DNA of 62,619 nt from Reinekea blandensis MED297 (lineage in GTDB: Bacteria > Pseudomonadota > Gammaproteobacteria > Pseudomonadales > Natronospirillaceae), in assembly GCF_000153185.1 (NCBI RefSeq), contig NZ_CH724153.1:34251-96869 (forward strand), written 5' to 3'. Both the position numbers and the translations under genes were made by a program. Under the pieces are notes generated by a model. That model had not been told where the DNA came from, ran no database searches, and was given only the letters and a program-made list of their open reading frames with translations. Below, piece by piece: positions 1 to 62,619 of the stretch (within the stretch, counting starts at the first letter, position 1; every line of letters starts with the position of its first letter).

Positions 1-1
1 C

Positions 2-32
2 GCCGTAATCGAAAGATTTGCGGTTTTTTTTT
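2..32 (+). terminator. Rho-independent terminator of a gene left of the window
   Basis: An imperfect stem (CCGTAATC against GATTTGCGG) closes a GAAA tetraloop and is followed by nine T. The T-run lies on the plus strand, so it would end a rightward transcript that starts before the window. Confidence 0.6.
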
Positions 33-216
33 GTATGTGCAGTTTGAACCGCCGACCTACGGTCGCCGCCGAATGCGGACCGGTTCAAAAAACTCTCGAC
101 AAGAGAGTTTTGCCACGAGCGACGATAGGTGCGAAGCCCGAAGGGGCACTAAAATCCCCTAGGATTTCAGTGATGCAATCCGGCCGGAATGTCGCACCAC
201 CCAGCTACCAAACAAA
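33..216. other. Non-coding segment rich in short inverted repeats
   Basis: No convincing gene. Several small hairpins are packed here: TTTGAACCG with CGGTTCAAA (about 43-51 and 101-109), AAAACTCT with AGAGTTTT (about 109-122), and AAATCC with GGATTT (about 152-167). Part of the text (GAACCGCCGACCT) recalls the T-arm side of a tRNA read in reverse, but no cloverleaf can be closed. It may be a structured RNA or decayed tRNA-proximal sequence. I cannot assign it. Confidence 0.3.
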
Positions 217-245
217 AAAAGGAGGTATCTTTCGATACCCCCTTT
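211..245 (-). terminator. Rho-independent terminator of the rhodanese gene
   Basis: A 12-bp stem with one mismatch (218-229 against 234-245) closes a 4-nt loop. Read on the minus strand it has a GAAA loop and ends in seven T, so it fits the end of the leftward rhodanese gene. Confidence 0.7.
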
Positions 246-332
246 CTGTTGCGCTTACAACTCGACATTTGATCATTCCAGATTTCTGAAAAACGCGTTT
301 CACAGAAGAAACCAAAACTCGTTATCAGAGGC

Positions 333-683
333 TCATCCCGATAACTTGCGATATGCGTTCAGTCCGCCGGCAATAAAGTAAGCATTTTCATATCCCATCG
401 CTCGCAGGCTGGCCGCAGACAGCGTGCCTCGATTATTGGCATTGCAATAACACAGTATTTCAGTCGATAGGTCCGGAATCATGCCCTCGATGAGCATTTC
501 CAGTTTGCCCCGGCTTAAATTCCTGGAGCCGGGAATGTGTCCAGCCTGATGTTCGTCGGGGTCCCGGATGTCCAAGGCTACGGCGCCTTCTTTAATACGA
601 GAATCGACTTCAGAAGCCTCGACCGAATCAACTCGTTGGCGGGCTTCGTCGCACATGGACTGAAACTTATCTGTGTATTGCAT
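333..683 (-). CDS. Single-domain rhodanese-like sulfurtransferase
   Basis: A 116-residue protein made of one rhodanese domain. It has the LDIRDPDEHQAGHIPGS segment (residues 38-53) typical of the family, and the active-site loop CNANNRG with Cys80 as the presumed persulfide-carrying nucleophile. There is no signal peptide, so it is probably cytoplasmic. The reading frame stays open upstream to 854, but the family homology begins near this ATG, so I chose 683. It is divergent from the multiheme cytochrome operon and shares the 684-924 intergenic region with it. A link to sulfur-compound respiration is plausible but inferred. Generic sulfur carrier is the safe call. Confidence 0.85.
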   Translation of the reverse strand: MQYTDKFQSMCDEARQRVDSVEASEVDSRIKEGAVALDIRDPDEHQAGHIPGSRNLSRGKLEMLIEGMIPDLSTEILCYCNANNRGTLSAASLRAMGYENAYFIAGGLNAYRKLSG

Positions 684-800
684 AATTTTAAAGCTCTCTA
701 ATTTAGTTTTTTCTAATTTAACACGGATGCCATGTTTTGTGCAATCTATGATCAGTTCAGTGCTATTGTTTGTTAAACGGATGCTTTTGCGGACAGTTCC

Positions 801-836
801 TTGACAAATAACCGTACATAAACTGACATAGATCAT
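801..836 (+). promoter_or_regulatory. Candidate promoter with FNR/ANR-like site for the cytochrome operon
   Basis: TTGACA at 801-806 is a consensus -35 candidate, although I see no well-placed -10. CTGAC-N4-ATCAT at 823-836 matches 7 of 10 positions of the FNR consensus TTGAT-N4-ATCAA. Anaerobic control would suit a multiheme cytochrome operon. This is a weak sequence match, not proof. Confidence 0.3.
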
Positions 837-924
837 GTGTATGTATATCGTCAATTTCAGGAGCGGTTAAACTAAAGAGGTACCTGAAATTCGGGCCGAA
901 TAAATAACAACAAAGGAGTCAGTT

Positions 925-2037
925 ATGGCACCAAGTAACATACTGCGGACAATTGCGGTGTCCTGTTGTCTGTTCATTGCCTCGGTGGCAACGGCAGAAA
1001 TGAGAGATATCGAAATTCCTTTTTACGACAGCTGGGTCAGTTCACCTCACGCCGATATAACATCAGAAGCGTTCGTGCACTGGGAAGAAGAAGACGACAA
1101 ATTGGTGCCAGAGAGCTGTGCCGCCTGTCACTCAACGACCGGCCATCTGGATTATCTGGGAGCCGATGGTTCAGAAGCTTACTCCGTCGATGCCAAAGCA
1201 CCTGGTCTGGAAGGTGTTCAATGTACGGCTTGTCACAACAAAGCAGTCAGTGAAATGACGGAAGTTGTGTTCCCATCAGGCAAGGTCGTTGAGCGCTTTG
1301 AATCAGATGCACGCTGCATGGATTGTCACCAGGGTCGAGCATCCGGCAACGCGGTTGATGAAATGATTACGGCAGCTGGCGTTGACGACGATACTGTTCA
1401 TCAGGATCTTAAGTTCCTGAACGTGCACTACAGTGCAGCGGCTGCGACCCGTTTTGGTACTGAAGCCGGCGGCGGCTATGAATATGAAGGCATGGATTAC
1501 AACGGTCTGCATTATCATGACGATTTCGCGACTCAGTGTAATGACTGCCACAGTCCTCACCGTACCACCGTAAAGGCTGATATCTGTGTGGAATGTCACG
1601 AAGATACCGGTGCTGAAAATCAATGGGCGTTCATCCGTTCAGACGAAACAATCGGTGACTTTGATGCCAACGGTGCAGAAGAAGGCATTAAAACTGAGAT
1701 CGAAAACCTGCACGGCATCCTGTATCAAGCGATCCTTGATTACTCTGCGGATGTTTTAGGTAAGCCGGTTATTTACGATTCGCACGCTTATCCATATTTC
1801 TTCAATGACACCAATGGAAACGGTGAAGTTGATCAGGGCGAAGCTATTTATCCGAACGCCTATAAATCCTGGAGCCCTCGATTGGCACAGGCGGCCTATA
1901 ACTACCAGTTTGTGGCGAAAGACCACGGTGGTTGGGCGCATAATGGCCAATACATCCTGCAGCTGTTGCATGACAGTGTTCAGGACTTGGGTGAAAAAGT
2001 CAGTGTACCAGCCGTAGAGCGACCAGAAGTCTATTAA
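925..2037 (+). CDS. Periplasmic pentaheme cytochrome c
   Basis: A 370-residue precursor with an N-terminal signal peptide (about residues 1-24, ending ATA-E) and five CXXCH heme c motifs: CAACH, CTACH, CMDCH, CNDCH and CVECH. Near residue 293 there is an acidic DTNGNGEVDQGE stretch that resembles a calcium-binding EF-hand loop. The start is supported by AAAGGAG upstream of the ATG. The stop codon overlaps the first base of the next cytochrome gene, so the two are translationally coupled. Likely role: an electron carrier or partner for the nine-motif cytochrome, fed by the b-type subunit. The terminal acceptor cannot be read from sequence. Confidence 0.85.
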   Translation: MAPSNILRTIAVSCCLFIASVATAEMRDIEIPFYDSWVSSPHADITSEAFVHWEEEDDKLVPESCAACHSTTGHLDYLGADGSEAYSVDAKAPGLEGVQCTACHNKAVSEMTEVVFPSGKVVERFESDARCMDCHQGRASGNAVDEMITAAGVDDDTVHQDLKFLNVHYSAAAATRFGTEAGGGYEYEGMDYNGLHYHDDFATQCNDCHSPHRTTVKADICVECHEDTGAENQWAFIRSDETIGDFDANGAEEGIKTEIENLHGILYQAILDYSADVLGKPVIYDSHAYPYFFNDTNGNGEVDQGEAIYPNAYKSWSPRLAQAAYNYQFVAKDHGGWAHNGQYILQLLHDSVQDLGEKVSVPAVERPEVY

Positions 2038-3665
2038 TGATGAGTGTTGATCTGATGAGTAAGCTGCTTCCCGGTAACGGGAAGCAGCTTTTTGCATGTT
2101 TCGTGTTCAGTGTGTTCGCAGGCGGAGTCTGGGCGTCTAATATGACGGCCGATCACAGCCAGTTCGAAGCGCTGCAACAGCCATTTACCGATGTTGAAGA
2201 CATCAATGTCGCCTGTGTCAGTTGTCATAACCAGGCAGAAGAGCAGTTACATGACACAGTGCATTGGCAGTGGACATTTCCTCTCGAAGGTGAGGCCGAA
2301 GACGGTGATGAACAGTTAGGCAAGCTTCACGTTCTGAATGGGTATCATCCGAATGTGGTTTCCAACGCCTCAGATTGTGGCAGCTGTCATATTGGTTATG
2401 GTCTGTCCAGTCGGGTGTCGGATGTCATTCAGGAAGCCGCGGTCGATTGTCTGATGTGTCATGACACTTCCGGTGAATACTTTTATAACAAGTTTCACCA
2501 GGACGGCGCCGAATGCACCATGTGTCATGACGACGCCGGGGAAGCCAACAAAGATCGGGTGAAAGACGAAGGCGAGCGCTTTACGCTTGGCCTGACTGAG
2601 ATTGCCCAATCGGTGGGTGCCACCTCAGTCGCTTCGTGCGGTAGTTGTCACTTTTACGATGGTGGTGCCGACGGTGCCAAACATGGTGATCTGGACAGCG
2701 CTCTGATCGGTGCCGAGTTTGAAATGGACGTGCACATGAGTCCGGACGGTGCCAACCTGAGCTGCAGTGATTGCCACCAGTCGGACAACCACAAGCTGGC
2801 CGGCAGCCGTTATGAATCACTCAGTCCGATCGACACCCAGGGCGTCAGCGCACTGGAAGGCTCCCGCGCAACCTGTGTGTCCTGTCATGGCGATCGACCA
2901 ATGCATGACGAGAAGCTCAATGATCACACCGATGTGGTTGCTTGTCAGGCGTGTCACATTCCTGCTTACGCCCGTAATGGGATATCAACCAAAACCTCAT
3001 GGGACTGGTCAACGGCTGAGAAACGGGATCGCCGACGTCGTCCAATCGCCAGTTACGATGAAGACGGAAACGTCATCTTCGCCAGTGGTAAAGGTGATAT
3101 GACCTACGGCGACGATCTGACACCGATGTACCAGTGGCACGATGGTAAGCTCGACTATGCCACCGTTGGTGAAACTATCGATCCGGCCCAGTTGACACCG
3201 TTGAACCCATCGCAGGCCGTGCGTGACGGTGAAGCCAAAATCTTCCCGTTTCATCAGTTCACTTCCCGCTTGCCGTACGACGTTGAGACAAATCAACTGC
3301 TACCAATCAATCTGGTTGGCCGCAGCCGGGATGCGCTCTGGAATGGTTATGATTGGGAAAAAGCACTGAAAGCCGGTGCTCGGGCCGCCGACGTTGAGTT
3401 TTCCGGCGAGTATGACTTTGCCGATGTGCAAACCATTCGGGCACTAAACCACACCGTTGCGCCCAAAGAGCAGGCGTTGCAGTGTGTTGATTGTCACTCT
3501 GAGAATGGCCTGATGGCCGCCGTTCCCAATGTGTATGTACCGGGAAGTGGGCAACATAGCTGGTTGGATCGGTTTGGTGGACTGGCCATGCTGGCAGCGT
3601 TCTTTGGTGTGCTGATGCATGGTGCATTGCGCTGGTTCTTTAATCGACGGAGGAGACAGTCATGA
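2037..3665 (+). CDS. Membrane-anchored multiheme cytochrome c, octaheme tetrathionate reductase-like
   Basis: A 542-residue protein with a signal peptide (about residues 7-34), nine CXXCH motifs (CVSCH, CGSCH, CLMCH, CTMCH, CGSCH, CSDCH, CVSCH, CQACH, CVDCH) and a C-terminal membrane anchor followed by an RRRR tail. Heme spacing and context (a cytochrome c in front, a cytochrome b behind) resemble the octaheme tetrathionate reductase family found in Shewanella. Those proteins reduce tetrathionate, nitrite or hydroxylamine in vitro. The ninth motif, near residue 486, lies just before the anchor and may be an extra electron-entry heme. The start at 2037 overlaps the upstream stop; an ATG at 2055 is an alternative. 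A terminator-like hairpin lies inside the signal-peptide codons (see 2061-2093). The physiological substrate is unknown. Confidence 0.8.
   Translation: MMSVDLMSKLLPGNGKQLFACFVFSVFAGGVWASNMTADHSQFEALQQPFTDVEDINVACVSCHNQAEEQLHDTVHWQWTFPLEGEAEDGDEQLGKLHVLNGYHPNVVSNASDCGSCHIGYGLSSRVSDVIQEAAVDCLMCHDTSGEYFYNKFHQDGAECTMCHDDAGEANKDRVKDEGERFTLGLTEIAQSVGATSVASCGSCHFYDGGADGAKHGDLDSALIGAEFEMDVHMSPDGANLSCSDCHQSDNHKLAGSRYESLSPIDTQGVSALEGSRATCVSCHGDRPMHDEKLNDHTDVVACQACHIPAYARNGISTKTSWDWSTAEKRDRRRRPIASYDEDGNVIFASGKGDMTYGDDLTPMYQWHDGKLDYATVGETIDPAQLTPLNPSQAVRDGEAKIFPFHQFTSRLPYDVETNQLLPINLVGRSRDALWNGYDWEKALKAGARAADVEFSGEYDFADVQTIRALNHTVAPKEQALQCVDCHSENGLMAAVPNVYVPGSGQHSWLDRFGGLAMLAAFFGVLMHGALRWFFNRRRRQS
2061..2093 (+). 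terminator. Perfect 13-bp terminator-like hairpin inside the start of a coding region
   Basis: AAGCTGCTTCCCG (2061-2073), loop GTAA, then the exact complement (2078-2090) running into TTTTT. It has the form of an intrinsic terminator, yet it lies 24 bases after the start codon of the nine-motif cytochrome gene. It could trim transcription after the pentaheme gene, or act as an attenuator relieved by coupled translation. Confidence 0.65.
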
Positions 3666-4321
3666 GCGGTAAAACAAGACGTTTAGTGCTTTTCCGTGGC
3701 TACGAGCGATTCTGGCACTGGTCGCAGGCGGTACTGATGATCGGTATGGCCCTGACCGGTTTTGAGATTCGCGGCACCTACACGCTGTTTGGTTTTGAGA
3801 CAGCCATTGATCTTCATGTTTATTCAGCATGGGCATTAATTGTGTTGTGGGTGTTCACGATCTTCTGGCATTTAACCACCGGTGAGTTCCGGCATTATCT
3901 GCCGCGCACGGAAGGGGTCGTTAAGCAGATTGAGTACTATGTCCGAGGGATCTTTCTGGGTGACCCGGCTCCATTTCATCCCAGCGAAAAAGCAAAACAT
4001 AATCCGCTACAGCGGCTAGCCTATCTGGCGCTGAAAGCATTTATGATTCCGCTGATTTGGGTGACCGGGTTGTTGTACTTGTTTTACAACGACTGGGTCA
4101 CAACCTGGCTCGTGGATCTGGGACTGACGCTAGAGATCGTGGCGATTCTGCATGTGATTGCCGCATTTTTAATGCTGCTGTTCCTGATTGCCCACCTGTA
4201 TCTCATCACCACGGGTGAAACCATTGGTCAGCATATGAAGGCCATGATTACCGGTTGGGAAGATGTACCGGTAGACGACCATCATGACACCCCCAAAGCC
4301 GGGTCATCCGAGAAAAGCTGA
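3662..4321 (+). CDS. Cytochrome b561-like membrane subunit
   Basis: A 219-residue integral membrane protein with about four to five hydrophobic helices and conserved histidines suited to b-heme ligation (HWSQA near 20, LHVYSAW near 51, FWHLTTGEF near 68, ILHVIAAF near 162). It belongs to the cytochrome b561 / formate dehydrogenase gamma type. The start overlaps the stop of the preceding cytochrome by four bases (ATGA), and a good AGGAGA site lies upstream. Likely role: oxidises membrane quinol, probably menaquinol, and hands electrons to the anchored multiheme cytochrome. Last gene of the operon. Confidence 0.85.
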   Translation: MSGKTRRLVLFRGYERFWHWSQAVLMIGMALTGFEIRGTYTLFGFETAIDLHVYSAWALIVLWVFTIFWHLTTGEFRHYLPRTEGVVKQIEYYVRGIFLGDPAPFHPSEKAKHNPLQRLAYLALKAFMIPLIWVTGLLYLFYNDWVTTWLVDLGLTLEIVAILHVIAAFLMLLFLIAHLYLITTGETIGQHMKAMITGWEDVPVDDHHDTPKAGSSEKS

Positions 4322-4333
4322 TACCGGTCCTCT

Positions 4334-4370
4334 CAGCCACGCCTGACCGCATTGTTGTCAGGCGTGGCTG
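4334..4370 (+). terminator. Strong hairpin ending the cytochrome operon
   Basis: A perfect 14-bp stem (CAGCCACGCCTGAC with its complement, 4334-4347 and 4357-4370) with a 9-nt loop, followed by a modestly T-rich tail. It sits 12 bases after the cytochrome b stop codon. Confidence 0.7.
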
Positions 4371-4519
4371 TGTTATCATTCCCCGTTCGGGCCCGATGGC
4401 TCGTCAGCAACGTTTTGTACGGTCCTGTGGTAAGGGTAGGCAAGGCGTTGTGAATAATCTGAAAACTTAAATGTCCAACATGTGACCCTTGGTAGGGGCC
4501 ACCACTGAAGGAGTGCAGC

Positions 4520-6451
4520 ATGCCTGTTATTACTCTGCCTGACGGCTCAAAACGCGAATTTGATCAACCCGTATCCATTATGCAAATTGCCGAGGACATT
4601 GGTCCTGGCCTGGCTCGTAATACCTTAGCCGGTCGCATCAATGGTGAGCGCGTAGATGCCTGTGACCTGGTCACAGCCGACAGCAACATCGAGATTATCA
4701 CCCCGAAAGACGACGACGGTCTGGAAATTATCCGTCATTCGTGTGCGCACCTGTTAGGTCACGCGATCAAGCAACTGTATCCAGACGTTAAAATGGCGAT
4801 TGGTCCGACCATTGAAAACGGCTTCTATTACGATGTGGATATGGAACACCGGCTGACAGAAGACGATTTGGCGGAACTTGAAAAGCGCATGCTGCAACTG
4901 GCCAAAACGAACTATGACGTCGTTAAGAAGTCTGTGAGCTGGCAGGAAGCTCACGATGTCTTTGTTAACCGCGGTGAACCTTACAAGCAGGAAATCCTGG
5001 AACAGAACATCGCGAAGAGTGATCAGCCCGGGCTGTATCACCACGAAGAATACATCGATATGTGCCGTGGACCGCACGTCCCGAACATGAAGTTCTGCCA
5101 CCATTTTAAATTGATGCGCATTTCGGGCGCCTATTGGCGTGGCGACAGCAGTAACAAACAGCTGCAGCGTATCTATGGCACTGCCTGGGCCGATAAGAAG
5201 CAGCTGAAAGCGCATCTGCTTTTTTTAGAAGAGGCCGCAAAACGAGATCATCGTAAAATCGGTAAAAAACTGGATCTCTTCCATCTGCAGGAAGATGCTC
5301 CAGGTATGGTGTTCTGGCATCCGAACGGCTGGACCATGTATCAGGTTATTGAACAATACATGCGCCGGAAACAGCATCAGCACGGTTACCAGGAAATCAA
5401 AACTCCGATGGTGGTGGACCGTTCACTGTGGGAAAAGTCCGGTCACTGGGACAAATTTGGTGATGACATGTTTACTACCCACAGCGAGTCACGGGACAAT
5501 GCCATTAAGCCGATGAACTGTCCGTGTCACGTGCAGGTTTTCAATCAAGGGCTGAAAAGCTATCGGGATTTGCCGTTGCGATTGGCTGAGTTCGGCAGCT
5601 GTCACCGGAACGAAGCCTCAGGCGCGTTGCACGGTATTATGCGGGTTCGTGGCTTTGTGCAGGATGATGCCCACATCTTCTGTACTGAAGGGCAGATTCA
5701 GAGCGAAGTGGCCAGTTTCATTGGCATGCTGGAAGAGGTATATCACGATTTCGGCTTTGACGACTATATTCTGAAACTGTCTACCCGTCCTGAGCAGCGA
5801 GTTGGGTCCGACGAGGACTGGGATCGGGCCGAAGAGGCGTTATCAGAAGCCTTGAATGCAACTGGAAAAGAATGGGCTATTCTGCCTGGCGAAGGGGCCT
5901 TTTATGGGCCCAAAATTGAGTTTACCCTGAAAGATAGCCTTGGCCGACTATGGCAGTGCGGGACGATTCAGGTGGATTTCTCAATGCCAGGACGTTTGGA
6001 CGCTCAATATGTCGATGAACATGGTGAGCGACAGACGCCGGTCATGTTGCACCGGGCGATTGTCGGCTCATTTGAACGATTTTTAGGTATTCTGATTGAG
6101 CAGTATGCTGGCGCGATGCCGCCTTGGCTGGCTCCGGTTCAGGCCATGGTGCTCAATATTACCGACGCTCAGGCCGAAACTGCGCAAAATATCGTGAAAA
6201 ACCTTGAAAATCAGGGCTTTCGGGCCAAAGCTGACTTGAGAAATGAGAAGATCGGCTTTAAAATCCGCGAGCACACGATTCAGCGTATACCGTATTTGCT
6301 GGTGGTCGGCGATAAAGAAGTCGAAAACGGCACGGTAGCGGTCAGAACCCGCGAAGGACAAGACCTCGGGGTCATGACGCTAGCTGAGTTCAGCGATCGT
6401 ATTCAGAGTGACATCGCTCTGAAAGGTCGCACCAACGAGAATGGAGAGTAG
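4520..6451 (+). CDS. thrS: Threonyl-tRNA synthetase
   Basis: 643 residues, the usual full length. It has an N-terminal TGS domain (about 1-60), an editing domain with the [10 protein letters not shown] zinc-site motif (about 73-82), a class II catalytic core with MNCPCHV and [10 protein letters not shown], and a C-terminal anticodon-binding domain. It charges tRNA-Thr in the cytoplasm. GAAGGAG precedes the ATG by 6-7 bases. It is the first gene of the conserved thrS-infC-rpmI-rplT block, and infC starts on the base after its stop. The 198-base leader after the upstream terminator could hold an autoregulatory operator as in E. coli, but I did not fold one. Confidence 0.97.
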
Positions 6452-6994
6452 ATTATAAAACGTAACGCAAAGGCGGGTGTAAAAAAGAACCGTCACGTCA
6501 TTAATGACCAGATTGAAGCTTCTGAAGTCCGTTTGATTTCTGCGGATGGTGAGCAGCTCGGTATCGTCCCATTGCGTGAGGCGATCGAGAAAGCCCAGGA
6601 GGCCGGACTCGACCTCGTACAGATTTCCAATGCAGATCCCGTGGTCGCAAAAATCATGGATCTGGGCAAAAAGCTGTACGAAGAGAAAAAAGCCAAGGCC
6701 GCTGCGAAGAAGAAGCAGTCTCAGGTGCAGGTTAAGGAAGTCAAGTTCCGACCAAACACCGACATTGGTGACTACAACGTGAAGTTGCGTAATCTGTCTC
6801 GCTTTCTTGAGGAAGGTAACAAGGCCAAGGTGACGCTTCGCTTCCGCGGTCGTGAAATGGCGCACCAAGAGCTCGGCATGGAGCTTTTGAAGCGCGTAGA
6901 GACCGATCTGGAGGACATTGCTCAGGTCGAGTTGCGTCCCAAGATGGAAGGTCGCCAGCTGACCATGGTTCTGGCCCCAACCAAGAAAAAGTAA
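6452..6994 (+). CDS. infC: Translation initiation factor IF-3
   Basis: 180 residues beginning from an ATT codon immediately after the thrS stop, in the sequence ATT-ATA-AAA-CGT (read MIKRN), preceded by GGAGAG. The first ATG in this frame, at 6533, would remove the conserved N-terminal region (INDQI..SEVRLI), so the non-canonical AUU start is required. That matches the well-known AUU start used for IF3 autoregulation. The N domain, lysine-rich linker ([13 protein letters not shown]) and C domain are all present. IF-3 binds the 30S subunit and checks start-codon fidelity. Confidence 0.95.
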
Positions 6995-7160
6995 TTTGCA
7001 CTGAACAGTGCGAATCCGGGCGGTTTCGTCCGGTTTAAGTGAGGCGACCTAACGAGGTCGCCTTTGTATTGATGGCAACCGTTAGCTTCTCAGGCCTTTG
7101 TTGTTTATGCATCAACGCCGGAATGCAACGCGGTAACAGAAGTAAATCTGGAGATTGAAA
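6995..7160 (+). promoter_or_regulatory. Structured leader before rpmI-rplT
   Basis: Three consecutive hairpins lie between infC and rpmI: GCACTG..CAGTGC (about 6997-7012), CCGGGCG..CGTCCGG (about 7016-7033) and a perfect 9-bp AGGCGACCT..AGGTCGCCT (7042-7063) followed by TTTG. The last resembles a terminator or attenuator. Control of rpmI-rplT by ribosomal protein L20 through a leader in this position is established in other bacteria; its use here is inferred. Confidence 0.45.
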
Positions 7161-7355
7161 ATGCCTAAAATGAAGAGCAATTCTGGCGCGAAGAAGCGTT
7201 TTAAGCGTACTGCGAACGGCTTTAAGCACAAGCAGTCGTTCCGTAGCCACATCCTGACTAAGAAAAGCAGCAAGCGTATCCGTCAATTGCGCGGAATGCT
7301 GCAAGTTGCTGATGCAGACAAGCCGCTTGTTAAGCGCATGCTGCCTTACATCTAA
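7161..7355 (+). CDS. rpmI: 50S ribosomal protein L35
   Basis: 64 residues starting [14 protein letters not shown], the classic L35 N-terminus, and strongly basic. GGAGA lies before the ATG. A TTG six bases upstream is in frame but would add two atypical residues, so I used the ATG. It lies 26 bases before rplT in the conserved order. Confidence 0.97.
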
Positions 7356-7381
7356 CCGATATTCTTACAGGAGATTAAATT

Positions 7382-7738
7382 ATGGCACGTGTTAAACGCG
7401 GTGTGATCGCTCGTCGTCGTCACAAAAAAGTTCTTAAGCAAGCTAAAGGTTATTATGGTGCACGTTCACGTGTATTCCGCGTAGCCAAACAGGCGGTTAT
7501 CAAAGCGGGTCAGTACGCTTATCGTGACCGTCGTCAGCGTAAGCGTCAGTTCCGCGCTCTGTGGATCGCTCGTATCAACGCTGAAGCTCGCGTAAACGGC
7601 TTGTCTTACAGCAAGTTCATCAACGGTCTGAAAAAGGCCGATGTTGAAATTGACCGTAAGGTGCTGGCTGATATCGCTGTTCATGACAAGTCTGCATTTG
7701 CAGCTATTGCTGAACAGGCTAAAGCGTCTCTGGCGTAA
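7382..7738 (+). CDS. rplT: 50S ribosomal protein L20
   Basis: 118 residues, full family length. The N-terminus [16 protein letters not shown] and the arginine-rich helix ([17 protein letters not shown]) are diagnostic. It is a 23S rRNA binding protein needed for 50S assembly, and in several bacteria it represses its own operon by binding the leader. AGGAG lies 7 bases before the ATG. A strong terminator follows. Confidence 0.98.
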
Positions 7739-7753
7739 TTGTCAGATGCTGTT

Positions 7754-7780
7754 AAAAACCCGCCCTAAGGCGGGTTTTTT
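7754..7780 (+). terminator. Terminator of the rplT operon
   Basis: AAAAACCCGCC, loop CTAA, GGCGGGTTTTTT: a perfect GC-rich stem with a T-run, 16 bases after the rplT stop. Confidence 0.92.
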
Positions 7781-7822
7781 ATGCCTGAGAGGTTTGTTTT
7801 AAGTTTTTGAGCAAAAAGACCC

Positions 7823-7850
7823 TTGTGTTGAAAACGTTTTCAAATATAGT
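7823..7850 (+). promoter_or_regulatory. galE promoter with LacI/GalR-type palindromic operator
   Basis: TTGAAAACGTTTTCAA (7828-7843) is a perfect 16-bp palindrome with the central CG typical of LacI/GalR-family operators. It fills the spacer between a possible -35 (TTGTGT, 7823-7828) and -10 (TATAGT, 7845-7850), 16 bp apart. A bound repressor would block the promoter. No LacI-family gene is present in this window. Confidence 0.6.
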
Positions 7851-7879
7851 ATGAGCGGCTCACAACCAAGGAGAATGTT

Positions 7880-8893
7880 ATGACCGTTTTAGTGACAGGT
7901 GGTGCAGGTTATATCGGCAGTCATACCTGTGTCGAATTGCTGGAGGCAGGCAAGGATGTGCTGGTTCTAGACAACTTTTCCAACAGTTCAGCGGAGCCGC
8001 TGAAACGTGTTGAGGCACTTACCGGCCAGCCTGTTCGTTTAATCGAAGGGGACATCCGCGATCGGGCTCTGTTGGATAAAGTATTTAGTGACGAAAACAT
8101 TGAGTCGGTGGTGCATTTTGCCGGGCTCAAGGCGGTGGGTGAGAGTACCGAGATTCCACTCGACTACTTTGAAAACAACGTAGCGGGTTCTCTTACACTG
8201 TTACAGGCCATGAAAGCCGCTGGCGTCTTTCAGTTTGTCTTTTCTTCATCGGCGACGGTCTATGGGGACCCCCATACCGTTCCGATTCAGGAAAGTTTTC
8301 CGCTTCAGGTGACCAATCCCTACGGACGCACCAAATTAATGGTCGAAGACATTTGCCGGGACCTTGCAGCCTCCGATGAGCGCTGGTCGATTGCGCTGTT
8401 GCGTTATTTTAATCCGGCTGGAGCGCACCCGAGCGGTCGTATTGGCGAGCAGCCGAACGGTATTCCAAATAATCTGGTGCCCTATATCACGCAAGTGGCC
8501 ATCGGGCAGCGCGATAAATTGTCTGTCTTTGGTGACGACTACAACACCCCAGACGGTACCGGGGTTCGGGATTATCTGCACGTAGTCGACTTGGCGGTGG
8601 GCCACCTGAAGGCACTCGAAAAGGTTGCGAAGAAAACCGGGTGTATCGCTTATAACCTTGGTACCGGGCAAGGCTATTCGGTTCTGGATATGGTTAAAGC
8701 CTTTGAAAAGGCCTCCGGAAAAGACGTACCTTACCAGATTACGCCCCGGCGTCCGGGCGATATCGCCTGCTGTTATGCCGATCCGGCTTTTGCTGAATCT
8801 GAGATAGGCTGGAAGGCGGAAAAAGGCCTGGATGAAATGATGGCTGATTCCTGGCGTTGGCAGAGTCAGAACCCGAATGGGTTTGAAAACTGA
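7880..8893 (+). CDS. galE: UDP-glucose 4-epimerase
   Basis: 337 residues. It is a short-chain dehydrogenase/reductase of the extended type: NAD-binding GGAGYIG at residues 7-13, a catalytic Ser region (SSSATVYG) and the YGRTK Tyr-Lys pair. It interconverts UDP-glucose and UDP-galactose for surface polysaccharide synthesis or galactose use. AAGGAG precedes the ATG. It is a single-gene unit behind a LacI-type operator, which suggests sugar-responsive expression. The next gene, zur, is convergent only two bases away. Confidence 0.96.
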   Translation: MTVLVTGGAGYIGSHTCVELLEAGKDVLVLDNFSNSSAEPLKRVEALTGQPVRLIEGDIRDRALLDKVFSDENIESVVHFAGLKAVGESTEIPLDYFENNVAGSLTLLQAMKAAGVFQFVFSSSATVYGDPHTVPIQESFPLQVTNPYGRTKLMVEDICRDLAASDERWSIALLRYFNPAGAHPSGRIGEQPNGIPNNLVPYITQVAIGQRDKLSVFGDDYNTPDGTGVRDYLHVVDLAVGHLKALEKVAKKTGCIAYNLGTGQGYSVLDMVKAFEKASGKDVPYQITPRRPGDIACCYADPAFAESEIGWKAEKGLDEMMADSWRWQSQNPNGFEN

Positions 8894-8895
8894 CT

Positions 8896-9357
8896 TTACT
8901 CAGTCGCCTCTGCGCATGCCGCGCAGAGGCACTTGAGTTCCAACTGGGCTTCGCGCAGTGAATAGCCTGCCGAATCAACACTTTCGCGTAACGCGTCAAA
9001 CACTTCTTTTTTTATACCCACTTCTTTGACTTGATGGCAGCGCTCGCAGATCAGAAACTGTGGTACCTGATGGGCGTGATTGCAGGTGCTGTGCGCGCAG
9101 CTGACAAACTTGTTTTCCGAAGTCAGTTTATGAGCCAGGTTGTTTTCGGTCAGAAAGTCGAGCATGCGATAAACCGACATCGCCGGGATCGCCTGACCAA
9201 ACGAATCCTTGAAACGATCGGCCAGTTCATAGGCTGAAAGCGGAGTATCCGATGCCAACAACAGCGAAAACAGATGTCGTCGCTTAGGGGTCAGTTTTAG
9301 GCCGGCTCTCGTGGAAGCCTGATCTGCCTGTTGCAACGCATCATCAAGTTGATTCAT
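8896..9357 (-). CDS. zur: Zinc uptake regulator Zur (Fur family)
   Basis: 153 residues with an N-terminal winged helix (LTPKRRHLFSLLL, then AMSVYRMLDFL) and a C-terminal dimerisation domain. Zinc ligands are CERC (about 104-107) and the C-terminal CLCAAC pair, plus HAHQ. This fits Zur better than Fur, as does divergence from the zinc-binding protein gene across a Zur-box-like palindrome. It represses zinc uptake when zinc is sufficient. A perfect 10-bp hairpin (8906-8930) overlaps its last codons and may serve as a terminator between the convergent galE and zur genes. Confidence 0.9.
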   Translation of the reverse strand: MNQLDDALQQADQASTRAGLKLTPKRRHLFSLLLASDTPLSAYELADRFKDSFGQAIPAMSVYRMLDFLTENNLAHKLTSENKFVSCAHSTCNHAHQVPQFLICERCHQVKEVGIKKEVFDALRESVDSAGYSLREAQLELKCLCAACAEATE

Positions 9358-9413
9358 AAATTACGGCTGTCTCCAAGTAAGGGCTTATTATCTCTGTTTT
9401 GTTGTCAAAGATA

Positions 9414-9432
9414 AATGATATGATATATCATT
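9414..9432. promoter_or_regulatory. Zur box between zur and znuA
   Basis: AATGATAT-GAT-ATATCATT is a perfect 8-bp inverted repeat in an AT-rich setting. It is close in form to the gammaproteobacterial Zur consensus and is placed to control both divergent genes. Confidence 0.75.
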
Positions 9433-9464
9433 AATTAAATTTGATTCTATTTAAGGCACTCAAG

Positions 9465-10493
9465 ATGAACCGTTTTGGTCAAGGATTATTCGCTTCCGGG
9501 CTTATGTTGCTCTCCGCATACACACTGTCTCACGAGCGGGTGGAGGTCATCGCCAGCTTTAGTATTCTTGGCGACATGATCGAGCAGATTGGTCAGGAGC
9601 ACGTCGCAGTGACTTCGTTGGTGGGCATTAACGAAGATCCTCATGTCTATTCGCCAACACCGAGAGAGGTTCGGAAGGTCCAGAGTGCCGATCTCGTGGT
9701 TTTAAATGGCCTGGGTTTTGAGGGTTGGATGACCCGTTTACTGGAAGCGTCAGAGTATAAAGGGATATCGTTGTTGGTCGCCGAAGGGGTCATGACGGAT
9801 CATGGAAGCGAGCTCGACGTTCATGAAGACGAACATGAACACGAACATGACAGTGTTGATGATCACAGTCACGAGGATCACGAGGATCACGAGGATCATG
9901 ATGAGGCGCATGAGCAAGGACGTCATGAAGAACACGACGGGCTGGAGCACGAACACGATCATGGCGGTATCGACCCCCATGCCTGGCACAGTGCGTTAGC
10001 CGGACGTGAGTACTTCCACCACATCACCGAGGCGTTGATTGCTCTGTTGCCGGAGCACAAAGCTGAGTTTGAGCAACGCGAACGCGAGGTTTTGGCGCAG
10101 CTATCCGCCTTAGACCAGAAAATGAAAGTGGGCCTGGAGGCCGTGCCGGAGTCGAAGCGTGTATTAATTACCGTTCACAGCGGGTTTCGGTATCTTGAAC
10201 AAGCCTATGGTATTGAAATGCTTTCGCCTGCCGGTTTAACGACCGCGGGTGATGTGTCCGCCCGGGATGTTGCTGATGTGGTTCGGTTTATTAAAGACAA
10301 TCAGGTGCAGGCGATTTTTGCCGAAAACATCACGGATAATCGTCTGATTACGCAGGTTGCCAAAGAAGCCGGGATTCCCGTGTTTGGTGAACTTTACTCC
10401 GGTGCACTGTCGGACGCATCCGGCCCGGCAGCAACCTATCTTGAAATGTTGACCTATAACTACGATCAGATACTCAATGCTCTTCAGCAATAA
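9465..10493 (+). CDS. znuA: High-affinity zinc ABC transporter substrate-binding protein ZnuA
   Basis: 342 residues of the cluster A-I metal-binding family. A hydrophobic leader (about 1-22) directs it to the periplasm. Zinc ligands fit HVY (about residue 61), DPHAWHS (about 169) and TVHSGFRYLEQAY. Between them lies the ZnuA-type His/Asp/Glu-rich loop (about 110-165), partly built of repeated His-Glu-Asp units. I chose the ATG at 9465 over an upstream TTG because it gives a normal signal peptide. No znuB or znuC follows; they must lie elsewhere. A bidirectional terminator ends the gene. Confidence 0.92.
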   Translation: MNRFGQGLFASGLMLLSAYTLSHERVEVIASFSILGDMIEQIGQEHVAVTSLVGINEDPHVYSPTPREVRKVQSADLVVLNGLGFEGWMTRLLEASEYKGISLLVAEGVMTDHGSELDVHEDEHEHEHDSVDDHSHEDHEDHEDHDEAHEQGRHEEHDGLEHEHDHGGIDPHAWHSALAGREYFHHITEALIALLPEHKAEFEQREREVLAQLSALDQKMKVGLEAVPESKRVLITVHSGFRYLEQAYGIEMLSPAGLTTAGDVSARDVADVVRFIKDNQVQAIFAENITDNRLITQVAKEAGIPVFGELYSGALSDASGPAATYLEMLTYNYDQILNALQQ

Positions 10494-10531
10494 GTTGTTC
10501 AAAACAGTCCATTGAGACCGTTTTGACAACG

Positions 10532-10568
10532 AAAAAGCCGCGAGACCATAGGTGCTCGCGGCTTTTTT
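10532..10568. terminator. Bidirectional terminator between znuA and RNase II
   Basis: AAAAAGCCGCGAG, a 10-nt loop, then CTCGCGGCTTTTTTT: an A-run on one side and a T-run on the other, suited to ending both convergent genes. Confidence 0.9.
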
Positions 10569-10588
10569 TGTAATGTTTGTTCAGTCCA

Positions 10589-12502
10589 TCAGCCGTCGTC
10601 TTCAACGATCTCAAGCTTGAGTTGCTCAGCTGAGACACTGGCAATCTTGACAGTCACTTCCTGTTCCAGCTGATACTGAAATTCTTCAAACTTTAACATC
10701 ATGCGCAACGGATCGTAGCTGAACTCGTCTTTGCGTTTACGTAAGTCAACCTGACCCACGGCACCGCAATCGTCCAGTCGGACCATCAGGTTGTTTGCAT
10801 TCAAATGCACAATGGTTCCGCGGTAAGTCTGCTCCGGTTGTTGTGACAGCCATTGATAGCGCAGTCGGTTTTCAATTTTCTGTGCGGCAAAACGGGAGAC
10901 ATTACCGCGTTCGTTCAGCAACGAAAGTGCGTGGTCGATGTCTGGCAGTGCCCGGCTGGCTAACTTAGCTTTGATCAGGCGGTGCATGCACAGATCGGAG
11001 TATTTGCGAATGGGTGAAGTGACATTGGTATAGCGCGACAAACCCAGACCAAAGTGTGGTTGGGCTTCTCGACTCCAGAAACCGCGGTCAAACCGCTTCT
11101 GCAGCACCGCGTACAATGGAAAGTCGATGGTCTGTGAGGCGGCCATAATTTTACGGAAGTCCGCCAGATCATGGCCATTCAGTTCGGCGACATCCGGTGT
11201 GTAGTCGCGTAACAGGCCTTTAAGTTCAGTTTCACGATCCGGCTTAAAGCCAAGGTGGCACATGAACAGACCGGGTTGATCCTGTAACCACTGTGCGGAT
11301 TGGTAGTTGGTGACAATCATCGCTTCTTCAACCAGAGCCCGCGCAGGGTTCTTATGTTCCTGAACGATGTCCGTCACCTGAAAGTGGTCGTCTACTCGAA
11401 TCCGATAATCGACCCGGTCTTTCATGGGATTGGCGTTTTTGCGTCTCCAGCTTGCTAGTGCTTGGGTGGCGTCGTTCAGCGCTTGCAGGTTTTCCTGGTG
11501 AGACTCGGGTATCGCGTTGTTTTCGAACCAATGAGCAACGTCGTCGTAAGCAAGTTTGGCTTGGCTGCGCACTGTTGCCGGAAAAATCTCAAAATCGCTG
11601 ACATTGCCGTCACGATCGATCTGCATTTGAAAAATCATGGCCGGTCGGGTTTCGTCTGGAACCAGAGACATCGCTGAGTCCGCCAGTATCTCGGGCAGCA
11701 TTGGCAGCGTCAGACCGGGCAAGTAGGTTGTGGTCAGCCGTTTCTGAGCCGCTTTGTCCAGTTCTGAGTCCAGTGGTATATAGGCCGACGCATCGGCAAT
11801 GGCTACAGACAGTTGCCAACCGTTCTCAGTCGGGCGGGCAAAAAGGGCGTCATCCATGTCTTTAGTGGAGGCGGCATCGATGGTCACAAACGGTAGATCC
11901 GTTAAGTCCTGACGCGAAGGGTCTGTTTCTGGTCCGGCCTCAGCCAGCGCTTTTGCCTGCTTCAGCTCAGCATCGCTGAACGCCTCCGGAATGCCCTGTT
12001 CGGCGAGGGCAACGCTGTACCAGGATCGGTTGTTGTCAGCACTCCCCAGGCTTTTCAGCACTTCAGCCTGTGCTTTGCCCGTGTCCCACGGGTGTCGGAC
12101 AACTTTAGCGCGGACCAGGTCTTTATTATTCGCATGGCTCGTTTGCTTAGGCGGAACAAACAGCCAGCCACCGAAGGCGGAATCGAACGGTTCTACGCCC
12201 TGAGCTTTGCCGCGAACAAAGAAAACCCCGTTGAACTCGTCAAGGGGACTGCGGATGAGTTCTTCAAGCTCGGCTTTGGTCTTGCCGTCATCCTGATCAA
12301 CGATGGTAAAGCGAACCTCGTCGCCCGGAAAAACCCGGCTCATTTCGTCTGGAGGGAGAAAATGCTCACTGCCGTCGGCGGCGTTCACAACAAAACCGAA
12401 TTTTTTGCCAGTGCCTTTAACGGTCCCTTCATAGAGGGTTTTGGCAGCTTTAATGTCGGATTTCAGGGACTGAAGGACAGCCAGTGACTTATCATCGAGC
12501 AT
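10589..12502 (-). CDS. rnb: Exoribonuclease II
   Basis: 637 residues: two cold-shock RNA-binding domains, an RNB catalytic domain with DAASTKDMDDAL (Asp209, 215, 217 and 218 as metal ligands), and a C-terminal S1 domain. Size and layout fit RNase II rather than the longer RNase R. It degrades single-stranded RNA from the 3' end. An ATG at 12532 lies inside the TATAAT box, so transcripts could not encode it normally; the ATG at 12502 (MLDDKSL) is the credible start. Monocistronic, convergent with znuA. Confidence 0.92.
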   Translation of the reverse strand: MLDDKSLAVLQSLKSDIKAAKTLYEGTVKGTGKKFGFVVNAADGSEHFLPPDEMSRVFPGDEVRFTIVDQDDGKTKAELEELIRSPLDEFNGVFFVRGKAQGVEPFDSAFGGWLFVPPKQTSHANNKDLVRAKVVRHPWDTGKAQAEVLKSLGSADNNRSWYSVALAEQGIPEAFSDAELKQAKALAEAGPETDPSRQDLTDLPFVTIDAASTKDMDDALFARPTENGWQLSVAIADASAYIPLDSELDKAAQKRLTTTYLPGLTLPMLPEILADSAMSLVPDETRPAMIFQMQIDRDGNVSDFEIFPATVRSQAKLAYDDVAHWFENNAIPESHQENLQALNDATQALASWRRKNANPMKDRVDYRIRVDDHFQVTDIVQEHKNPARALVEEAMIVTNYQSAQWLQDQPGLFMCHLGFKPDRETELKGLLRDYTPDVAELNGHDLADFRKIMAASQTIDFPLYAVLQKRFDRGFWSREAQPHFGLGLSRYTNVTSPIRKYSDLCMHRLIKAKLASRALPDIDHALSLLNERGNVSRFAAQKIENRLRYQWLSQQPEQTYRGTIVHLNANNLMVRLDDCGAVGQVDLRKRKDEFSYDPLRMMLKFEEFQYQLEQEVTVKIASVSAEQLKLEIVEDDG

Positions 12503-12530
12503 GAAGTTTCTCTGAACGGGTAAATCGGCC

Positions 12531-12558
12531 ATTATACGCAGGTGCCTGGCTGAACCAA
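12531..12558 (-). promoter_or_regulatory. Promoter of the RNase II gene
   Basis: On the minus strand a perfect TATAAT (12531-12536) lies 16 bp after TTGGTT (12553-12558). Transcription would start about 20-25 bases before the chosen ATG. Confidence 0.6.
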
Positions 12559-12676
12559 TGGTTTCAGGGGAAATTCGTTATCGGTACAGGCCAATGACCC
12601 CAGTACATCTCTCTCCAGATAACCACAGAGCCATGCTACCATCCGTTCTGTTTTAAACACTCAGGATTACGAAGCC

Positions 12677-12871
12677 ATGGCAGAAGTGCGATCGTTAACG
12701 GCGTTCCGAAAAGCTCAGCGAAAGCAGAAAGCGGCCGGTAAAACACTCTGTCGTAGCGGGCGCCATAAGTGGCGGTTGGATCAGGCGTCACAGTTCGACT
12801 CTAAGTCCGGCAAGTTAGTGAATCGCTACGTCTGCGAGCACTGCGGCAAGGTGAAAGTGCGCGCCGAATAG
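12677..12871 (+). CDS. Small putative zinc-ribbon protein
   Basis: 64 residues, very basic in the N-terminal half (FRKAQRKQKAAGK), with Cys25, His30 and a C-terminal CEHCGK pair that could bind one zinc. No enzyme motif. AGGATTACGAAGCC precedes the ATG. I do not recognise a named family; a nucleic-acid-binding or ribosome-associated role is only a guess from charge and zinc ligands. Confidence 0.7.
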   Translation: MAEVRSLTAFRKAQRKQKAAGKTLCRSGRHKWRLDQASQFDSKSGKLVNRYVCEHCGKVKVRAE

Positions 12872-12873
12872 TC

Positions 12874-13944
12874 TTAAGGCTGGGGTTTTTCAGATTCAGG
12901 GCCGTCAGAGCTCTGCCAACGTTCCAGATTCTCTAAAAAGGTCTCAGCCCGTTCCAGTTTGCTGAGTATGTCCTGGTTATTCGGGTCCAGCTCAAGTGCG
13001 GTGCGCCAACGGTCCGCCGCTTGCTCAATATAGCCCGAGTTATAAAGGTTTTCGCCATTGCGGGTCAGCTCTTCGATTCGTGCTTGTTTCATATCGCTGA
13101 GAATGACCCTGAGTTTATCCGCGGCACTGGGTTCAATGGTCGAAATCTCCCGTAATTGACGTTCCGCGCCCGCGTAATCGTCGTCATTAAGCTGGTCGTA
13201 GAAGCTGGCCGTGAGTTCCGGAATCTGTTCATCCGCCGTCCGTCGTTGTCGGGCGGTGTTCGTGATTTCTCGATCCTTTTCCAGAGACGCAATCTCAGTC
13301 AGTAATTGCTCACTTAGTTCATTGGGCGCGGTCTCAATGGAGAGTGTTAAAGCCTCTCTGGCCTGGGTCAGTTGGTCTGCACGGTAGTATTTTTGTCCGA
13401 GTGCATAAAGTTCCCGCGACACTTGTTGAGCTTCATTGATAAAGCGGTTGTATTCCTGGCGGGCCCGCAGACGGTCGTCGGAGTTATAGAGCTTGGATTC
13501 CTGAAACGGTCGCGCTAAGTTGATGTATCGTGCTTTTGCCAGAGTAATGGCGGCCTGGTCTCGTTCACGGCGGAGCGCACGGTTTTGGCGGTAGAACTCG
13601 GCTTGTGCGAGAAGCTCTGGTGCGTCTGGCAGTCGGGTGAGCCCTTCATCAAGTATCGCTTCTGCACCGACCCAGTCCTGAACGGCCTCGTAAGACTGAG
13701 CATCTTTAAGTACCTGAGCAATGAATTGCTGTCGACGAGCTTTGATGGCCGGTACCTGTTCAATCAATTGCTCGTATTGTGGATGGTCGGCGGGCAGGGC
13801 ATTGATCGTTTCCAAAGCACGGTCGTAACGCTGTTGATCGAGCCAATCATCAATCTGCGGCGTCAGATTGCTCTGTTGCGTATAAAAAGTGGTGCATCCA
13901 GAGAGTAAGAGCAAGATATAGGTAAGAACGGTCAATCGTTTCAT
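12874..13944 (-). CDS. TPR-containing lipoprotein
   Basis: 356 residues starting with a lipoprotein signal peptide (lipobox LLSGC, Cys17), followed by an all-helical, Gln/Arg/Glu-rich body with tetratricopeptide-like repeats. The clearest is near the C-terminus (IEQAADRWRTALELDPNN). The start overlaps the stop of the upstream nucleotide cyclase by 4 bp (ATGA), so the two are one operon and probably one system. It may act as an envelope scaffold or periplasmic partner for the cyclase sensor. The function is not known. Confidence 0.8.
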   Translation of the reverse strand: MKRLTVLTYILLLLSGCTTFYTQQSNLTPQIDDWLDQQRYDRALETINALPADHPQYEQLIEQVPAIKARRQQFIAQVLKDAQSYEAVQDWVGAEAILDEGLTRLPDAPELLAQAEFYRQNRALRRERDQAAITLAKARYINLARPFQESKLYNSDDRLRARQEYNRFINEAQQVSRELYALGQKYYRADQLTQAREALTLSIETAPNELSEQLLTEIASLEKDREITNTARQRRTADEQIPELTASFYDQLNDDDYAGAERQLREISTIEPSAADKLRVILSDMKQARIEELTRNGENLYNSGYIEQAADRWRTALELDPNNQDILSKLERAETFLENLERWQSSDGPESEKPQP

Positions 13945-15311
13945 GTGTTCTGATCCTCGACAATCACATCGTCAACAATCAGGGTATCGATGGGCTGCTC
14001 AAACCCTTTGACGGTCAATTGCTGGGTTTCATGGGCTTTGAGTGGTTGCGGGCGTTGTATAGCCTTGAGGAAAGATCGTTCCGTCAATATGCCGCCCGCA
14101 GGCGCCTGATCGCAGAGTCTTGCGGCGAGATTTGCTGCATCACCAATGACTGAGTAATTCATGCGTTCTGCAGATCCCAGCAAGCCCGCCAACACCGTGC
14201 CGCCTGCCAGGCCGATACGGATGTTCATCCAAGGCAACCCTTCCTGTTGTCGACGCAGGTTCAGCTGCTGGATGCGAGTGCGGATGTACAGCGCGCAGTC
14301 GAGTGCATGTTCACGATGGTGATCATCGCGCTGAGGACAGCCGAACACTAACATGGCACAGTCGCCGATGAACTTATCAACGATACCGTGGTGCTGATGG
14401 CAGGCACGGGAAAACTCCGTGAAGTACAAGTTGAGCACCTCGGCAACGGTTTCAGGCGTGTTTCGGTTACTGAAGGAGGTGTAACTGACCAGATCAACAA
14501 AAATAATACTGGCTTCAACCCTTTCGCCTGAGAGTGTCAGCTCTTGCTCAGTCCGGGTCATGTAGTGTTCGGCGACCGGCGAAGAAACAAAGCGGGAAAT
14601 GTTCTGTTCCAGGCGGTTCTTGAGTTCCAGATTTTCTGCCATGGTGTTGAAGGCGGCCTTAACCTGCTCGAACTCCCCAGACGATTCATTTCTCAGCCGG
14701 TATTGATACCGCCCCTCACCCAGAGCATGGGTGGCATCAATCAACTCGTTAATCGGTTTGCTCAGGTTGCGTGACAGCCGAATGGCCAGCAAAAAAACGG
14801 AAAGCACCAACAACGCAACACCGGTGATCGCCGTAGAAATGACCAGTCGCTGGTTATCCAGTAACGGCGATTTGTTAAGCCCTATCCAGACACTGCCGCC
14901 GACAACCTGTTGAAACCTTACAGGTTTGCGGAACCATGCGATGTCGCCTTCTTCGAGCAACTGCCCGGCGCTGAGAAAGCTTTCTTCTGAGATCAGGATG
15001 GTGGAATCCGGTCGTGGGCTCAGTGTTCCGAAGATGTCGCCATCGCGATTGACGATGATGACGGAAACCACGCCACTTTGGTCCTCGTAATTGTTAATCA
15101 GGCGCTCGAGGCCAAAGTTATCATCTGTAAAAATGAGTTCCGTAGCACCACTGGCAGCTTGATCCGCCAAAGACTCGCCCAGCGCATTAAACTGTTCTTC
15201 CATCATCGAAAACTGTCGATACACCAGGGGGTACCCGATCAGCATAGCGACAAAAAGGATCAGGGCGATGATGGTGGTCGCCAGTTTCTGAGCGTAGTTT
15301 AACTGCGGCAT
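13941..15311 (-). CDS. Membrane-bound class III adenylate/guanylate cyclase with HAMP domain
   Basis: 456 residues: a TM helix (about 11-30), a periplasmic sensor (about 31-155), a second TM (about 160-180), HAMP (about 181-235) and a class III cyclase domain (about 255-430). Catalytic features visible: the metal-binding Asp in FVDLVSYT, the second Asp in KFIGDCAMLVFG, and the Asn/Arg of GDAANLAARL. So it should be an active cyclase making cAMP or cGMP in response to an envelope signal. The lipoprotein downstream is co-translated. Such sensor-HAMP-cyclases are common, but the ligand is not predictable. Confidence 0.88.
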   Translation of the reverse strand: MPQLNYAQKLATTIIALILFVAMLIGYPLVYRQFSMMEEQFNALGESLADQAASGATELIFTDDNFGLERLINNYEDQSGVVSVIIVNRDGDIFGTLSPRPDSTILISEESFLSAGQLLEEGDIAWFRKPVRFQQVVGGSVWIGLNKSPLLDNQRLVISTAITGVALLVLSVFLLAIRLSRNLSKPINELIDATHALGEGRYQYRLRNESSGEFEQVKAAFNTMAENLELKNRLEQNISRFVSSPVAEHYMTRTEQELTLSGERVEASIIFVDLVSYTSFSNRNTPETVAEVLNLYFTEFSRACHQHHGIVDKFIGDCAMLVFGCPQRDDHHREHALDCALYIRTRIQQLNLRRQQEGLPWMNIRIGLAGGTVLAGLLGSAERMNYSVIGDAANLAARLCDQAPAGGILTERSFLKAIQRPQPLKAHETQQLTVKGFEQPIDTLIVDDVIVEDQNT

Positions 15312-15538
15312 AGACGGGGTTGTTCAGCCTCGGGAGTCAGCGGGAATGGGGGTAATAGCATACTCCAACCGGAGTGGCGTCGCATGTCGTTCCCTATTTC
15401 ACATATGAAGCTTTTCCTTGGTCAGGCCAGAATACTCTCATGGACGTATCGAGCGACGAGACAGAGTTCACATTTTTGTTGAGGATGGAGCTCTAAGTGG
15501 CTGTTTTTGCGAATTGTTTCTGAGAGTTCACTTGTATT

Positions 15539-15895
15539 ATGAGAGAAATTCGCCATAATTTCGCCATTATGATTGACCTGTCTTCCTTCATCCCTCATTT
15601 GGCGAGTCTGCAATGGCTGGCCGCTGTCCTGTTTGTGCCTCTCGTGACGTGGCAGTATTGTCTGCGCCAGACATTTTTCTGTCGCTGGTGTTCGTTGCTT
15701 TCCGGGTACGCAATTCAGATTGGCTTTTTTCTGATTATGGACGATGTCGGCTTCCGGACTGAGTTTCTTCTGTTGGTTTCTTCTATAGCGGCCTATTTCT
15801 GGATTACCACGACCGTTGCGATGTGGCCAGTAAAGCGCTCACAGTCAACCGTTCCAACGCCAATGCCTTCGAAAGCAGCTCAGACCTCAGTCTGA
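15539..15895 (+). CDS. Small hypothetical membrane protein
   Basis: 118 residues (108 from the ATG at 15569) with about three hydrophobic helices (LQWLAAVLFVPLVTW, LLSGYAIQIGFFLIM, FLLLVSSIAAYFWITTTVAMW) and a polar, Thr/Pro-rich tail. No recognised family, and ribosome-binding sites are weak for both starts. A TTCGCCAT direct repeat flanks the second start. Convergent with the SirB gene. Confidence 0.45.
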   Translation: MREIRHNFAIMIDLSSFIPHLASLQWLAAVLFVPLVTWQYCLRQTFFCRWCSLLSGYAIQIGFFLIMDDVGFRTEFLLLVSSIAAYFWITTTVAMWPVKRSQSTVPTPMPSKAAQTSV

Positions 15896-15918
15896 GCTGA
15901 TTGCGGTAATAGGTGGGG

Positions 15919-16293
15919 TTAGATGATCCAGGGGGATCGGGTCATGGCAACTGCACCAATGTAAGCAAAGGTCGCGATGGCGGCCGCATAGGTAACCCAC
16001 TGCGCTTTAACCGAACCACGGCGTTTGATCACCCGGGCTCCCAGAACTATATAAACCACCAATGCAACGATTTTCACCGCCAGCCAGGGCTGGGTGATCG
16101 GATTGAGTCTCAGGAACCAGGCCAGATAAATCGCCGCGACTATTAACCCGGTGTCAATGATGTGTGGCAGAATGCGAATCCATTTCTGCTGCATGATCGA
16201 GTGTTGATTAATCGCCAACGCACCTCTTACTATGAATCCCAGAATTGAGATCAGCGCCAGCGTCATGTGCAGATGTTTGATCATCAGGTACAT
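15919..16293 (-). CDS. SirB family inner-membrane protein
   Basis: 124 residues with four predicted helices, beginning MYLMIKHLHMTLALIS and containing the family-typical HIIDTGLIVAAIYLAW and WLAVKIVALVVYIVLG. SirB2-like proteins are widespread in proteobacteria and their function is unclear. It is divergent from the MscS gene with 27 bases between the starts. Confidence 0.85.
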   Translation of the reverse strand: MYLMIKHLHMTLALISILGFIVRGALAINQHSIMQQKWIRILPHIIDTGLIVAAIYLAWFLRLNPITQPWLAVKIVALVVYIVLGARVIKRRGSVKAQWVTYAAAIATFAYIGAVAMTRSPWII

Positions 16294-16320
16294 TATAGAA
16301 TTACCTCAGGAGTTTAATTT

Positions 16321-17430
16321 ATGGATTGGTTGACAGAACTGGAAACCTTTATCAACGGTTTTGTGGCCCAGGGATCTGAATATCGTTGGATTATACAGGT
16401 CTTTCTGATCGTTCTCGCGACCCTGATCATCAATTATTTCATTCGTAAAACCTTTGATCGCCTTGAAATTCGTGCCAATCGCACCGTCGGTCGGTTTGAT
16501 AACATTTTGATCGAGACGGCACGACGACCCGTTCGGGTTTTTGTCTGGATCGGAGGCATTTTGATGGCCGCCGATGTCGTGCGCAATGTCTCCAACGAGC
16601 CGATCTTTGATTTGATTGACCCGATACGAGAAGTCTCTTTTATCGTGCTCTTCGCCTGGTTTGCCGTTCGCTTTATCCGCCATGGTGAGTCTGCCGTGCA
16701 ACGTGAAGGTGTGCTGGAAAACCCAATGGACGCGACTACCGCCTCCGCCTTGGGGAAATTGCTCAGATTGTCTGTTGTCATTACCACCGCACTGGTGGTG
16801 TTACAGACGTTAGGATTCAGTATTTCCGCCATTCTGGCCTTTGGTGGCGTCGGTGGTATCGCAGTGGGCTTTGCGGCGAAAGACATTCTGGCCAACTTCT
16901 TTGGTGGTTTAATGATCTATCTGGATCAGCCTTTCAAAGTGGGTGATTGGATTCGATCACCCGACAAAGAAGTGGAAGGGGTGGTCGAAAATATCGGCTG
17001 GCGACTCAGCCGGATTCGTACCTTTGATCAGCGCCCGCTGTACGTTCCAAATGCTACCTTTGCCAACATATCGGTTGAAAACCCGTCGCGCATGCGTAAT
17101 CGACGCATTTATGAAATTGTCGGGTTACGTTATGGGGATGCTGATAAAATTGAGCAGGTGGTGGCCGACGTTAAGGCCATGCTCCAGGAGCACGACGAAA
17201 TTGATCAGGACCAAACCATGATCGTCAACGTCAATAAGTTCAATTCGTCATCTATCGACTTTTTTGTGTACACCTTTACCAAAACCGTTAACTGGATTCG
17301 TTACCACGAAGTGAAGCAGGACATCATGGTAAAGATCATCGATATCGTCGAACGTAATGGTGCGGAGTTTGCCTTCCCAACGCAGACGCTGCATTTAAAA
17401 AATGATGAGCCGGTGGAGATTGAGGGGTAA
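16321..17430 (+). CDS. MscS-family mechanosensitive ion channel
   Basis: 369 residues. It has several N-terminal helices, then the pore-lining TM3 region (LAFGGVGGIAVGFAAKDILANFFGG, about 175-200) and the beta domain with FKVGDWI and the VENIGWRLSRIRTFD motif. It opens under membrane tension to release solutes on osmotic downshock, which fits a halotolerant marine host. AGGAG precedes the ATG. A single gene with its own terminator. Confidence 0.92.
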   Translation: MDWLTELETFINGFVAQGSEYRWIIQVFLIVLATLIINYFIRKTFDRLEIRANRTVGRFDNILIETARRPVRVFVWIGGILMAADVVRNVSNEPIFDLIDPIREVSFIVLFAWFAVRFIRHGESAVQREGVLENPMDATTASALGKLLRLSVVITTALVVLQTLGFSISAILAFGGVGGIAVGFAAKDILANFFGGLMIYLDQPFKVGDWIRSPDKEVEGVVENIGWRLSRIRTFDQRPLYVPNATFANISVENPSRMRNRRIYEIVGLRYGDADKIEQVVADVKAMLQEHDEIDQDQTMIVNVNKFNSSSIDFFVYTFTKTVNWIRYHEVKQDIMVKIIDIVERNGAEFAFPTQTLHLKNDEPVEIEG

Positions 17431-17446
17431 GATAAAAAAGAGCATG

Positions 17447-17471
17447 CGCCCAATATCCATTGGGCGTTTTT
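17447..17471 (+). terminator. Terminator of the MscS gene
   Basis: CGCCCAAT, loop ATCC, ATTGGGCG, then TTTTT; 17 bases after the stop codon. Confidence 0.88.
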
Positions 17472-18471
17472 AGGCAGACGTTCGCATTAATAAAATATAG
17501 TGATCTCGGCTGAGCGAAAAATGATCAATTCTTTTCATTTTTAGTCTGATTTTCCAATTTTATGGCAAGCCGATTTTTATTTTATTGGTGTCTGCATAGC
17601 CAGAAACTGGCCTATGCAGCCTGGGCCTTCCCTCGAACTTGTTGTTCGTATTATTAAAAAATTTAGCCGTCTTTCTATCCTTTCGCTGAGTTCGAAAACA
17701 TCAGCTTTCGGTACTGATTTTTATTGAGTAGAAGAGGTGGGCGCAAAAACACACATTTCTTGAACATTGGTAAATAATTCTGTGCATCTTGTGAACGTCG
17801 TCTAAACACTTTAGAAGACTGATTGCAGGACTGAGGGATACTCAGTGAAATGCTGCTTATTACTAAGGGAATGCTATTGCAAAGCAAAGTTGGCGCTTTA
17901 GCTTGACTTTCGGTTACCGAAAACAGTCTTAGCCACAGTGCAAAGGATGGTAGATGTCATGGCAAATGGATTTTTAAATAATGGGTACCCCTTTTGTCTC
18001 TGTTTTTTTCATTGCTCCCGGTCCTAAAACATAAGTCACTCTACAGAAGATAATACATCCCTCAACCTTAAGTACCCATTATAGCCCTGTGACCAATACT
18101 CGTTAAAAAACGGCAAAGTGAAATTTAAACTGAAATTAGCGGTTTTGGTTGAAGTGAATACAGTTGCTCATGAGCTTATTGTGTTTTTTGCCACCGAGAT
18201 GTTTAACGCTAAGAAGCGCTGAGAGAGCCTTAGCAAAACTTTATTGTCTTCGGCTTTATGTCTGCAGTTTAAAGAAAATAATTGCTTTAAGGATACCGTT
18301 CCTGATAGTACGGAGTAAGAACAAATGAGTATTATAGGATTAGAAATAACCAGTCGCCGAAGTGTTGAGCATTTGTTGTTAATGCTTTTTTGTGAGTTTT
18401 TTCGACGAAGTTCGAACTCACCATATTTTAATGACTTTAACACCTGTTTTTTAGATTTAGGATAGTCGTAG
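17472..18471. other. AT-rich non-coding kilobase
   Basis: No convincing gene on either strand. Visible structure: a hairpin CTGCATAG-CCAG / CTGG-CCTATGCAG (17592-17619) and a 7-bp inverted repeat TTTCGGT-T-ACCGAAA (17908-17922). Leftward open frames at 17675-17887 and 18168-18590 have no start signals or protein-like composition. Base composition is clearly more AT-rich than the core genes on either side, which suggests acquired or decayed DNA. Confidence 0.5.
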
Positions 18472-19440
18472 ATGAAGAAAGTAAGTAGGGATGTTGCAAA
18501 TATAAAAAGTCTATTAATCGGCCTTAGCTTTCTAGTATGTTTAGACGCAGGTGCCGCGAGTTTCGATTGCGAAAATGCCGTTACAAGCATCGAGAAGGAA
18601 ATCTGTCGCTCCAGTGAACTATCAGAGTTGGACGAACGACTCGCAAAGAGCTATCAACAAGCACGCTCTGTGTCTACTGAAGATGAAGCTCTTTCGATTA
18701 GAGAAGCACAGATAGCTTGGATAAATGACCGGGACGAAACCTGTAGTGAACAGAGTAATCTAAATGAGTGTCTGATTGAACAATACAAACTAAGGTTGAT
18801 TGACTTGGCCGTGTACAATGGTGGTTTAACTACGCCGGTGTTGTTAGAGCTGGTAAAAGGCGGTCAATATGAGGTGTGTAGGTCTGTACTGAATTACTTT
18901 GAAAGGGAGAACAGTTTAGAGCTTATGAAGAGTCGTGACCCTTTCTTAAACGGTGGAGGCGAGCTTGTTATGCCTCAGTGGCAGATGGAAGATAATCTAG
19001 CAGTTGGCTTTAAACTAAAGATGCAGTCCATTAGTTTTGTTCCAAAAACGGTTTCTCAATGGCGTAAGTTAATTGAATTTAACGAACAGCTTCTAACAAA
19101 AGATATGCAAACGAGAAGCGCTGAGTTCAATATCAACAATAGTGGAGCTGTAGAGAAAGTGGTTTCAATTTCCACCTATGGAGATGGTAAATATTATCAA
19201 CACAACAGTGCTGTTACTGAAGATACGAACTTGGATCACGAGTTTTTAAATGAATATGGAGGTGGTTTTAATTCTATTTCAGGAAGTTTGTTTACCTATA
19301 ATGGCCGAGGATTTTCTGGAAGGGTTTTTCTAGACTCTTTTAAAATTGGGGAGCTATTCGATAGTCCAATGCGTGAAGATGGTGGTTTGTACTTTAAAGA
19401 CGAAGTTTGTGTAATCAATATTAATGAATCGGGAAGTTAG
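18472..19440 (+). CDS. Secreted protein with N-terminal LprI/DUF1311 domain
   Basis: 322 residues. A signal peptide (about 1-29, ending AGAAS) precedes a lysozyme-inhibitor LprI-like domain: FDCENAVTSIEKEICRSS.. LDERLAKSYQQA .. REAQIAWINDRDETC (about 30-100), with conserved Cys spacing. The remaining 200 residues match no family I know. AGGA lies 9-10 bases before the ATG. Codon use is AT-rich relative to the window, consistent with horizontal acquisition. Likely periplasmic or lipid-free envelope protein. Confidence 0.75.
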   Translation: MKKVSRDVANIKSLLIGLSFLVCLDAGAASFDCENAVTSIEKEICRSSELSELDERLAKSYQQARSVSTEDEALSIREAQIAWINDRDETCSEQSNLNECLIEQYKLRLIDLAVYNGGLTTPVLLELVKGGQYEVCRSVLNYFERENSLELMKSRDPFLNGGGELVMPQWQMEDNLAVGFKLKMQSISFVPKTVSQWRKLIEFNEQLLTKDMQTRSAEFNINNSGAVEKVVSISTYGDGKYYQHNSAVTEDTNLDHEFLNEYGGGFNSISGSLFTYNGRGFSGRVFLDSFKIGELFDSPMREDGGLYFKDEVCVININESGS

Positions 19441-19442
19441 GT

Positions 19443-19493
19443 ATGGCTTTTACTAAAACGACAATGACACAAGAACAGTACGAAAACATTTGA
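19443..19493 (+). pseudogene. Truncated 16-codon reading frame after the LprI gene
   Basis: Two bases after the LprI stop, ATG opens a 16-residue frame (MAFTKTTMTQEQYENI) that ends at TGA. It looks like the N-terminus of a coupled downstream gene cut short by deletion, but it is too short to be sure. Confidence 0.25.
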
Positions 19494-19752
19494 GACGAGC
19501 TAATAGTCTAGTCAACGGTGTCATTGTTATAAACTTTTAAAGTTGCAATATTTACTAACATTTTTTAGGTTAATCTCTGTCTGTTTTTTCATCAAAGGTT
19601 ATTTAGTCATACAGTGCTCCAGCTTCCTTTGCCCTTGGATTTCGGAGTGTAATGTCTTGGAAACGAAGCAAACGTTTCCTTGCTTTTTCTTGAGTTTGCA
19701 CCAGAATTCTTCACACTGAACAATATACCCTCTGTATCATTGAGTCCCTATC
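19494..19752 (+). other. Intergenic stretch with a terminator-like hairpin
   Basis: AT-rich and non-coding. GGAAACG, loop AAGCAAA, CGTTTCC (19659-19679), followed by TTGCTTTTTC, resembles an intrinsic terminator. Nothing else is recognised. Confidence 0.45.
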
Positions 19753-20112
19753 ATGGATCTATTCATTTTTGCCGAACACGATGAACTGTTGGATATCGCC
19801 GACCTGCTTTATGATGATATCGCTAAGTGGGCGGAACCAAAAACGACGATAACCGCTATTTACCGTTCCGAAGAAACGGAAGACCCGCCCGTGGCAGATC
19901 GCGACGTAGACGTTGGTATTGAGTTCTCCATCACCAAACCAGAAAAGCTAAAAGGTACGTTGAATGCCTTGCAGCAAATGGCCAAAACCCATAAATGCGA
20001 TTTTGTTGTTGGAGTTAAAGAGGCAGGCAAATACCAAAACGTCTGCTATTTCGGCAATGAAGAAGGCCGCCCTGATTTGTATGAGATAAGTGCCTACTTA
20101 GGCTTTGAATGA
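19753..20112 (+). CDS. Hypothetical cytoplasmic protein
   Basis: 119 residues, acidic, no signal peptide or TM helix. The pattern of alternating strands and helices (MDLFIFAEHDELLDIADLLYDD; VGIEFSITKPEKLKGTLNAL; KCDFVVGV) suggests a small alpha/beta fold. The size and setting would suit an immunity or accessory protein, but there is no diagnostic motif. It lies in the AT-rich accessory stretch, though its own composition is closer to the core. Confidence 0.6.
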   Translation: MDLFIFAEHDELLDIADLLYDDIAKWAEPKTTITAIYRSEETEDPPVADRDVDVGIEFSITKPEKLKGTLNALQQMAKTHKCDFVVGVKEAGKYQNVCYFGNEEGRPDLYEISAYLGFE

Positions 20113-20364
20113 TGCCGTAGTCATGCCAAAGCGCGTTGGCAGAACGTGAGAACTGAGCGTGATGCAACGACGGCGATGATGTGTCTAAGATGGCTCAGAC
20201 ATTTTTGTGTTTGCGGGTTTAAGTGCACTGCTACCCTAATGGAACCAAAGGGCACCTGCCGGACAGTAAACAACATCAGTTCAGGAACACGTCTAGACTC
20301 TGGACTGCGGATACTTCCTGAGTTATCGTCACAAATCAATAGGGTCTTGATGGCGCAGTAAACG

Positions 20365-20895
20365 ATGTACAAGCCTGACGGCTTTACTCTGATCGAGTTC
20401 ATTGTCGTAATTCTCCTCCTGTCTATTCTGTCGGTGGTTATCTTACCCCGTTTCGTTGATCTTCAATCCAATGCACGGGCGTCGGTTATTGAAAGTGTGG
20501 CCGGTACGGTCAAGTCGACGAATAGCATTCTCAGGCAGGCTCTCTGGCTGGACACTTACCCCACCAAGATTTGTCCTAACTACGCACCGGTCGGCCGTGT
20601 GGTCGAACTCTATCTGCAAGGGTCACCTGCGGGTGGGAACTGCACCAACGCTACTCGCTTCGATGACCAGGTGGTCTGGATGATCTGGGGTTGGATGGAC
20701 GACATCGCCGTCGATGAAACCATCAGGCTGAGTGGCGATTTTGATTATTCGAATCTGTCTTGGACCGATTCATTCTGGGGCTACGACTTGAATGACGATG
20801 GCAGTGTGCAGAACGACAATTGCTATTTTCACTATCAGCAACCTCTGATTGAGGGCGATGTCCCCACGATGGAAGCCATTATCAGCGGTTGCTGA
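20365..20895 (+). CDS. Orphan type IV prepilin-like protein
   Basis: 176 residues with a class III leader: short MYKPDG, cleavage site G-FTLIE (Glu5 of the mature form present) and the hydrophobic helix FIVVILLLSILSVVILPRFVDL. Cys pairs at about 69/92 and 152/176 could form disulfides, as in MSHA-type and minor pilins. A prepilin peptidase would process it for assembly by a type IV pilus or type II secretion system. No pilus assembly genes lie nearby. Confidence 0.82.
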   Translation: MYKPDGFTLIEFIVVILLLSILSVVILPRFVDLQSNARASVIESVAGTVKSTNSILRQALWLDTYPTKICPNYAPVGRVVELYLQGSPAGGNCTNATRFDDQVVWMIWGWMDDIAVDETIRLSGDFDYSNLSWTDSFWGYDLNDDGSVQNDNCYFHYQQPLIEGDVPTMEAIISGC

Positions 20896-20906
20896 TTGTG
20901 CTCAGT

Positions 20907-21920
20907 TTACGAATCGTCACTCACCGAGCAATCCAGTAATCGGATCGCTTGCTGATCAAAATCAACAGTCACTTGCGCACCAATCGGCAGTGTCAGCATC
21001 GGGTGTGTATGCGAACAGTCGAAGTCTTCTACGATCGGTACGGGTTGGCCGTTCAGAACTTCCCGTAAAACGTCCATGGGCGTGCGACCAGTATCGCCAT
21101 CCTTAAACAGTTCGTGTTTGCCCAGGAGCACGGCGCTAACACGATCAAACACACCGTTGAGTTTGAGGAAGGCAAACAGTCGCTCGACGGTGGCGATGTC
21201 TTTCAACGAGTCTTCAATCAACAGTACATCGCCGTCCCGTATCTCAGGCATGTAGGGGCTGCCCCAGATCGCGGTCATTGTATTCAGGTTGCCACCAATC
21301 AATCGTCCTTTCACCTTGCCCTGACCATGAAAAGTTTGGCTATTGTCCCGACCTTGCTTCGCTTGAGTCTGTTCTTCCCAAGGCAAAAATTGTTCTGTCC
21401 ATTGTTCTGGGTTGGGCAAGGTCAGTGGTATTCGGTGCGCTCGCGTGACGGTTTCAAAAGCTTGGTAGGTGTCGTCAACAAAGGGGGGTAACTCACCGAA
21501 GGAGGCCGTCAATGCCGGGCCGTAAAAGGTGGTCAGTCCCGTTTGCTGGTAAATCGCTAACAGGATGGCCGTCACGTCTGAGTAGCCGACAAACACCTTT
21601 GGCTGCTTCCGAATGGCATCGTAATCGATGTACGGCAGCAAAGAGTTACTGTTGGCGCCACCGATGGTTGACATGATGCAGTCGATATCCGGGTTACGGA
21701 TGAGCGAGTTCAGCTCGTCAGCTCTGGCCTGGATGCTTCCGGCGCGATAGTGGTCGGCCTGTCCGGTTAAAGCACCTGGTTCGATGCGGTAACCCTTTGC
21801 TTCCAGATAGTCTATGGCGCGCTGAGTGCGCTTGGGTGCAAAGTGAGTCGCCGGGCTGGAAGGGCTGTAAAAGCCAATGGTTGAGCCCGGCTTGAGGGCC
21901 GGTGGAAACAGGGTCGTCAT
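20907..21920 (-). CDS. S66 family peptidase (LD-carboxypeptidase / MccF-like)
   Basis: 337 residues. Ser114 in VGYSDVT is the predicted nucleophile. GRLIGGNLNTM, LLIEDS and the C-terminal CSHTHPMLTLPIG supply the Glu and His of the Ser-Glu-His triad. Family members cleave the terminal D-Ala of murein tetrapeptides (LdcA) or the amide of microcin C (MccF). The middle insert (about 160-200) favours the MccF-like branch, but recycling of peptidoglycan peptides is equally possible. No signal peptide. Confidence 0.85.
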   Translation of the reverse strand: MTTLFPPALKPGSTIGFYSPSSPATHFAPKRTQRAIDYLEAKGYRIEPGALTGQADHYRAGSIQARADELNSLIRNPDIDCIMSTIGGANSNSLLPYIDYDAIRKQPKVFVGYSDVTAILLAIYQQTGLTTFYGPALTASFGELPPFVDDTYQAFETVTRAHRIPLTLPNPEQWTEQFLPWEEQTQAKQGRDNSQTFHGQGKVKGRLIGGNLNTMTAIWGSPYMPEIRDGDVLLIEDSLKDIATVERLFAFLKLNGVFDRVSAVLLGKHELFKDGDTGRTPMDVLREVLNGQPVPIVEDFDCSHTHPMLTLPIGAQVTVDFDQQAIRLLDCSVSDDS

Positions 21921-21943
21921 GGGATTCCTTTCGAAACGGGACT

Positions 21944-22156
21944 TCAGAGCGAGGTTTTCTGGGAGTGCCAGTACTCAAACTCATCCTGGCTCAGGGCGCG
22001 GGCTTCGTCTTCCAGCATTACCGGAATGCCATCGCGTACCGGGTAAGCAAGTTTGGCCGCCGTTGAAATCAGTTCGTTGCGTTCCTTGTCGATTTGCAAC
22101 GGTGCTTTGGTGACCGGGCAAACCAGAATGGCCAGCAATTGTTTATCAATCATCAT
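21944..22156 (-). CDS. Trm112/UPF0434 (YcaR-like) small protein
   Basis: 70 residues: [15 protein letters not shown], then [17 protein letters not shown]. This is the compact UPF0434/Trm112 zinc-ribbon-like fold, here with only one Cys. A longer frame exists upstream, but AAGGA sits correctly before the MMIDKQ start and the extension overlaps yidD. It overlaps the end of yidD and is co-transcribed with it and cysS. Homologues are thought to act as activating partners of enzymes; the partner here is unknown. Confidence 0.88.
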
Positions 22157-22406
22157 GGTGTTTTCCTTCTGTACTGTCATCGGTGGGCGGTTCGGTGCCG
22201 GGGACCGGATCGAAGCCGCCTTCACACCCGGGGTGGCAGCGGGCAATGCGTTTCATCGCCAGCCAGCTGCCTTTCAGGGCGCCGTGGTGTTTCAGGGCAA
22301 TCAGAGCATACTCAGAACAGGTGGGGTAAAACCGACAGCGCGGACCCAGCATGGGGCTGATGACCCAGCGGTAAAACTGCACCAGCCCTATGAGTATCCA
22401 CTTCAT
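22146..22406 (-). CDS. yidD: Membrane protein insertion efficiency factor YidD
   Basis: 86 residues with the family core [33 protein letters not shown] and the [17 protein letters not shown] segment. YidD assists YidC-dependent membrane insertion. In most bacteria it sits between rnpA and yidC; here it lies between cysS (3 bases away) and the UPF0434 gene, so it has moved. The last 11 bases overlap the next gene. Confidence 0.93.
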
Positions 22407-22409
22407 CGG

Positions 22410-23795
22410 TTAACTGTCCCGGCTCCAGAGCGTTCCTTCGCGGGTGTCTTTAATCTGAATACCCTCTGCCGCCAACTGATCCCGGATTTCATCCGCCCGG
22501 GCAAAGTCTTTGGCTTCCTTAGCGGCAACCCGTTCTTCGAGTAAGGCTTCAATGGCGTCCGCGCTCAACGCGGAATCGTCACTGGTGCCCTGGAACCAGG
22601 CTTGCGCATCCATTTGCATCACGCCGATGAAGTCGGCAATGGCGTGAATTTCAGATTTCAGTGCGGCCCGCTCGTCGTCACTTTCGGCTTTGAAGAACCG
22701 CGTGGTCAGTTCGTGCAGGTTGGCGAACGCTTTTGGCGTGTTCAGGTCATCGAGCAGCATCGCGAAAAACTCGGTGTCCCGGATATCGATGTCCGTTGTT
22801 ATCAGAGCGTCGCCGTCGCGCTTGATCGTATACAAACGGTCCAACAGCGAGCGGCTCTGATGCAACAACTGTTCAGACCAGTTCATGTTCGAACGGTAAT
22901 GTGCGGTTAGCAGGGCCAGTCGGATCAGTTCCGGTGGCTGCTCGTTCAGAATGTCGCGCAGCACAATAAAGTTGCCCAGCGATTTCGACATCTTTTCGCC
23001 TTCGATATCGAGCATCGCGTTGTGTACCCAGTATTTTGCGTAGCCGCCGGAATGGTCTGAGCAGCAGGTGCCCTGAGCCAGCTCGTTCTCATGATGCGGG
23101 AACAACAGGTCGGTGCCACCACCGTGAATGTCGATGGTCTCACCGAGGTGTTTCTGGATCATGGCGGTACATTCAATGTGCCAGCCCGGACGACCACGAC
23201 CCCAGGGGCTGTCCCAACCGGGCAGGTCATCGCTCGAGGGTTTCCACAGGACGAAGTCCATCGGGTTCTTTTTGTAGCTGGCCACTTCAACTCGAGCACC
23301 GGCAATCATGTCCTCGGTGTTGCGTTTGGAGAGCTTGCCGTAGTCGTCAAAGGAGTCGACGGCAAACAACACATGCCCATCGGCGGCATAGGCGTGACCG
23401 CGTTCAATAAGCGCTTCAATGGTCGTAATGATGTCGCCAATGTGTTCGGTTGCGCGCGGCACAATGGTCGGTTCCAGATTGCCGAGCTTGGCCATGTCTT
23501 CGTCGTAGGCCTGCATGTACTTTTCAGCAAACACGGAAATGTCGACGCCTTCGTCTTTGGCGGCCGCGTTGATCTTATCGTCGACATCGGTGAAGTTCCG
23601 TGCGTAGGTGACCTTGGGGTAGAGCGCGTTCAGCACCCGGAACAGCAGGTCGTAATTGGCGGCTGAGCGGCCATTACCGATGTGAATGTAGTTGTAGACC
23701 GTGGGACCACACACATAAAGCGTGACGTTATCGGGGTTTTGCGGTTCAAAGTGTTCCTTCTGGCCGGTCAGGCTATTGTGCAGTTTCAGAGACAT
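22410..23795 (-). CDS. cysS: Cysteinyl-tRNA synthetase
   Basis: 461 residues, normal length. Class I signatures HIGN (38-41) and KMSKS are present. Zinc ligands include Cys29 in YVCGPTVY and those in the GWHIECTAM / HHENELAQ region. It charges tRNA-Cys in the cytoplasm. First gene of a leftward cysS-yidD-UPF0434 operon. Confidence 0.97.
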
Positions 23796-23936
23796 GAGGT
23801 TCCTGTCGTGGTCTTAGGGTGCAAAGGCCGGAGTATACCACTGAAGCCAAGGCAGACGAATGCCCGGGCGTGTGAATTTCGTGTCTGGGTTAATTACTGG
23901 GCCACAGCTATTGCTGCAAACAGGGATGAGAAAGCC

Positions 23937-24028
23937 GAGGGTCTGCAAAAACAGCCACGTCGTAAACCTATCCTTGGGGATTCGTCATCGGCGTCCTGCC
24001 TCTGAACGGCCTGTTCTTGCAGACCCTC
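23937..24028. repeat. 92-bp element with long terminal inverted repeats
   Basis: GAGGGTCTGCAA (23937-23948) is exactly complementary to TTGCAGACCCTC (24017-24028). Pairing continues inward with one mismatch to about 18 bp. The 50-base interior is non-coding. It lies after the stop of the leftward gene at 24055, so it may be an extended terminator, a REP-like or MITE-like element, or an RNA. I see no second copy in this window. Confidence 0.5.
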
Positions 24029-24054
24029 AACTCAATCTGAGCGCGTCCTGATGT

Positions 24055-24918
24055 TCAGGCGCTGGGGCCAGCGACTGCGATTGCGCCCTTAGCAACGCCT
24101 TCAAACGCTTTGACCTTCCAGTAATCTTCCGGGAACTCGTTGGCGAGCTGTTCGGCCAGATGGGTGGCGATCAGTTCTACGGTGGTGTCCGTGGCCATGG
24201 TGTAGCACTGGTTCGGGTTGAGCCAGACATCAAAGCGCCCCTGTTCAGCGTCGTAGCCAACGTGCGTCAGGCCTTCATAATCCGAGGATAGAGCATCTTC
24301 GGCCGTAATCAGGTAGATGTCGGCGAAGGTGTTCGCCCATTGTGCTTCGGCTTCAACATCCCGTTTGTTATTACGGTAGATTTCAATGCGTGAGCGGTGC
24401 CCATGGCAGATCCGCTGGCAGTCGCCCTGATGTTTTTTCAGCCCGTGCGAGTAATGGTAATAGTCGCCGTCAATGCGTTCGGTGCGCAGGTTCAGTGACA
24501 CATGCGAGACGTTATCCGGGACCAGGTTGTTCAGGTGGGTTTCCAACAGCGGCCGGGCGCTGTCGATGGAAACATCGGCGCTGTCGATCATAAACACCGC
24601 TTCGCGGGGGCTTTCATAGGCGAAGGCCAGGGTTTCAGAGTCTGGACGATAGTCGATGCGCACGCGTTCCTGAATGGTGTCTTCCTCAATGGTCAGACCT
24701 GGCAGTTGGGTCGGCACAACCAGCGTGTGGTCCATGCCTTCATCAATGGCCTGTTTGAGCAGTTTTTTGACATGGCCGAAGTCGAACACCATGCCTTCAT
24801 CGTTCAGCTCGCCGTCAAGCTCCACATCGACAATCCAGCTTTCGCCGACCACCCCGCGGCGTGGGTGAAAGTAACTGAAATCAATGACAGTGAGGTTGTC
24901 GACGAATAATCGGTTCAT
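24055..24918 (-). CDS. Double-domain 6-pyruvoyl-tetrahydropterin synthase-like protein
   Basis: 287 residues made of two PTPS/QueD-type domains. The first (about 1-120) keeps the FDFGHVKKLL and MDHTLVVP elements but lacks the Cys and HGH zinc signature. The second (about 135-285) has DCQRICHGHRSRIEI, with the catalytic Cys and the His-x-His zinc pair. So one composite active site per protein is likely. Family enzymes act in queuosine (QueD) or folate/pterin pathways. No queuosine genes are adjacent, so the pathway is uncertain. Confidence 0.8.
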   Translation of the reverse strand: MNRLFVDNLTVIDFSYFHPRRGVVGESWIVDVELDGELNDEGMVFDFGHVKKLLKQAIDEGMDHTLVVPTQLPGLTIEEDTIQERVRIDYRPDSETLAFAYESPREAVFMIDSADVSIDSARPLLETHLNNLVPDNVSHVSLNLRTERIDGDYYHYSHGLKKHQGDCQRICHGHRSRIEIYRNNKRDVEAEAQWANTFADIYLITAEDALSSDYEGLTHVGYDAEQGRFDVWLNPNQCYTMATDTTVELIATHLAEQLANEFPEDYWKVKAFEGVAKGAIAVAGPSA

Positions 24919-25067
24919 GAGCGGTTTTCTCTTACAGACTTAGATGCGTGTGGTTTGGCACCGGCGGACGTTGGTTTCCGCATACAACGTCAGTATAGCC
25001 GGGCGGCGAAGTCTATCAGAAAAGCGCCGCAGTGGGAGCCATTTGCATTTAAAAGTTGACTATGTGG

Positions 25068-25604
25068 TTATGTTTTCAGGGTGAGGCGACTGATGCTGGC
25101 ATAGTGGACGGGTGTGGACAGTTCCTGTTGCCACGACTGTCCGAGCAACAGAGCACGGCACAGGCGGATGACGCCAGCGTGGGTAATCACGACCACAGTC
25201 TGGTCCTGCGGGAGCTCATTCAGGGCTGAAGTGACCCGTTCTCGGAATGCGTGCAGAGACTCGCCCTCGGGAAATTCAAAATCGGTGGGTGTTTGAGCCC
25301 AGGCATCAATCGCATCGCGCGGCAGATCGTCCCAACGTTGCCCTTCCCAGGTGCCGAAGTTCACCTCCTGCCAGCGGTCATCCGCTTGAACGGGGTTTGC
25401 TGGGTAGATTGCCTGAGCCAATTTGGCACAGCGCTGCAGCGGGCTGGTAACAATCACATCGGGCTGGGCCGGCAGCTGGGCGCGCAGTCTGTTGGCGGTT
25501 TCGGCATAGGGCACTTCACTGGCTAAATCGGTTTGCCCGTAGCAGATGCCCGGCGCGTGAACCCGATCATGTCGCACCAGATAGAGGGTCACAGTGCCAG
25601 CCAT
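25068..25604 (-). CDS. cobC: Histidine phosphatase, probable alpha-ribazole phosphatase (CobC)
   Basis: 178 residues of the branch-1 histidine phosphatase fold: LVRHD near residue 10 (the phospho-accepting His), SPLQRC, and the second catalytic THAG. The usual RHG is RHD here. Position at the end of a cobS-cobT-cobU run argues for CobC, which removes the phosphate from alpha-ribazole-5'-phosphate or cobalamin-phosphate. The MAGTVTLYLV start overlaps cobS by 16 bases; an earlier ATG at 25631 would extend the overlap. The CobC assignment rests on context. Confidence 0.78.
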   Translation of the reverse strand: MAGTVTLYLVRHDRVHAPGICYGQTDLASEVPYAETANRLRAQLPAQPDVIVTSPLQRCAKLAQAIYPANPVQADDRWQEVNFGTWEGQRWDDLPRDAIDAWAQTPTDFEFPEGESLHAFRERVTSALNELPQDQTVVVITHAGVIRLCRALLLGQSWQQELSTPVHYASISRLTLKT

Positions 25605-26326
25605 GTCAAGATTAAACCTACTTCGAGCCATTGTTGACCGGCGCCCAGGGTGTCACCGGTATAGCCACCAATTTGCCGGTAGCAGAGCCAGAGCCAAACC
25701 GCCGTGAGCAGTGCCGCCGAGAGTAACAGGGTCATCATTGTGATTGGGGGCCACAGGGCAAAGGCAGGCGTCAGAACCAACCCGCTCAGCAGCCAGCGGC
25801 CGAAGGACAGCTGTTGAACCACGGGCTTGGCTTTCGACGCTTCGGTTTTGGCGTAGCGTAACCAGATCATGGCGCTCATTGCGCCCCAGCGGCTGAGTCC
25901 ATGCAGCAACAGAAAGACCAGTACGCCGGCCACTTCGACCAGTTCAATCAGGGCAAGAGCTTTTAATGTCAGTACTGCCCACAAGGCCAGACTGCCATAG
26001 GTGCCAAGCCGTGAGTCGGTCATAATGCTCAGTTTTTTCTCGCGCTCAAACGCACCACCGAAGCCATCAAAGGTATCAGCCCAACCGTCTTCGTGAAACG
26101 CACCGGTCATCAGAAAGCCACAGGCCAGTGTGACTATGACGGCTACAGGTGTTGACCAAAGCATCATGGCCAGCAGGCAGATCACTGCCAGCGCTCCGCC
26201 GACGAGCACACCGATCAACGGAAAGTAAACTGCAGACCGTTTCAGGGCGGTTTCGCTGAAGTTCGGGTGTGCCGGCACCGGTATGCGGGTGAAATAGCCT
26301 ACCGCTAGCAGGAAGTCGTGAATCAT
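25589..26326 (-). CDS. cobS: Adenosylcobinamide-GDP ribazoletransferase
   Basis: 245 residues, multi-pass membrane protein. The diagnostic GAFHEDGWADTFDGFGG and MTDSRLGTYG motifs are present, and the C-terminus has GGYTGDTLGAGQQ. It joins activated alpha-ribazole to adenosylcobinamide-GDP, the last step of cobalamin assembly, at the inner membrane. It overlaps cobT by 4 bases. Confidence 0.95.
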   Translation of the reverse strand: MIHDFLLAVGYFTRIPVPAHPNFSETALKRSAVYFPLIGVLVGGALAVICLLAMMLWSTPVAVIVTLACGFLMTGAFHEDGWADTFDGFGGAFEREKKLSIMTDSRLGTYGSLALWAVLTLKALALIELVEVAGVLVFLLLHGLSRWGAMSAMIWLRYAKTEASKAKPVVQQLSFGRWLLSGLVLTPAFALWPPITMMTLLLSAALLTAVWLWLCYRQIGGYTGDTLGAGQQWLEVGLILTWLAL

Positions 26327-27333
26327 CCGCCGCTGACTCCGGCATCAGCAAAGGTCGCCATCTCATTGAGCATGGCCACCGCATTTTTGACCAGAGGGTA
26401 GGCCAGTGCGGCCCCTGAACCTTCGCCTAGACGCAGGCCTAAATCCAACAACGGTTGGGCGTTCAGCGTGTCGAGTACGTGCCGATGCGCAGGTTCGGCG
26501 GAACGGTGCGCAAACACGCAGGCCTCGACGGTGCCGGGCTGGCGTTTTTCAGCCACCAAGGCGGCAATTGTAGCGATAAAGCCGTCAATTAATACCGGCC
26601 TATGCGTTTCGGCTGAAGCCTGAATCGCGCCGACCATGGCTGCAATTTCAAAGCCGCCGAGTTCCATTAAGCATTGATCGGCTGAGTGGGAAGCGCACCG
26701 TGTCGCTGCTTGACGGACTACGGTGATTTTCCGGTCCAGGGTTGCCGAATCGGCGCCGGTGCCGGGTCCGACGGACTGTTCGGGAGGGAGCTTAGTCAGT
26801 GCGGAAAGCAGCGCCGAGGCACTGGTGGTATTGCCAATACCCATCTCACCGATGATGAGCAGATTATGCCCGGCTTCGAATGCTTCTGTAGCCAGTTGAT
26901 GCCCGGTCGACAGTGCCTGTTCGCATTGTTCGGCCGTCATCGCGGCGCCTTTGGCCAGGTTGGCGGTTCCTGGCGCCACGGCCGCATGCAGCACCTCCGG
27001 CCAGCGCGCGTCGCTGTTCACGATGCCCATGTTGACGATGGTTAGATCGATACCGTTGGTACGGCAAAACACATTCATCGCGGCACCGCCCGTGGCAAAG
27101 TTCGCCAGCATTTGTTCCGTCACCACTTGCGGAAACGGGTTAACCCCTTCCGCGCAGACGCCATGGTCCGCGCCAAAAACAAAGGCCTTGGGTCGGCTTA
27201 CGTCCGGTGTTTCGGTCTGTTGAATCAGTCCGATCTGTTTGGCCAGGGCTTCGAGCTGCCCAAGCGCACCGGGTGGTTTGGTTTTCTGGTCGATGTTCTG
27301 TTGTAAGCGGGTGGCTAAATCTGACGGGGTCAT
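26323..27333 (-). CDS. cobT: Nicotinate-nucleotide-dimethylbenzimidazole phosphoribosyltransferase
   Basis: 336 residues. Characteristic segments KTKPPGALGQLE, FGADHGVCAEGVNPFPQ, GEMGIGNTTSASAL and the C-terminal GEGSGAALAYPLV are all present. It makes alpha-ribazole phosphate from 5,6-dimethylbenzimidazole. The start at 27333 has AAAGGA at the right distance; a longer frame to 27372 would overlap cobU more deeply. It overlaps cobU and cobS by 4 bases each. Confidence 0.95.
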   Translation of the reverse strand: MTPSDLATRLQQNIDQKTKPPGALGQLEALAKQIGLIQQTETPDVSRPKAFVFGADHGVCAEGVNPFPQVVTEQMLANFATGGAAMNVFCRTNGIDLTIVNMGIVNSDARWPEVLHAAVAPGTANLAKGAAMTAEQCEQALSTGHQLATEAFEAGHNLLIIGEMGIGNTTSASALLSALTKLPPEQSVGPGTGADSATLDRKITVVRQAATRCASHSADQCLMELGGFEIAAMVGAIQASAETHRPVLIDGFIATIAALVAEKRQPGTVEACVFAHRSAEPAHRHVLDTLNAQPLLDLGLRLGEGSGAALAYPLVKNAVAMLNEMATFADAGVSGG

Positions 27334-27863
27334 TGAATGTCCTTTGTTCGTATGTCTGTGCCTTTGAGCCACTGAGGCAAGCCGACGATACTCATCACGA
27401 CGTGGCTGGCTTTCCGGGCGACGGACTGGTTCAGTAAACCAAGTTCATCTATATAACGGCGGGTCAGGGCATCCGCGCCGATGATACCGAGGCTGGACTC
27501 ATTGGAGACCAGCACCGTGGCGGCACTGCGCTGGTCCAAAGCCTGTAAAAATTGCAGTATCGCCTCCTCCATTTGCTCAGGGGTTTCGATCAGCAGATTG
27601 GTCAGCCAGACACCCAGACAGTCGACCAGAACCGGTTGCGAACAACGAATGAGTGCATCGGCGAGATGAAGCGGGGTTTCGATGGTTTGCCAGCGCTCAT
27701 CGCGGTCGGCGATGTGCCGGTCAATGCGTGCGCTCATCTCGCTGTCGGTACGGCGAGCCGTGGCGATCAGGGTAGGCGTGGGAGTGAGATGGGTCAGGCA
27801 ATCGGCGGCCAATCGGCTCTTTCCCGACTTGACGCCACCGGTGACCAGAATCAGTTCAGGCAT
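27330..27863 (-). CDS. cobU: Adenosylcobinamide kinase / guanylyltransferase
   Basis: 177 residues: a Walker A loop GGVKSGKSR near the N-terminus, IATARRTDSEM, VDCLGVWLTNLL and SNESSLGIIG, all typical of CobU/CobP. It phosphorylates adenosylcobinamide and transfers GMP to it. The ATG at 27863 gives the normal length; an in-frame TTG at 27914 would add 17 unlikely residues. First gene of the leftward cob operon. No cobalamin riboswitch is evident upstream. Confidence 0.92.
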   Translation of the reverse strand: MPELILVTGGVKSGKSRLAADCLTHLTPTPTLIATARRTDSEMSARIDRHIADRDERWQTIETPLHLADALIRCSQPVLVDCLGVWLTNLLIETPEQMEEAILQFLQALDQRSAATVLVSNESSLGIIGADALTRRYIDELGLLNQSVARKASHVVMSIVGLPQWLKGTDIRTKDIQ

Positions 27864-27987
27864 AGGCAGTCTGTAAAAAGCGAACACAGTAAGGTCATTT
27901 GCTTGCCGACGCAACGCATGTGGTCACACCTCAAAACTCATTTGCAATCTCGACTATACTGAGGTCGATTCACGACGGGAACCCAAC

Positions 27988-28191
27988 ATGAAAAAAGCCA
28001 GCTATCAAAGCGTCAATGACGTGCGCTTAATTGACGCCGGCCTCAGAGCCAAACGGTTGCGGGCACAACTGGCTGTGACCTATGCCGCATCCACTCAGAT
28101 TATCGAGGCCATGCGAAAACTTCGTGAGGGGATTCCGCTGCCCGATCGGCACTCAACCGCGCAAATAACCTGTCGGGATGTTGACGACTGA
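27988..28191 (+). CDS. Hypothetical 67-residue protein
   Basis: Basic, mostly helical small protein (VNDVRLIDAGLRAKRLRAQLAVTYAASTQIIEAMRKLREG), no TM helix and no Cys motif. It is divergent from cobU, with TATACT about 35 bases upstream as a possible -10. No family recognised. Confidence 0.5.
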   Translation: MKKASYQSVNDVRLIDAGLRAKRLRAQLAVTYAASTQIIEAMRKLREGIPLPDRHSTAQITCRDVDD

Positions 28192-28239
28192 AACACCGTT
28201 CCGTATCTTGCCGGCTTTCGAAGGAGTAAGGAAAGCATT

Positions 28240-28776
28240 TTGAAACGGATTATCGAGGTCGTACCTTATGACCCCGCCTGGAAGGCGGATTTCCAAATCG
28301 AAAAACGATTGCTGCAACACTTTTTATCCGGGCTCGACTGTCAGATTCACCACATCGGCAGCACCTCAATACCGGGCCTGGCGGCGAAACCCATCATCGA
28401 CATGCTGTTGGAATGCTCGTCCCTATCGGAACTGGATCGATTCAACGATCAGCTGGCGTCAATCGGCTACACCGCAAAAGGTGAGTATGGCATCGCCGGT
28501 CGACGATACTTCAAGAAGGGCGGGGTTCAGCACAGTCATCATCTGCATGCCTACTTGTATGATGATCCGAATGTCGATCGTCATCTGGCGTTTCGCGATT
28601 ATCTCAGATCGAACCCGGACAAGGCGATGGCGTATCAGGCCATTAAAATGGAAGGTGTACGCCAGTGCGACAACGATGTTCAACACTATATGGCGCACAA
28701 AAACGAGTTCATTCAGATGCATGAGCGCATCGCGCTCAGCGTCTGGCAACGACAACCGGACATGGCGATCGATTAA
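28240..28776 (+). CDS. GrpB/UPF0157 family nucleotidyltransferase-fold protein
   Basis: 178 residues. The family hallmark IHHIGSTSIPGLAAKPIIDMLL (about 36-57) is present, with VVPYDPAWKADF at the N-terminus and HHLHAYL further on. GrpB proteins adopt a nucleotidyltransferase-like fold and their function is uncertain. The start is TTG, chosen because AAGGAG and AAGGAAA lie just upstream and no ATG fits the conserved N-terminus. Confidence 0.87.
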   Translation: MKRIIEVVPYDPAWKADFQIEKRLLQHFLSGLDCQIHHIGSTSIPGLAAKPIIDMLLECSSLSELDRFNDQLASIGYTAKGEYGIAGRRYFKKGGVQHSHHLHAYLYDDPNVDRHLAFRDYLRSNPDKAMAYQAIKMEGVRQCDNDVQHYMAHKNEFIQMHERIALSVWQRQPDMAID

Positions 28777-29199
28777 TCGTCAGGTTATCGTCTTTCCCCA
28801 GCGTTGGCAGGTTGTCAGGCTTTGGTGGCCACACTCATGTCATCTTTTGAGTATTTAGCCGTTTTCGGTCGAAGTTGATGATGTTCCGTGTTGATTTTTC
28901 TAACAGATCTCACCCCCATTGAACTGTTTTTTTGAAAGCCTCGTAATTCTTGAACTTTTTTGGAGTTAAGAAATTCTTTTGTCAGATATTTCAACGGTTT
29001 CGGATGGCTGAACTTTTAACCTGGATTATCCTATAGAGCGACTATTTTCGGGAAAGAGACAGTGAACACTGTCTTCACAGACGAGCGAACTGACGTGCAA
29101 TTAAGCGTTAATCTGTTATTGCGCGATGAGTCGACCAAGGGAAACTGAGCAATAGAACTGTGGTCAGATTTTTTTAAATCCAACCATTTTCATTAACTT
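28777..29199. other. AT-rich intergenic region
   Basis: No gene seen. It contains a short hairpin AGACAGTG-AA-CACTGTCT (29057-29074) and several T-runs (for example near 28928 and 28958). It presumably holds the promoter of the solute-binding protein gene, but no clear -35/-10 pair stands out. Confidence 0.4.
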
Positions 29200-29226
29200 A
29201 TGAGAGATCAGGTTGTACTTAGGTCA

Positions 29227-29994
29227 ATGAGGTTGAGGCAAATGAGGGCAGTTTTGTCTGGCTTGATCATGTTCGGGGTGTTGGTAAGTTCTGCAGTGAA
29301 GGCTGAAACCTATACCTTTGTTTCTACACATTTTCCCCAGTTGGCTGATGTGGATGAAAACGGCGAGCTTCATGGATTGGCCATTGAGTTAGCAAACGAG
29401 TTGTTTCAGAACATTGGCCACGAGGTGAACATTGAACTGTACCCCCGAAGGCGCGCGTTGCAAATGGTACTCGATGGCAGCGCTGTTGGATTGATTGGAC
29501 CCAGTAAAACGGTTGAGCGAGAACAGATTTTTCGCTTTGGCGCTTATCCGATTTTTAACAACTCTCAAATTTTTTATGTCAGAACGGACGACCCATTTGA
29601 GTGGAATGGTGATTACGCAACGCTTAAAGGCAGAACGGTTGCGATCGTATTAGGTTGGGGAGTACCAAAAGAGTTTGAAGCCATCGCTCCGTCGTTATCC
29701 ATCGAGCAGGTTGAGACGACCAAACAACAGTTTTTGATGCTGACCACTGCACGAGTCGATATTTTATTGACCAGTAATCACGATGCAGCTGCGTTGTTTA
29801 ACGAGTTGAATATCAGTCGCAAAGTCCGTCGACTGCAGCCTTCAGCTGTCAACACGCCCGGTTACTTTGTCTTTGCGAAAGACCGCCCCGAGCTTGAACC
29901 CTTAATTGATAAAATTGATGAAGAGTTAAAGAACATGATCGACATTGGTCGTGTTGATGAGCTACAAAAGAAGTACGGGTTTAGCGACAAGTAA
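29227..29994 (+). CDS. Periplasmic solute-binding protein, family 3-like
   Basis: 255 residues. A signal peptide ending VKAE precedes a type II periplasmic binding fold of the amino-acid family: FPQLADVDENGELHGLAIELANELF, RRALQMVLDGSAVGLIGP, and a C-terminal DELQKKYGF. No ABC permease lies near it, so it may be a stand-alone binder. Such orphan proteins often serve chemoreceptors or act as sensors. In-frame ATGs at 29200, 29227 and 29242 are all possible; 29227 has AGG just upstream. Confidence 0.8.
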   Translation: MRLRQMRAVLSGLIMFGVLVSSAVKAETYTFVSTHFPQLADVDENGELHGLAIELANELFQNIGHEVNIELYPRRRALQMVLDGSAVGLIGPSKTVEREQIFRFGAYPIFNNSQIFYVRTDDPFEWNGDYATLKGRTVAIVLGWGVPKEFEAIAPSLSIEQVETTKQQFLMLTTARVDILLTSNHDAAALFNELNISRKVRRLQPSAVNTPGYFVFAKDRPELEPLIDKIDEELKNMIDIGRVDELQKKYGFSDK

Positions 29995-30218
29995 GGGTTT
30001 GGTGAGCGATAATAAGTTTACTTCTTCAGCTTTAGCGTCTAATTCGTTACAAGGTTTTCGAGCGATCTTGTTTTTGCCTCATATAAAGGTCTTCGTGCAC
30101 GTCAATGCAGCCTGCTCGAAGATTCCTATGCTTATGTTTCGCGTTATTGCTTTTTTGGGCGAGTAGTTTAAGCGCCGAACGGTATCAGCATAGCTGACAC
30201 CGTAATCTGGATCGGAGA

Positions 30219-30812
30219 TCAGACAGCCATCATCGGGGCTATCGATAACACCAACAACGACGCCATGGTGACATTAAACAGGCGCTGTTTTCGAGCATCA
30301 TGTAACAGACGACGCAGTGACTCACCAGCCACCAACCAACAGCCAACACAACACAGACCAATAGGCAGAAATGTCAATGCAATGGTCAGAATCTGTGGCG
30401 TCAGGCTGATCTCTGCCACGGTGAAGCTGGCCACCGCACTGAGAACCATCACCCAGGCCTTCGGATTCACCCACTGGAACGCAGCGGCCTGTACATAGGT
30501 CATCGGTGGGTTGTTGGTTTGTGGACCCTGACGGACTTGAGTCGTCGCGATTTTCCAGGCCAGAAACAGCAGGTAACTGATTCCGGCGACTTTTAAGATG
30601 GTGAACAGAATCGGCCATTGCTGGAACAGCTGATCCAGGCCAAAGCCAACGGCGAGAATCATGATGGGGACACCGGTACAGATGCCGAGCAGGTGCGGCA
30701 GTGAACGCCGCACCCCGTGGTTCAGACCAGAGGCCAAGATCATCAGATTGTTCGGACCGGGTGTACCGGTGGATGCAATGGCGAACAGAATGAGAGACAG
30801 GTTCAGGCTCAT
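30219..30812 (-). CDS. LysE/RhtB family amino-acid exporter
   Basis: 197 residues with six helices. The N-terminal GTPGPNNLMILASGLNHG motif is the family signature, and FQWVNPKAWVM is also typical. It exports amino acids or analogues across the inner membrane. The start overlaps the preceding DUF1127 gene by a few bases, so they form an operon divergent from the MocR regulator, which probably controls them. Confidence 0.9.
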   Translation of the reverse strand: MSLNLSLILFAIASTGTPGPNNLMILASGLNHGVRRSLPHLLGICTGVPIMILAVGFGLDQLFQQWPILFTILKVAGISYLLFLAWKIATTQVRQGPQTNNPPMTYVQAAAFQWVNPKAWVMVLSAVASFTVAEISLTPQILTIALTFLPIGLCCVGCWLVAGESLRRLLHDARKQRLFNVTMASLLVLSIAPMMAV

Positions 30813-30814
30813 GG

Positions 30815-31015
30815 TCAGCACCAGTCCGTTGTTTTCAGTTGTTTTTCCGGTGCGGCGTAGTGGCCGATGTCACGTTGCAACTCAGGACTCAGGTCTTGCA
30901 GCGTGCGATGTTGGCGACGTGCCTGCGCGTTCCGGGCCATGCGAATCAGCCAGTTCGGTGCCGAGATGCGCACTGAAACGGTGAGGGTATTGGATGAAGC
31001 GGTTAATGTGGTCAT
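30815..31015 (-). CDS. DUF1127 family small protein
   Basis: 66 residues. The C-terminal half carries the DUF1127 (YjiS-like) motif RRQHRTLQDLSPELQRDIGH. The frame extends upstream to 31192, but AAAGGA sits directly before this ATG. DUF1127 proteins are short arginine-rich proteins, some RNA-binding and active in phosphate or metabolic control. Coupled with the LysE gene, and divergent from MocR. Confidence 0.82.
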   Translation of the reverse strand: MTTLTASSNTLTVSVRISAPNWLIRMARNAQARRQHRTLQDLSPELQRDIGHYAAPEKQLKTTDWC

Positions 31016-31106
31016 GTCCTTTCCTCGCATGGGTTGTTGACGGAGAACACAGCGTACCGGTAAGGTGTGTTCCGGTACAGATTCAACAAACCTGAGTTTA
31101 AATAGA

Positions 31107-31161
31107 TACAGATTGATCTGTACCGGTCTTCTGGCCCCATTATTTCCAATAACTGTACTGG
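31107..31161. promoter_or_regulatory. Repeat cluster, probable MocR regulator operators
   Basis: TACAGATTGATCTGTA (31107-31122) is a perfect palindrome. CTGTACCGG (31118-31126) and CTGTACTGG (31153-31161) are direct repeats 35 bp apart, and an inverted copy CCGGTACAG lies at 31072-31080. Direct repeats are the usual binding pattern of MocR/GntR-aminotransferase regulators, and these lie between the regulator and its divergent targets. Confidence 0.55.
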
Positions 31162-31168
31162 TGTGACT

Positions 31169-32596
31169 ATGGAAACGTTGCTTTATGCCCAACTGGCCGA
31201 CACGCTGATCGCACAGATCCGTGGCGGTGTTTATAAGGTCGGCGACCGCTTGCCATCGGTCCGCTCGCTGTCAAAACGGGAGCAAGTCAGTATCGCGACC
31301 GTTAACTCGGCGTACGCCATTCTGGAGGAACGGGGTTGGGTCGAAGCTCGTCCTAAATCGGGCTATTTTGTGCAGCGGGCCCAGTCGGTTCAGATCGGCA
31401 AACCGCGAACCGGCGAAGTCACGTCGAAACCGCGTGCGGTTTCCACTAAAGAACTCGCATTGGAAGTGCAGCGCGAGGCGTCCATCACCCGCTCACGTAA
31501 CTTCAGTTGCGCCATTCCGGATCTGCAACTGTCCATCGCTGCCGTGATTCAGAAAACCCTGACGCGACTGTCCCGGCAGGGAACGGCACTGGGGCAGGGT
31601 TACGACAGCACCGAGGGGCTGTTTGAACTGCGCCAGCAGGTGGCAAGACGCGGCATTGATGGCGGTGTGCATGTATCGCCGGATGCCATCATCACGACCT
31701 TGGGAGCGCAGAACGCCATCTCCCTGGCGTTGCGTGCTGTAACCAAACCAGGGGACATCATTGCTGTGGAGTCACCCTGTTACTTTGGCTTGCTGCAGAT
31801 GATTGAAGCGATGGGTTTGAAAGCCATTGAGATCCCGGCCGATGCCGAAACCGGGATGAGTGTCGATGCGTTAAAACTGGCTGTGCAGCAATGGCCGATT
31901 AAAGCCATTTTGTGCATCTCAACCTTTTCCAATCCGCTGGGCTGTACCATCCCTGATAATCATAAACAGGCTATCGTTAATCTCGCTGTCCGTCATGATC
32001 TGTGCATCATCGAAGACGACATCTACGGCGAGTTGCAGTTTGACGGCCCACGACCTAAAACAATTAAAGCCTTTGACCCCGATGGCCGGGTGTTGTGGTG
32101 TTCATCGGTGTCAAAAACCATGGACCCTCAACTGCGAGTCGGGTGGATTGCGCCGGGCCGTTACTATGACGAGGTGTTGCGACAGAAATACACCAACTAT
32201 CTCGCAGCGCCAAGTTTACCGCAGGCGGTCACTGCCGAGGTTATGTCGAAAGGGCTCTACGATCGTCATCTTCGACAGGCGCGGCTGGCGTACAAACAAC
32301 GCAGTGAACAGATGCTGGATCTTGCCGAACGATATTTCCCGCAGGAAACGTTGGCCAGTCGCCCCAAAGGCGGCTTAGTCACCTGGTTTGAAATGCCTCG
32401 CCGGCTGGACATGACCGAGTTGTATCACCAGTGCCGTGATCTGGACATTCGTATCGCACCGGGCGAGCTGTTTTCAGTGTCCGGCCTGTATCGAAACTAC
32501 TTTCGTTTGAACTACGCCAATGAATGGACGCCTGCACGCGAGCAGGCCGTTCAATCCATTGGCGATACGTTGAAGTCCATGTTGGTGTCGCGTTAG
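31169..32596 (+). CDS. MocR-type regulator (GntR DNA-binding domain plus PLP aminotransferase fold)
   Basis: 475 residues. An N-terminal GntR winged helix (YKVGDRLPSVRSLSKREQVSIATVNSAY, about 23-50) is joined to a fold-type I aminotransferase domain with GYDSTEGLFELR, TLGAQNAISLAL, the STFSNPLGCTIP substrate loop and SSVSKTMDPQLRVGW, whose Lys should bind pyridoxal phosphate. It is divergent from the DUF1127-LysE pair, which it likely controls in response to an amino compound. I used the ATG at 31169; a GTG two codons earlier is in frame. Confidence 0.9.
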   Translation: METLLYAQLADTLIAQIRGGVYKVGDRLPSVRSLSKREQVSIATVNSAYAILEERGWVEARPKSGYFVQRAQSVQIGKPRTGEVTSKPRAVSTKELALEVQREASITRSRNFSCAIPDLQLSIAAVIQKTLTRLSRQGTALGQGYDSTEGLFELRQQVARRGIDGGVHVSPDAIITTLGAQNAISLALRAVTKPGDIIAVESPCYFGLLQMIEAMGLKAIEIPADAETGMSVDALKLAVQQWPIKAILCISTFSNPLGCTIPDNHKQAIVNLAVRHDLCIIEDDIYGELQFDGPRPKTIKAFDPDGRVLWCSSVSKTMDPQLRVGWIAPGRYYDEVLRQKYTNYLAAPSLPQAVTAEVMSKGLYDRHLRQARLAYKQRSEQMLDLAERYFPQETLASRPKGGLVTWFEMPRRLDMTELYHQCRDLDIRIAPGELFSVSGLYRNYFRLNYANEWTPAREQAVQSIGDTLKSMLVSR

Positions 32597-32808
32597 TTCT
32601 GCCTGGAAGTAAATGACTCGAGAATTTCGTGCCATTGCGCGGGTGACTCCGGGGCAATTGAAGGCAGTGTTGACCTCGGCCAACTGATCCGGAAAAACTT
32701 TGCGACGCACGATCAGAACTCGTGATACGTTGATGTCAAAAGTGTCCTGTCGCAATCCGGTCGCTCAGACCGACACTGGCGTCAGGAACCCGTTAAGAGG
32801 TCCGCCGA

Positions 32809-33522
32809 ATGACATCGACGATCCAACTGCATGAACCGGGTCAGCGCCACCTGTTGCGGCTTGCCTCGGTAGCCGCGTTTATTACCGTCGGCTTAACCTT
32901 GGTTCAAATTGTTGTCGGTATTATTTGGCCGCCACCCAGTTTTGCACCGACGGCTGCAGCCGCAGAGTCGCTGTTGCATTCTGCCATGCTTCATCCGGTG
33001 CTGACATTTCTGACGCTCGACGGCCTGATGGTGCTCGACTACCTGTTGATTCTGATTGTCTACGCGGGTCTGTTCTCAGTTTTAAAAGCAGTGAATCCGG
33101 CGATGATGAGCGTCGGTGTTTTGATCGCAGCGGTTGCGATCACACTGTACCTTTCAGTGAACCCGTCACTGTCATTCCTGATGTTGGTTCGGCAGGTTTC
33201 CGATCCGAATCAGTTAGATCCAAGCCTGATCGTTGCGGCTCAGTCTGCGCTGGTTGATTTTCAGGGCACCGGTTTTCTGGTGCATTACGTACTAATGGGC
33301 ATTGCCGGCATGATCGTGTCGTGGGTGATGCTGCATGGTCGTCAGTTTTCCCAAGCGACGGCCATTGCTGGAATCATTCAGGGCGCGCTGATGTTGGTGC
33401 CGGTGTCCTTTGGCATCATCGGGCTGACCCTGGCGTTGCTGTCACTCATTCCGTTTATCATTTGGTTTGTTCTGATCGGATGGCGGCTGCACAGTGCTTT
33501 GCGAACCAAAAACAATGAGTAA
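32809..33522 (+). CDS. Hypothetical six-helix membrane protein (DUF4386-like)
   Basis: 237 residues with about six TM helices (VAAFITVGLTLVQIVVGIIW; LDYLLILIVYAGLFSVL; VGVLIAAVAITLYLSV; YVLMGIAGMIVSWVML; AIAGIIQGALMLVPV; LALLSLIPFIIWFVLIGW). The general plan resembles DUF4386 proteins, but no diagnostic residue is known to me. Convergent with the M24 gene, 6 bases apart. Confidence 0.7.
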   Translation: MTSTIQLHEPGQRHLLRLASVAAFITVGLTLVQIVVGIIWPPPSFAPTAAAAESLLHSAMLHPVLTFLTLDGLMVLDYLLILIVYAGLFSVLKAVNPAMMSVGVLIAAVAITLYLSVNPSLSFLMLVRQVSDPNQLDPSLIVAAQSALVDFQGTGFLVHYVLMGIAGMIVSWVMLHGRQFSQATAIAGIIQGALMLVPVSFGIIGLTLALLSLIPFIIWFVLIGWRLHSALRTKNNE

Positions 33523-33528
33523 CACGCG

Positions 33529-34698
33529 TTACAGTATGGCCTCTTCCAGCGGATAGGTGGAGAGCAGTTCCGGTCCGTTTTCCGTCATCAGAATCTGCTG
33601 CTCCAGCTTCACACCTTCACGTCCGCCGACTTCTCCGGCAAAGCTTTCCACGCAGAGCACCATACCGGCTTCGATCTGCCCCTCAATGCCGCCGTCGTCC
33701 CAAAGGTGCGGTGCCACAATGAGCGGGTATTCGTTACACAGGCCAATGCCGTGCGCGATTGCGGAGTTGGTGCGTTCGGCAAACCGTTCCGGCAGTGACC
33801 AGCTTTTTTCCGCAACTTCCTGAAAACTGATACCGGGCCGGAACAGTTCGATGTTGCGGGCCACCTGTTCATACGCGGCCGAATAGAGCGCGCGTTGTTC
33901 GGAGGTGGGCTGACGATCACCGGTGACCCACGAGCGTGATATGTCCGCCGAATAGCCGTGCGCGCCAATCAGGTCGGTATCGAAAGAGACCAGATCGCCG
34001 TTTCCAATTTCCCGATCTGAGCATTCCTGATACCAGGGATTGGTGTTAGGGCCGGAAGTCAGCAACCGGGTTTCAATCCATTCCCCGCCATGTTCAATGT
34101 TAGCCTGATGCAGGTACGACCAGAGCTTTTGTTCGGTGATGCCGGGTTGCAGGTTCTGGTGCATCAGCGTCATGCCTTTTTCGCAGTTGCTAATGGCTGC
34201 GCGCATGGCGATCATTTCCTGCGGGGTTTTAATCATGCGTGCGCGGTTGATTACCTGCTGTCCGTCACTGACCTGAACGCCCCGTTGGTTCAACGCTGCC
34301 ACGCCGATCGGGTCGAGCCGGTCAACGGCCAGCCGCTTACCTGGCAACAGGTCGGCAATTTCGTTGGCCCATTGGTTTGCCTTTTCGTCAACGCGGTTAC
34401 CGACAATGAAGTGATACCAGGCCACCGCATTGCGGATGTCACCAATGGCTGGCTTGTTCGTCAGCAGGTGTTCGCATCCGGCAAATTCAAACATAACGGC
34501 TTTGCCCTCGGCAGGAACCAGCGCATAACGACAGGGGTTGTGCAGTCCGTACACCTGCATATTGCTTGAGCCGGTGGCGTAGCGGATGTTGGTTGGGTCG
34601 TACAGCAGGATTGCCTCAACATCCTGTTGCTGCATTTGCTCTTGCAGCCGGTTCAGTCGTTCCAAATCCAGTTTGTGTGGGTTCAACGCTGTGCTCAT
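33529..34698 (-). CDS. DddP-like M24 family metallohydrolase
   Basis: 389 residues: an N-terminal creatinase/prolidase-like domain (about 1-150) and a pita-bread domain. The segment GGEWIETRLLTSG..NPWYQE and FDTDLIG..ADISRSW is strikingly like DMSP lyase DddP, not ordinary aminopeptidases. Metal ligands Asp240, Asp242, Asp252, His316, Glu351 and Glu366 line up at a constant offset of 55 with those I recall from Ruegeria DddP (295, 297, 307, 371, 406, 421). But the position of catalytic Asp377 is Asn322 (GIGLCNEYP). So a metal-dependent hydrolase or lyase on another small substrate is likely. Last gene of a four-gene operon; overlaps the oxygenase by 4 bases. Confidence 0.82.
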   Translation of the reverse strand: MSTALNPHKLDLERLNRLQEQMQQQDVEAILLYDPTNIRYATGSSNMQVYGLHNPCRYALVPAEGKAVMFEFAGCEHLLTNKPAIGDIRNAVAWYHFIVGNRVDEKANQWANEIADLLPGKRLAVDRLDPIGVAALNQRGVQVSDGQQVINRARMIKTPQEMIAMRAAISNCEKGMTLMHQNLQPGITEQKLWSYLHQANIEHGGEWIETRLLTSGPNTNPWYQECSDREIGNGDLVSFDTDLIGAHGYSADISRSWVTGDRQPTSEQRALYSAAYEQVARNIELFRPGISFQEVAEKSWSLPERFAERTNSAIAHGIGLCNEYPLIVAPHLWDDGGIEGQIEAGMVLCVESFAGEVGGREGVKLEQQILMTENGPELLSTYPLEEAIL

Positions 34699-35579
34699 CG
34701 GATCAGCCCGTCCTTTGATTGATGACGCTCTGCAAGCAGATGCGCTTCCGATACCCGGCCGTAAAGCTGCCGGGTGCGTTCCACTGGTCCGATGACGCCC
34801 GGGTGTTTCGCGTATGCCATCACCGCCGTCAGTCGGGTTTGTTGCCCTTGCACGCGAGAGACCTGATGCAGCGAATAGCGCCCACGAAACATTTGCAAAT
34901 CGCCGGGGTTCAGCGTCAGGGTTTTAATTCTGGAAGGCAGACGGTCTCGAATCACCTCGCTCACTTCGCTTAAGTTCTCATTCCCGGGCGTGCGGATGCC
35001 CGGGCAATACTGAAACTCGCCGCCGGTGTCGGCGGCTTGGGTCATGATGGTGGTAATGAACTCGTTGGAATCGTAATGCCAGGGCTGATACGCCTCCGGT
35101 GGCATGGTGTTCACCACCAACCCGGCGAACGGATCGGCATACTCATACACTTCCGGCAGTTGGTTACAGGCGGCCACTAACTGTTTTAACCCGGGCGATA
35201 CATACAGCCGTTGCAATGCGGTGTCAGCCGGAATGGTATCGCGGGTGACAAAACCGCTGCTGCGTTCAAAAAAGATCTGTCGCGGATCATGCTCAGGCAA
35301 AGATGCATCGGGTTCGCTGTTGTAGATGTTGCATTCACGCCGTTGAAAAAAGGCTTTATCCGCCAATGCGTTGGTTTCGGCTCGCAGTTGTTTTAAGCCA
35401 TCGGCTGTAATGAACTCCGGCAGCACGGCACAGCCGTCTTTGTCGAGATGTTCACGCACCTGTTTAACCAATGCACGCCATGGTTCGCTTTCGGGGTCAT
35501 CAATCGGGTAACGCTGCAGGTCGACCAGATCAGCCAGATCGGTCGTGCCGGCGTCTGCAAATTTTAAAGCCGTCGACAT
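34695..35579 (-). CDS. Fe(II)/2-oxoglutarate-dependent oxygenase (ArpA/BesD-like)
   Basis: 294 residues. Iron triad His168, Asp170 (WHYDSNEF) and His238 (LHQVSRV), with Arg249 placed to bind 2-oxoglutarate. The region KTLTLNPGDLQMFRGRYSLH is typical of the family that hydroxylates or halogenates free basic amino acids. The presence of Asp170, rather than Gly, points to hydroxylation and not chlorination. AGGAGAG precedes the ATG. It probably hydroxylates the substrate that the neighbouring M24 enzyme then cleaves, or the reverse. The substrate is unknown. Confidence 0.82.
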   Translation of the reverse strand: MSTALKFADAGTTDLADLVDLQRYPIDDPESEPWRALVKQVREHLDKDGCAVLPEFITADGLKQLRAETNALADKAFFQRRECNIYNSEPDASLPEHDPRQIFFERSSGFVTRDTIPADTALQRLYVSPGLKQLVAACNQLPEVYEYADPFAGLVVNTMPPEAYQPWHYDSNEFITTIMTQAADTGGEFQYCPGIRTPGNENLSEVSEVIRDRLPSRIKTLTLNPGDLQMFRGRYSLHQVSRVQGQQTRLTAVMAYAKHPGVIGPVERTRQLYGRVSEAHLLAERHQSKDGLIR

Positions 35580-35627
35580 ACTCTCTCCTGTTTCGGCCTG
35601 TGGGCAGGCTCTGGTTTGGGTCGGGTT

Positions 35628-36410
35628 TTATAGGGTTCGGTTCAGGGCTGAAAATCGAGTGGCCAGCGCGCGATAGTCGCGCGGGCGTGTGGCGTTAAAG
35701 CCCAGCAGCAGTAATGCATCACGGGTGGCCTCATCGAGTGACGCCATGGCATCGACCACTGCGTTGTGCAGCCGGTGCAAGGCGTCCGGGGAGCGCAGGG
35801 CGCTGATCATTGGCAAACCGGGTGTCTGTTGCGTTCGGCGTAATACCCGCACCCGATGAGTAGCCGGTTCGTGTCGGCAGGCGATTTCCCAGGTGACGGC
35901 ATCAATGCCGGCGACATCCGCCTCACCGTTGGCGACGCAGTGAATGGATGTACGGTGACTGCCGGTCATCTTCAGCGTGAGCGAATTTGGCAGAGTTGTA
36001 GACGCTTGTTGAAAGGCCGTCATCGGTGCCGAAAACCCGGATTGTGAACCACCTTCATTCACGGCAAAGCAAGCGCCGGTCAAGTCCGTCAGTGTTTCGG
36101 TGTCGGCATTGGCCGGCACGATGAGCACGCTGTGGTATTGCCCCGCGCTGGAGGGAATATCGTAACTGGGTGTGCCGACTAATCCGACGCGATCGTGCAG
36201 CATGCGGCTGTAGGGTAAACCGCAAGTCTGGCTCAACAGCAGATCGGGGTGTTGCCAGTGCGCCATCAGGTCGGTTGGTGTACTGAGCATATTGGCGGGT
36301 GTAAAGCCGGCGGCGCTCAGAGCGTCCCGCAGATGGTTTCCAAACGTTGTGGTTGCGGGCGTTAATTCCGGCCAGTCGTACATGGGCAACGCGATGGTTG
36401 TTGGTGTCAC
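35628..36410 (-). CDS. PhnD/SsuA-type substrate-binding protein lacking a signal peptide
   Basis: 260 residues beginning MTPTTIALPMYDWPE from a GTG that overlaps the desaturase stop (GTGA). A periplasmic-binding-protein fold related to phosphonate binders: HPDLLLSQTCGLPY, HSVLIVPANAD, GGSQSGFSAP, ADVAGIDAVTWE. There is no export signal, so it would stay in the cytoplasm unless secreted otherwise. This subgroup occurs widely without transport genes. A much longer frame upstream overlaps the desaturase and is not used. Possibly a sensor or metabolite-binding partner in this operon. Confidence 0.8.
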   Translation of the reverse strand: MTPTTIALPMYDWPELTPATTTFGNHLRDALSAAGFTPANMLSTPTDLMAHWQHPDLLLSQTCGLPYSRMLHDRVGLVGTPSYDIPSSAGQYHSVLIVPANADTETLTDLTGACFAVNEGGSQSGFSAPMTAFQQASTTLPNSLTLKMTGSHRTSIHCVANGEADVAGIDAVTWEIACRHEPATHRVRVLRRTQQTPGLPMISALRSPDALHRLHNAVVDAMASLDEATRDALLLLGFNATRPRDYRALATRFSALNRTL

Positions 36411-37357
36411 AGGGCGCCCTCCCGATCTGCATCGAAATGCGTTGGGGGTGAAGCTGGGGTAACGGTCGCTTGTGTTGGTAACCCTGAGACTAATGGATAC
36501 ACCACCGGTTCTTTGCGTCGGAACGCATAGCTCCGCCAGATGGCACGGTAATTGGGGTAATGATAGTGCCGGTTCAATGCCAGAAAGCGCCCACGGTTGC
36601 GGGCAAATAAGTCTGGCAGATCGTACCAGGCAACATTTGGGTAGGCATGGTGTACTGCGTGCAGATTGTTGTTCAGAAACAGCAGGCTGAACCAACCTTG
36701 GTCTTCGATTAACACCGTGCGTGCGCGAGGGTCTTTATCGGCCTGATGTTCGAGAAAGGTTCGAACCGTCAGCAGGCCATAGCCACCATAAGCGGCCAGC
36801 AGATACGTCCAAACGGGCAGGCCAGCCAACAGGTTGAGGCCGGTCAGCAACAGCGCAACGGCGAACAGATGCTTTATCCAAACCCAACGGGCACCAGGTT
36901 GTGTCCAATCCGACCTCACAAAGGTGGGCAGGCCGATGAACGGGCCTAGCACTACGCGCCCGGCGAGTGTGTTGTTGGCCGTCAGAAGGGTTTTCATGAG
37001 CCGGGAATGCCCACGCCAGTTGTTTGGGGTCAGGTACCAGCTTTCCGGGTCATCACCGGGGACCGTCAGTTCGGCCTGATGGTGGTGCCGGATATGGGCG
37101 CGTTTAAACCGCAGGTAAGGAATGAACAACCCGATGGGCACAGACACCAGCGCATCATTTAAGGGTTGGTTATTGAACGGGTGGCCGTGCAGGCATTCGT
37201 GTTGAAGTGACGAATGTAACGTGATCAGCGGTATCAGTAACAGGACCTGCAGGCCCAATGGCAGGTTAACGGGGTTCCACACCAGCAAGCCCCAACCGAG
37301 GTAAACGGCAACCAGTAAGAACAGGGTGCGCCACTCAGACGGATGTCGTAATCCCAA
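36407..37357 (-). CDS. Membrane fatty-acid-desaturase-type di-iron enzyme
   Basis: 316 residues. Three histidine boxes are complete: HECLHGH (53-59), HIRHHH (88-93) and HAVHH (233-237), and four or so TM helices flank them. Family enzymes desaturate or hydroxylate lipids, carotenoids or small amines. The TTG at 37357 follows AAAGGAG at 8 bases; an earlier TTG at 37381 lacks such a site. First gene of the leftward operon with the PhnD-like protein, oxygenase and M24 enzyme. Two oxygen-using enzymes in one operon suggest stepwise oxidation of one compound. Confidence 0.83.
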   Translation of the reverse strand: MGLRHPSEWRTLFLLVAVYLGWGLLVWNPVNLPLGLQVLLLIPLITLHSSLQHECLHGHPFNNQPLNDALVSVPIGLFIPYLRFKRAHIRHHHQAELTVPGDDPESWYLTPNNWRGHSRLMKTLLTANNTLAGRVVLGPFIGLPTFVRSDWTQPGARWVWIKHLFAVALLLTGLNLLAGLPVWTYLLAAYGGYGLLTVRTFLEHQADKDPRARTVLIEDQGWFSLLFLNNNLHAVHHAYPNVAWYDLPDLFARNRGRFLALNRHYHYPNYRAIWRSYAFRRKEPVVYPLVSGLPTQATVTPASPPTHFDADREGAL

Positions 37358-37431
37358 TCGATGGTCTCCTTTCGTCTTCAAGGACCGCCATTAGAACGAT
37401 GGAAGGGTTTCTGGACAATGCGAGAATTTGC

Positions 37432-37443
37432 ACATTAAAATGT
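37432..37443. promoter_or_regulatory. Candidate operator between XRE regulator and desaturase operon
   Basis: ACATT-AA-AATGT is a short inverted repeat in the AT-rich divergent intergenic region (37358-37477). It is the only obvious symmetric site there and could be bound by the adjacent XRE regulator. Confidence 0.35.
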
Positions 37444-37477
37444 CAATACACTACAGAAACATAATTTGTTAATTAAA

Positions 37478-38365
37478 ATGAAAAATGGTGTGAATACACA
37501 ACAATCGGATTTTAAGCTGGCCGATAAGCGCGACATTGCCGACGTTTTCCGCGCGCGCATGGCTTTGCTGATTTCTCAGCATGGGTTCAATCTCAGCCAG
37601 TTTGCCAAGGCCGTCGGCATTGACCGATCGGCGCTCAGCCAGTTTCTGATGCCCGACGCTGTGCGTCTGCCGAGGGCCGAAACGCTGTTTAACATCGCGC
37701 AATATTGCGGTGTCTCCGTGGACTGGCTGTTGGGGAAGGTCTCCGGGGAGAGTGACCGGGACGATTTGATTCCCGTGGTCGAAACCCTGCGCATGTCCGG
37801 CGAGGAAGCTCAACAGAAACTCGCCAGCTGGCATCGGGAAGCACGCGGTTACAAGATCCGCTACATCCCCAGCACTATCCCGGACCTGCTGCGCATTCCG
37901 GAAGTCAGCGATTTTGAGTTTAAGGATCAGGACCTGGCCATTCGCGCCGCACAGGATCGCATGGCGCGCGAACAGCTCGACCGCACTCCGTTTCCCGAGA
38001 CCGATATCGAAGTCTGCATGCCCATTCAAACGCTGGAGCATCTGGCGGGTGGGCAGGGCATCTGGAAAACACTGCCGAAAGCGATTCGAAAACGGCAGTT
38101 AGAACACATGCAGGCTTTGGTTGAGCGGTTTTATCCGACTTATCGGTTGTTTCTGTACGACGGTCATACCGCCTTTTCGTCACCTTATACCCTGTTTGGA
38201 CCGATTCAGGCGGCGATTTATCTGGGGAACATGTATCTGGTGGTGCATTCGGTGGAACACATCCGCGCCATGACAGGACACTTCGATCGGTTGATTCGCC
38301 ACGCGCAGATAACGCCGGACCGGGCTGCCGACACCATTGGTGAGATTCTGACAACGTTGCGGTAG
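37478..38365 (+). CDS. XRE-family transcriptional regulator
   Basis: 295 residues. An N-terminal helix-turn-helix (ALLISQHGFNLSQFAKAVGIDRSALSQFL, about 25-60) is followed by a DWLLG segment and a long C-terminal domain (about 110-295) rich in aromatic residues that may sense a ligand. It is divergent from the desaturase-PhnD-oxygenase-M24 operon and is its probable regulator. The ATG at 37478 lacks a strong ribosome site; a TTG four codons earlier is also in frame. Confidence 0.8.
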   Translation: MKNGVNTQQSDFKLADKRDIADVFRARMALLISQHGFNLSQFAKAVGIDRSALSQFLMPDAVRLPRAETLFNIAQYCGVSVDWLLGKVSGESDRDDLIPVVETLRMSGEEAQQKLASWHREARGYKIRYIPSTIPDLLRIPEVSDFEFKDQDLAIRAAQDRMAREQLDRTPFPETDIEVCMPIQTLEHLAGGQGIWKTLPKAIRKRQLEHMQALVERFYPTYRLFLYDGHTAFSSPYTLFGPIQAAIYLGNMYLVVHSVEHIRAMTGHFDRLIRHAQITPDRAADTIGEILTTLR

Positions 38366-38391
38366 CTGTAGGTGAAACCGATGAGCCGAGG

Positions 38392-38814
38392 CTAGGTTGC
38401 CAACGACAGCCGCGTGCGGATTTCCGCAATGGCCTGTTGAAATAATGGATGCCATTGCATGGACAGCGGGGCATTAAGCGGCTGCCAGAAAAACCGAAAC
38501 CAGTGGCCGCCATCGTCCTGAGTGAAAAACCGGAACTCATCCGGAATATCATAATCAACACGCATCAGCGCCAACGCCCAATGATGATTCTCAAAGCCCG
38601 GAACCCAATTGCCCAACGATCGCTTAACGCTCGCGGGCAGGCCGGATTCCTCAGCCAGTTCCCTAACCGCCGCTTGCTCGGGCGACTCTCCAGGTTCCAG
38701 CGTACCTTTAACTATCTGAAAGCCTGCCAGTGGGTGTTCAAACGCCAGAATGTCTAACCCGTAAGAGTTTTCGCGCAAAACAATCGGGCAGGCTTTGTTG
38801 ATTGGTAAAGTCAC
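38392..38814 (-). CDS. Nudix hydrolase
   Basis: 140 residues with a complete Nudix box at about 47-69 (G-x5-E-x7-RE-L-x-EE-x-G-L; GTLEPGESPEQ..RELAEESGL). It hydrolyses a nucleoside-diphosphate-linked compound, specificity unknown. The GTG start overlaps the stop of the upstream membrane-protein gene (GTGA), implying translational coupling. The longer open frame to 39108 lies inside that gene and is not used. Confidence 0.85.
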   Translation of the reverse strand: MTLPINKACPIVLRENSYGLDILAFEHPLAGFQIVKGTLEPGESPEQAAVRELAEESGLPASVKRSLGNWVPGFENHHWALALMRVDYDIPDEFRFFTQDDGGHWFRFFWQPLNAPLSMQWHPLFQQAIAEIRTRLSLAT

Positions 38815-39443
38815 GGCAGTTTCAGGCCGGTCAGGGTCAGCGGTGTTTGTTTGAGCACCGCACCCAAGCCCAAGGCCCAGGCTGCCAGGCACAGATGAAA
38901 GACATCGATCCTCAGAATCGGACCAATGAGTGGCGTCATGGCCCCGGTGATGACCAATCCGTTGATGATGAACAGAAAAGAAACACCTGCCAGTACCGCA
39001 GCGACTCCGGGCTGCTGGTTGCGAGCGCAACGCCAGGCCGCGCTTAGGGCAGCGACGGTCATGACAATACCCACCACCAATTGAAACTCCGAGAGGCGAT
39101 CCAGCCAAAAGGCCAGAAGGAAAATCAGCGTGCCGTCGGCCGCGTGTGCCCAGAATAAGGGCCGGTGAATGCGTAGCAAGCCACTGAAGTCCAACCAGAC
39201 AAAAATCAACACATAGAGACCGGCAATGCCAAACAGCCGGGAGGCCAGCTCATGGGCATTCAGCCAGAACTCAGTTTCAAGATTGAACAAAAACCGGAAG
39301 GTGCCGAGCACCGACGCCAAGCTCAACAGGAACAGACTGATGGACGCCAGTTGCGCCGGTGTACTGCGCATCGACCATAAGCGGGTGCCGGTGTGAAAGC
39401 AGACAAAGCTCAGCAGCGCATCGGTAATCCAGACGGTGGTCAT
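38811..39443 (-). CDS. Hypothetical multi-pass membrane protein
   Basis: 210 residues, seven to eight predicted helices, with polar residues clustered at loop positions (FVCFHTGTRLWSM, HRPLFWAHAADG). No family recognised. GAGGAA lies before the ATG at 39443; the frame extends 11 codons further upstream. Coupled to the Nudix gene. Confidence 0.7.
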   Translation of the reverse strand: MTTVWITDALLSFVCFHTGTRLWSMRSTPAQLASISLFLLSLASVLGTFRFLFNLETEFWLNAHELASRLFGIAGLYVLIFVWLDFSGLLRIHRPLFWAHAADGTLIFLLAFWLDRLSEFQLVVGIVMTVAALSAAWRCARNQQPGVAAVLAGVSFLFIINGLVITGAMTPLIGPILRIDVFHLCLAAWALGLGAVLKQTPLTLTGLKLP

Positions 39444-39595
39444 GGCAGGGCGTTCCTCTTGAGAGCGACGGTACAAAAAAAGCAGTCGGTAGACTGTACT
39501 GCGTTCACCTCGTGCTGAAAAGTCAGATTGGGGTTACTACGCCGGGGTAAACCACCGATAATCCTGCCTGACCCAACCATTGCTGCGAGATCACC

Positions 39596-39922
39596 ATGTC
39601 GACCATAGCTAATACCCCAAAACCGCCATACTACGCTGTCATATTCACTAACCTGCGAACCGATGTGGATGAAGGCTATGGCGAGATGGCCGATCGAATG
39701 GTCGAACTGGCCAGCGAACAACCGGGGTTCCTGGGCATGGAGACAGTCCGGGAAACTTTAGGGATTACCGTGTCGTATTGGCAAGACCTCGAATCCATTC
39801 GCGCCTGGAAACAGAATGTCGATCATCGGGAAGCGCAGCGGCTCGGGCACGAGCAATGGTATGCCGATTTTAAAACCCGGGTTTGTTTGGTGGAGCGGGA
39901 CTATGGAATGTTGGAAGGGTAG
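39596..39922 (+). CDS. Antibiotic biosynthesis monooxygenase (ABM) family protein
   Basis: 108 residues with the dimeric ferredoxin-like ABM fold: YYAVIFTNLR, EGYGEMADRMVELASEQPGFLGMETVRE, VSYWQDLESIRAWKQNVDH..AQRLGHEQWY. Such proteins range from quinol monooxygenases to heme-degrading or housekeeping enzymes; specificity cannot be read. Monocistronic. Confidence 0.88.
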   Translation: MSTIANTPKPPYYAVIFTNLRTDVDEGYGEMADRMVELASEQPGFLGMETVRETLGITVSYWQDLESIRAWKQNVDHREAQRLGHEQWYADFKTRVCLVERDYGMLEG

Positions 39923-40238
39923 GTTGTTAAGTGTTGGGGCTGGTGGGTAAATTAGAAAGCTATAAGCTTACGGCAAAAACTGATGAGAGGCTCGATATCA
40001 ATGACTCTGAACCTTTTCAATTTTGTACACAAAAAGAACCAAAGTGCCAGACTACTCAAGTGGATTATTTTAATTAAAATAGCGTGACCTAAAAGATTAA
40101 GACCAGTACGGTTATTCCGGTCCTTGCCCCGGCAAGATGCAGTCACTCATGTGAACCCAAGGTACATCTCATTCATAGAGGGTACCGTCATGCATCTGTT
40201 TTTCAGTTCGGTACCCTAGCGTTAATAGGATTATCAAA
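39923..40238. other. AT-rich intergenic region with hairpins
   Basis: No gene. GGGTACCG (40180-40187) pairs perfectly with CGGTACCC (40209-40216) around a T-rich loop, 23 bases before the next start, and could be a leader structure. TTGCC-CC-GGCAA lies near 40128. This marks the left side of the AT-rich accessory island. Confidence 0.4.
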
Positions 40239-40472
40239 TTGAACCCAAAAACACTCGTTGTTGCACAATTGCTCATTTCGTTTCAGATGGCTCTCATCAT
40301 GTCTGGCATTTTCAGTGCTTTAGAACTGGGACTTACAGTCCAGTGGTTATTGGTCTGGGGGAAACAGTTCATAGTCGCTTGGCCGGTCGCGTTTGTCTTC
40401 TCGATATTGACCAGCCGGGTTGCTTTTCCGATTGCTGAAAAATGGGTACCAAGCCAAACACGTAAGGCTTGA
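40239..40472 (+). CDS. DUF2798-like small membrane protein
   Basis: 77 residues with two TM helices (VVAQLLISFQMALIMSGIFSAL and FIVAWPVAFVFSILTSRV) and a conserved-looking Trp/Pro-rich centre, as in DUF2798 proteins. The start is TTG, with AGGA about 8 bases upstream; no ATG precedes the first helix. It runs opposite to the cassette genes to its right. Confidence 0.6.
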   Translation: MNPKTLVVAQLLISFQMALIMSGIFSALELGLTVQWLLVWGKQFIVAWPVAFVFSILTSRVAFPIAEKWVPSQTRKA

Positions 40473-40626
40473 TGGCATGGTGGATTTTTTGATATTGAGC
40501 CTAAAGCAAAGCCATCTCTAGCGAAATCATCGGACCAAAGGGGGCAGAACCCGTCAGTTGCGTTTTGGTTGTAGTGTAGTTTAGGGGTTAGCTGGCGAAG
40601 CCACCCACAAACGGAGCGAAGACCAA

Positions 40627-40755
40627 ACTCATTTTGACGGCTTGGACATTGAACTCTTTTGTATATTCCCACGGTTTTCCGTGGATTATTATATCTTGGC
40701 ATAACTACCTCTAGATGGGTTATCTAGAGGTGTCTACTAAACCGGGTGAAGTTCA
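40627..40755 (-). mobile_element. Decayed IS3-family end fragment
   Basis: Read leftward from 40755 (TGAACTTCACCCGG), this matches the orfA end of the intact element at 41951-43231: terminal repeat, the TCTAGATAAC..CTAGAGGTA segment, and the first codons of orfA (MPRYNNPRKT against MPKYNNPRKT). A one-base insertion after AAAACC breaks the frame, and similarity stops near AAAATGAG. So it is an older, truncated relative. Its end lies two bases from the stop codon of the lipoprotein gene. Confidence 0.85.
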
Positions 40756-40757
40756 AC

Positions 40758-41231
40758 TTACTTACCAACCATTTCAAAGCTGAATGGCTTCCCAGCACTT
40801 TTTTGGTTATTTAAAACCCCTTCATATTCACTACCACCAAAGAACGGAGCTTTAGGGATTTCAAACCCTTTCCCAAGGTCTCTTGCTAGGAGTACATAGT
40901 TATTGGATTGATTACTCCAAGCTTTAAAGAAATAGTATGTATGACCTGGTGCGGCATTAAATGCAATATCCCAGGTGTAAGTTGTTTTTTGGTTGCTTAG
41001 CGAGTTAATAGCAAAATCCATAAATGAAGCTGTATTTGCTCCGGGTGGTATATAAGCAGCAGTTGCATACAAAGAAAGAACATCATCATTCACTTCCTTC
41101 TTGTACATGGTCGGCACCCAGACAGTCGCTCTTTCGGCTTCATTTATACTTTGTCCCGAATATGCTGTTGGAATGGAAGAGCACCCCATGAAAACAAAGC
41201 TGACAACTGCCAATAACAATACATTCTTCAT
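40758..41231 (-). CDS. Cassette-borne lipoprotein
   Basis: 157 residues. Lipobox FMGC (Cys17) after a short hydrophobic leader; the mature part is Tyr/Phe-rich beta-like sequence (TTYTWDIAFNAAPGHTYYFFKAW) with no known family. AGGAAG lies 9 bases before the ATG. It is AT-rich, leftward, and starts 49 bases inside an attC-like site, as expected of an integron cassette gene. Its own downstream attC is not recognisable because an IS remnant abuts the stop codon. Confidence 0.75.
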   Translation of the reverse strand: MKNVLLLAVVSFVFMGCSSIPTAYSGQSINEAERATVWVPTMYKKEVNDDVLSLYATAAYIPPGANTASFMDFAINSLSNQKTTYTWDIAFNAAPGHTYYFFKAWSNQSNNYVLLARDLGKGFEIPKAPFFGGSEYEGVLNNQKSAGKPFSFEMVGK

Positions 41232-41279
41232 AATTTTCGCTTCCTACTTTATTGTGATTAGTTTTCTCGTATCACCAAG

Positions 41280-41346
41280 AAATAACGTTTACGCCAGTGG
41301 TTGGTGGAGCGCAGAGTAATCAATCCACTGCGCGTACTTGTTACTT
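41280..41346 (-). repeat. attC-like recombination site between two cassettes
   Basis: 67 bp with core sites GTTACTT (41340-41346) and AAATAAC (41280-41286, GTTATTT on the other strand). The arms ACGCCAGTGG (41291-41300) and CCACTGCGCGT (41325-41335) pair with a single unpaired G, the extrahelical base that integron integrases read. The stop codon of the 180-residue gene lies in the core, which is typical of cassettes. Confidence 0.65.
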
Positions 41347-41883
41347 TTGAAGATTGTATAGATTCTTTTCCCCGTCTTTGATTGGAGAAATTCCAGTAAT
41401 GTTATTTTCGTTATTTAACTTCACATCAAATAAATCTATTACTGAGGTAAACTCAGCCCCACTACTGTCACACCATTCTATTTCAAGAAAATAGGTTATT
41501 TTGTGCCTATTTTCTGGCATCGGCTCGGCACAGTTTTCGATTGTATGTGAATCATATTCCTTTCCAAGTTGAATAGTAGCTGACAACGCGTTGCCGGGAT
41601 TTAGTAGAGAATTACTCCCTGGATTCAAAGTAATTTTATCTTCGCCTCTAGATAACGAACCATTGCGATCTAACGCCTTCATACCTAAATACCAATTTAA
41701 CAACACCACATCACTGCTTCCCGCGTTTAAAAGCGTTAAAGGAACCTTGTTGTCGTTGAAAAAGTGAATGCCGATATTCAAATAGGCAAAAAGTTTTTTA
41801 TCTATATGGAAATGTGAATGATAATAACTAGCCGCCGATATCATTAAAGCGAGTACAGACACTATGAAAGCTGCAATTACCAT
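41341..41883 (-). CDS. Cassette-borne hypothetical protein with one N-terminal TM helix
   Basis: 180 residues. TM helix IAAFIVSVLALMISAASYY at the N-terminus, then a soluble, beta-rich domain (FFNDNKVPLTLLNAGSSDVVLLNWYLGM) exposed either side. AGGGGA precedes the ATG. The gene starts 14 bases after one attC-like core and its stop lies inside the next, the standard layout of an integron gene cassette. No function recognised. Confidence 0.72.
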   Translation of the reverse strand: MVIAAFIVSVLALMISAASYYHSHFHIDKKLFAYLNIGIHFFNDNKVPLTLLNAGSSDVVLLNWYLGMKALDRNGSLSRGEDKITLNPGSNSLLNPGNALSATIQLGKEYDSHTIENCAEPMPENRHKITYFLEIEWCDSSGAEFTSVIDLFDVKLNNENNITGISPIKDGEKNLYNLQK

Positions 41884-41985
41884 TTACTTCCCCTAAAAGT
41901 AACGCCCAAAAGCAACGGGCCAAAACCGAAGCGAAGCGGCGGTTTTGAGGTGATCTTGCCCCGATAAAATGGACACCTCGTCATT

Positions 41986-42873
41986 TCAAGCGGCCATGCG
42001 CTCATATTCTATTGGTGAGTAGTACTCGATTCCTGAGTGCAGTCTCACCCTGTTATAAAATTGATTTATATACCGACCCATCTCGCGACGCAAATGATCG
42101 ATGCCGTTGAAGAGCTGATTTCTAATAAGCTCGCCTTTCAATGAATGATAAAACGACTCCATATACGCATTGTCAGTACAGTATCCGGGACGATTGACAC
42201 TGTGCTCAATTCCGGCCTTTGACAGTGCCGACTGAAAATCAGACGCGGTAAATTCAACGCCACGATCCGTATGCAGGATCACACCTTCGGTGTGCCGGCC
42301 TTTCCGTATCGCGTAATTCAGTGCAGCTAAAGTTAGTTCGGTTGTTCGCGTATGAGACAGAGACCAACCCAGAATCCTACGGGAATGTCGGTCCATAATT
42401 GTCGCTAAATAAGTCCATTGGTGACTCAGTTTGATATAGGTAACATCGGCAACCCAAATTTGGTCACAAGCTATGGTGCCACCAAACTGAAGCAACTTAT
42501 TCTCCCCTCGGTTTTTAAACCGTTTCAGCCCCGGTTGCCGCCGAGTCACCAAGGTGACTCTGGCCTTAAGCCCATTGTCACGCATCAGCCGCGCCACACG
42601 CTTTCTAGAGACTTGAACACCCTGTCGAGCCAGAGTTTTATGCACTCTCGGGCTGCCATAGCGTCCAGAGCTCTTATCAAACACCTGGGTAATGTCTTTT
42701 AGTAGCGTCTGATCGGATCGCTCTCGTTGCGATGGTTCCCGGTCAGCCCAGGCATAGTAACCGCTTCTCGAGACGCCAAGCCAACGGCACAAGGCCGCTA
42801 TTGCGAACTCTTTTTTGTATCGGTGGATGAATCCAAATCGTTCTGATGAACTTCCGCCAGATACTGTTGCCAC
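41986..42873 (-). CDS. IS3-family transposase OrfB (DDE integrase core)
   Basis: 295 residues from the GTG at 42873. It contains HTH_21-type CRWLGVSRSGYYAW near 28 and the rve core with the DDE triad: CDQIWVADVTYI, HTDRGVEF and NAYMESFYHSLKGE. It is likely made mainly as an OrfAB fusion by -1 frameshifting on AAAAAAG (42873-42879), where OrfA codons TTA-AAA-AAG give the canonical slip. No disabling stop is seen. Confidence 0.93.
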   Translation of the reverse strand: MATVSGGSSSERFGFIHRYKKEFAIAALCRWLGVSRSGYYAWADREPSQRERSDQTLLKDITQVFDKSSGRYGSPRVHKTLARQGVQVSRKRVARLMRDNGLKARVTLVTRRQPGLKRFKNRGENKLLQFGGTIACDQIWVADVTYIKLSHQWTYLATIMDRHSRRILGWSLSHTRTTELTLAALNYAIRKGRHTEGVILHTDRGVEFTASDFQSALSKAGIEHSVNRPGYCTDNAYMESFYHSLKGELIRNQLFNGIDHLRREMGRYINQFYNRVRLHSGIEYYSPIEYERMAA

Positions 42874-43178
42874 TTTTTTAAAAGATCATTCTCCTTCTTA
42901 AGCCGCTCTATCTCTTTCTTTAACTGAACGTTTTCTGACATCTGCTTGGGTGTTTTTACTTTGCGTTTCTTAGACAAACCGACTTGCTTCTTTCCGTCAC
43001 CCTGAAGCAATCCTTCACGATATTCTTTGCGCCAACGTGACAACATAAATGGATGAATGCCCAGACCTTCGGCAACCTGCTTGCTCTGAAGGTCAGGCTG
43101 ATAGCTCATTTTAACTGCTCGGACTTTGAATTCTTTTGAGTATTCCCAGGTTTTGCGTGGGTTGTTGTATTTTGGCAT
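42798..43178 (-). CDS. IS3-family transposase OrfA (HTH protein)
   Basis: 126 residues: an N-terminal helix-turn-helix (SYQPDLQSKQVAEGLGIHPFMLSRWRKEY, about 25-53) and a leucine-zipper coiled coil (NVQLKKEIERLKKENDLLKKW, about 83-103). It overlaps orfB by 76 bases with the slippery site in the overlap. It binds the IS ends and forms the fusion transposase by frameshifting. Confidence 0.93.
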   Translation of the reverse strand: MPKYNNPRKTWEYSKEFKVRAVKMSYQPDLQSKQVAEGLGIHPFMLSRWRKEYREGLLQGDGKKQVGLSKKRKVKTPKQMSENVQLKKEIERLKKENDLLKKWQQYLAEVHQNDLDSSTDTKKSSQ

Positions 43179-43390
43179 ACGTACCTCTAGTTAAGTTATC
43201 TAGAGGTGTCCACTAAAGTGGGGCAAGTTCAAGGTCCGCTGCCTTTGCTTGTTATGCGCTTACTCTGACCTATTTCTAATATTGCCATTATTGGCTACCG
43301 TGTTATTCCATTGTGATATTCTATGGCTGCACTCTTCATCGAAATCACTAAGTGCATGCCTAGTCTCGTAGATTTTTTCGGCAATTTTCT

Positions 43391-43843
43391 TCAAGACTCT
43401 TCGGAGAACTGACAAAGTTCATGCTCAAGCCCTTCACTGCCAACCTTGTACTTAACTTGGGTATAACCTTCATCGTCAGTGTAGTCCCAATTGGCGTGAA
43501 CCACCTTATTGCGAAGAACTCCACATTCCTTCAGTGAAGATATAAGTTCTTTATAACTAGGAATATCCCAATCAAATACTCGTATAAAGTCATCATTGAA
43601 TTTTTTGTATAGATCAACTTTGGTCGAATACATCATAGAGTGAAGAACAAGTAATCCTTTTTGGTCTGATCTATCAGAGAAAGTTTCACAGAGTACGCTA
43701 TCTAATGATGCTTCCAGACTATTGAACGCAACTACAATCTCACCAATCCAAGGAATGAAATCTTCGATATGATCATATCCATTTTTAGTATCACCCAGTC
43801 CATCCAAAATATGCTGGCCTACTGGTGATTTCTTAATTTTCAC
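43391..43843 (-). CDS. Cassette-borne HEPN-like protein
   Basis: 150 residues, mainly helical. LRNKVVHANWD contains Arg111-x4-His116, the R-x4-H motif of HEPN ribonucleases, in the usual place after long helices. HEPN proteins act as toxins or defence RNases, though many are inactive. GTG start with AGGAG 10 bases before it, 18 bases after the GTTATGC core, as for integron cassette genes. The assignment rests on motif and helix pattern only. Confidence 0.68.
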   Translation of the reverse strand: MKIKKSPVGQHILDGLGDTKNGYDHIEDFIPWIGEIVVAFNSLEASLDSVLCETFSDRSDQKGLLVLHSMMYSTKVDLYKKFNDDFIRVFDWDIPSYKELISSLKECGVLRNKVVHANWDYTDDEGYTQVKYKVGSEGLEHELCQFSEES

Positions 43844-43860
43844 TCGGAATTACTCCTGGC

Positions 43861-43955
43861 GCATAACAGATTATTCTACGTCGCATGACCAAATATCACG
43901 GTGACGTGAAATACGCCGCCCCAATTTAATTTGATCACTCCAAAGCCTGTTATAC
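43861..43955 (-). repeat. attC-like site upstream of the HEPN-like cassette
   Basis: The outer cores GCATAACAG (43861-43869) and CTGTTATAC (43947-43955) are complementary at eight of nine positions. Inside, ACGTC and GACGT with flanking bases form a broken inner stem. At 95 bp it is within the known attC size range. It is weaker than the other two because the L arms are poorly paired. Confidence 0.45.
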
Positions 43956-44065
43956 TCTGCGACTCCACGAATATTGTCAATTTGATGTTAACTGATTTCG
44001 CGTCATGCGACCGAGTATCCAGAATTTAACGTCAAGCTAGGACGTTACAACGTCGCGCTACTCGC

Positions 44066-44457
44066 TTAATAGCTCAGATACTTGATCGAAAAGTCAGATA
44101 TCAGTCGTTTCCCTGACCTGTTTTGGATATCCGTCTCAAGACCAAATATCCCTCTAATATCGATGTTTTGCGTCTGCAGTCCTTCAGATTTTGCGATCTC
44201 TCTCGCAAAGATATGCTTGTTCTTCAATAGGCATGAATGAGCATACAGCTCAATGTCACGATTTATGGACAAAGAGTGGGAGAATGGAAAACATCGATAC
44301 TCGTTACAGAATCAGGACAACGTCGCAAATGCTCAATAACCGATTCATTTTTTGGTTCGCAACCAAGGAATAAATCGAATGGGATAGGGCCTTTAATGTT
44401 TAAAGCTTCAAGCCCCTTTAAGCGCGCCAAAGCATAGTCCGCGGCTCCGTTAAGCAT
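44066..44457 (-). pseudogene. Frameshifted hypothetical gene
   Basis: Leftward frame 44457-44263 (MLNGAADYALARLKG .. FHSPTLCP) ends just as a second frame begins (SINRDIELYAHSCLLKN .. IKYLSY, to 44066). The two join smoothly if one base is gained or lost near 44265, giving about 128 residues. Family not recognised. It runs in the same direction as the cassette genes and begins close to a GCTTAAC core-like heptamer. Two separate chance frames remain possible. Confidence 0.4.
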
Positions 44458-44983
44458 GCCTGTTTAAATTAGCCAGTCACTCGTATGATCGCATTGTTTC
44501 ATGTCTGTGGTGTTTGAAATCCCACGCTCTAAAAATCACACCGGCTTGTCAGCAGATGCTGGGCTCGTTCGTTTTAATTATTTAACACCATCGGTAGAAA
44601 GTTCAGCGTTGGTTGAAATTAATTGAACGACCCTTTTTACGAACTCAGCTGATGGATTTAATAGCGGTTTTAAGTGAGTTGTTCAATGATCAGTTACGAA
44701 CCGATAGTTCTTTTGAAAAAGCGTTCTGCGTAAATCTAATCAATCACCCCAATCCGTTCTCAAACGCAAACAAGAGTCGTTACCCGCATCACAGTTTTTG
44801 CCAGTTCGCCGCACCGGCTGTACAAACAGGCAAGCATTCCAATCAATCGGGCTAAGAGGCCTTGAATCCCTCTGGTAGCGTGAAACCCTCTGAATCGTGG
44901 AATAGGGTTGGTTAAAGGCTCTCCGCGATGTTCATAAACACAAACACCACACGGGTGTTAATGAAAACTGAACGGAGTAATAC
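44458..44983. other. AT-rich non-coding region
   Basis: No convincing gene; a rightward frame at 44613-44855 lacks a ribosome site and protein-like conservation. Together with 43956-44065, which has the inverted repeat TAACGTC-N7-GACGTTA (44027-44047), it forms the right edge of the accessory island. The cupin gene promoter presumably lies near 44900-44970. Confidence 0.4.
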
Positions 44984-45472
44984 ATGTTGAAAACCGGACG
45001 TGTTCTTCTATGCGCCGCCTTGAGTTTGGCCACCGCGCCGGCCTTTGCTGAGAGTGCGCAACAGATTGTCCCTCTGGGTGAAAACCCGGCCTTCAGCCAA
45101 CTGAACCAGTTCTTTTCCGGCGATGTCAGTGTGGTGCCGATGTTTCGGGCCGATGGCTTTGCCATCAGTTCCGTGTCTGAAGTGACGTTTTTACCCGGTG
45201 CCCGTACCAACTGGCACAGTCATCCGGGCGGTCAGGTGTTTATTGTCACTAGCGGTGTCGGGTACACCCAGGCGTGGGGTGAGCCTATTCAGGTCGTTAA
45301 AGCCGGGGATCTGGTGCATTGCCCTGATGATGTGAAGCATTGGCATGGCGCGTCTAAAGAGTCGCCGATGACGCACATAGCACTCACCGGGCACGACGAC
45401 GAAGACGGCAGTGTGGAATGGTTAGAGCCGGTCACCGACGAGCAATACAACGGCCCGCTCGCCGCTCAGTAA
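44984..45472 (+). CDS. Secreted cupin-domain protein
   Basis: 162 residues. Signal peptide (1-22, ending AFA-E), then one cupin barrel: PGARTNWHSHPGGQVFIVTSG (motif 1 with two His, one Glu replaced by Gln) and GDLVHCPDDVKHWHGA (motif 2). A metal-binding periplasmic enzyme or sensor. GGAG lies before the ATG. It sits 133 bases ahead of a secreted carboxymuconolactone-decarboxylase-like gene. This pairing recurs in bacteria, where the cupin and CMD proteins are often adjacent or fused. Exact reaction unknown. Confidence 0.86.
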   Translation: MLKTGRVLLCAALSLATAPAFAESAQQIVPLGENPAFSQLNQFFSGDVSVVPMFRADGFAISSVSEVTFLPGARTNWHSHPGGQVFIVTSGVGYTQAWGEPIQVVKAGDLVHCPDDVKHWHGASKESPMTHIALTGHDDEDGSVEWLEPVTDEQYNGPLAAQ

Positions 45473-45605
45473 TAGTGAATCGATTTTAGCAGTGAACAAC
45501 GATGGAGGCGGACCGGACAGGGCGATTACGCCGTGATCGGCTCCGATCCATCGCATTTGAAACGTACGAAACAACAACCTTAACTTTCATAAAACACAGG
45601 CCTTT

Positions 45606-46319
45606 ATGATGAAACCTCAGACCTTTTTGAATTATGTACTGGTAATGCTGTTGACGATGGTAGGAGTGAGCAACGTGTCTGCAGATGAAACAACCTTAAC
45701 GGAACAAGAACGCGCCATGATCCCCATCGCGGCTTTCGCGGCCAGTGGTGAGATGGACGCCTTAACCCAAAGCATTGAAAACGGCTTAGCCGCCGGGCTT
45801 ACCGTTAATCAAATGCAGGAAATGCTGGCCCAGCTTTATGCTTACGCCGGGTTTCCGCGCAGCCTCAATGCCATGGGGACATTGCAATCGGTCGTTGAAG
45901 CCAAAGAGGAGGCAGGCGAGTCGGTTGAGTACGGCCCTGCAGCCAGCCCGTTCCCGGATGACTACGACAGCCTGGAAAACGGCACCGCCAACCAGACAGA
46001 ACTGATCGGTCGGCCGGTCAGCGGTGGGCTGTATGACTTTGCCCCGGTAATCGATGAGTTCCTGAAGGCCCATCTGTTTGGTGATATTTTTCAACGCGAT
46101 GTATTGAGCTGGAAAGAGCGTGAATTGGTGACCATCGCCACTTTGGCGAACCTCTCCGGCGTGAACAGCCAGCTGGGCGCGCATTACTTCATCAGCTTGA
46201 ACAACGGCTTAACACCCGATCAACTGAAAGCCTTCACTGAGGTGTTGGAAGCGTCTGTCAGTGCGGCGGCTGCGGAAAACGCCAAAGCGGTGTTGGAGCA
46301 GGTGCTCAGCCGGTTCTGA
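45606..46319 (+). CDS. Secreted carboxymuconolactone decarboxylase-like protein
   Basis: 237 residues. Signal peptide ending VSA-D (about 1-26), then two CMD/AhpD-fold helical repeats: AAGLTVNQMQEMLAQLYAYAGFPRSLNAM and WKERELVTIATLANLSG..LGAHYFISLNNGLT. There is no CxxC, so it is not an AhpD-type peroxidase partner. Periplasmic location is unusual for muconolactone chemistry. Probably acts with the cupin gene just upstream. Confidence 0.87.
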   Translation: MMKPQTFLNYVLVMLLTMVGVSNVSADETTLTEQERAMIPIAAFAASGEMDALTQSIENGLAAGLTVNQMQEMLAQLYAYAGFPRSLNAMGTLQSVVEAKEEAGESVEYGPAASPFPDDYDSLENGTANQTELIGRPVSGGLYDFAPVIDEFLKAHLFGDIFQRDVLSWKERELVTIATLANLSGVNSQLGAHYFISLNNGLTPDQLKAFTEVLEASVSAAAAENAKAVLEQVLSRF

Positions 46320-46339
46320 TCTCAACGCGGTAAAAAAGC

Positions 46340-46372
46340 AAAACGGCGCAATACCTCATTGCGCCATTTTTT
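46340..46372. terminator. Terminator after the CMD gene
   Basis: GGCGCAAT, loop ACCTC, ATTGCGCC, A, then TTTTTT; the A-rich left arm also lets it serve the convergent efflux gene. Confidence 0.87.
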
Positions 46373-46397
46373 GGGTTAACGATATACATGGACCGCG

Positions 46398-47309
46398 TCA
46401 GTGATGGTGATGATCCGATTCGGCATCACGGCAAAGCTCATCTGAAAACTCCAGTTCTATGGTGGTGTGTTCCAGATTAAACGGTGCCAGGTATTCACGA
46501 ACCCGCTGTTTCAGTTCCCGTTGTCGGTTGATGTCGATCACGTCAGTCATCACCAGATGCGCGGTCAACACGTGGCGAGCGCCGTCGAGCGACCAAACGT
46601 GCAGGTGATGAACGTCTTCAACATGGGGCATGTCGACCAGATCGGCATGGATTTTCGTGACGTCCATTTCGCTGGGAATGGCCTGCAGAAACAGCCGAAT
46701 AGCCTGGCCCATTGTTTTCAGTACGTTCATCACGATAAATGCGGTGAAACCGATGGACAGTAACGGATCCAGAATCGGCAGTTCCCAGAAGTAGAGCACA
46801 ATCGCGACGACCAGCACCGCGACCCAGCCCAACACGTCTTCCAGCAGATGCCAGTTCAGCATGCGTTCGGCCACGGTATGGCCGTGACTGAGTTTAAAGG
46901 CGGCAAAGCCGTTGGCGGATACACCCAGAATCGCTAACCCGATCATCCCTTCAACAACCGGCATTTCCGGGTTAAACAGCCGTGGAATAGTCTCGGTTAA
47001 AATCCAGACCGAGCCGATCAGCAGTACCAGACCGTTAATCACCGCACCCAGAAGGGTCAGGCGCCGGTACCCGTACGAAAACTGAGAGTCCGACGGTTTT
47101 TTACCGAGCTTACTGAGCACCCACGCAAAACCAATGGACAGGCTGTCGCCAAGGTCGTGAATGGCGTCGGCCATGACGGCGGTGCTGTTAATCAGGATGC
47201 CACCAATGAACTCAATGATGGTGAAGCTCAGGTTCAGGAAGAACGCCCAGGCGATATTGCCGGATTCGGCATCGTGGTGATGGTGATGACTGTGGTCATG
47301 GCTGTGCAT
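46398..47309 (-). CDS. Cation diffusion facilitator (zinc/cobalt/cadmium efflux)
   Basis: 303 residues, six TM helices with metal sites HDLGD (helix 2) and HLLED (helix 5), His-rich termini (HSHDHSHHHHH and DHHHH) and a cytoplasmic C-domain (VEDVHHLHVWSLDG). The CzcD/ZitB subgroup of CDF antiporters exports Zn(II), Co(II) or Cd(II). The upstream promoter has the 19-bp spacer typical of MerR-type metal regulators, consistent with metal-induced expression. Confidence 0.93.
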   Translation of the reverse strand: MHSHDHSHHHHHDAESGNIAWAFFLNLSFTIIEFIGGILINSTAVMADAIHDLGDSLSIGFAWVLSKLGKKPSDSQFSYGYRRLTLLGAVINGLVLLIGSVWILTETIPRLFNPEMPVVEGMIGLAILGVSANGFAAFKLSHGHTVAERMLNWHLLEDVLGWVAVLVVAIVLYFWELPILDPLLSIGFTAFIVMNVLKTMGQAIRLFLQAIPSEMDVTKIHADLVDMPHVEDVHHLHVWSLDGARHVLTAHLVMTDVIDINRQRELKQRVREYLAPFNLEHTTIELEFSDELCRDAESDHHHH

Positions 47310-47343
47310 GGTTGACCGGTTCCTTCAATGGGTCGATAAACAC

Positions 47344-47377
47344 ATGATAAAGCTTTGAGTTGGGTTAAGGTCAACTC
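47344..47377 (-). promoter_or_regulatory. MerR-type promoter of the cation efflux gene
   Basis: On the minus strand TTGACC (47369-47374) and TATCAT (47344-47349) are separated by 19 bp, the over-long spacer characteristic of MerR-family promoters. An inverted repeat GAGTTG-N9-CAACTC lies across it (47357-47362, 47372-47377). No MerR gene is in the window. Confidence 0.6.
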
Positions 47378-47570
47378 CAGTAAGTCTGATGGGCACTGCA
47401 GCGCCTGATAAGGTCAGTGGCGAGGTTCAGTCGGATCATAGTCCGGCTGTTAATAATGTTCAATTGGCATTCCAGGCTCGCCCGAAGGGGCCTTCAGACT
47501 TGCCCTTAAGGTCAACCGGCAGGGAGCGCAGGACGCTCCGCTGTCGGTCAGGTATGGCAGACGACGTTAA

Positions 47571-48452
47571 TCAGGCGTTAGCCGTTACGGGTTCGTCTTT
47601 GTGGTATTTCTGTGTCCAGGCGACAAAGGCAAAGGCCGGGATGTTCATCAGCAGGCCATACATCAGCGGCACAAAAGCCAGTTCGGGGCGGTGCATGATA
47701 GCCAGCGCGACCATCATCGCGGTACCGGCGTTCTGTACGCCCACTTCAATGGCCAGGGTGCGCTGTGTCTTCGCTGGCAGGCGGAAGTAGCCGGCGACCT
47801 TAAAGGCAATCAGCAGCGACGCCGTCGAGAGCGTCAGAACCGCCAGGGCATCGAGACTCAAAAAGCTCTGAACGACGTTCAGGTTGGTGGCCATTAACGC
47901 AATGATGATGACCATCATCGCCACGGTGGCGATCTTTTTAATCAGTGGCTGTGTGCGTACCGACCATTGCGGCGCAAAATAGCGGATGCTCATGCCAATG
48001 GCGACCGGTACCAGCGTAACCAGGGCCAGCTGTTTCATGGCGGGAATCAAGGGCAGTGCAAACTCGGCGGCGTCAGCACCGGCAAATTGCAGATAACCAA
48101 TGAATACGATCGGTAAAATGATAGGGGACAGCAAGCTGATGATGCCGGTCAGCGTCACACTCAGGGCCACATCTCCGCGGGCGATAAAAGAAAACAGGTT
48201 CGACGTCGCGCCGCCCGGGCATAACGACACCAGGAACAGACCCGCGGCGGCCGGTGCCGACAGGGGTAAAACCCAGATAATGAGTAAAGCCAACACCGGC
48301 AAAAACAGCATTTGCATGGCGAAGCCGAGCAAAGAGGCTTTCGGTCGTTTCACAACTCGGGCAAAATCGCTCCCCTTCAGGCCCAGACCCATGCCAAGCA
48401 TGACGGCGGCCAACACAACAGGAAGAAGGACTTGGGATACTAAAGCTTGCAT
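47571..48452 (-). CDS. BASS-family (bile acid:sodium symporter-like) transporter
   Basis: 293 residues, nine to ten TM helices. SLCPGGATSNLFSFIARGDVALSVTLT and EVGVQNAGTAMMVALAI are the crossover-helix signatures of the family. It imports organic anions with sodium; substrates of bacterial members include pantoate, pyruvate and amino-acid-derived acids. Divergent from menA. Confidence 0.92.
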   Translation of the reverse strand: MQALVSQVLLPVVLAAVMLGMGLGLKGSDFARVVKRPKASLLGFAMQMLFLPVLALLIIWVLPLSAPAAAGLFLVSLCPGGATSNLFSFIARGDVALSVTLTGIISLLSPIILPIVFIGYLQFAGADAAEFALPLIPAMKQLALVTLVPVAIGMSIRYFAPQWSVRTQPLIKKIATVAMMVIIIALMATNLNVVQSFLSLDALAVLTLSTASLLIAFKVAGYFRLPAKTQRTLAIEVGVQNAGTAMMVALAIMHRPELAFVPLMYGLLMNIPAFAFVAWTQKYHKDEPVTANA

Positions 48453-48542
48453 GACGTCTCCAGTTCGTACAATGTCTTCTGAGGATAGCCGAAACGAGAA
48501 TGATTTAGGCTGATTTACCGCATTGTTTTTTATTGAGGATTC

Positions 48543-49421
48543 ATGCTGAAAACCTGGTGGTTGGCCGCACGGCCAAAAACGCTTCCGGCGTCAATCAGCC
48601 CGATTTTACTGGGCTCTGCGCTGGCGTGGTCAGATGATGGGCTGCGTCTGACGGTATTGGTACTGGCGTTGATCTGTGCCATGGCGCTGCAGATTGCCGT
48701 CAATTTCGCCAACGACTGGTCCGATGCCCGCTCAGGCGTCGATACGCCAGACCGCTTAGGGCCACAACGCATTATGCACAGCGGCATGGCGACGGACGGG
48801 CAGATGAAGTTGGCGCTGATTGTGGTCAGCCTGGTGGCGTTGCTCAGTGGGCTCGGTATTGTCTGGCTCAGCCATTGGAGCCTGTTGGTCTTTGGCCTGG
48901 CCTCTATGCTGGGCGTATTCGCCTACAGTGGCGGCCCGTATCCGCTGGCCTCTCATGGCCTGGGTGAGGTGACGGTCTTTCTCTTTTTTGGTTTGCTGGC
49001 GGTCGTCGGCACCTATTTCGCGCATACGCAGGCCCTGACGTTGACCAGTTTTGGTTATGCGGCGGTGGCCGGGCTGATCAGCGCGGCGATCATGCTGGTC
49101 AATAACCTTCGGGACATCCCCACCGATGCTCAGGCGAACAAGCGTACATTGGCGGTGCGCCTCGGTGATACGGCTACCCGGCAGCTCTATCAATGGATGC
49201 TGATCGCGGCCCTGGTACTGCATTTGTTGGTGTCGTTCCCGATTGGCTTATGGGGTGTCATCCCGGCGCTGCTACTGGCGCCGCTGGTGGTGAAACGGTT
49301 TAAGGAAGTGAACCGCCTGCAGGGGCGGGATTTAAACCAATTACTGGCAAATACCGCGAAACTGGAGCTGGTGTACTGTTTGGTGACGTCCGTAATTCTG
49401 GTTCTGCCCTTTGTGGAGTGA
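48543..49421 (+). CDS. menA: 1,4-dihydroxy-2-naphthoate polyprenyltransferase
   Basis: 292 residues, UbiA-superfamily membrane enzyme. The first Asp-rich motif NDWSDARSGVDTPDRLGPQR (about 59-78) is MenA-type, and NNLRDIPTDAQANKRTLAVRLG is the second. It attaches the isoprenoid chain to DHNA, forming demethylmenaquinone. It implies that this organism makes menaquinone, which suits the anaerobic multiheme cytochrome operon at 0.9-4.3 kb. No other men genes are adjacent. Confidence 0.92.
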   Translation: MLKTWWLAARPKTLPASISPILLGSALAWSDDGLRLTVLVLALICAMALQIAVNFANDWSDARSGVDTPDRLGPQRIMHSGMATDGQMKLALIVVSLVALLSGLGIVWLSHWSLLVFGLASMLGVFAYSGGPYPLASHGLGEVTVFLFFGLLAVVGTYFAHTQALTLTSFGYAAVAGLISAAIMLVNNLRDIPTDAQANKRTLAVRLGDTATRQLYQWMLIAALVLHLLVSFPIGLWGVIPALLLAPLVVKRFKEVNRLQGRDLNQLLANTAKLELVYCLVTSVILVLPFVE

Positions 49422-49609
49422 TCGGCTGAGCCGAACGATTCCTTTCTGTTGTTCGAATGTCTTCTTTTGTCGGTCTTCTGTAAAGCCTGAACGGTCAGAC
49501 GTTTAGGCAAAGATCGTGTCCGATTGGACTGACCGCGCCCATCCTCGATTCCGTAATCTGAAACCGCTCGTTTGTTTACAGCCTTGGTAATCATTACGGA
49601 GAAAAGTAT

Positions 49610-50665
49610 ATGAAACGTTCAATGTTCGTCGCCTCGGTGGCTTTGGCTACGGTGGCTCTGGTCGGTTGCAGCACGCCAGGTGTGCAATCGCAATCGGCAC
49701 CGGCCGATGAGGTGTACCTGACGTATGAGTTGCGGGATACCGTGACTATGGAAGCGGTACGTTACGAAAACCGCTACGGTATCGAACTGGCCGGTCATCT
49801 GTTTAAACCGGCCGATTTTGACCCGAGCCAACAGTACCCGGCCATTGTGATTGGTACGCCCTATGGTGGTGTGAAAGAACAGGGTGCTGGCATCTATGCC
49901 ATGAACATGGCGGAGCGGGGCTTTATTGCACTCGCGTTTGATGAATCCTACAACGGAGAAAGCGGCGGTGAACCGCGTGACTTGTCGGCGCCCGGTATTT
50001 TTGTGGAAGACTTCAGCGCGGGAGTCGATTACCTGGGTACACGGCCCTACATCGATCGTGACCGCATTGGCGCCATTGGAATCTGCGGTGCTGGCGGTTT
50101 TGCCCTGACCGCGGCGGAAGTCGATCCTCGCATCAAAGCGATTGCCACCACCAGTATGTACGACATCAGTGTGATGCATCGCTACAACATTGATTACTCA
50201 ATGACCGATGAGCAGCGTAACGCGACGCTGGAACGGTTGAGTCAGCAACGCTGGGATGATTTTGAAAACGGCACCCCGGCCTTGCCGCGCGGTGGATGGC
50301 CAACCGATGGCCCTGCGCCTGCCGTTCCGGAAGGTTTACCGCCGGTGATTTCTGAGTTCTTTGAGTATTATGGCACTCAGCGCGGCTGGCACCCCAATAC
50401 CATTCCGAACTTTACGCTGACCAGCGGGTTATCCTTTATCAACTTCCCGTTGATGACGCATCTGGAGCAGATTTCTCCGCGTCCGATTTTGATGGTCATG
50501 GGGGAAAACGCGCATTCCCGTCTGATGACAGAACAGGCGTTTGAGCGAGCGGCCGAACCCAAAGAGTTGGTCGTCATTCCTGACGCGCGCCACATCGACC
50601 TGTACGATCGCGAAGACATGATTCCGTTCGACAAGCTCGATAGCTTCTTCTCTGAATATCTTTAA
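49610..50665 (+). CDS. Dienelactone-hydrolase-like lipoprotein with Cys nucleophile
   Basis: 351 residues. Lipobox LVGC (Cys20), then an alpha/beta hydrolase fold with GICGAGG, whose Cys159 stands at the nucleophile elbow as in dienelactone hydrolases. The acid and DARHIDLYD His complete the triad. It should be anchored in the envelope and cleave esters, lactones or thioesters. Similar lipoprotein or secreted hydrolases often accompany cupin/CMD proteins such as those at 45-46 kb, suggesting one envelope pathway. AATTACGGAG lies before the ATG. Confidence 0.85.
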   Translation: MKRSMFVASVALATVALVGCSTPGVQSQSAPADEVYLTYELRDTVTMEAVRYENRYGIELAGHLFKPADFDPSQQYPAIVIGTPYGGVKEQGAGIYAMNMAERGFIALAFDESYNGESGGEPRDLSAPGIFVEDFSAGVDYLGTRPYIDRDRIGAIGICGAGGFALTAAEVDPRIKAIATTSMYDISVMHRYNIDYSMTDEQRNATLERLSQQRWDDFENGTPALPRGGWPTDGPAPAVPEGLPPVISEFFEYYGTQRGWHPNTIPNFTLTSGLSFINFPLMTHLEQISPRPILMVMGENAHSRLMTEQAFERAAEPKELVVIPDARHIDLYDREDMIPFDKLDSFFSEYL

Positions 50666-50710
50666 TCGCGTTAACAGCAAAGAGCGTTTAACAGACAAAC
50701 GCGATCCATA

Positions 50711-50738
50711 AAAAAAACCACCCGTCGGGTGGTTTTTT
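50711..50738. terminator. Bidirectional terminator
   Basis: AAAAAACCACCCG directly followed by TCGGGTGGTTTTTTG, with A- and T-runs on either side. It serves the hydrolase gene and the convergent MFS gene. Confidence 0.92.
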
Positions 50739-50771
50739 GTTTGGGGCAAAGCGAAATCGTTTTGCGCCAGG

Positions 50772-51977
50772 TTAGCTTGCTTGAGACTCGGCAGCCACGG
50801 TGGACTTGATTCGCGTCCAGGTCAGGCCGATGGCAATGAGCAGCACAGCCGTTGGCACCAGCGACAGCGTGACGATGCCAGACCAACCGCTTAAAAACAG
50901 AATGACGCCGGCACTGAGCGACGACAACGCCTGAAACACAAAGACGGTCAGGTCGTTTACCGCTTGCACGCGGAACTTTTCATGCGGCTTGTACGCCTTT
51001 GTCAGCAGGGTGGTGCCGCCAATGAACAGGAAGTTCCAGCCCACGCCCAGTAACACCAGTGCCCACCAGTAATGCAGTACTTCGACCCCGGAATAGGCAA
51101 ACGCCGTGGTGGCGAGATAAGCCAGCAGTCCCACAAAGATGATCGTGCGTTCGCCAAACTTGCGAATCAACTCACCGGTGACCAATGAGGGCAGAAACAT
51201 CGCCATGATATGGCTTTGGATCACCCATTTGGTGTCGCCCAGGCTGTGTCCCATCATGTCGTGCATGGCCAGAGGGGTGGCGGTCATGACGAAACTCATC
51301 ACGCCATAGCCGATGGCCGCCGAACCGAGGGCAATCAGAAACGTGGGTCGTCGTAACACATCCGACCAGTTGACCGGTGGGGTGTCCTTGTCGGACTGCT
51401 CCGGCCGGGTGTTGTCCTGATAAAAACACAACAGGATAAACCCTGCGACACTGGCGGCAATCAGGGCGAGAAAGGAGCCGGCATAGGGTGTCGCAAACCA
51501 GTCCTGCCCAAAAGCGGCCAGTTCCGTTCCGATAAAGGCCGCGGCGACACTGCCGAGCATCAGCATTGAAATGGCACGTCCGGCCAGCTCGGCCGGTGTG
51601 GACTCGGCCGCCGCGAAACGAAACTGATGCATGATCGCGATGGTCATACCGGACAGAGTGATGCCCAATAAAAAGATGATAAAGCTGGACAGCGCGATGC
51701 CGCCGGCCGCGATCAGTGCCGCCAGACTGTTAATGACCATGCCGGCCAGAAAGACGCGTTTGCGTCCGAACCGTTGCATCAGCAAGGCCGCGGGCATTGC
51801 GCCGAGCGTAATGCCGATGATCATCATCGACAGCGGCAGCGTGGACAGTTCTGGCCGCGGCGCCAGCGATTTCCCGACAAATCCGCTGATTAAGACAATG
51901 GCCGGGGACATGGCCAGCGCCAAAGGCTGCGTCATGGCCAGTATCCAGACATTTCGGTTCAGACCCAACATAAGCAT
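50772..51977 (-). CDS. MFS transporter
   Basis: 401 residues with twelve TM helices and the cytoplasmic MQRFGRKRVFLAG loop between helices 2 and 3, a form of the MFS motif A. The second half repeats the pattern (IRKFGERTIIFVG). Drug or metabolite exporter type; substrate not predictable. The start could be either of two Met codons two residues apart. Confidence 0.9.
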   Translation of the reverse strand: MLMLGLNRNVWILAMTQPLALAMSPAIVLISGFVGKSLAPRPELSTLPLSMMIIGITLGAMPAALLMQRFGRKRVFLAGMVINSLAALIAAGGIALSSFIIFLLGITLSGMTIAIMHQFRFAAAESTPAELAGRAISMLMLGSVAAAFIGTELAAFGQDWFATPYAGSFLALIAASVAGFILLCFYQDNTRPEQSDKDTPPVNWSDVLRRPTFLIALGSAAIGYGVMSFVMTATPLAMHDMMGHSLGDTKWVIQSHIMAMFLPSLVTGELIRKFGERTIIFVGLLAYLATTAFAYSGVEVLHYWWALVLLGVGWNFLFIGGTTLLTKAYKPHEKFRVQAVNDLTVFVFQALSSLSAGVILFLSGWSGIVTLSLVPTAVLLIAIGLTWTRIKSTVAAESQAS

Positions 51978-52115
51978 TTCCTGATATTGTTCCAGCGGCT
52001 GTTGTACGCGATCTGCTGCGCCAGCGCAACTTTCACGAACCGGGTGTCCTGCACTTGAAAAGCCGGTGCAGTTCCCTATAATCGCGCGCCCTTTTCGGAT
52101 GACGGATGAACGACG

Positions 52116-53393
52116 ATGGCACTGTGTGGACTCGACTTCGGAACCTCCAATTCAACGGTGGGTGTGCTTCGTCATCAGCAGGCTCAAATGACGCCGCTGG
52201 AAAAGCATCCGATCAGCGGTGCCTGGGAAACGACCTTGCCCAGCGCTTTGTTCTTTGATTTCGAAACCGACGATATTCACTTCGGACGGGACGCCATTCG
52301 CCACTATTCGCAAGGTGAGTTTGGTCGGCTGATGCGTTCCATGAAGTCGATTCTGGGGTCTAATCAGATGAACGAAGGCACCCAGATTAAAGCGACGGTT
52401 TATTCGTTTCAGCAAATCATCGGCTTCTTCATGAACAGCCTGAAAACACGGGCGGAAGCGTTCGCCGAAGAACCGTTGACGTCGGTGGTGTTGGGGCGTC
52501 CGGTCCATTTCAATGATCATCACCCCGAGCTGGATCAGGCCGCCGAAGAGACGTTGGCGGCCATTGCCCGAAACATCGGCTTTACCGATGTGTCTTTTCA
52601 GTTTGAACCCATTGCCGCGGCCTACGATTACGAGCAGCAGACTCAGTCTGAAGAGCTGGCGCTGATCATCGATATGGGTGGTGGTACGTCCGACTTTACG
52701 CTCATCAAACTGTCGCCGGAGGCCAGAAAAAAATCGGATCGGTCAAACGATCTGCTCGCCAACCATGGTATTCACATTGGCGGAACCGATTTCGACCGGT
52801 TGCTGTCGATGGCGACGGTGATGCCGCAACTGGGGCTGAACATGGTGTATCGCGACAAACCCAATCTGGCGATCCCGCGGCATTATTTTGTGGATTTGGC
52901 GACCTGGCATCGCATTCATCATCTGTATGAGCCGAAAGTTTTGCGCGAGCTGAGCGACCTGCGACGTAACGTGGTTGAGCCGGAGCGTTTGGATCGATTA
53001 ATGCAGGCCTTGCGTCAGAAAGACGGTCATCGTTTGGCCGGTGAAGTGGAAGCGGCAAAAATCCAGTTGTCGGAACAGGATCAGGCGCAGATTGAGCTGA
53101 GCTTTCTGGATGAACTCGAAGAGACGGTCTGTTCGGTGAGCCAGGCTGAGCTGGTGTCGTCTATTGCGACTGAGGTAGAGCGGGTGTTTACCGCCGTAGA
53201 TGAAACTCTTCTTCAAGCTGGGGTCAATCACACTGAGGTGCAGACGATTTTTACAACCGGCGGGTCGACCGCTTTGCCCTCGGTGCGGCAGTTGATTGCG
53301 TCGCGCTTTCCTGCTGCCCGACAGGTTCGGGGGGATCTGTTCAACAGTGTCGGCAAAGGGCTGGTGTTGGAAGCTCAGCGTCGATACGGCTGA
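52116..53393 (+). CDS. Hsp70 family protein, YegD-like
   Basis: 425 residues. The actin-like ATPase domain has the phosphate-1 loop GLDFGTSNSTVG (about 5-16), FEPIAAAYDYE, phosphate-2 DMGGGTSDFTLI (about 192-203) and FTTGGSTALPSVRQ. The protein lacks the DnaK substrate-binding domain, as in E. coli YegD. A putative chaperone with unknown clients. Convergent with the next gene. Confidence 0.9.
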   Translation: MALCGLDFGTSNSTVGVLRHQQAQMTPLEKHPISGAWETTLPSALFFDFETDDIHFGRDAIRHYSQGEFGRLMRSMKSILGSNQMNEGTQIKATVYSFQQIIGFFMNSLKTRAEAFAEEPLTSVVLGRPVHFNDHHPELDQAAEETLAAIARNIGFTDVSFQFEPIAAAYDYEQQTQSEELALIIDMGGGTSDFTLIKLSPEARKKSDRSNDLLANHGIHIGGTDFDRLLSMATVMPQLGLNMVYRDKPNLAIPRHYFVDLATWHRIHHLYEPKVLRELSDLRRNVVEPERLDRLMQALRQKDGHRLAGEVEAAKIQLSEQDQAQIELSFLDELEETVCSVSQAELVSSIATEVERVFTAVDETLLQAGVNHTEVQTIFTTGGSTALPSVRQLIASRFPAARQVRGDLFNSVGKGLVLEAQRRYG

Positions 53394-53414
53394 GCCAGGG
53401 TTGGTTAGCCGGTG

Positions 53415-53708
53415 CTAAGCCCGGCGGGAAACCGCTCGGGTTCGCTCGGCAAAGGCGGGTTCTGAGCGGCCATTCAGATAGTCCTGCAGTTCATCCGCCG
53501 TCAGTGGGACCCAGTGCGCGCTGGGGTTCAGTTTCTGAATGGATCGCATCGCCGGAATCCACGGGGCGGCTGAGTCTCCGGAATCTCTCGGCAATGCCGC
53601 CCAGGCCAGGTAGGTTTTGGTGCCGTCCCCGAATTTAATAACGCCAATCTGAGCCCGATACTCCGGGTTTTTTTCCACAAACTCTAATACTTCGTCGATC
53701 GTGTCCAT
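53415..53708 (-). CDS. Hypothetical 97-residue protein
   Basis: Small soluble protein with a beta-rich core (AQIGVIKFGDGTKTYLAWAALPRD) and a C-terminal helix (TADELQDYLNGRSEPAFAERTR). Lies 22 bases from the convergent YegD-like gene. No family recognised. Confidence 0.6.
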   Translation of the reverse strand: MDTIDEVLEFVEKNPEYRAQIGVIKFGDGTKTYLAWAALPRDSGDSAAPWIPAMRSIQKLNPSAHWVPLTADELQDYLNGRSEPAFAERTRAVSRRA

Positions 53709-53993
53709 TCCAACTTCCTGATTGTCGTAACTCTGAAATCCACGACCGTTACTTTACGCGTTGAGACGACCACTCCAAGCACGGTTCAAAAAGTCGACTC
53801 TGTTGATACTGACAGGCTACTCATTGAGTACTAAGCTGGACGTTGGTTCGGACCTAAGGTGCCAAAACCGGTTTGCTCGCGGGCGAACGGTGGGTGCGAA
53901 TGTAAAGGTCCGGGATGATTACCACAGGGTGGTTGTTTTAAAGAATAATAAATATACACTTGTATATTATTTAAAAAGTACATCAGAGAGTTT

Positions 53994-54635
53994 ATGAGCG
54001 AAGCACTTCCCAAATACAGCACACTGGAAGAGTGGGCGAACAGCCTGACACATGGCATTGGCGCCGTTCTGGCCGTGGTCGGGTTTATTATCATGTTGGC
54101 CGTTGCCATTGGTCAGAGCGATGCGTGGGCCATTGTCAGCAGCAGCGTATACGGGTCCACACTGGTCCTGATGTTTCTGGCCTCTACGCTTTACCACGCC
54201 ATACAAATACCCAAGGTTCGACAGGTGCTGCGGCAACTGGACCACCTGGCCATTCTGTACCTGATCGCCGGTTCTTATACGCCGTTTACATTGATGACGC
54301 TGAACGGCGGCTGGGGCTGGACCATCTTCGGCATCATCTGGGGGCTGACCATTATCGGCACCGTGTTGCAGTTGTCGCCCGCGCGACATGTAAAAGCCTT
54401 AATGGTTACTCTGTACTTGCTGATGGGCTGGGTCGTGGTGATCGCTGCGAAACCGCTGGTTGATAACCTCAGTGCCGGTGGCTTGGGCCTGTTAGTTGCC
54501 GGTGGTCTGGCCTATACCGGCGGCGTTGTGTTTTACGTGAACAAGCGCATTCCGTTTAATCATGCGATCTGGCATCTGTTTGTTCTGACGGGTGCCATGT
54601 TCCATTACTTTGCCATTCTGTTTTACGTTCTCTGA
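53994..54635 (+). CDS. Hemolysin III family (PAQR-like) membrane protein
   Basis: 213 residues, seven TM helices. Conserved metal-type residues: ANSLTHGIGA (N-terminal His), LASTLYHA, LDHLAILYLIAGSYTPF and the C-terminal HAIWHLFVLTGAMFHYFA. The family includes YqfA and HlyIII and is related to adiponectin receptors, which hydrolyse lipid amides. A membrane-homeostasis role is likely. AGAGAG lies before the ATG. Confidence 0.92.
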   Translation: MSEALPKYSTLEEWANSLTHGIGAVLAVVGFIIMLAVAIGQSDAWAIVSSSVYGSTLVLMFLASTLYHAIQIPKVRQVLRQLDHLAILYLIAGSYTPFTLMTLNGGWGWTIFGIIWGLTIIGTVLQLSPARHVKALMVTLYLLMGWVVVIAAKPLVDNLSAGGLGLLVAGGLAYTGGVVFYVNKRIPFNHAIWHLFVLTGAMFHYFAILFYVL

Positions 54636-54643
54636 TCTCTGAC

Positions 54644-54671
54644 GCACGACAGGCCAACCAGTCTGTCGTGC
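54644..54671 (+). terminator. Hairpin after the hemolysin III gene
   Basis: GCACGACAG / CTGTCGTGC, a perfect 9-bp stem with a 10-nt loop, 8 bases after the stop. It has no T-run, so it is a weak terminator or RNA-stabilising hairpin. Confidence 0.45.
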
Positions 54672-54753
54672 GCGATTGTCATTCAATGGAACCTGCGCGT
54701 ATTCTGTCGGTCTGAACGGGATTCTTCTTTCAGTACCAGCACAGGAACTCACC

Positions 54754-55965
54754 ATGCGACAGAAACTGACCTTCGACAGCCAGGGGCATACCTTGGCAGG
54801 TCTTCTCGAAACCCCCGATGAACCCCCAAGAGCCTATGTGTTATTTGCGCATTGTTTTACCTGCGGAAAAGACATTGCTGCAGCGAGTCGGATCAGTCGT
54901 TTTTTGGTGCGGGCACGGTTTGCCGTTTTTCGGTTTGACTTTACCGGCTTGGGGAACAGCGATGGCGACTTCGCCAACACCAACTTCTCCACCAATACGC
55001 AAGACCTGGTCGCCGCGGCACGTTACCTGGAAGCGACTTATGAGGCACCGCGCTTGCTGATTGGTCATAGCCTGGGCGGCACCGCAGTCTTACAGGCGGC
55101 GGCAGAGCTGCCGAAAGTCGATGCCGTCGTCACCATTGGTGCTCCCTTTGAAGCGGACCATGTGCTGCATAATTTTCATGCGGATCTGTCGCAAATCGAA
55201 ACGCAAGGGCAAGCGGAAGTCAGTCTGGGTGGCCGTTGCTTTACCATTCGCCGGCAGTTTATCGACGATGTTCGGGCTCAGAGTACCGAGACGATCGGCG
55301 CACTCGACAAAGCCTTGTTGGTGATGCATTCGCCGTTGGATACCACTGTCGATATCCGCGAGGCAGAAAAGATTTACGGCGCGGCGAAGCATCCGAAATC
55401 GTTTATCAGCCTCGATCGTGCTGACCATTTATTGTCTCAGGAAGCCGACAGCGAGTACGCAGCTCAGGCCATTGCTGGCTGGGCCAGCCGGTACGTGACT
55501 GAATCGTCGACGCCGGAACGTCCCGATGTTCCCAAGGGGCATGTAGTCGTATCTGAAATGGATCATCGGTTTCAGCAAAGTGTGTACAGCGATCATCACC
55601 ACTGGTACGCCGACGAACCGATTGCCATGGGCGGGCAGAATGGCGGTCCGGACCCGTATGAGCACTTACTGGCGGCGCTGGGCACCTGCACGGCCATGAC
55701 ACTACGGATGTACGCCACGCGTAAAAAACTCCGGCTGGATCACGTCGAGGTGTCCCTCTTTCATGAGCGAAACTACGTAGCGGATGCCGACCAGGCGGAA
55801 CAGAATCAGTCGGGGGTGGAACGGCTGGTTCGCCGGATTTATCTGCAAGGCGAGTTAACGGCGGAACAACGCCAAAAGCTGTTGGAGATTGCGGACAAAT
55901 GTCCGGTGCATCGGACCCTGCATAACGACCCGGTGGTGCAAACTGAGTTGGTTGAAAGTAGGTAA
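54754..55965 (+). CDS. Alpha/beta hydrolase fused to OsmC-like peroxiredoxin domain
   Basis: 403 residues. N-terminal hydrolase domain (about 1-245) with the GHSLGG nucleophile elbow, a possible acid in HSPLDTTV and a terminal His in DRADHLL. The C-terminal OsmC domain (about 270-400) has two catalytic Cys, in [13 protein letters not shown] and DKCPVHRTL. This fusion is known in proteobacteria. OsmC domains reduce organic hydroperoxides, and the hydrolase may release them from esters. AGGAA precedes this ATG by 8 bases; a longer frame to 54676 lacks such a site. Confidence 0.9.
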
Positions 55966-55994
55966 AGCTGACCCTCCTGTGTTGGTCAGTGGCA

Positions 55995-56014
55995 GGTCCT
56001 CGGCGCCGAGGACC
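55995..56014. terminator. Perfect 20-bp palindrome between convergent genes
   Basis: GGTCCTCGGCGCCGAGGACC reads the same on both strands. It lies between the OsmC fusion and the racemase gene, both ending here, so it may act as a terminator structure or a protein site. No T-run. Confidence 0.45.
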
Positions 56015-56049
56015 GCAGTGCTTCAGGTTTCTATGGGACCGCAATGAAC

Positions 56050-57159
56050 TCAGATATAAACGCGTGGGTTGCGCTGGCCCCACTCGGCGTAGATGTCGGC
56101 CATGATGGTATCGGCCTGCATTTCAATGCGTTTGATGTCGATCTTGCCGGTGCCCTGATGGCCGAAAATCACCACCTCATCTTCAACCTCAACGACGGGG
56201 ATGTCCGTTACATCGGCCACGATGGTGTTCATCGACACCTTGCCCAAAACCGGCACCAGTTGGCCGCGGATTAACACATGGCTGCGACCGAAATAGTTGC
56301 GCCGGAAGCCATTCGCATAACCGAGGGCAATGTTCGCCACACGGCTGTCGCGGGTCAGTGTCGTGGTGCGGTCATACCCAATGGTGCTGCCTTGCGGATA
56401 GGTGGTGATGTTGGTGATTTGAGCCTTTAGCTGCATGGTGTGTTCAAAGCCCAGTTCGGGTTTGAGAATGCCGTAAAGGATGGCACCGCAGCGATAAAAA
56501 TCGGTTTCGATGGGCGTTGATGAAATCAGGCTTAATGAACTGCCGGCGTGGACATTCACCTGCTCGCGCTTCAAGGCTGTGTTGCTGAAAATCCAGTTGA
56601 GATCAGAGCGGAAATGCTGATCGCTCAACTGCAAGTCCTGCTCCGAACCCGAAGGATGATGAGTGCAGATGCCAACGATCCGATCGCCGAGTAGATCGAC
56701 AATGCGCTGACAGGTGTCGTGTCCATCTCGTTCATTGAGTTCCAATCCATCCCGTGACATTCCGCCGGCGTTTATGGCGAGATGCACGCCCTCACTGTGC
56801 TCAGTCAGCGAATCAATCACCTCAGCGGTATACAGACTGCTGACCTGTTCTTGTACCCGGTCGGCAACAGCGCCTGCGATTTCGCTGGGCGTTGCCGTGC
56901 GCAGACGCAGTATCGTTCCTTCGAACCCGGCTTCGCGAACTAAGCGGGCTTCGGCGTTTGACGTAATGCCCACGGTCTTGATGCGATGTTCGCAGACGAT
57001 GGCGGCCACTTCGGCAATGCCATGACCGTAGGCATCGGCTTTCAGTACGGCGCAGAACTCGGCGTGTTCCGGCAACAGTGACAGCGCCAGCGACAGGTTG
57101 TTCGCGATGCGATCGGTCAGTATTTCGCACCAGGCCGTATGAATAACGTCAGAACTCAT
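56050..57159 (-). CDS. Alanine racemase-fold, broad-spectrum-type amino-acid racemase
   Basis: 369 residues. PLP-binding Lys40 in VLKADAYGHG; catalytic Tyr262 in TIGYDRTTTL. INAGGMSRDGLEL and GKVSMNTIVADVTD resemble broad-spectrum racemases (Bsr) more than biosynthetic Alr, which has MD at that point. Unlike periplasmic Bsr it has no signal peptide. Lying last in an operon with an amino-acid ABC importer and an M20 amidohydrolase, it probably interconverts D- and L-forms of an imported amino acid for catabolism. Adjacent to the M20 gene with no gap. Confidence 0.87.
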   Translation of the reverse strand: MSSDVIHTAWCEILTDRIANNLSLALSLLPEHAEFCAVLKADAYGHGIAEVAAIVCEHRIKTVGITSNAEARLVREAGFEGTILRLRTATPSEIAGAVADRVQEQVSSLYTAEVIDSLTEHSEGVHLAINAGGMSRDGLELNERDGHDTCQRIVDLLGDRIVGICTHHPSGSEQDLQLSDQHFRSDLNWIFSNTALKREQVNVHAGSSLSLISSTPIETDFYRCGAILYGILKPELGFEHTMQLKAQITNITTYPQGSTIGYDRTTTLTRDSRVANIALGYANGFRRNYFGRSHVLIRGQLVPVLGKVSMNTIVADVTDIPVVEVEDEVVIFGHQGTGKIDIKRIEMQADTIMADIYAEWGQRNPRVYI

Positions 57160-58320
57160 TTACTTGCCAGTGTCATTCGCCAACGTGGTGTCGATGATTT
57201 CCAGCAGCAGTTCCGCACCAATGCCGATGAGCTCATCGGGAAAGTCATAATCCGGGTTGTGCAGCTGCGGTTGGTCGGTACCGGCACCTAAAAACAGCAT
57301 GGTGGCGTTGGCTCCGTCCAGGCTGAAGTGACCAAAGTCTTCCGACCAGGACATCGGGTTTGGCATGTCGTACAGGGTGAGCTGTCGTTTTTTGACCGCC
57401 ACTCTTGAAATGTCTGTTGATTGAACCTGGTTCGTACCCGCGGGAAACACATCGTGCCAATGCACTTCGGTGGTAATGACCGGGTCGACTTCATCGATCA
57501 ACCCCTGAATGGTAGAAATCATTTCATTCATCCGGTCATCGGTTTTACTGCGCAACGTTACCCGCAGTTCCCCTTCACCCGGAGCGACACCAAACGTCGG
57601 CCTACCGAGGTTGGCGTAGGTTAGAGTGCAGAGCCCGTAATCGTCATCGTTGATCGATCCGCTGCTGAGGGTTGGAATGGTTTGCATCAGATCGGCCATG
57701 GCAGAACCCGGTGATACTCCATCTTCCGGTTTTGCCGCATGCGAGCTTTTGCCATGAAAGTTAATCTGCATGCCACGCGAAGCGCAGGTTGCTGTACCGT
57801 CACTGATGCCGACTTCGCCTAAAGGACGGCCGGGTGCGTTGTGATATGCAAAGGCATAGTCCGGCCGTATGTCGGGCCATCGGGGATCACTGATCACGGC
57901 TTGTGCGCCGGCACCGGTTTCTTCAGCCGGTTGGAACAACAGGATAACGCGACCGTGACTGGGCCGTTGTGCCAGGCCGAGTGCGACGCCCAGTACAATG
58001 CTCATGTGCCCGTCGTGACCGCAAAGGTGGCCTTTACCATGGCAGGCCGAGCGATAAGCCAGCTCGGATTTTTCAGTAATTGGTAAAGCATCCAACTCGC
58101 AACGGAACAGCAACGTCGGGCCGGGCTGGTCGCTTTTAAACTCGGCGGCCACGCCGTAGCCACCCAGCCCTTGCCAGATCCGATCAGCGCCGGCGTTGGT
58201 CAACTCCTGAACGATGCGTTTTGCGGTCTGTTCTTCTTCACCTGAAATTTCAGGATGCTGATGAAGGGCGTGCCGGACGTCAGTCAGATACGCCAATTGT
58301 TCTGCAGTTAGAGTTCTCAT
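57160..58320 (-). CDS. M20 family amidohydrolase
   Basis: 386 residues. Two-metal site: CGHDGH (about 103-108), the catalytic EETGAG, and AYHNAPGRPLG. A dimerisation lid domain follows (FHGKSSHAAKPEDGVSPG). The M20D group hydrolyses N-acyl amino acids, as in hippurate, IAA-amino-acid and N-acetyl-ornithine type reactions. Its operon includes a polar amino-acid importer and a racemase, so the imported substrate may be an N-acylated amino acid. Start at ATG 58320; a GTG two codons earlier is in frame. Confidence 0.9.
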   Translation of the reverse strand: MRTLTAEQLAYLTDVRHALHQHPEISGEEEQTAKRIVQELTNAGADRIWQGLGGYGVAAEFKSDQPGPTLLFRCELDALPITEKSELAYRSACHGKGHLCGHDGHMSIVLGVALGLAQRPSHGRVILLFQPAEETGAGAQAVISDPRWPDIRPDYAFAYHNAPGRPLGEVGISDGTATCASRGMQINFHGKSSHAAKPEDGVSPGSAMADLMQTIPTLSSGSINDDDYGLCTLTYANLGRPTFGVAPGEGELRVTLRSKTDDRMNEMISTIQGLIDEVDPVITTEVHWHDVFPAGTNQVQSTDISRVAVKKRQLTLYDMPNPMSWSEDFGHFSLDGANATMLFLGAGTDQPQLHNPDYDFPDELIGIGAELLLEIIDTTLANDTGK

Positions 58321-58341
58321 AGTCACAGCTCGCAGTTGTCT

Positions 58342-59121
58342 TTAAGAGCGAAGGTGTTTACGGAGAAAGCTTTGCGTGCGCTCCTGTTCGGGGTTGCTGA
58401 ACAGTTTTTGTGGGTCGTCTTCTTCGACAACAACGCCGCCATCCATAAACATAGCCCAGTCGGACACATCGCGGGCAAAGCCCATTTCGTGCGTCACAAT
58501 CAACATGGTCATGTGTTCTTCGGCAAGACCGCGCATCACCAGGTTCACTTCTTCCACCAGTTCGGGGTCAAGCGCAGACGTTGCCTCATCGAACAGCATC
58601 ACCTTCGGTTCCATGGCCAGCGCTCTGGCAATGGCGACGCGCTGTTTCTGGCCGCCGGACAACCAGTTTGGAAATACATCGGCTTTTTGTGCAAGCCCGA
58701 CGCGATCGAGTAAGTCCATACCCCATTCGCGGGCTTTTTTAGGGTCCATACCTTTCAGTTTTCGCGGTGCCAAAGTGACGTTGTCGATCGTCGACAGGTG
58801 CGGAAACAGATTAAAATGCTGAAACACCATGCCCATGTTCTGACGAATATGGTTGATGTGCTTTTCGAAGGCGAGACCTTTCAGGTCGGGCCGGTTCACT
58901 CTGGCGCCATCAAGGGAAATTTCTCCCTGATCAATCACCTCCAGATGATTCACCGAGCGCAGCAAGGTGCTTTTGCCTGAGCCGGACGGTCCGATAATTG
59001 AAATGATTTTGCCGCGATTGACGGTCAGGTTGATGCCTTTAAGAACTTCTAAGTCGCCAAATCGTTTGTGGACATTCCGAATTTCAACCATCGGAGTCTC
59101 TGTTTGATGTTCAGTAGTCAT
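58342..59121 (-). CDS. Amino-acid ABC transporter ATP-binding protein
   Basis: 259 residues. Walker A GPSGSGKST, Q-loop VFQHFNLFPH, signature LSGGQKQR, Walker B VMLFDEATSALDPE and the switch His in VTHEMGFARD. It is of the polar-amino-acid (GlnQ/HisP) type and powers import through the two permeases downstream in coordinates. In transcription order it comes after them. Confidence 0.95.
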   Translation of the reverse strand: MTTEHQTETPMVEIRNVHKRFGDLEVLKGINLTVNRGKIISIIGPSGSGKSTLLRSVNHLEVIDQGEISLDGARVNRPDLKGLAFEKHINHIRQNMGMVFQHFNLFPHLSTIDNVTLAPRKLKGMDPKKAREWGMDLLDRVGLAQKADVFPNWLSGGQKQRVAIARALAMEPKVMLFDEATSALDPELVEEVNLVMRGLAEEHMTMLIVTHEMGFARDVSDWAMFMDGGVVVEEDDPQKLFSNPEQERTQSFLRKHLRS

Positions 59122-59156
59122 TAGTTCTTCGACTCTCTCAGTAATGGGTTAGGGGT

Positions 59157-59810
59157 TTAACGACGGTAGGCCGTTAACCGTTCCAGCCAAACCTGGCCGA
59201 GTTCCATAAACACGTTGATGATGTAGTACATGATCGCGATGACGATGAAGAACTCAAACGGACGGAAAGACACGCTGATAGCGTACTGCGATGCATAAAC
59301 CAGTTCGGCTACGCCAATGGCAGAAAGAACCGAGGTGTCTTTGACCATCAGGATCATGTTGTTCCCGATCTGTGGAATTGACCGGATAAACGCCTGAGGA
59401 ACGAGGATGTAAAAAATGGTCGCCGTATGTCCGAAGCCGAGCGATCGGGACGCTTCGTATTGGCCGTCTGAAACCGACTTTAAGGTGGCGACAAAGATAT
59501 CGGCGTTGTACGCCATGTAGTGAAAACCCAGCCCGAGTATGCCCACCACAACCGCAGGTATCAGTACCCATTCTCCGATACCGAAGTAAAGCAGATAAAG
59601 CTGTAGTAACAGCGGTGTGGTCATAAACAGCCAGATGAAAAACCGCAACGGCCAGCTCAACACCTTGTTGATGTAGACTGAAATGACGGCAACCAACAGA
59701 CCACCCAGAACGGACATCAAGGCGACGATAATGGCAACAAAGATGGCCACGCCCAAGCCTTTCATCAGCGTCGGGAAATAGGTAATGACCGGTGTAAAAT
59801 CAAACTCCAT
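59157..59810 (-). CDS. Amino-acid ABC transporter permease
   Basis: 217 residues with about five TM helices and the EAA loop EASRSLGFGHTATIFYILVPQAF. HisM/GlnP type, works as a heterodimer with the neighbouring permease, 11 bases upstream. The ectoine transporter (EhuCD) is one close type, but specificity is not readable. Confidence 0.93.
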   Translation of the reverse strand: MEFDFTPVITYFPTLMKGLGVAIFVAIIVALMSVLGGLLVAVISVYINKVLSWPLRFFIWLFMTTPLLLQLYLLYFGIGEWVLIPAVVVGILGLGFHYMAYNADIFVATLKSVSDGQYEASRSLGFGHTATIFYILVPQAFIRSIPQIGNNMILMVKDTSVLSAIGVAELVYASQYAISVSFRPFEFFIVIAIMYYIINVFMELGQVWLERLTAYRR

Positions 59811-59821
59811 GTCTCGACTCC

Positions 59822-60478
59822 CTATAAAGTTGTATAGCGCGTGGCGCGGCGATAGGCCAGCTCAATGATGCCCATGACGGCATAGACAATCACGATGTAC
59901 ATCAACGCACTGATGGTAAATATTTCAAGGGGTTTGTAGGTCGATCCAATCAATCGCTGCGCCTGATAGGTCAGCTCGACGACGGAAATGATGGAAATCA
60001 GTGAAGAGTTTTTTACGACGACAATCGCCAGCACCCCTAAGGAGCGAATCATCAGCGGTGCGGCTTGCGGTAACACAATTGAGATCAGCGTTTGTGCTTT
60101 ACCGAAACCGAGTGAACGGGATGCTTCAGCCTGGCCGCTGTCGACGGACTCGATTGAGCCGCGAATGGCCTCGCTCATATAAGCGCCGATGTTAAAAGCG
60201 CCGACAAAGACGCCACAGGTCAACGGGTCCAACCGAAAGCCAATGCTCGGTCCGCCGTAAAACACCAAGAGCAGCTGAACAAAGTAGGGCGTGCCGCGAA
60301 TCGCGCTGACGTAGCCGCGAGCCAGCCATCGGACCGGCGCAAATCGCAATGACTGCATGAACACCAGTCCGCACGCCACGAAGAAACCAAAAAACAGAGA
60401 ACGTGCAGAAACATCGATCGTCACCCAGGCCGCTTTCAGCAGCAGGGGAGTGACGTCGACCATTAAGTTGAAATCCAT
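59822..60478 (-). CDS. Amino-acid ABC transporter permease
   Basis: 218 residues with five TM helices, IRGTPYFVQLLLVFYG and the EAA loop EASRSLGFGKAQTLISIVLPQA. Partner of the next permease. The gap of 139 bases from the binding-protein gene shows no terminator, so the genes are probably one transcript. Confidence 0.93.
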   Translation of the reverse strand: MDFNLMVDVTPLLLKAAWVTIDVSARSLFFGFFVACGLVFMQSLRFAPVRWLARGYVSAIRGTPYFVQLLLVFYGGPSIGFRLDPLTCGVFVGAFNIGAYMSEAIRGSIESVDSGQAEASRSLGFGKAQTLISIVLPQAAPLMIRSLGVLAIVVVKNSSLISIISVVELTYQAQRLIGSTYKPLEIFTISALMYIVIVYAVMGIIELAYRRATRYTTL

Positions 60479-60617
60479 GGACTTACCTTTTGAACCTGGT
60501 CACCGGTCGAGCCAACGCAGGTTGGCGATCGACGGTGAATCGTTAACGAGTAACCGGTAGAGCACGGCGCTGATCTTTAACCATCTCAGTGGTCATGATC
60601 AACGCCTTAGTGTGTGC

Positions 60618-61406
60618 TTACTCGATGTTGGCGCCTTCGCCAATCCATTTGTCAACGATGTCCTGATAGGTGCCATCGGCTTTGATTTCTGCCAGGGCTT
60701 CATTCAAAGCGGCGAGTAGCTGCGGCTTGTCCTGTTGGATGGAGATAGCAGCCGGCCAGCGTGGCAGTTCACCAACGTCGACCATCTTGATTTTGGTGTC
60801 GTTCTTTTTAACGGCCAACAGCACAGGAACATCGTCACCGATCATGATGTCGATGCGGCCAGTCGTCAGGGCGTTCAGCATGTCTGGCAGACCCTGGAAG
60901 GTTTGGTTTCTCCAGTTGCCATTCGCGTTTTCAACCGCCCATTGGTTACCGGTTTCACCCAGCGTAGAGCCGACACGTTTGCCTGCAAAGTCTTCAATGC
61001 TGTTGACGTCGTTGTTGTCTTCCTGAACCCAAACGGAAAGACCGGCGCTGTAATAAGAATCGGTAAAGTCGAGCACCTTACGACGCTCTTCGGTGTTACT
61101 CATGCTGCAAATGCAGGCATCGAAGCGACCGCCAGCCAGCGCGGCAATGATGCCGTTCCATGGTGATGATTGAACGTTTACTTCGACACCCATTTTTTCA
61201 GCCAGCGCTTTAGCAATGTCGACATCGAAACCGACCAGGTTACCGCTGTTGTCGACGAAGCTGAATGGAGGGTAAGCACCGGAGTTGACGACCTGAAACA
61301 CATCGTCCTGAATTTCATCCAGATCGCGTGCTTGAAGGGACAGGGGTAACGCCACCAGAAGGGCCGCAACCGTTAGGGCTTGGCGAGTTTTTTTAATGAG
61401 ATTCAT
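60618..61406 (-). CDS. Amino-acid ABC transporter substrate-binding protein
   Basis: 262 residues. Signal peptide (1-26, LSLQA-R), then a family 3 binding fold: SGAYPPFSFVDNSGNLVGFDVDIAKALAEKMG, RFDACICSMSNTEERRKVLDFTDSYY, and the C-terminal QDIVDKWIGEG. Periplasmic receptor for the importer. First gene of the leftward operon, divergent from the LysR regulator. Confidence 0.94.
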   Translation of the reverse strand: MNLIKKTRQALTVAALLVALPLSLQARDLDEIQDDVFQVVNSGAYPPFSFVDNSGNLVGFDVDIAKALAEKMGVEVNVQSSPWNGIIAALAGGRFDACICSMSNTEERRKVLDFTDSYYSAGLSVWVQEDNNDVNSIEDFAGKRVGSTLGETGNQWAVENANGNWRNQTFQGLPDMLNALTTGRIDIMIGDDVPVLLAVKKNDTKIKMVDVGELPRWPAAISIQQDKPQLLAALNEALAEIKADGTYQDIVDKWIGEGANIE

Positions 61407-61615
61407 GTTGATTTCTCCTTAGAAAAGAAAGGCTTAGTTTAATTTTTGTGTGAGCTTGCGCCGCTCTATTGATTTATTTTTATGGTTTCTTTTTTTAGGT
61501 GTTAATCGGTTGTGACTCGTCTGAGAAGCGCTAAAACTCTGGTTTTAACGGCTTCCCGTTGCAGGCCGACCATTGCATTCAAGCACCCGCCCATGTATAA
61601 AACAAATCAATATGA

Positions 61616-61631
61616 CTTATTCTGATATAAG
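61616..61631. promoter_or_regulatory. LysR-type binding site candidate
   Basis: CTTAT-N6-ATAAG is a symmetric site of the LysR T-N11-A kind, 16 bases before the LysR gene start and in the shared region with the transporter operon. Confidence 0.5.
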
Positions 61632-61646
61632 CTTGGATTATGCCAA

Positions 61647-62619
61647 ATGGAAAAGGCTGAGATAGAACGGTTTGCCCGAAATCTGGATTGGAATCTGCTT
61701 CAGGACTTTCTCGTTATTGTGGAAGAGAAGGGTGTGACGCGTGCTGCGACGCGATTACATGTGTCGCAACCGGCGGTAACCAACAAGCTGCAGCGCCTTG
61801 AAAAGTACATGGACAGTCACCTGATTGATCGGACCGCTCGTGAGTTCACGCTGACGGAAACCGGTCAGATGGTGTATGAAGAATGCGTTGAACTGTACAG
61901 CAACGTGTCGCGCATGGCGGAAACGTTAAAGGACGTGCGCGATAGCATTACCGGTCACGTTTCCGTGAACACGCCCACGCATGCGGAGTCCAAAGTGATT
62001 GATAATGCGTTGTGGAAGTTTCACAAAACGCACACCAAAGCGACGGTGTCGTTGCATGTCGCCACCAGTTGGGATGTGATTACCTCAGTGAAACGCAAAA
62101 ACGCCGCTTGCGGCATCGCACTGGTGACGTCAAGGACGAGCAGCCTGAATTACGATGTGATTTACCGCGAACGCTTTGGTTTGTATTGCGGGTATGGCAG
62201 TGAACTGTTCGGCCGCGATGACGTCAGTCTTGATGAAATTGCCGCGCAACCTTACGTAACCTTTCCGACCGATGTGATCGGTGGTGAGTTGCACAACTTT
62301 ACGGTGGCGAGAAAGAAAAGCGGGATCGACTCTGTCCCGATCAGTCAGTCGTATCATCTCGAGGAAATCCGCCGTCTGATCGAAATCGGGGTCGGCATCG
62401 GTCCGCATCCGGTGCATGTGGCCCAGCGATTTGTCGACCAGGGGCGACTGTGGCAGTTGAAAGCCTTTAACGACTATCCGGTGTTTGAGGTCTGCCTGAT
62501 CACCAATCCACGCATTCGTCTGAACGCTGCTGAGCAAGCCTTCATTAATATTATCCGCGACGAAATCTATAACACTCCGTTGGAAGAGCGCACTGTAGAG
62601 GCGTGTGTATATAACCCAT
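61647..62619 (+). CDS. LysR family transcriptional regulator (runs off the window)
   Basis: At least 324 residues, open to the last base, so the stop is missing but the length is near that of a full LysR protein. Helix-turn-helix GVTRAATRLHVSQPAVTNKLQRLEKYM (about 30-56), then the effector domain (DVRDSITGHVSVNTPTHAES). The ATG at 61647 follows GGATT. It is divergent from the ABC importer / M20 / racemase operon and is its likely activator, responding to the imported amino-acid compound. Confidence 0.9.
   Translation, partial: MEKAEIERFARNLDWNLLQDFLVIVEEKGVTRAATRLHVSQPAVTNKLQRLEKYMDSHLIDRTAREFTLTETGQMVYEECVELYSNVSRMAETLKDVRDSITGHVSVNTPTHAESKVIDNALWKFHKTHTKATVSLHVATSWDVITSVKRKNAACGIALVTSRTSSLNYDVIYRERFGLYCGYGSELFGRDDVSLDEIAAQPYVTFPTDVIGGELHNFTVARKKSGIDSVPISQSYHLEEIRRLIEIGVGIGPHPVHVAQRFVDQGRLWQLKAFNDYPVFEVCLITNPRIRLNAAEQAFINIIRDEIYNTPLEERTVEACVYNP

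Follow-up and report, generated by a model that had tools for sequence, protein, structure and literature searches.

The 62,619-nucleotide stretch of Reinekea blandensis MED297 DNA analysed here (the window) contains a cluster of five genes, and an ORF check of the window recovered all five open reading frames in the layout given by the preliminary description. Four of them, on the (-) strand, are DES (36407-37381; TTG start; Pfam FA_desaturase, 9.3e-35), PHND (35628-36410; GTG start; Pfam Phosphonate-bd, 2.1e-22), OXY (34695-35579; an Fe/2OG oxygenase; Pfam HalD, 3.9e-12) and M24 (33529-34698; 389 aa; Pfam Peptidase_M24, 1.4e-31). The fifth, XRE (37466-38365; Pfam HTH_3, 5.7e-7; first in-frame ATG at 37478), faces them on the (+) strand and is divergent from DES. 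The 4-base overlaps reported for two junctions are those of DES with PHND and of OXY with M24; PHND and OXY are separated by 48 bases, with AGGAGAGAG ahead of the OXY ATG. DES has a second in-frame TTG at 37357, which comes after AAAGGAG and is a likelier start than the TTG at 37381. On the 5' side of XRE lies a promoter-like site (37412-37441, (+); TGGACA, 18 bases, TAAAAT), matched by TAGACA, 18, TAAAAT in the aligned intergenic region of another genome, G019. The promoter scan found 1 site for 3.3 expected, such sites also arising by chance, and the terminator scan found 11 terminator-like sites for 5.8 expected; neither scan is taken as stand-alone evidence. On the 3' side of M24, a convergent DUF4386-like gene ends 6 bases away. 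The G+C content of the cluster, 56.3%, is close to the 55.5% of the flanking MocR gene.

The full five-gene set was detected in 2 of the 22 genomes of the window's family, the window's own and G019, which belong to two genera and are also the only two of the 22 to hold DES. In G019 the order of the five genes is identical to that of the window, and the proteins are 75% (M24), 73% (OXY), 54% (PHND), 59% (DES) and 76% (XRE) identical to their counterparts. Within the window's genus, OXY and DES were absent from all six of the other genomes. The complete cluster is thus rare and patchy, yet not unique, and its recurrence in the same order in G019 makes it more than a chance arrangement. The adjacency is therefore not limited to this genome, since the set recurs and its parts co-occur widely. 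A single conserved five-gene operon as a general rule was rejected, the complete set being found in two genomes only. Instead of the one pathway seen earlier, the cluster joins two modules that are usually separate, OXY-M24 and XRE-DES-PHND. Gene calls in high-GC loci were crude, with some ORFs on the wrong strand, and the counts reported here rest on profile or BLAST hits instead. No published description of the gene set or of the DES-PHND pair was found by titles and abstract openings, a partial coverage that does not prove absence.

The strongest new fact of the analysis, beyond the preliminary description, is the partnership of DES and PHND. Among 398 same-phylum genomes, DES was detected in 47 (weakest E 1e-83; own genome included). 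For PHND, 62 genomes had a match at E <= 1e-25, and 48 of them reached E <= 1e-35; the next weaker PHND matches, from 3e-31 on, look like ordinary PhnD proteins. In the 397 other genomes, DES and PHND occur together in 46, DES alone in none, PHND alone in one (G548) and neither in 350 (Fisher p 1e-59, kinship ignored), and the genomes with both genes are spread over 11 families. The two genes lie within 5 kb of each other in 25 of the 46 and apart in the other 21, so that their link is not a mere matter of map position. They are also present or missing together within genera: both occur in G505 and are missing from G509 and G583 (genus g337), both occur in G569 and are missing from G080, G624 and G669 (genus g61), and both occur in G807 and are missing from G613 (genus g354). 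The XRE family was found in 28 of 46 DES genomes and in none of 34 other genomes, hand-picked; XRE adjoins DES in 21 of 40 loci and in all 6 further loci. On a plasmid of Rhizobium beringeri (L166), a desaturase has no PHND within the stretch compared. These results show that DES and PHND are near-obligate partners, and since both occur in 46 of the 47 genomes that hold either, they very probably work together. Their existing annotations are generic, namely 'fatty acid desaturase' for DES and 'PhnD/SsuA/transferrin family substrate-binding protein' for PHND.

PHND had been described as a binding protein without an export signal, and its N-terminus agrees with this as judged by eye and by hydropathy; nor was a signal seen among eight aligned homologues, of which L008 is truncated at its N-terminus. 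Its profile matched AioX (6esk, 2.6e-27), ArrX (6.9e-17) and PhnD (5e-9), and it scored 59.9 bits against the NCBIfam PhnD model TIGR03431, under the 261-bit cut-off. PHND thus resembles AioX and ArrX, which are sensors and not transport proteins, more than PhnD. Its closest known counterparts are the binding proteins AioX, ArrX, PtxB and PhnD, from which it differs in having no export signal and in being partnered by DES rather than by a phosphonate transporter. DES carries three histidine boxes together with the Pfam FA_desaturase domain, which place it in the desaturase superfamily, and is predicted to be a membrane oxygenase of the di-iron type. Its profile matched none of the solved desaturases at E up to 1. 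The arginine hydroxylase GntB, a desaturase-like enzyme acting on a free cationic amino acid, shares the Pfam-type fold family with DES, but DES scored only 19.9 bits against the GntB model (cut-off 380), a very weak match. XRE has a conserved C-terminal domain beyond its HTH; in one homologue a match to DUF5753 was seen below threshold.

OXY belongs to the HalD/BesD-type Fe/2OG superfamily, with 46.5 bits against Pfam PF23169 (HalD; cut-off 26 bits). Its HxD...H motif is intact and R249 is present, and the HxD was kept in all 34 aligned rows, window included. Since Fe/2OG halogenases miss the iron-binding carboxylate, the retained HxD led us to reject OXY as a halogenase. The best solved relatives of its profile were HalB, HalD and lysine halogenases/hydroxylase (7u6i, 7u6h, 9oew, 7jsd), matched weakly (E 2e-4 to 0.05, or to 0.04 for the four entries named); the likeness to free-amino-acid hydroxylases proposed earlier is borne out at this level, the group being distant and its halogenases, unlike OXY, not keeping the HxD. 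With Fe/2OG residues in OXY and three histidine boxes in DES, two oxygen-dependent steps are likely. In the viral collection, the 9 pattern stretches for OXY and the 58 for PHND contained no true relatives.

OXY is uncommon: at E <= 1e-40 it was detected in 12 of 369 genomes at class level and in 23 of 398 at phylum level, and its sole relative in the named genome collection is from SAR11 (L002). In the window OXY is the gene immediately upstream of M24, both being on one strand, and this arrangement recurs in 13 of 34 external OXY loci; in one further locus of the 34 (L081), M24 is on the opposite strand. OXY-M24 pairs are also present at two plasmid loci, L082 and L087. When mapped on a 38-row tree of OXY, the M24-linkage label needs 2 changes compared with a mean of 12.4 after shuffling (0 of 500 as low), a result inflated by near-copies. 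On this tree the window and G019 group with L056, L064 and L082 (support 97/99), and these three nearest outside relatives adjoin sarcosine oxidase/DMGDH, choline-type and ProX-type genes. Elsewhere, OXY-M24 pairs carry a LysR-type gene instead of XRE (phmmer match in 12 of 14 loci, for a broad family).

The best solved relatives of M24 are DddP chains (E 3e-91; PDB 4rzy, 4b28), with which it shares the M24 superfamily over nearly its full length; it is without the N-terminal extension of DddP and scored 381 bits against the NCBIfam DddP model NF043017, under the cut-off of 600. According to the DddP structure paper (PMC4108388), there are six metal ligands, and the base is preferably Asp377, with Tyr366 as the alternative, both being said to be invariant in DddP. 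The ligands Asp295, Asp297, Asp307, His371, Glu406 and Glu421 are identical in all 22 aligned rows, window included. By contrast, the Tyr366/Asp377 positions are Asn/Asn in the window and G019 (L008), Tyr/Gly in 13 OXY-linked M24 rows, and Tyr/Asp in L081, L087, three DES-linked rows and two DddP chains. DMSP-lyase-like chemistry was therefore not supported for M24: because Asn stands at both positions, M24 was rejected as a DMSP lyase that works by the mechanism published for DddP, in keeping with its sub-cut-off score, and cleavage of DMSP or a close analogue in the manner of DddP is highly improbable in spite of the DddP chains as best solved relatives and the identical ligands. With its ligands kept and its catalytic pair lost, M24 is probably an active two-metal enzyme with a chemistry other than that of DddP. 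As a caution, a DddP-like match that carries Asn at positions 366 and 377 is not to be taken for a DMSP lyase.

The neighbourhoods of these genes elsewhere were surveyed with 13 betaine/choline/carnitine marker proteins, with author-chosen queries and thresholds; the labels carboxylase, glutamine-synthetase-like and cobalamin gene given to some neighbours were assigned by eye. Markers were found in 9 of 14 OXY-M24 loci (6 of 11 without query-source loci), in 13 of 40 DES loci (9 of 36 likewise), in 2 of the 21 OXY loci that have no M24 (0 of 19) and in 1 of 12 named plasmid loci. Thus, 27 of the 40 DES loci and 11 of the 12 named plasmid loci held none of the 13 markers, and these markerless DES loci are the main weakness of a betaine-type reading. 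Ten genomes of another family, f258, have DES, and in nine of them MtgE-like, XRE, DES, PHND, M24 and DMGDH-like genes form a single block. MtgB is present in 7 of these 9 blocks; for the remaining two, the compared stretch stops within the DMGDH gene or shortly after it. One block (L171) comprises, by Pfam, S-methyl_trans, MTTB, DAO plus GCV_T, M24, FA_desaturase and Phosphonate-bd. MtgBCDE is a published set for glycine-betaine demethylation and methionine synthase (PMC12478193), and in the main text of that paper the words 'desaturase' and 'peptidase' do not occur. In the nine f258 genomes, XRE-DES-PHND-M24 shares its locus with genes of the mtgE-like, DMGDH-like and mtgB-like kinds. Carnitine genes flank XRE-DES in Phaeobacter and lie beside it in L135, L141 and L155.

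At 14 of the 21 loci in which PHND is separated from DES, the gene next to PHND encodes an ABC ATPase and is on its strand. The best match of one such ATPase (L189) is HisP, under cut-off, and three binding proteins tested at such loci best matched the lysine/arginine/ornithine family, all below cut-off; the PHND of L194 has a ProX-like gene on either side. Since these neighbours vary, a single substrate for all PHND proteins is doubtful. What the neighbourhoods have in common is a nitrogen compound that is cationic and in many cases methylated, rather than any one substrate. As genes for betaine, carnitine or basic amino acids are frequent among the neighbours, the idea of a small zwitterion is supported as a class, although no particular substrate is. 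Nothing speaks for the sulfonium proposed earlier, and of breakdown and synthesis, breakdown fits the neighbours better.

Within the window, the cluster itself holds no transporter, demethylase or betaine gene. The own genome gave no match to MtgB of the Mtg demethylation set or to a Rieske oxygenase (one probe each), and a DMGDH probe matched over its GcvT region only (single probe). Mtg-type demethylation was accordingly rejected here, as far as this one MtgB probe goes. The genome holds three OpuAC-type binding proteins, and the picture would fit import without known demethylases.

Taken together, the reading that we favour, to which we give slightly less than an even chance, is that the cluster is an XRE-controlled operon for the oxidative breakdown of a small cationic nitrogen zwitterion, such as a betaine or an amino acid that is basic or methylated. 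Imported by a transporter encoded elsewhere, the compound would bind in the cytosol to PHND, which may present it to the membrane oxygenase DES, the two presumably being close in space, or sense it for DES; alternatively, PHND may report the ligand to XRE. OXY would hydroxylate the compound or its product, and M24, a two-metal hydrolase that has lost the elimination residues of DddP, would cleave the oxidised intermediate. Several results count against this breakdown operon: the cluster holds no transporter, demethylase or betaine gene, the demethylase probes of the own genome were negative, most DES loci have no betaine marker, the PHND neighbours vary, and both modules together with OXY are known from two genomes only.

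It is rather unlikely that the two modules are independent and neighbours by chance, OXY-M24 degrading a betaine-like compound and XRE-DES-PHND acting otherwise. Such independence would account for the LysR-type gene of other OXY-M24 pairs, for the 48-base gap falling exactly at the module boundary, and for M24 lying near DES in 9 and OXY in none of 46 external DES genomes; it is at odds with the order and high identity kept across two genera and with M24 separately joining XRE-DES-PHND in family f258. Two oxygenases and a hydrolase might instead build a modified amino acid or another small natural product, as the OXY matches to free-amino-acid halogenases/hydroxylases and the very weak GntB match of DES could suggest, but the five genes include no carrier, ligase or exporter and are accompanied elsewhere by importers and catabolic enzymes, which makes synthesis improbable. 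A lipid function is also quite unlikely: DES, with its FA_desaturase domain and histidine boxes, could be an ordinary acyl desaturase, with XRE as its regulator, PHND as a sensor and the rest incidental, but this leaves unexplained both why DES is almost always accompanied by a cytosolic solute-binding protein and why its neighbours are catabolic, and the DES profile had no match among solved desaturases at E up to 1.

A bolder form of the breakdown reading, which we regard as doubtful but worth stating, is that DES and PHND are two halves of an undescribed oxygenase, joined in the window to OXY and a re-tooled DddP-type M24 in an oxygen-dependent route for betaine-like compounds, known demethylases not having been found. 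The cytosolic binding-protein fold would catch a small cationic metabolite from whichever importer supplies it, for betaine or basic amino acid, and PHND would hand it to the membrane di-iron enzyme DES. As sources of nitrogen and carbon, betaines, carnitine and methylated amino acids are of major importance both in soil and in the sea; to our knowledge, several steps of their breakdown are without assigned genes. The pairing of DES with PHND makes the function testable.

The cluster is adjoined within window 30219-32596 by a LysE-type exporter gene on the minus strand and a GntR/aminotransferase MocR-type regulator gene on the plus strand, with none of the latter's NCBIfam scores reaching the cut-off. 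G+C content is lower, 0.42-0.44, at window 40-45 kb, a stretch that holds a putative IS3-type transposase gene (41986-42873), recognised by eye. By the same visual reading, putative cobalamin (B12) salvage/assembly genes (CobU, CobT, CobS-like) lie at window 24055-27914, and putative amino-acid-type ABC transporter genes, accompanied by an M20-type amidohydrolase gene and an alanine-racemase-like gene, occupy window 56050-61406, all on the minus strand.

Relatives of the HalD-type Fe/2OG oxygenase (OXY) were observed in other settings. On the Pseudomonas sp. MPC6 plasmid (L087, 3570-7878), a LysR gene lies between two OXY paralogues, one of which is paired with the DddP-like M24 metalloenzyme, and flavin oxidoreductase genes are found nearby. 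In SAR11 (L002, 7992-9628), an SDR gene is overlapped by an OXY relative (36%), at a locus that also holds gamma-butyrobetaine dioxygenase and carnitine dehydrogenase genes.

Regarding the PhnD-like binding protein (PHND), two separate profile matches about 90 bases apart were obtained in L143, L148, L163 and L169-L174, as if these proteins carried an insertion in their N-terminal half. According to the annotation of the Terrarubrum flagellatum plasmid (L167, 4555-9961), PHND adjoins the desaturase-family membrane oxygenase (DES), whose neighbours include ornithine cyclodeaminase-type, mandelate racemase-type and B12-binding genes. The gene set around this DES-PHND pair is reminiscent of betaine demethylation.
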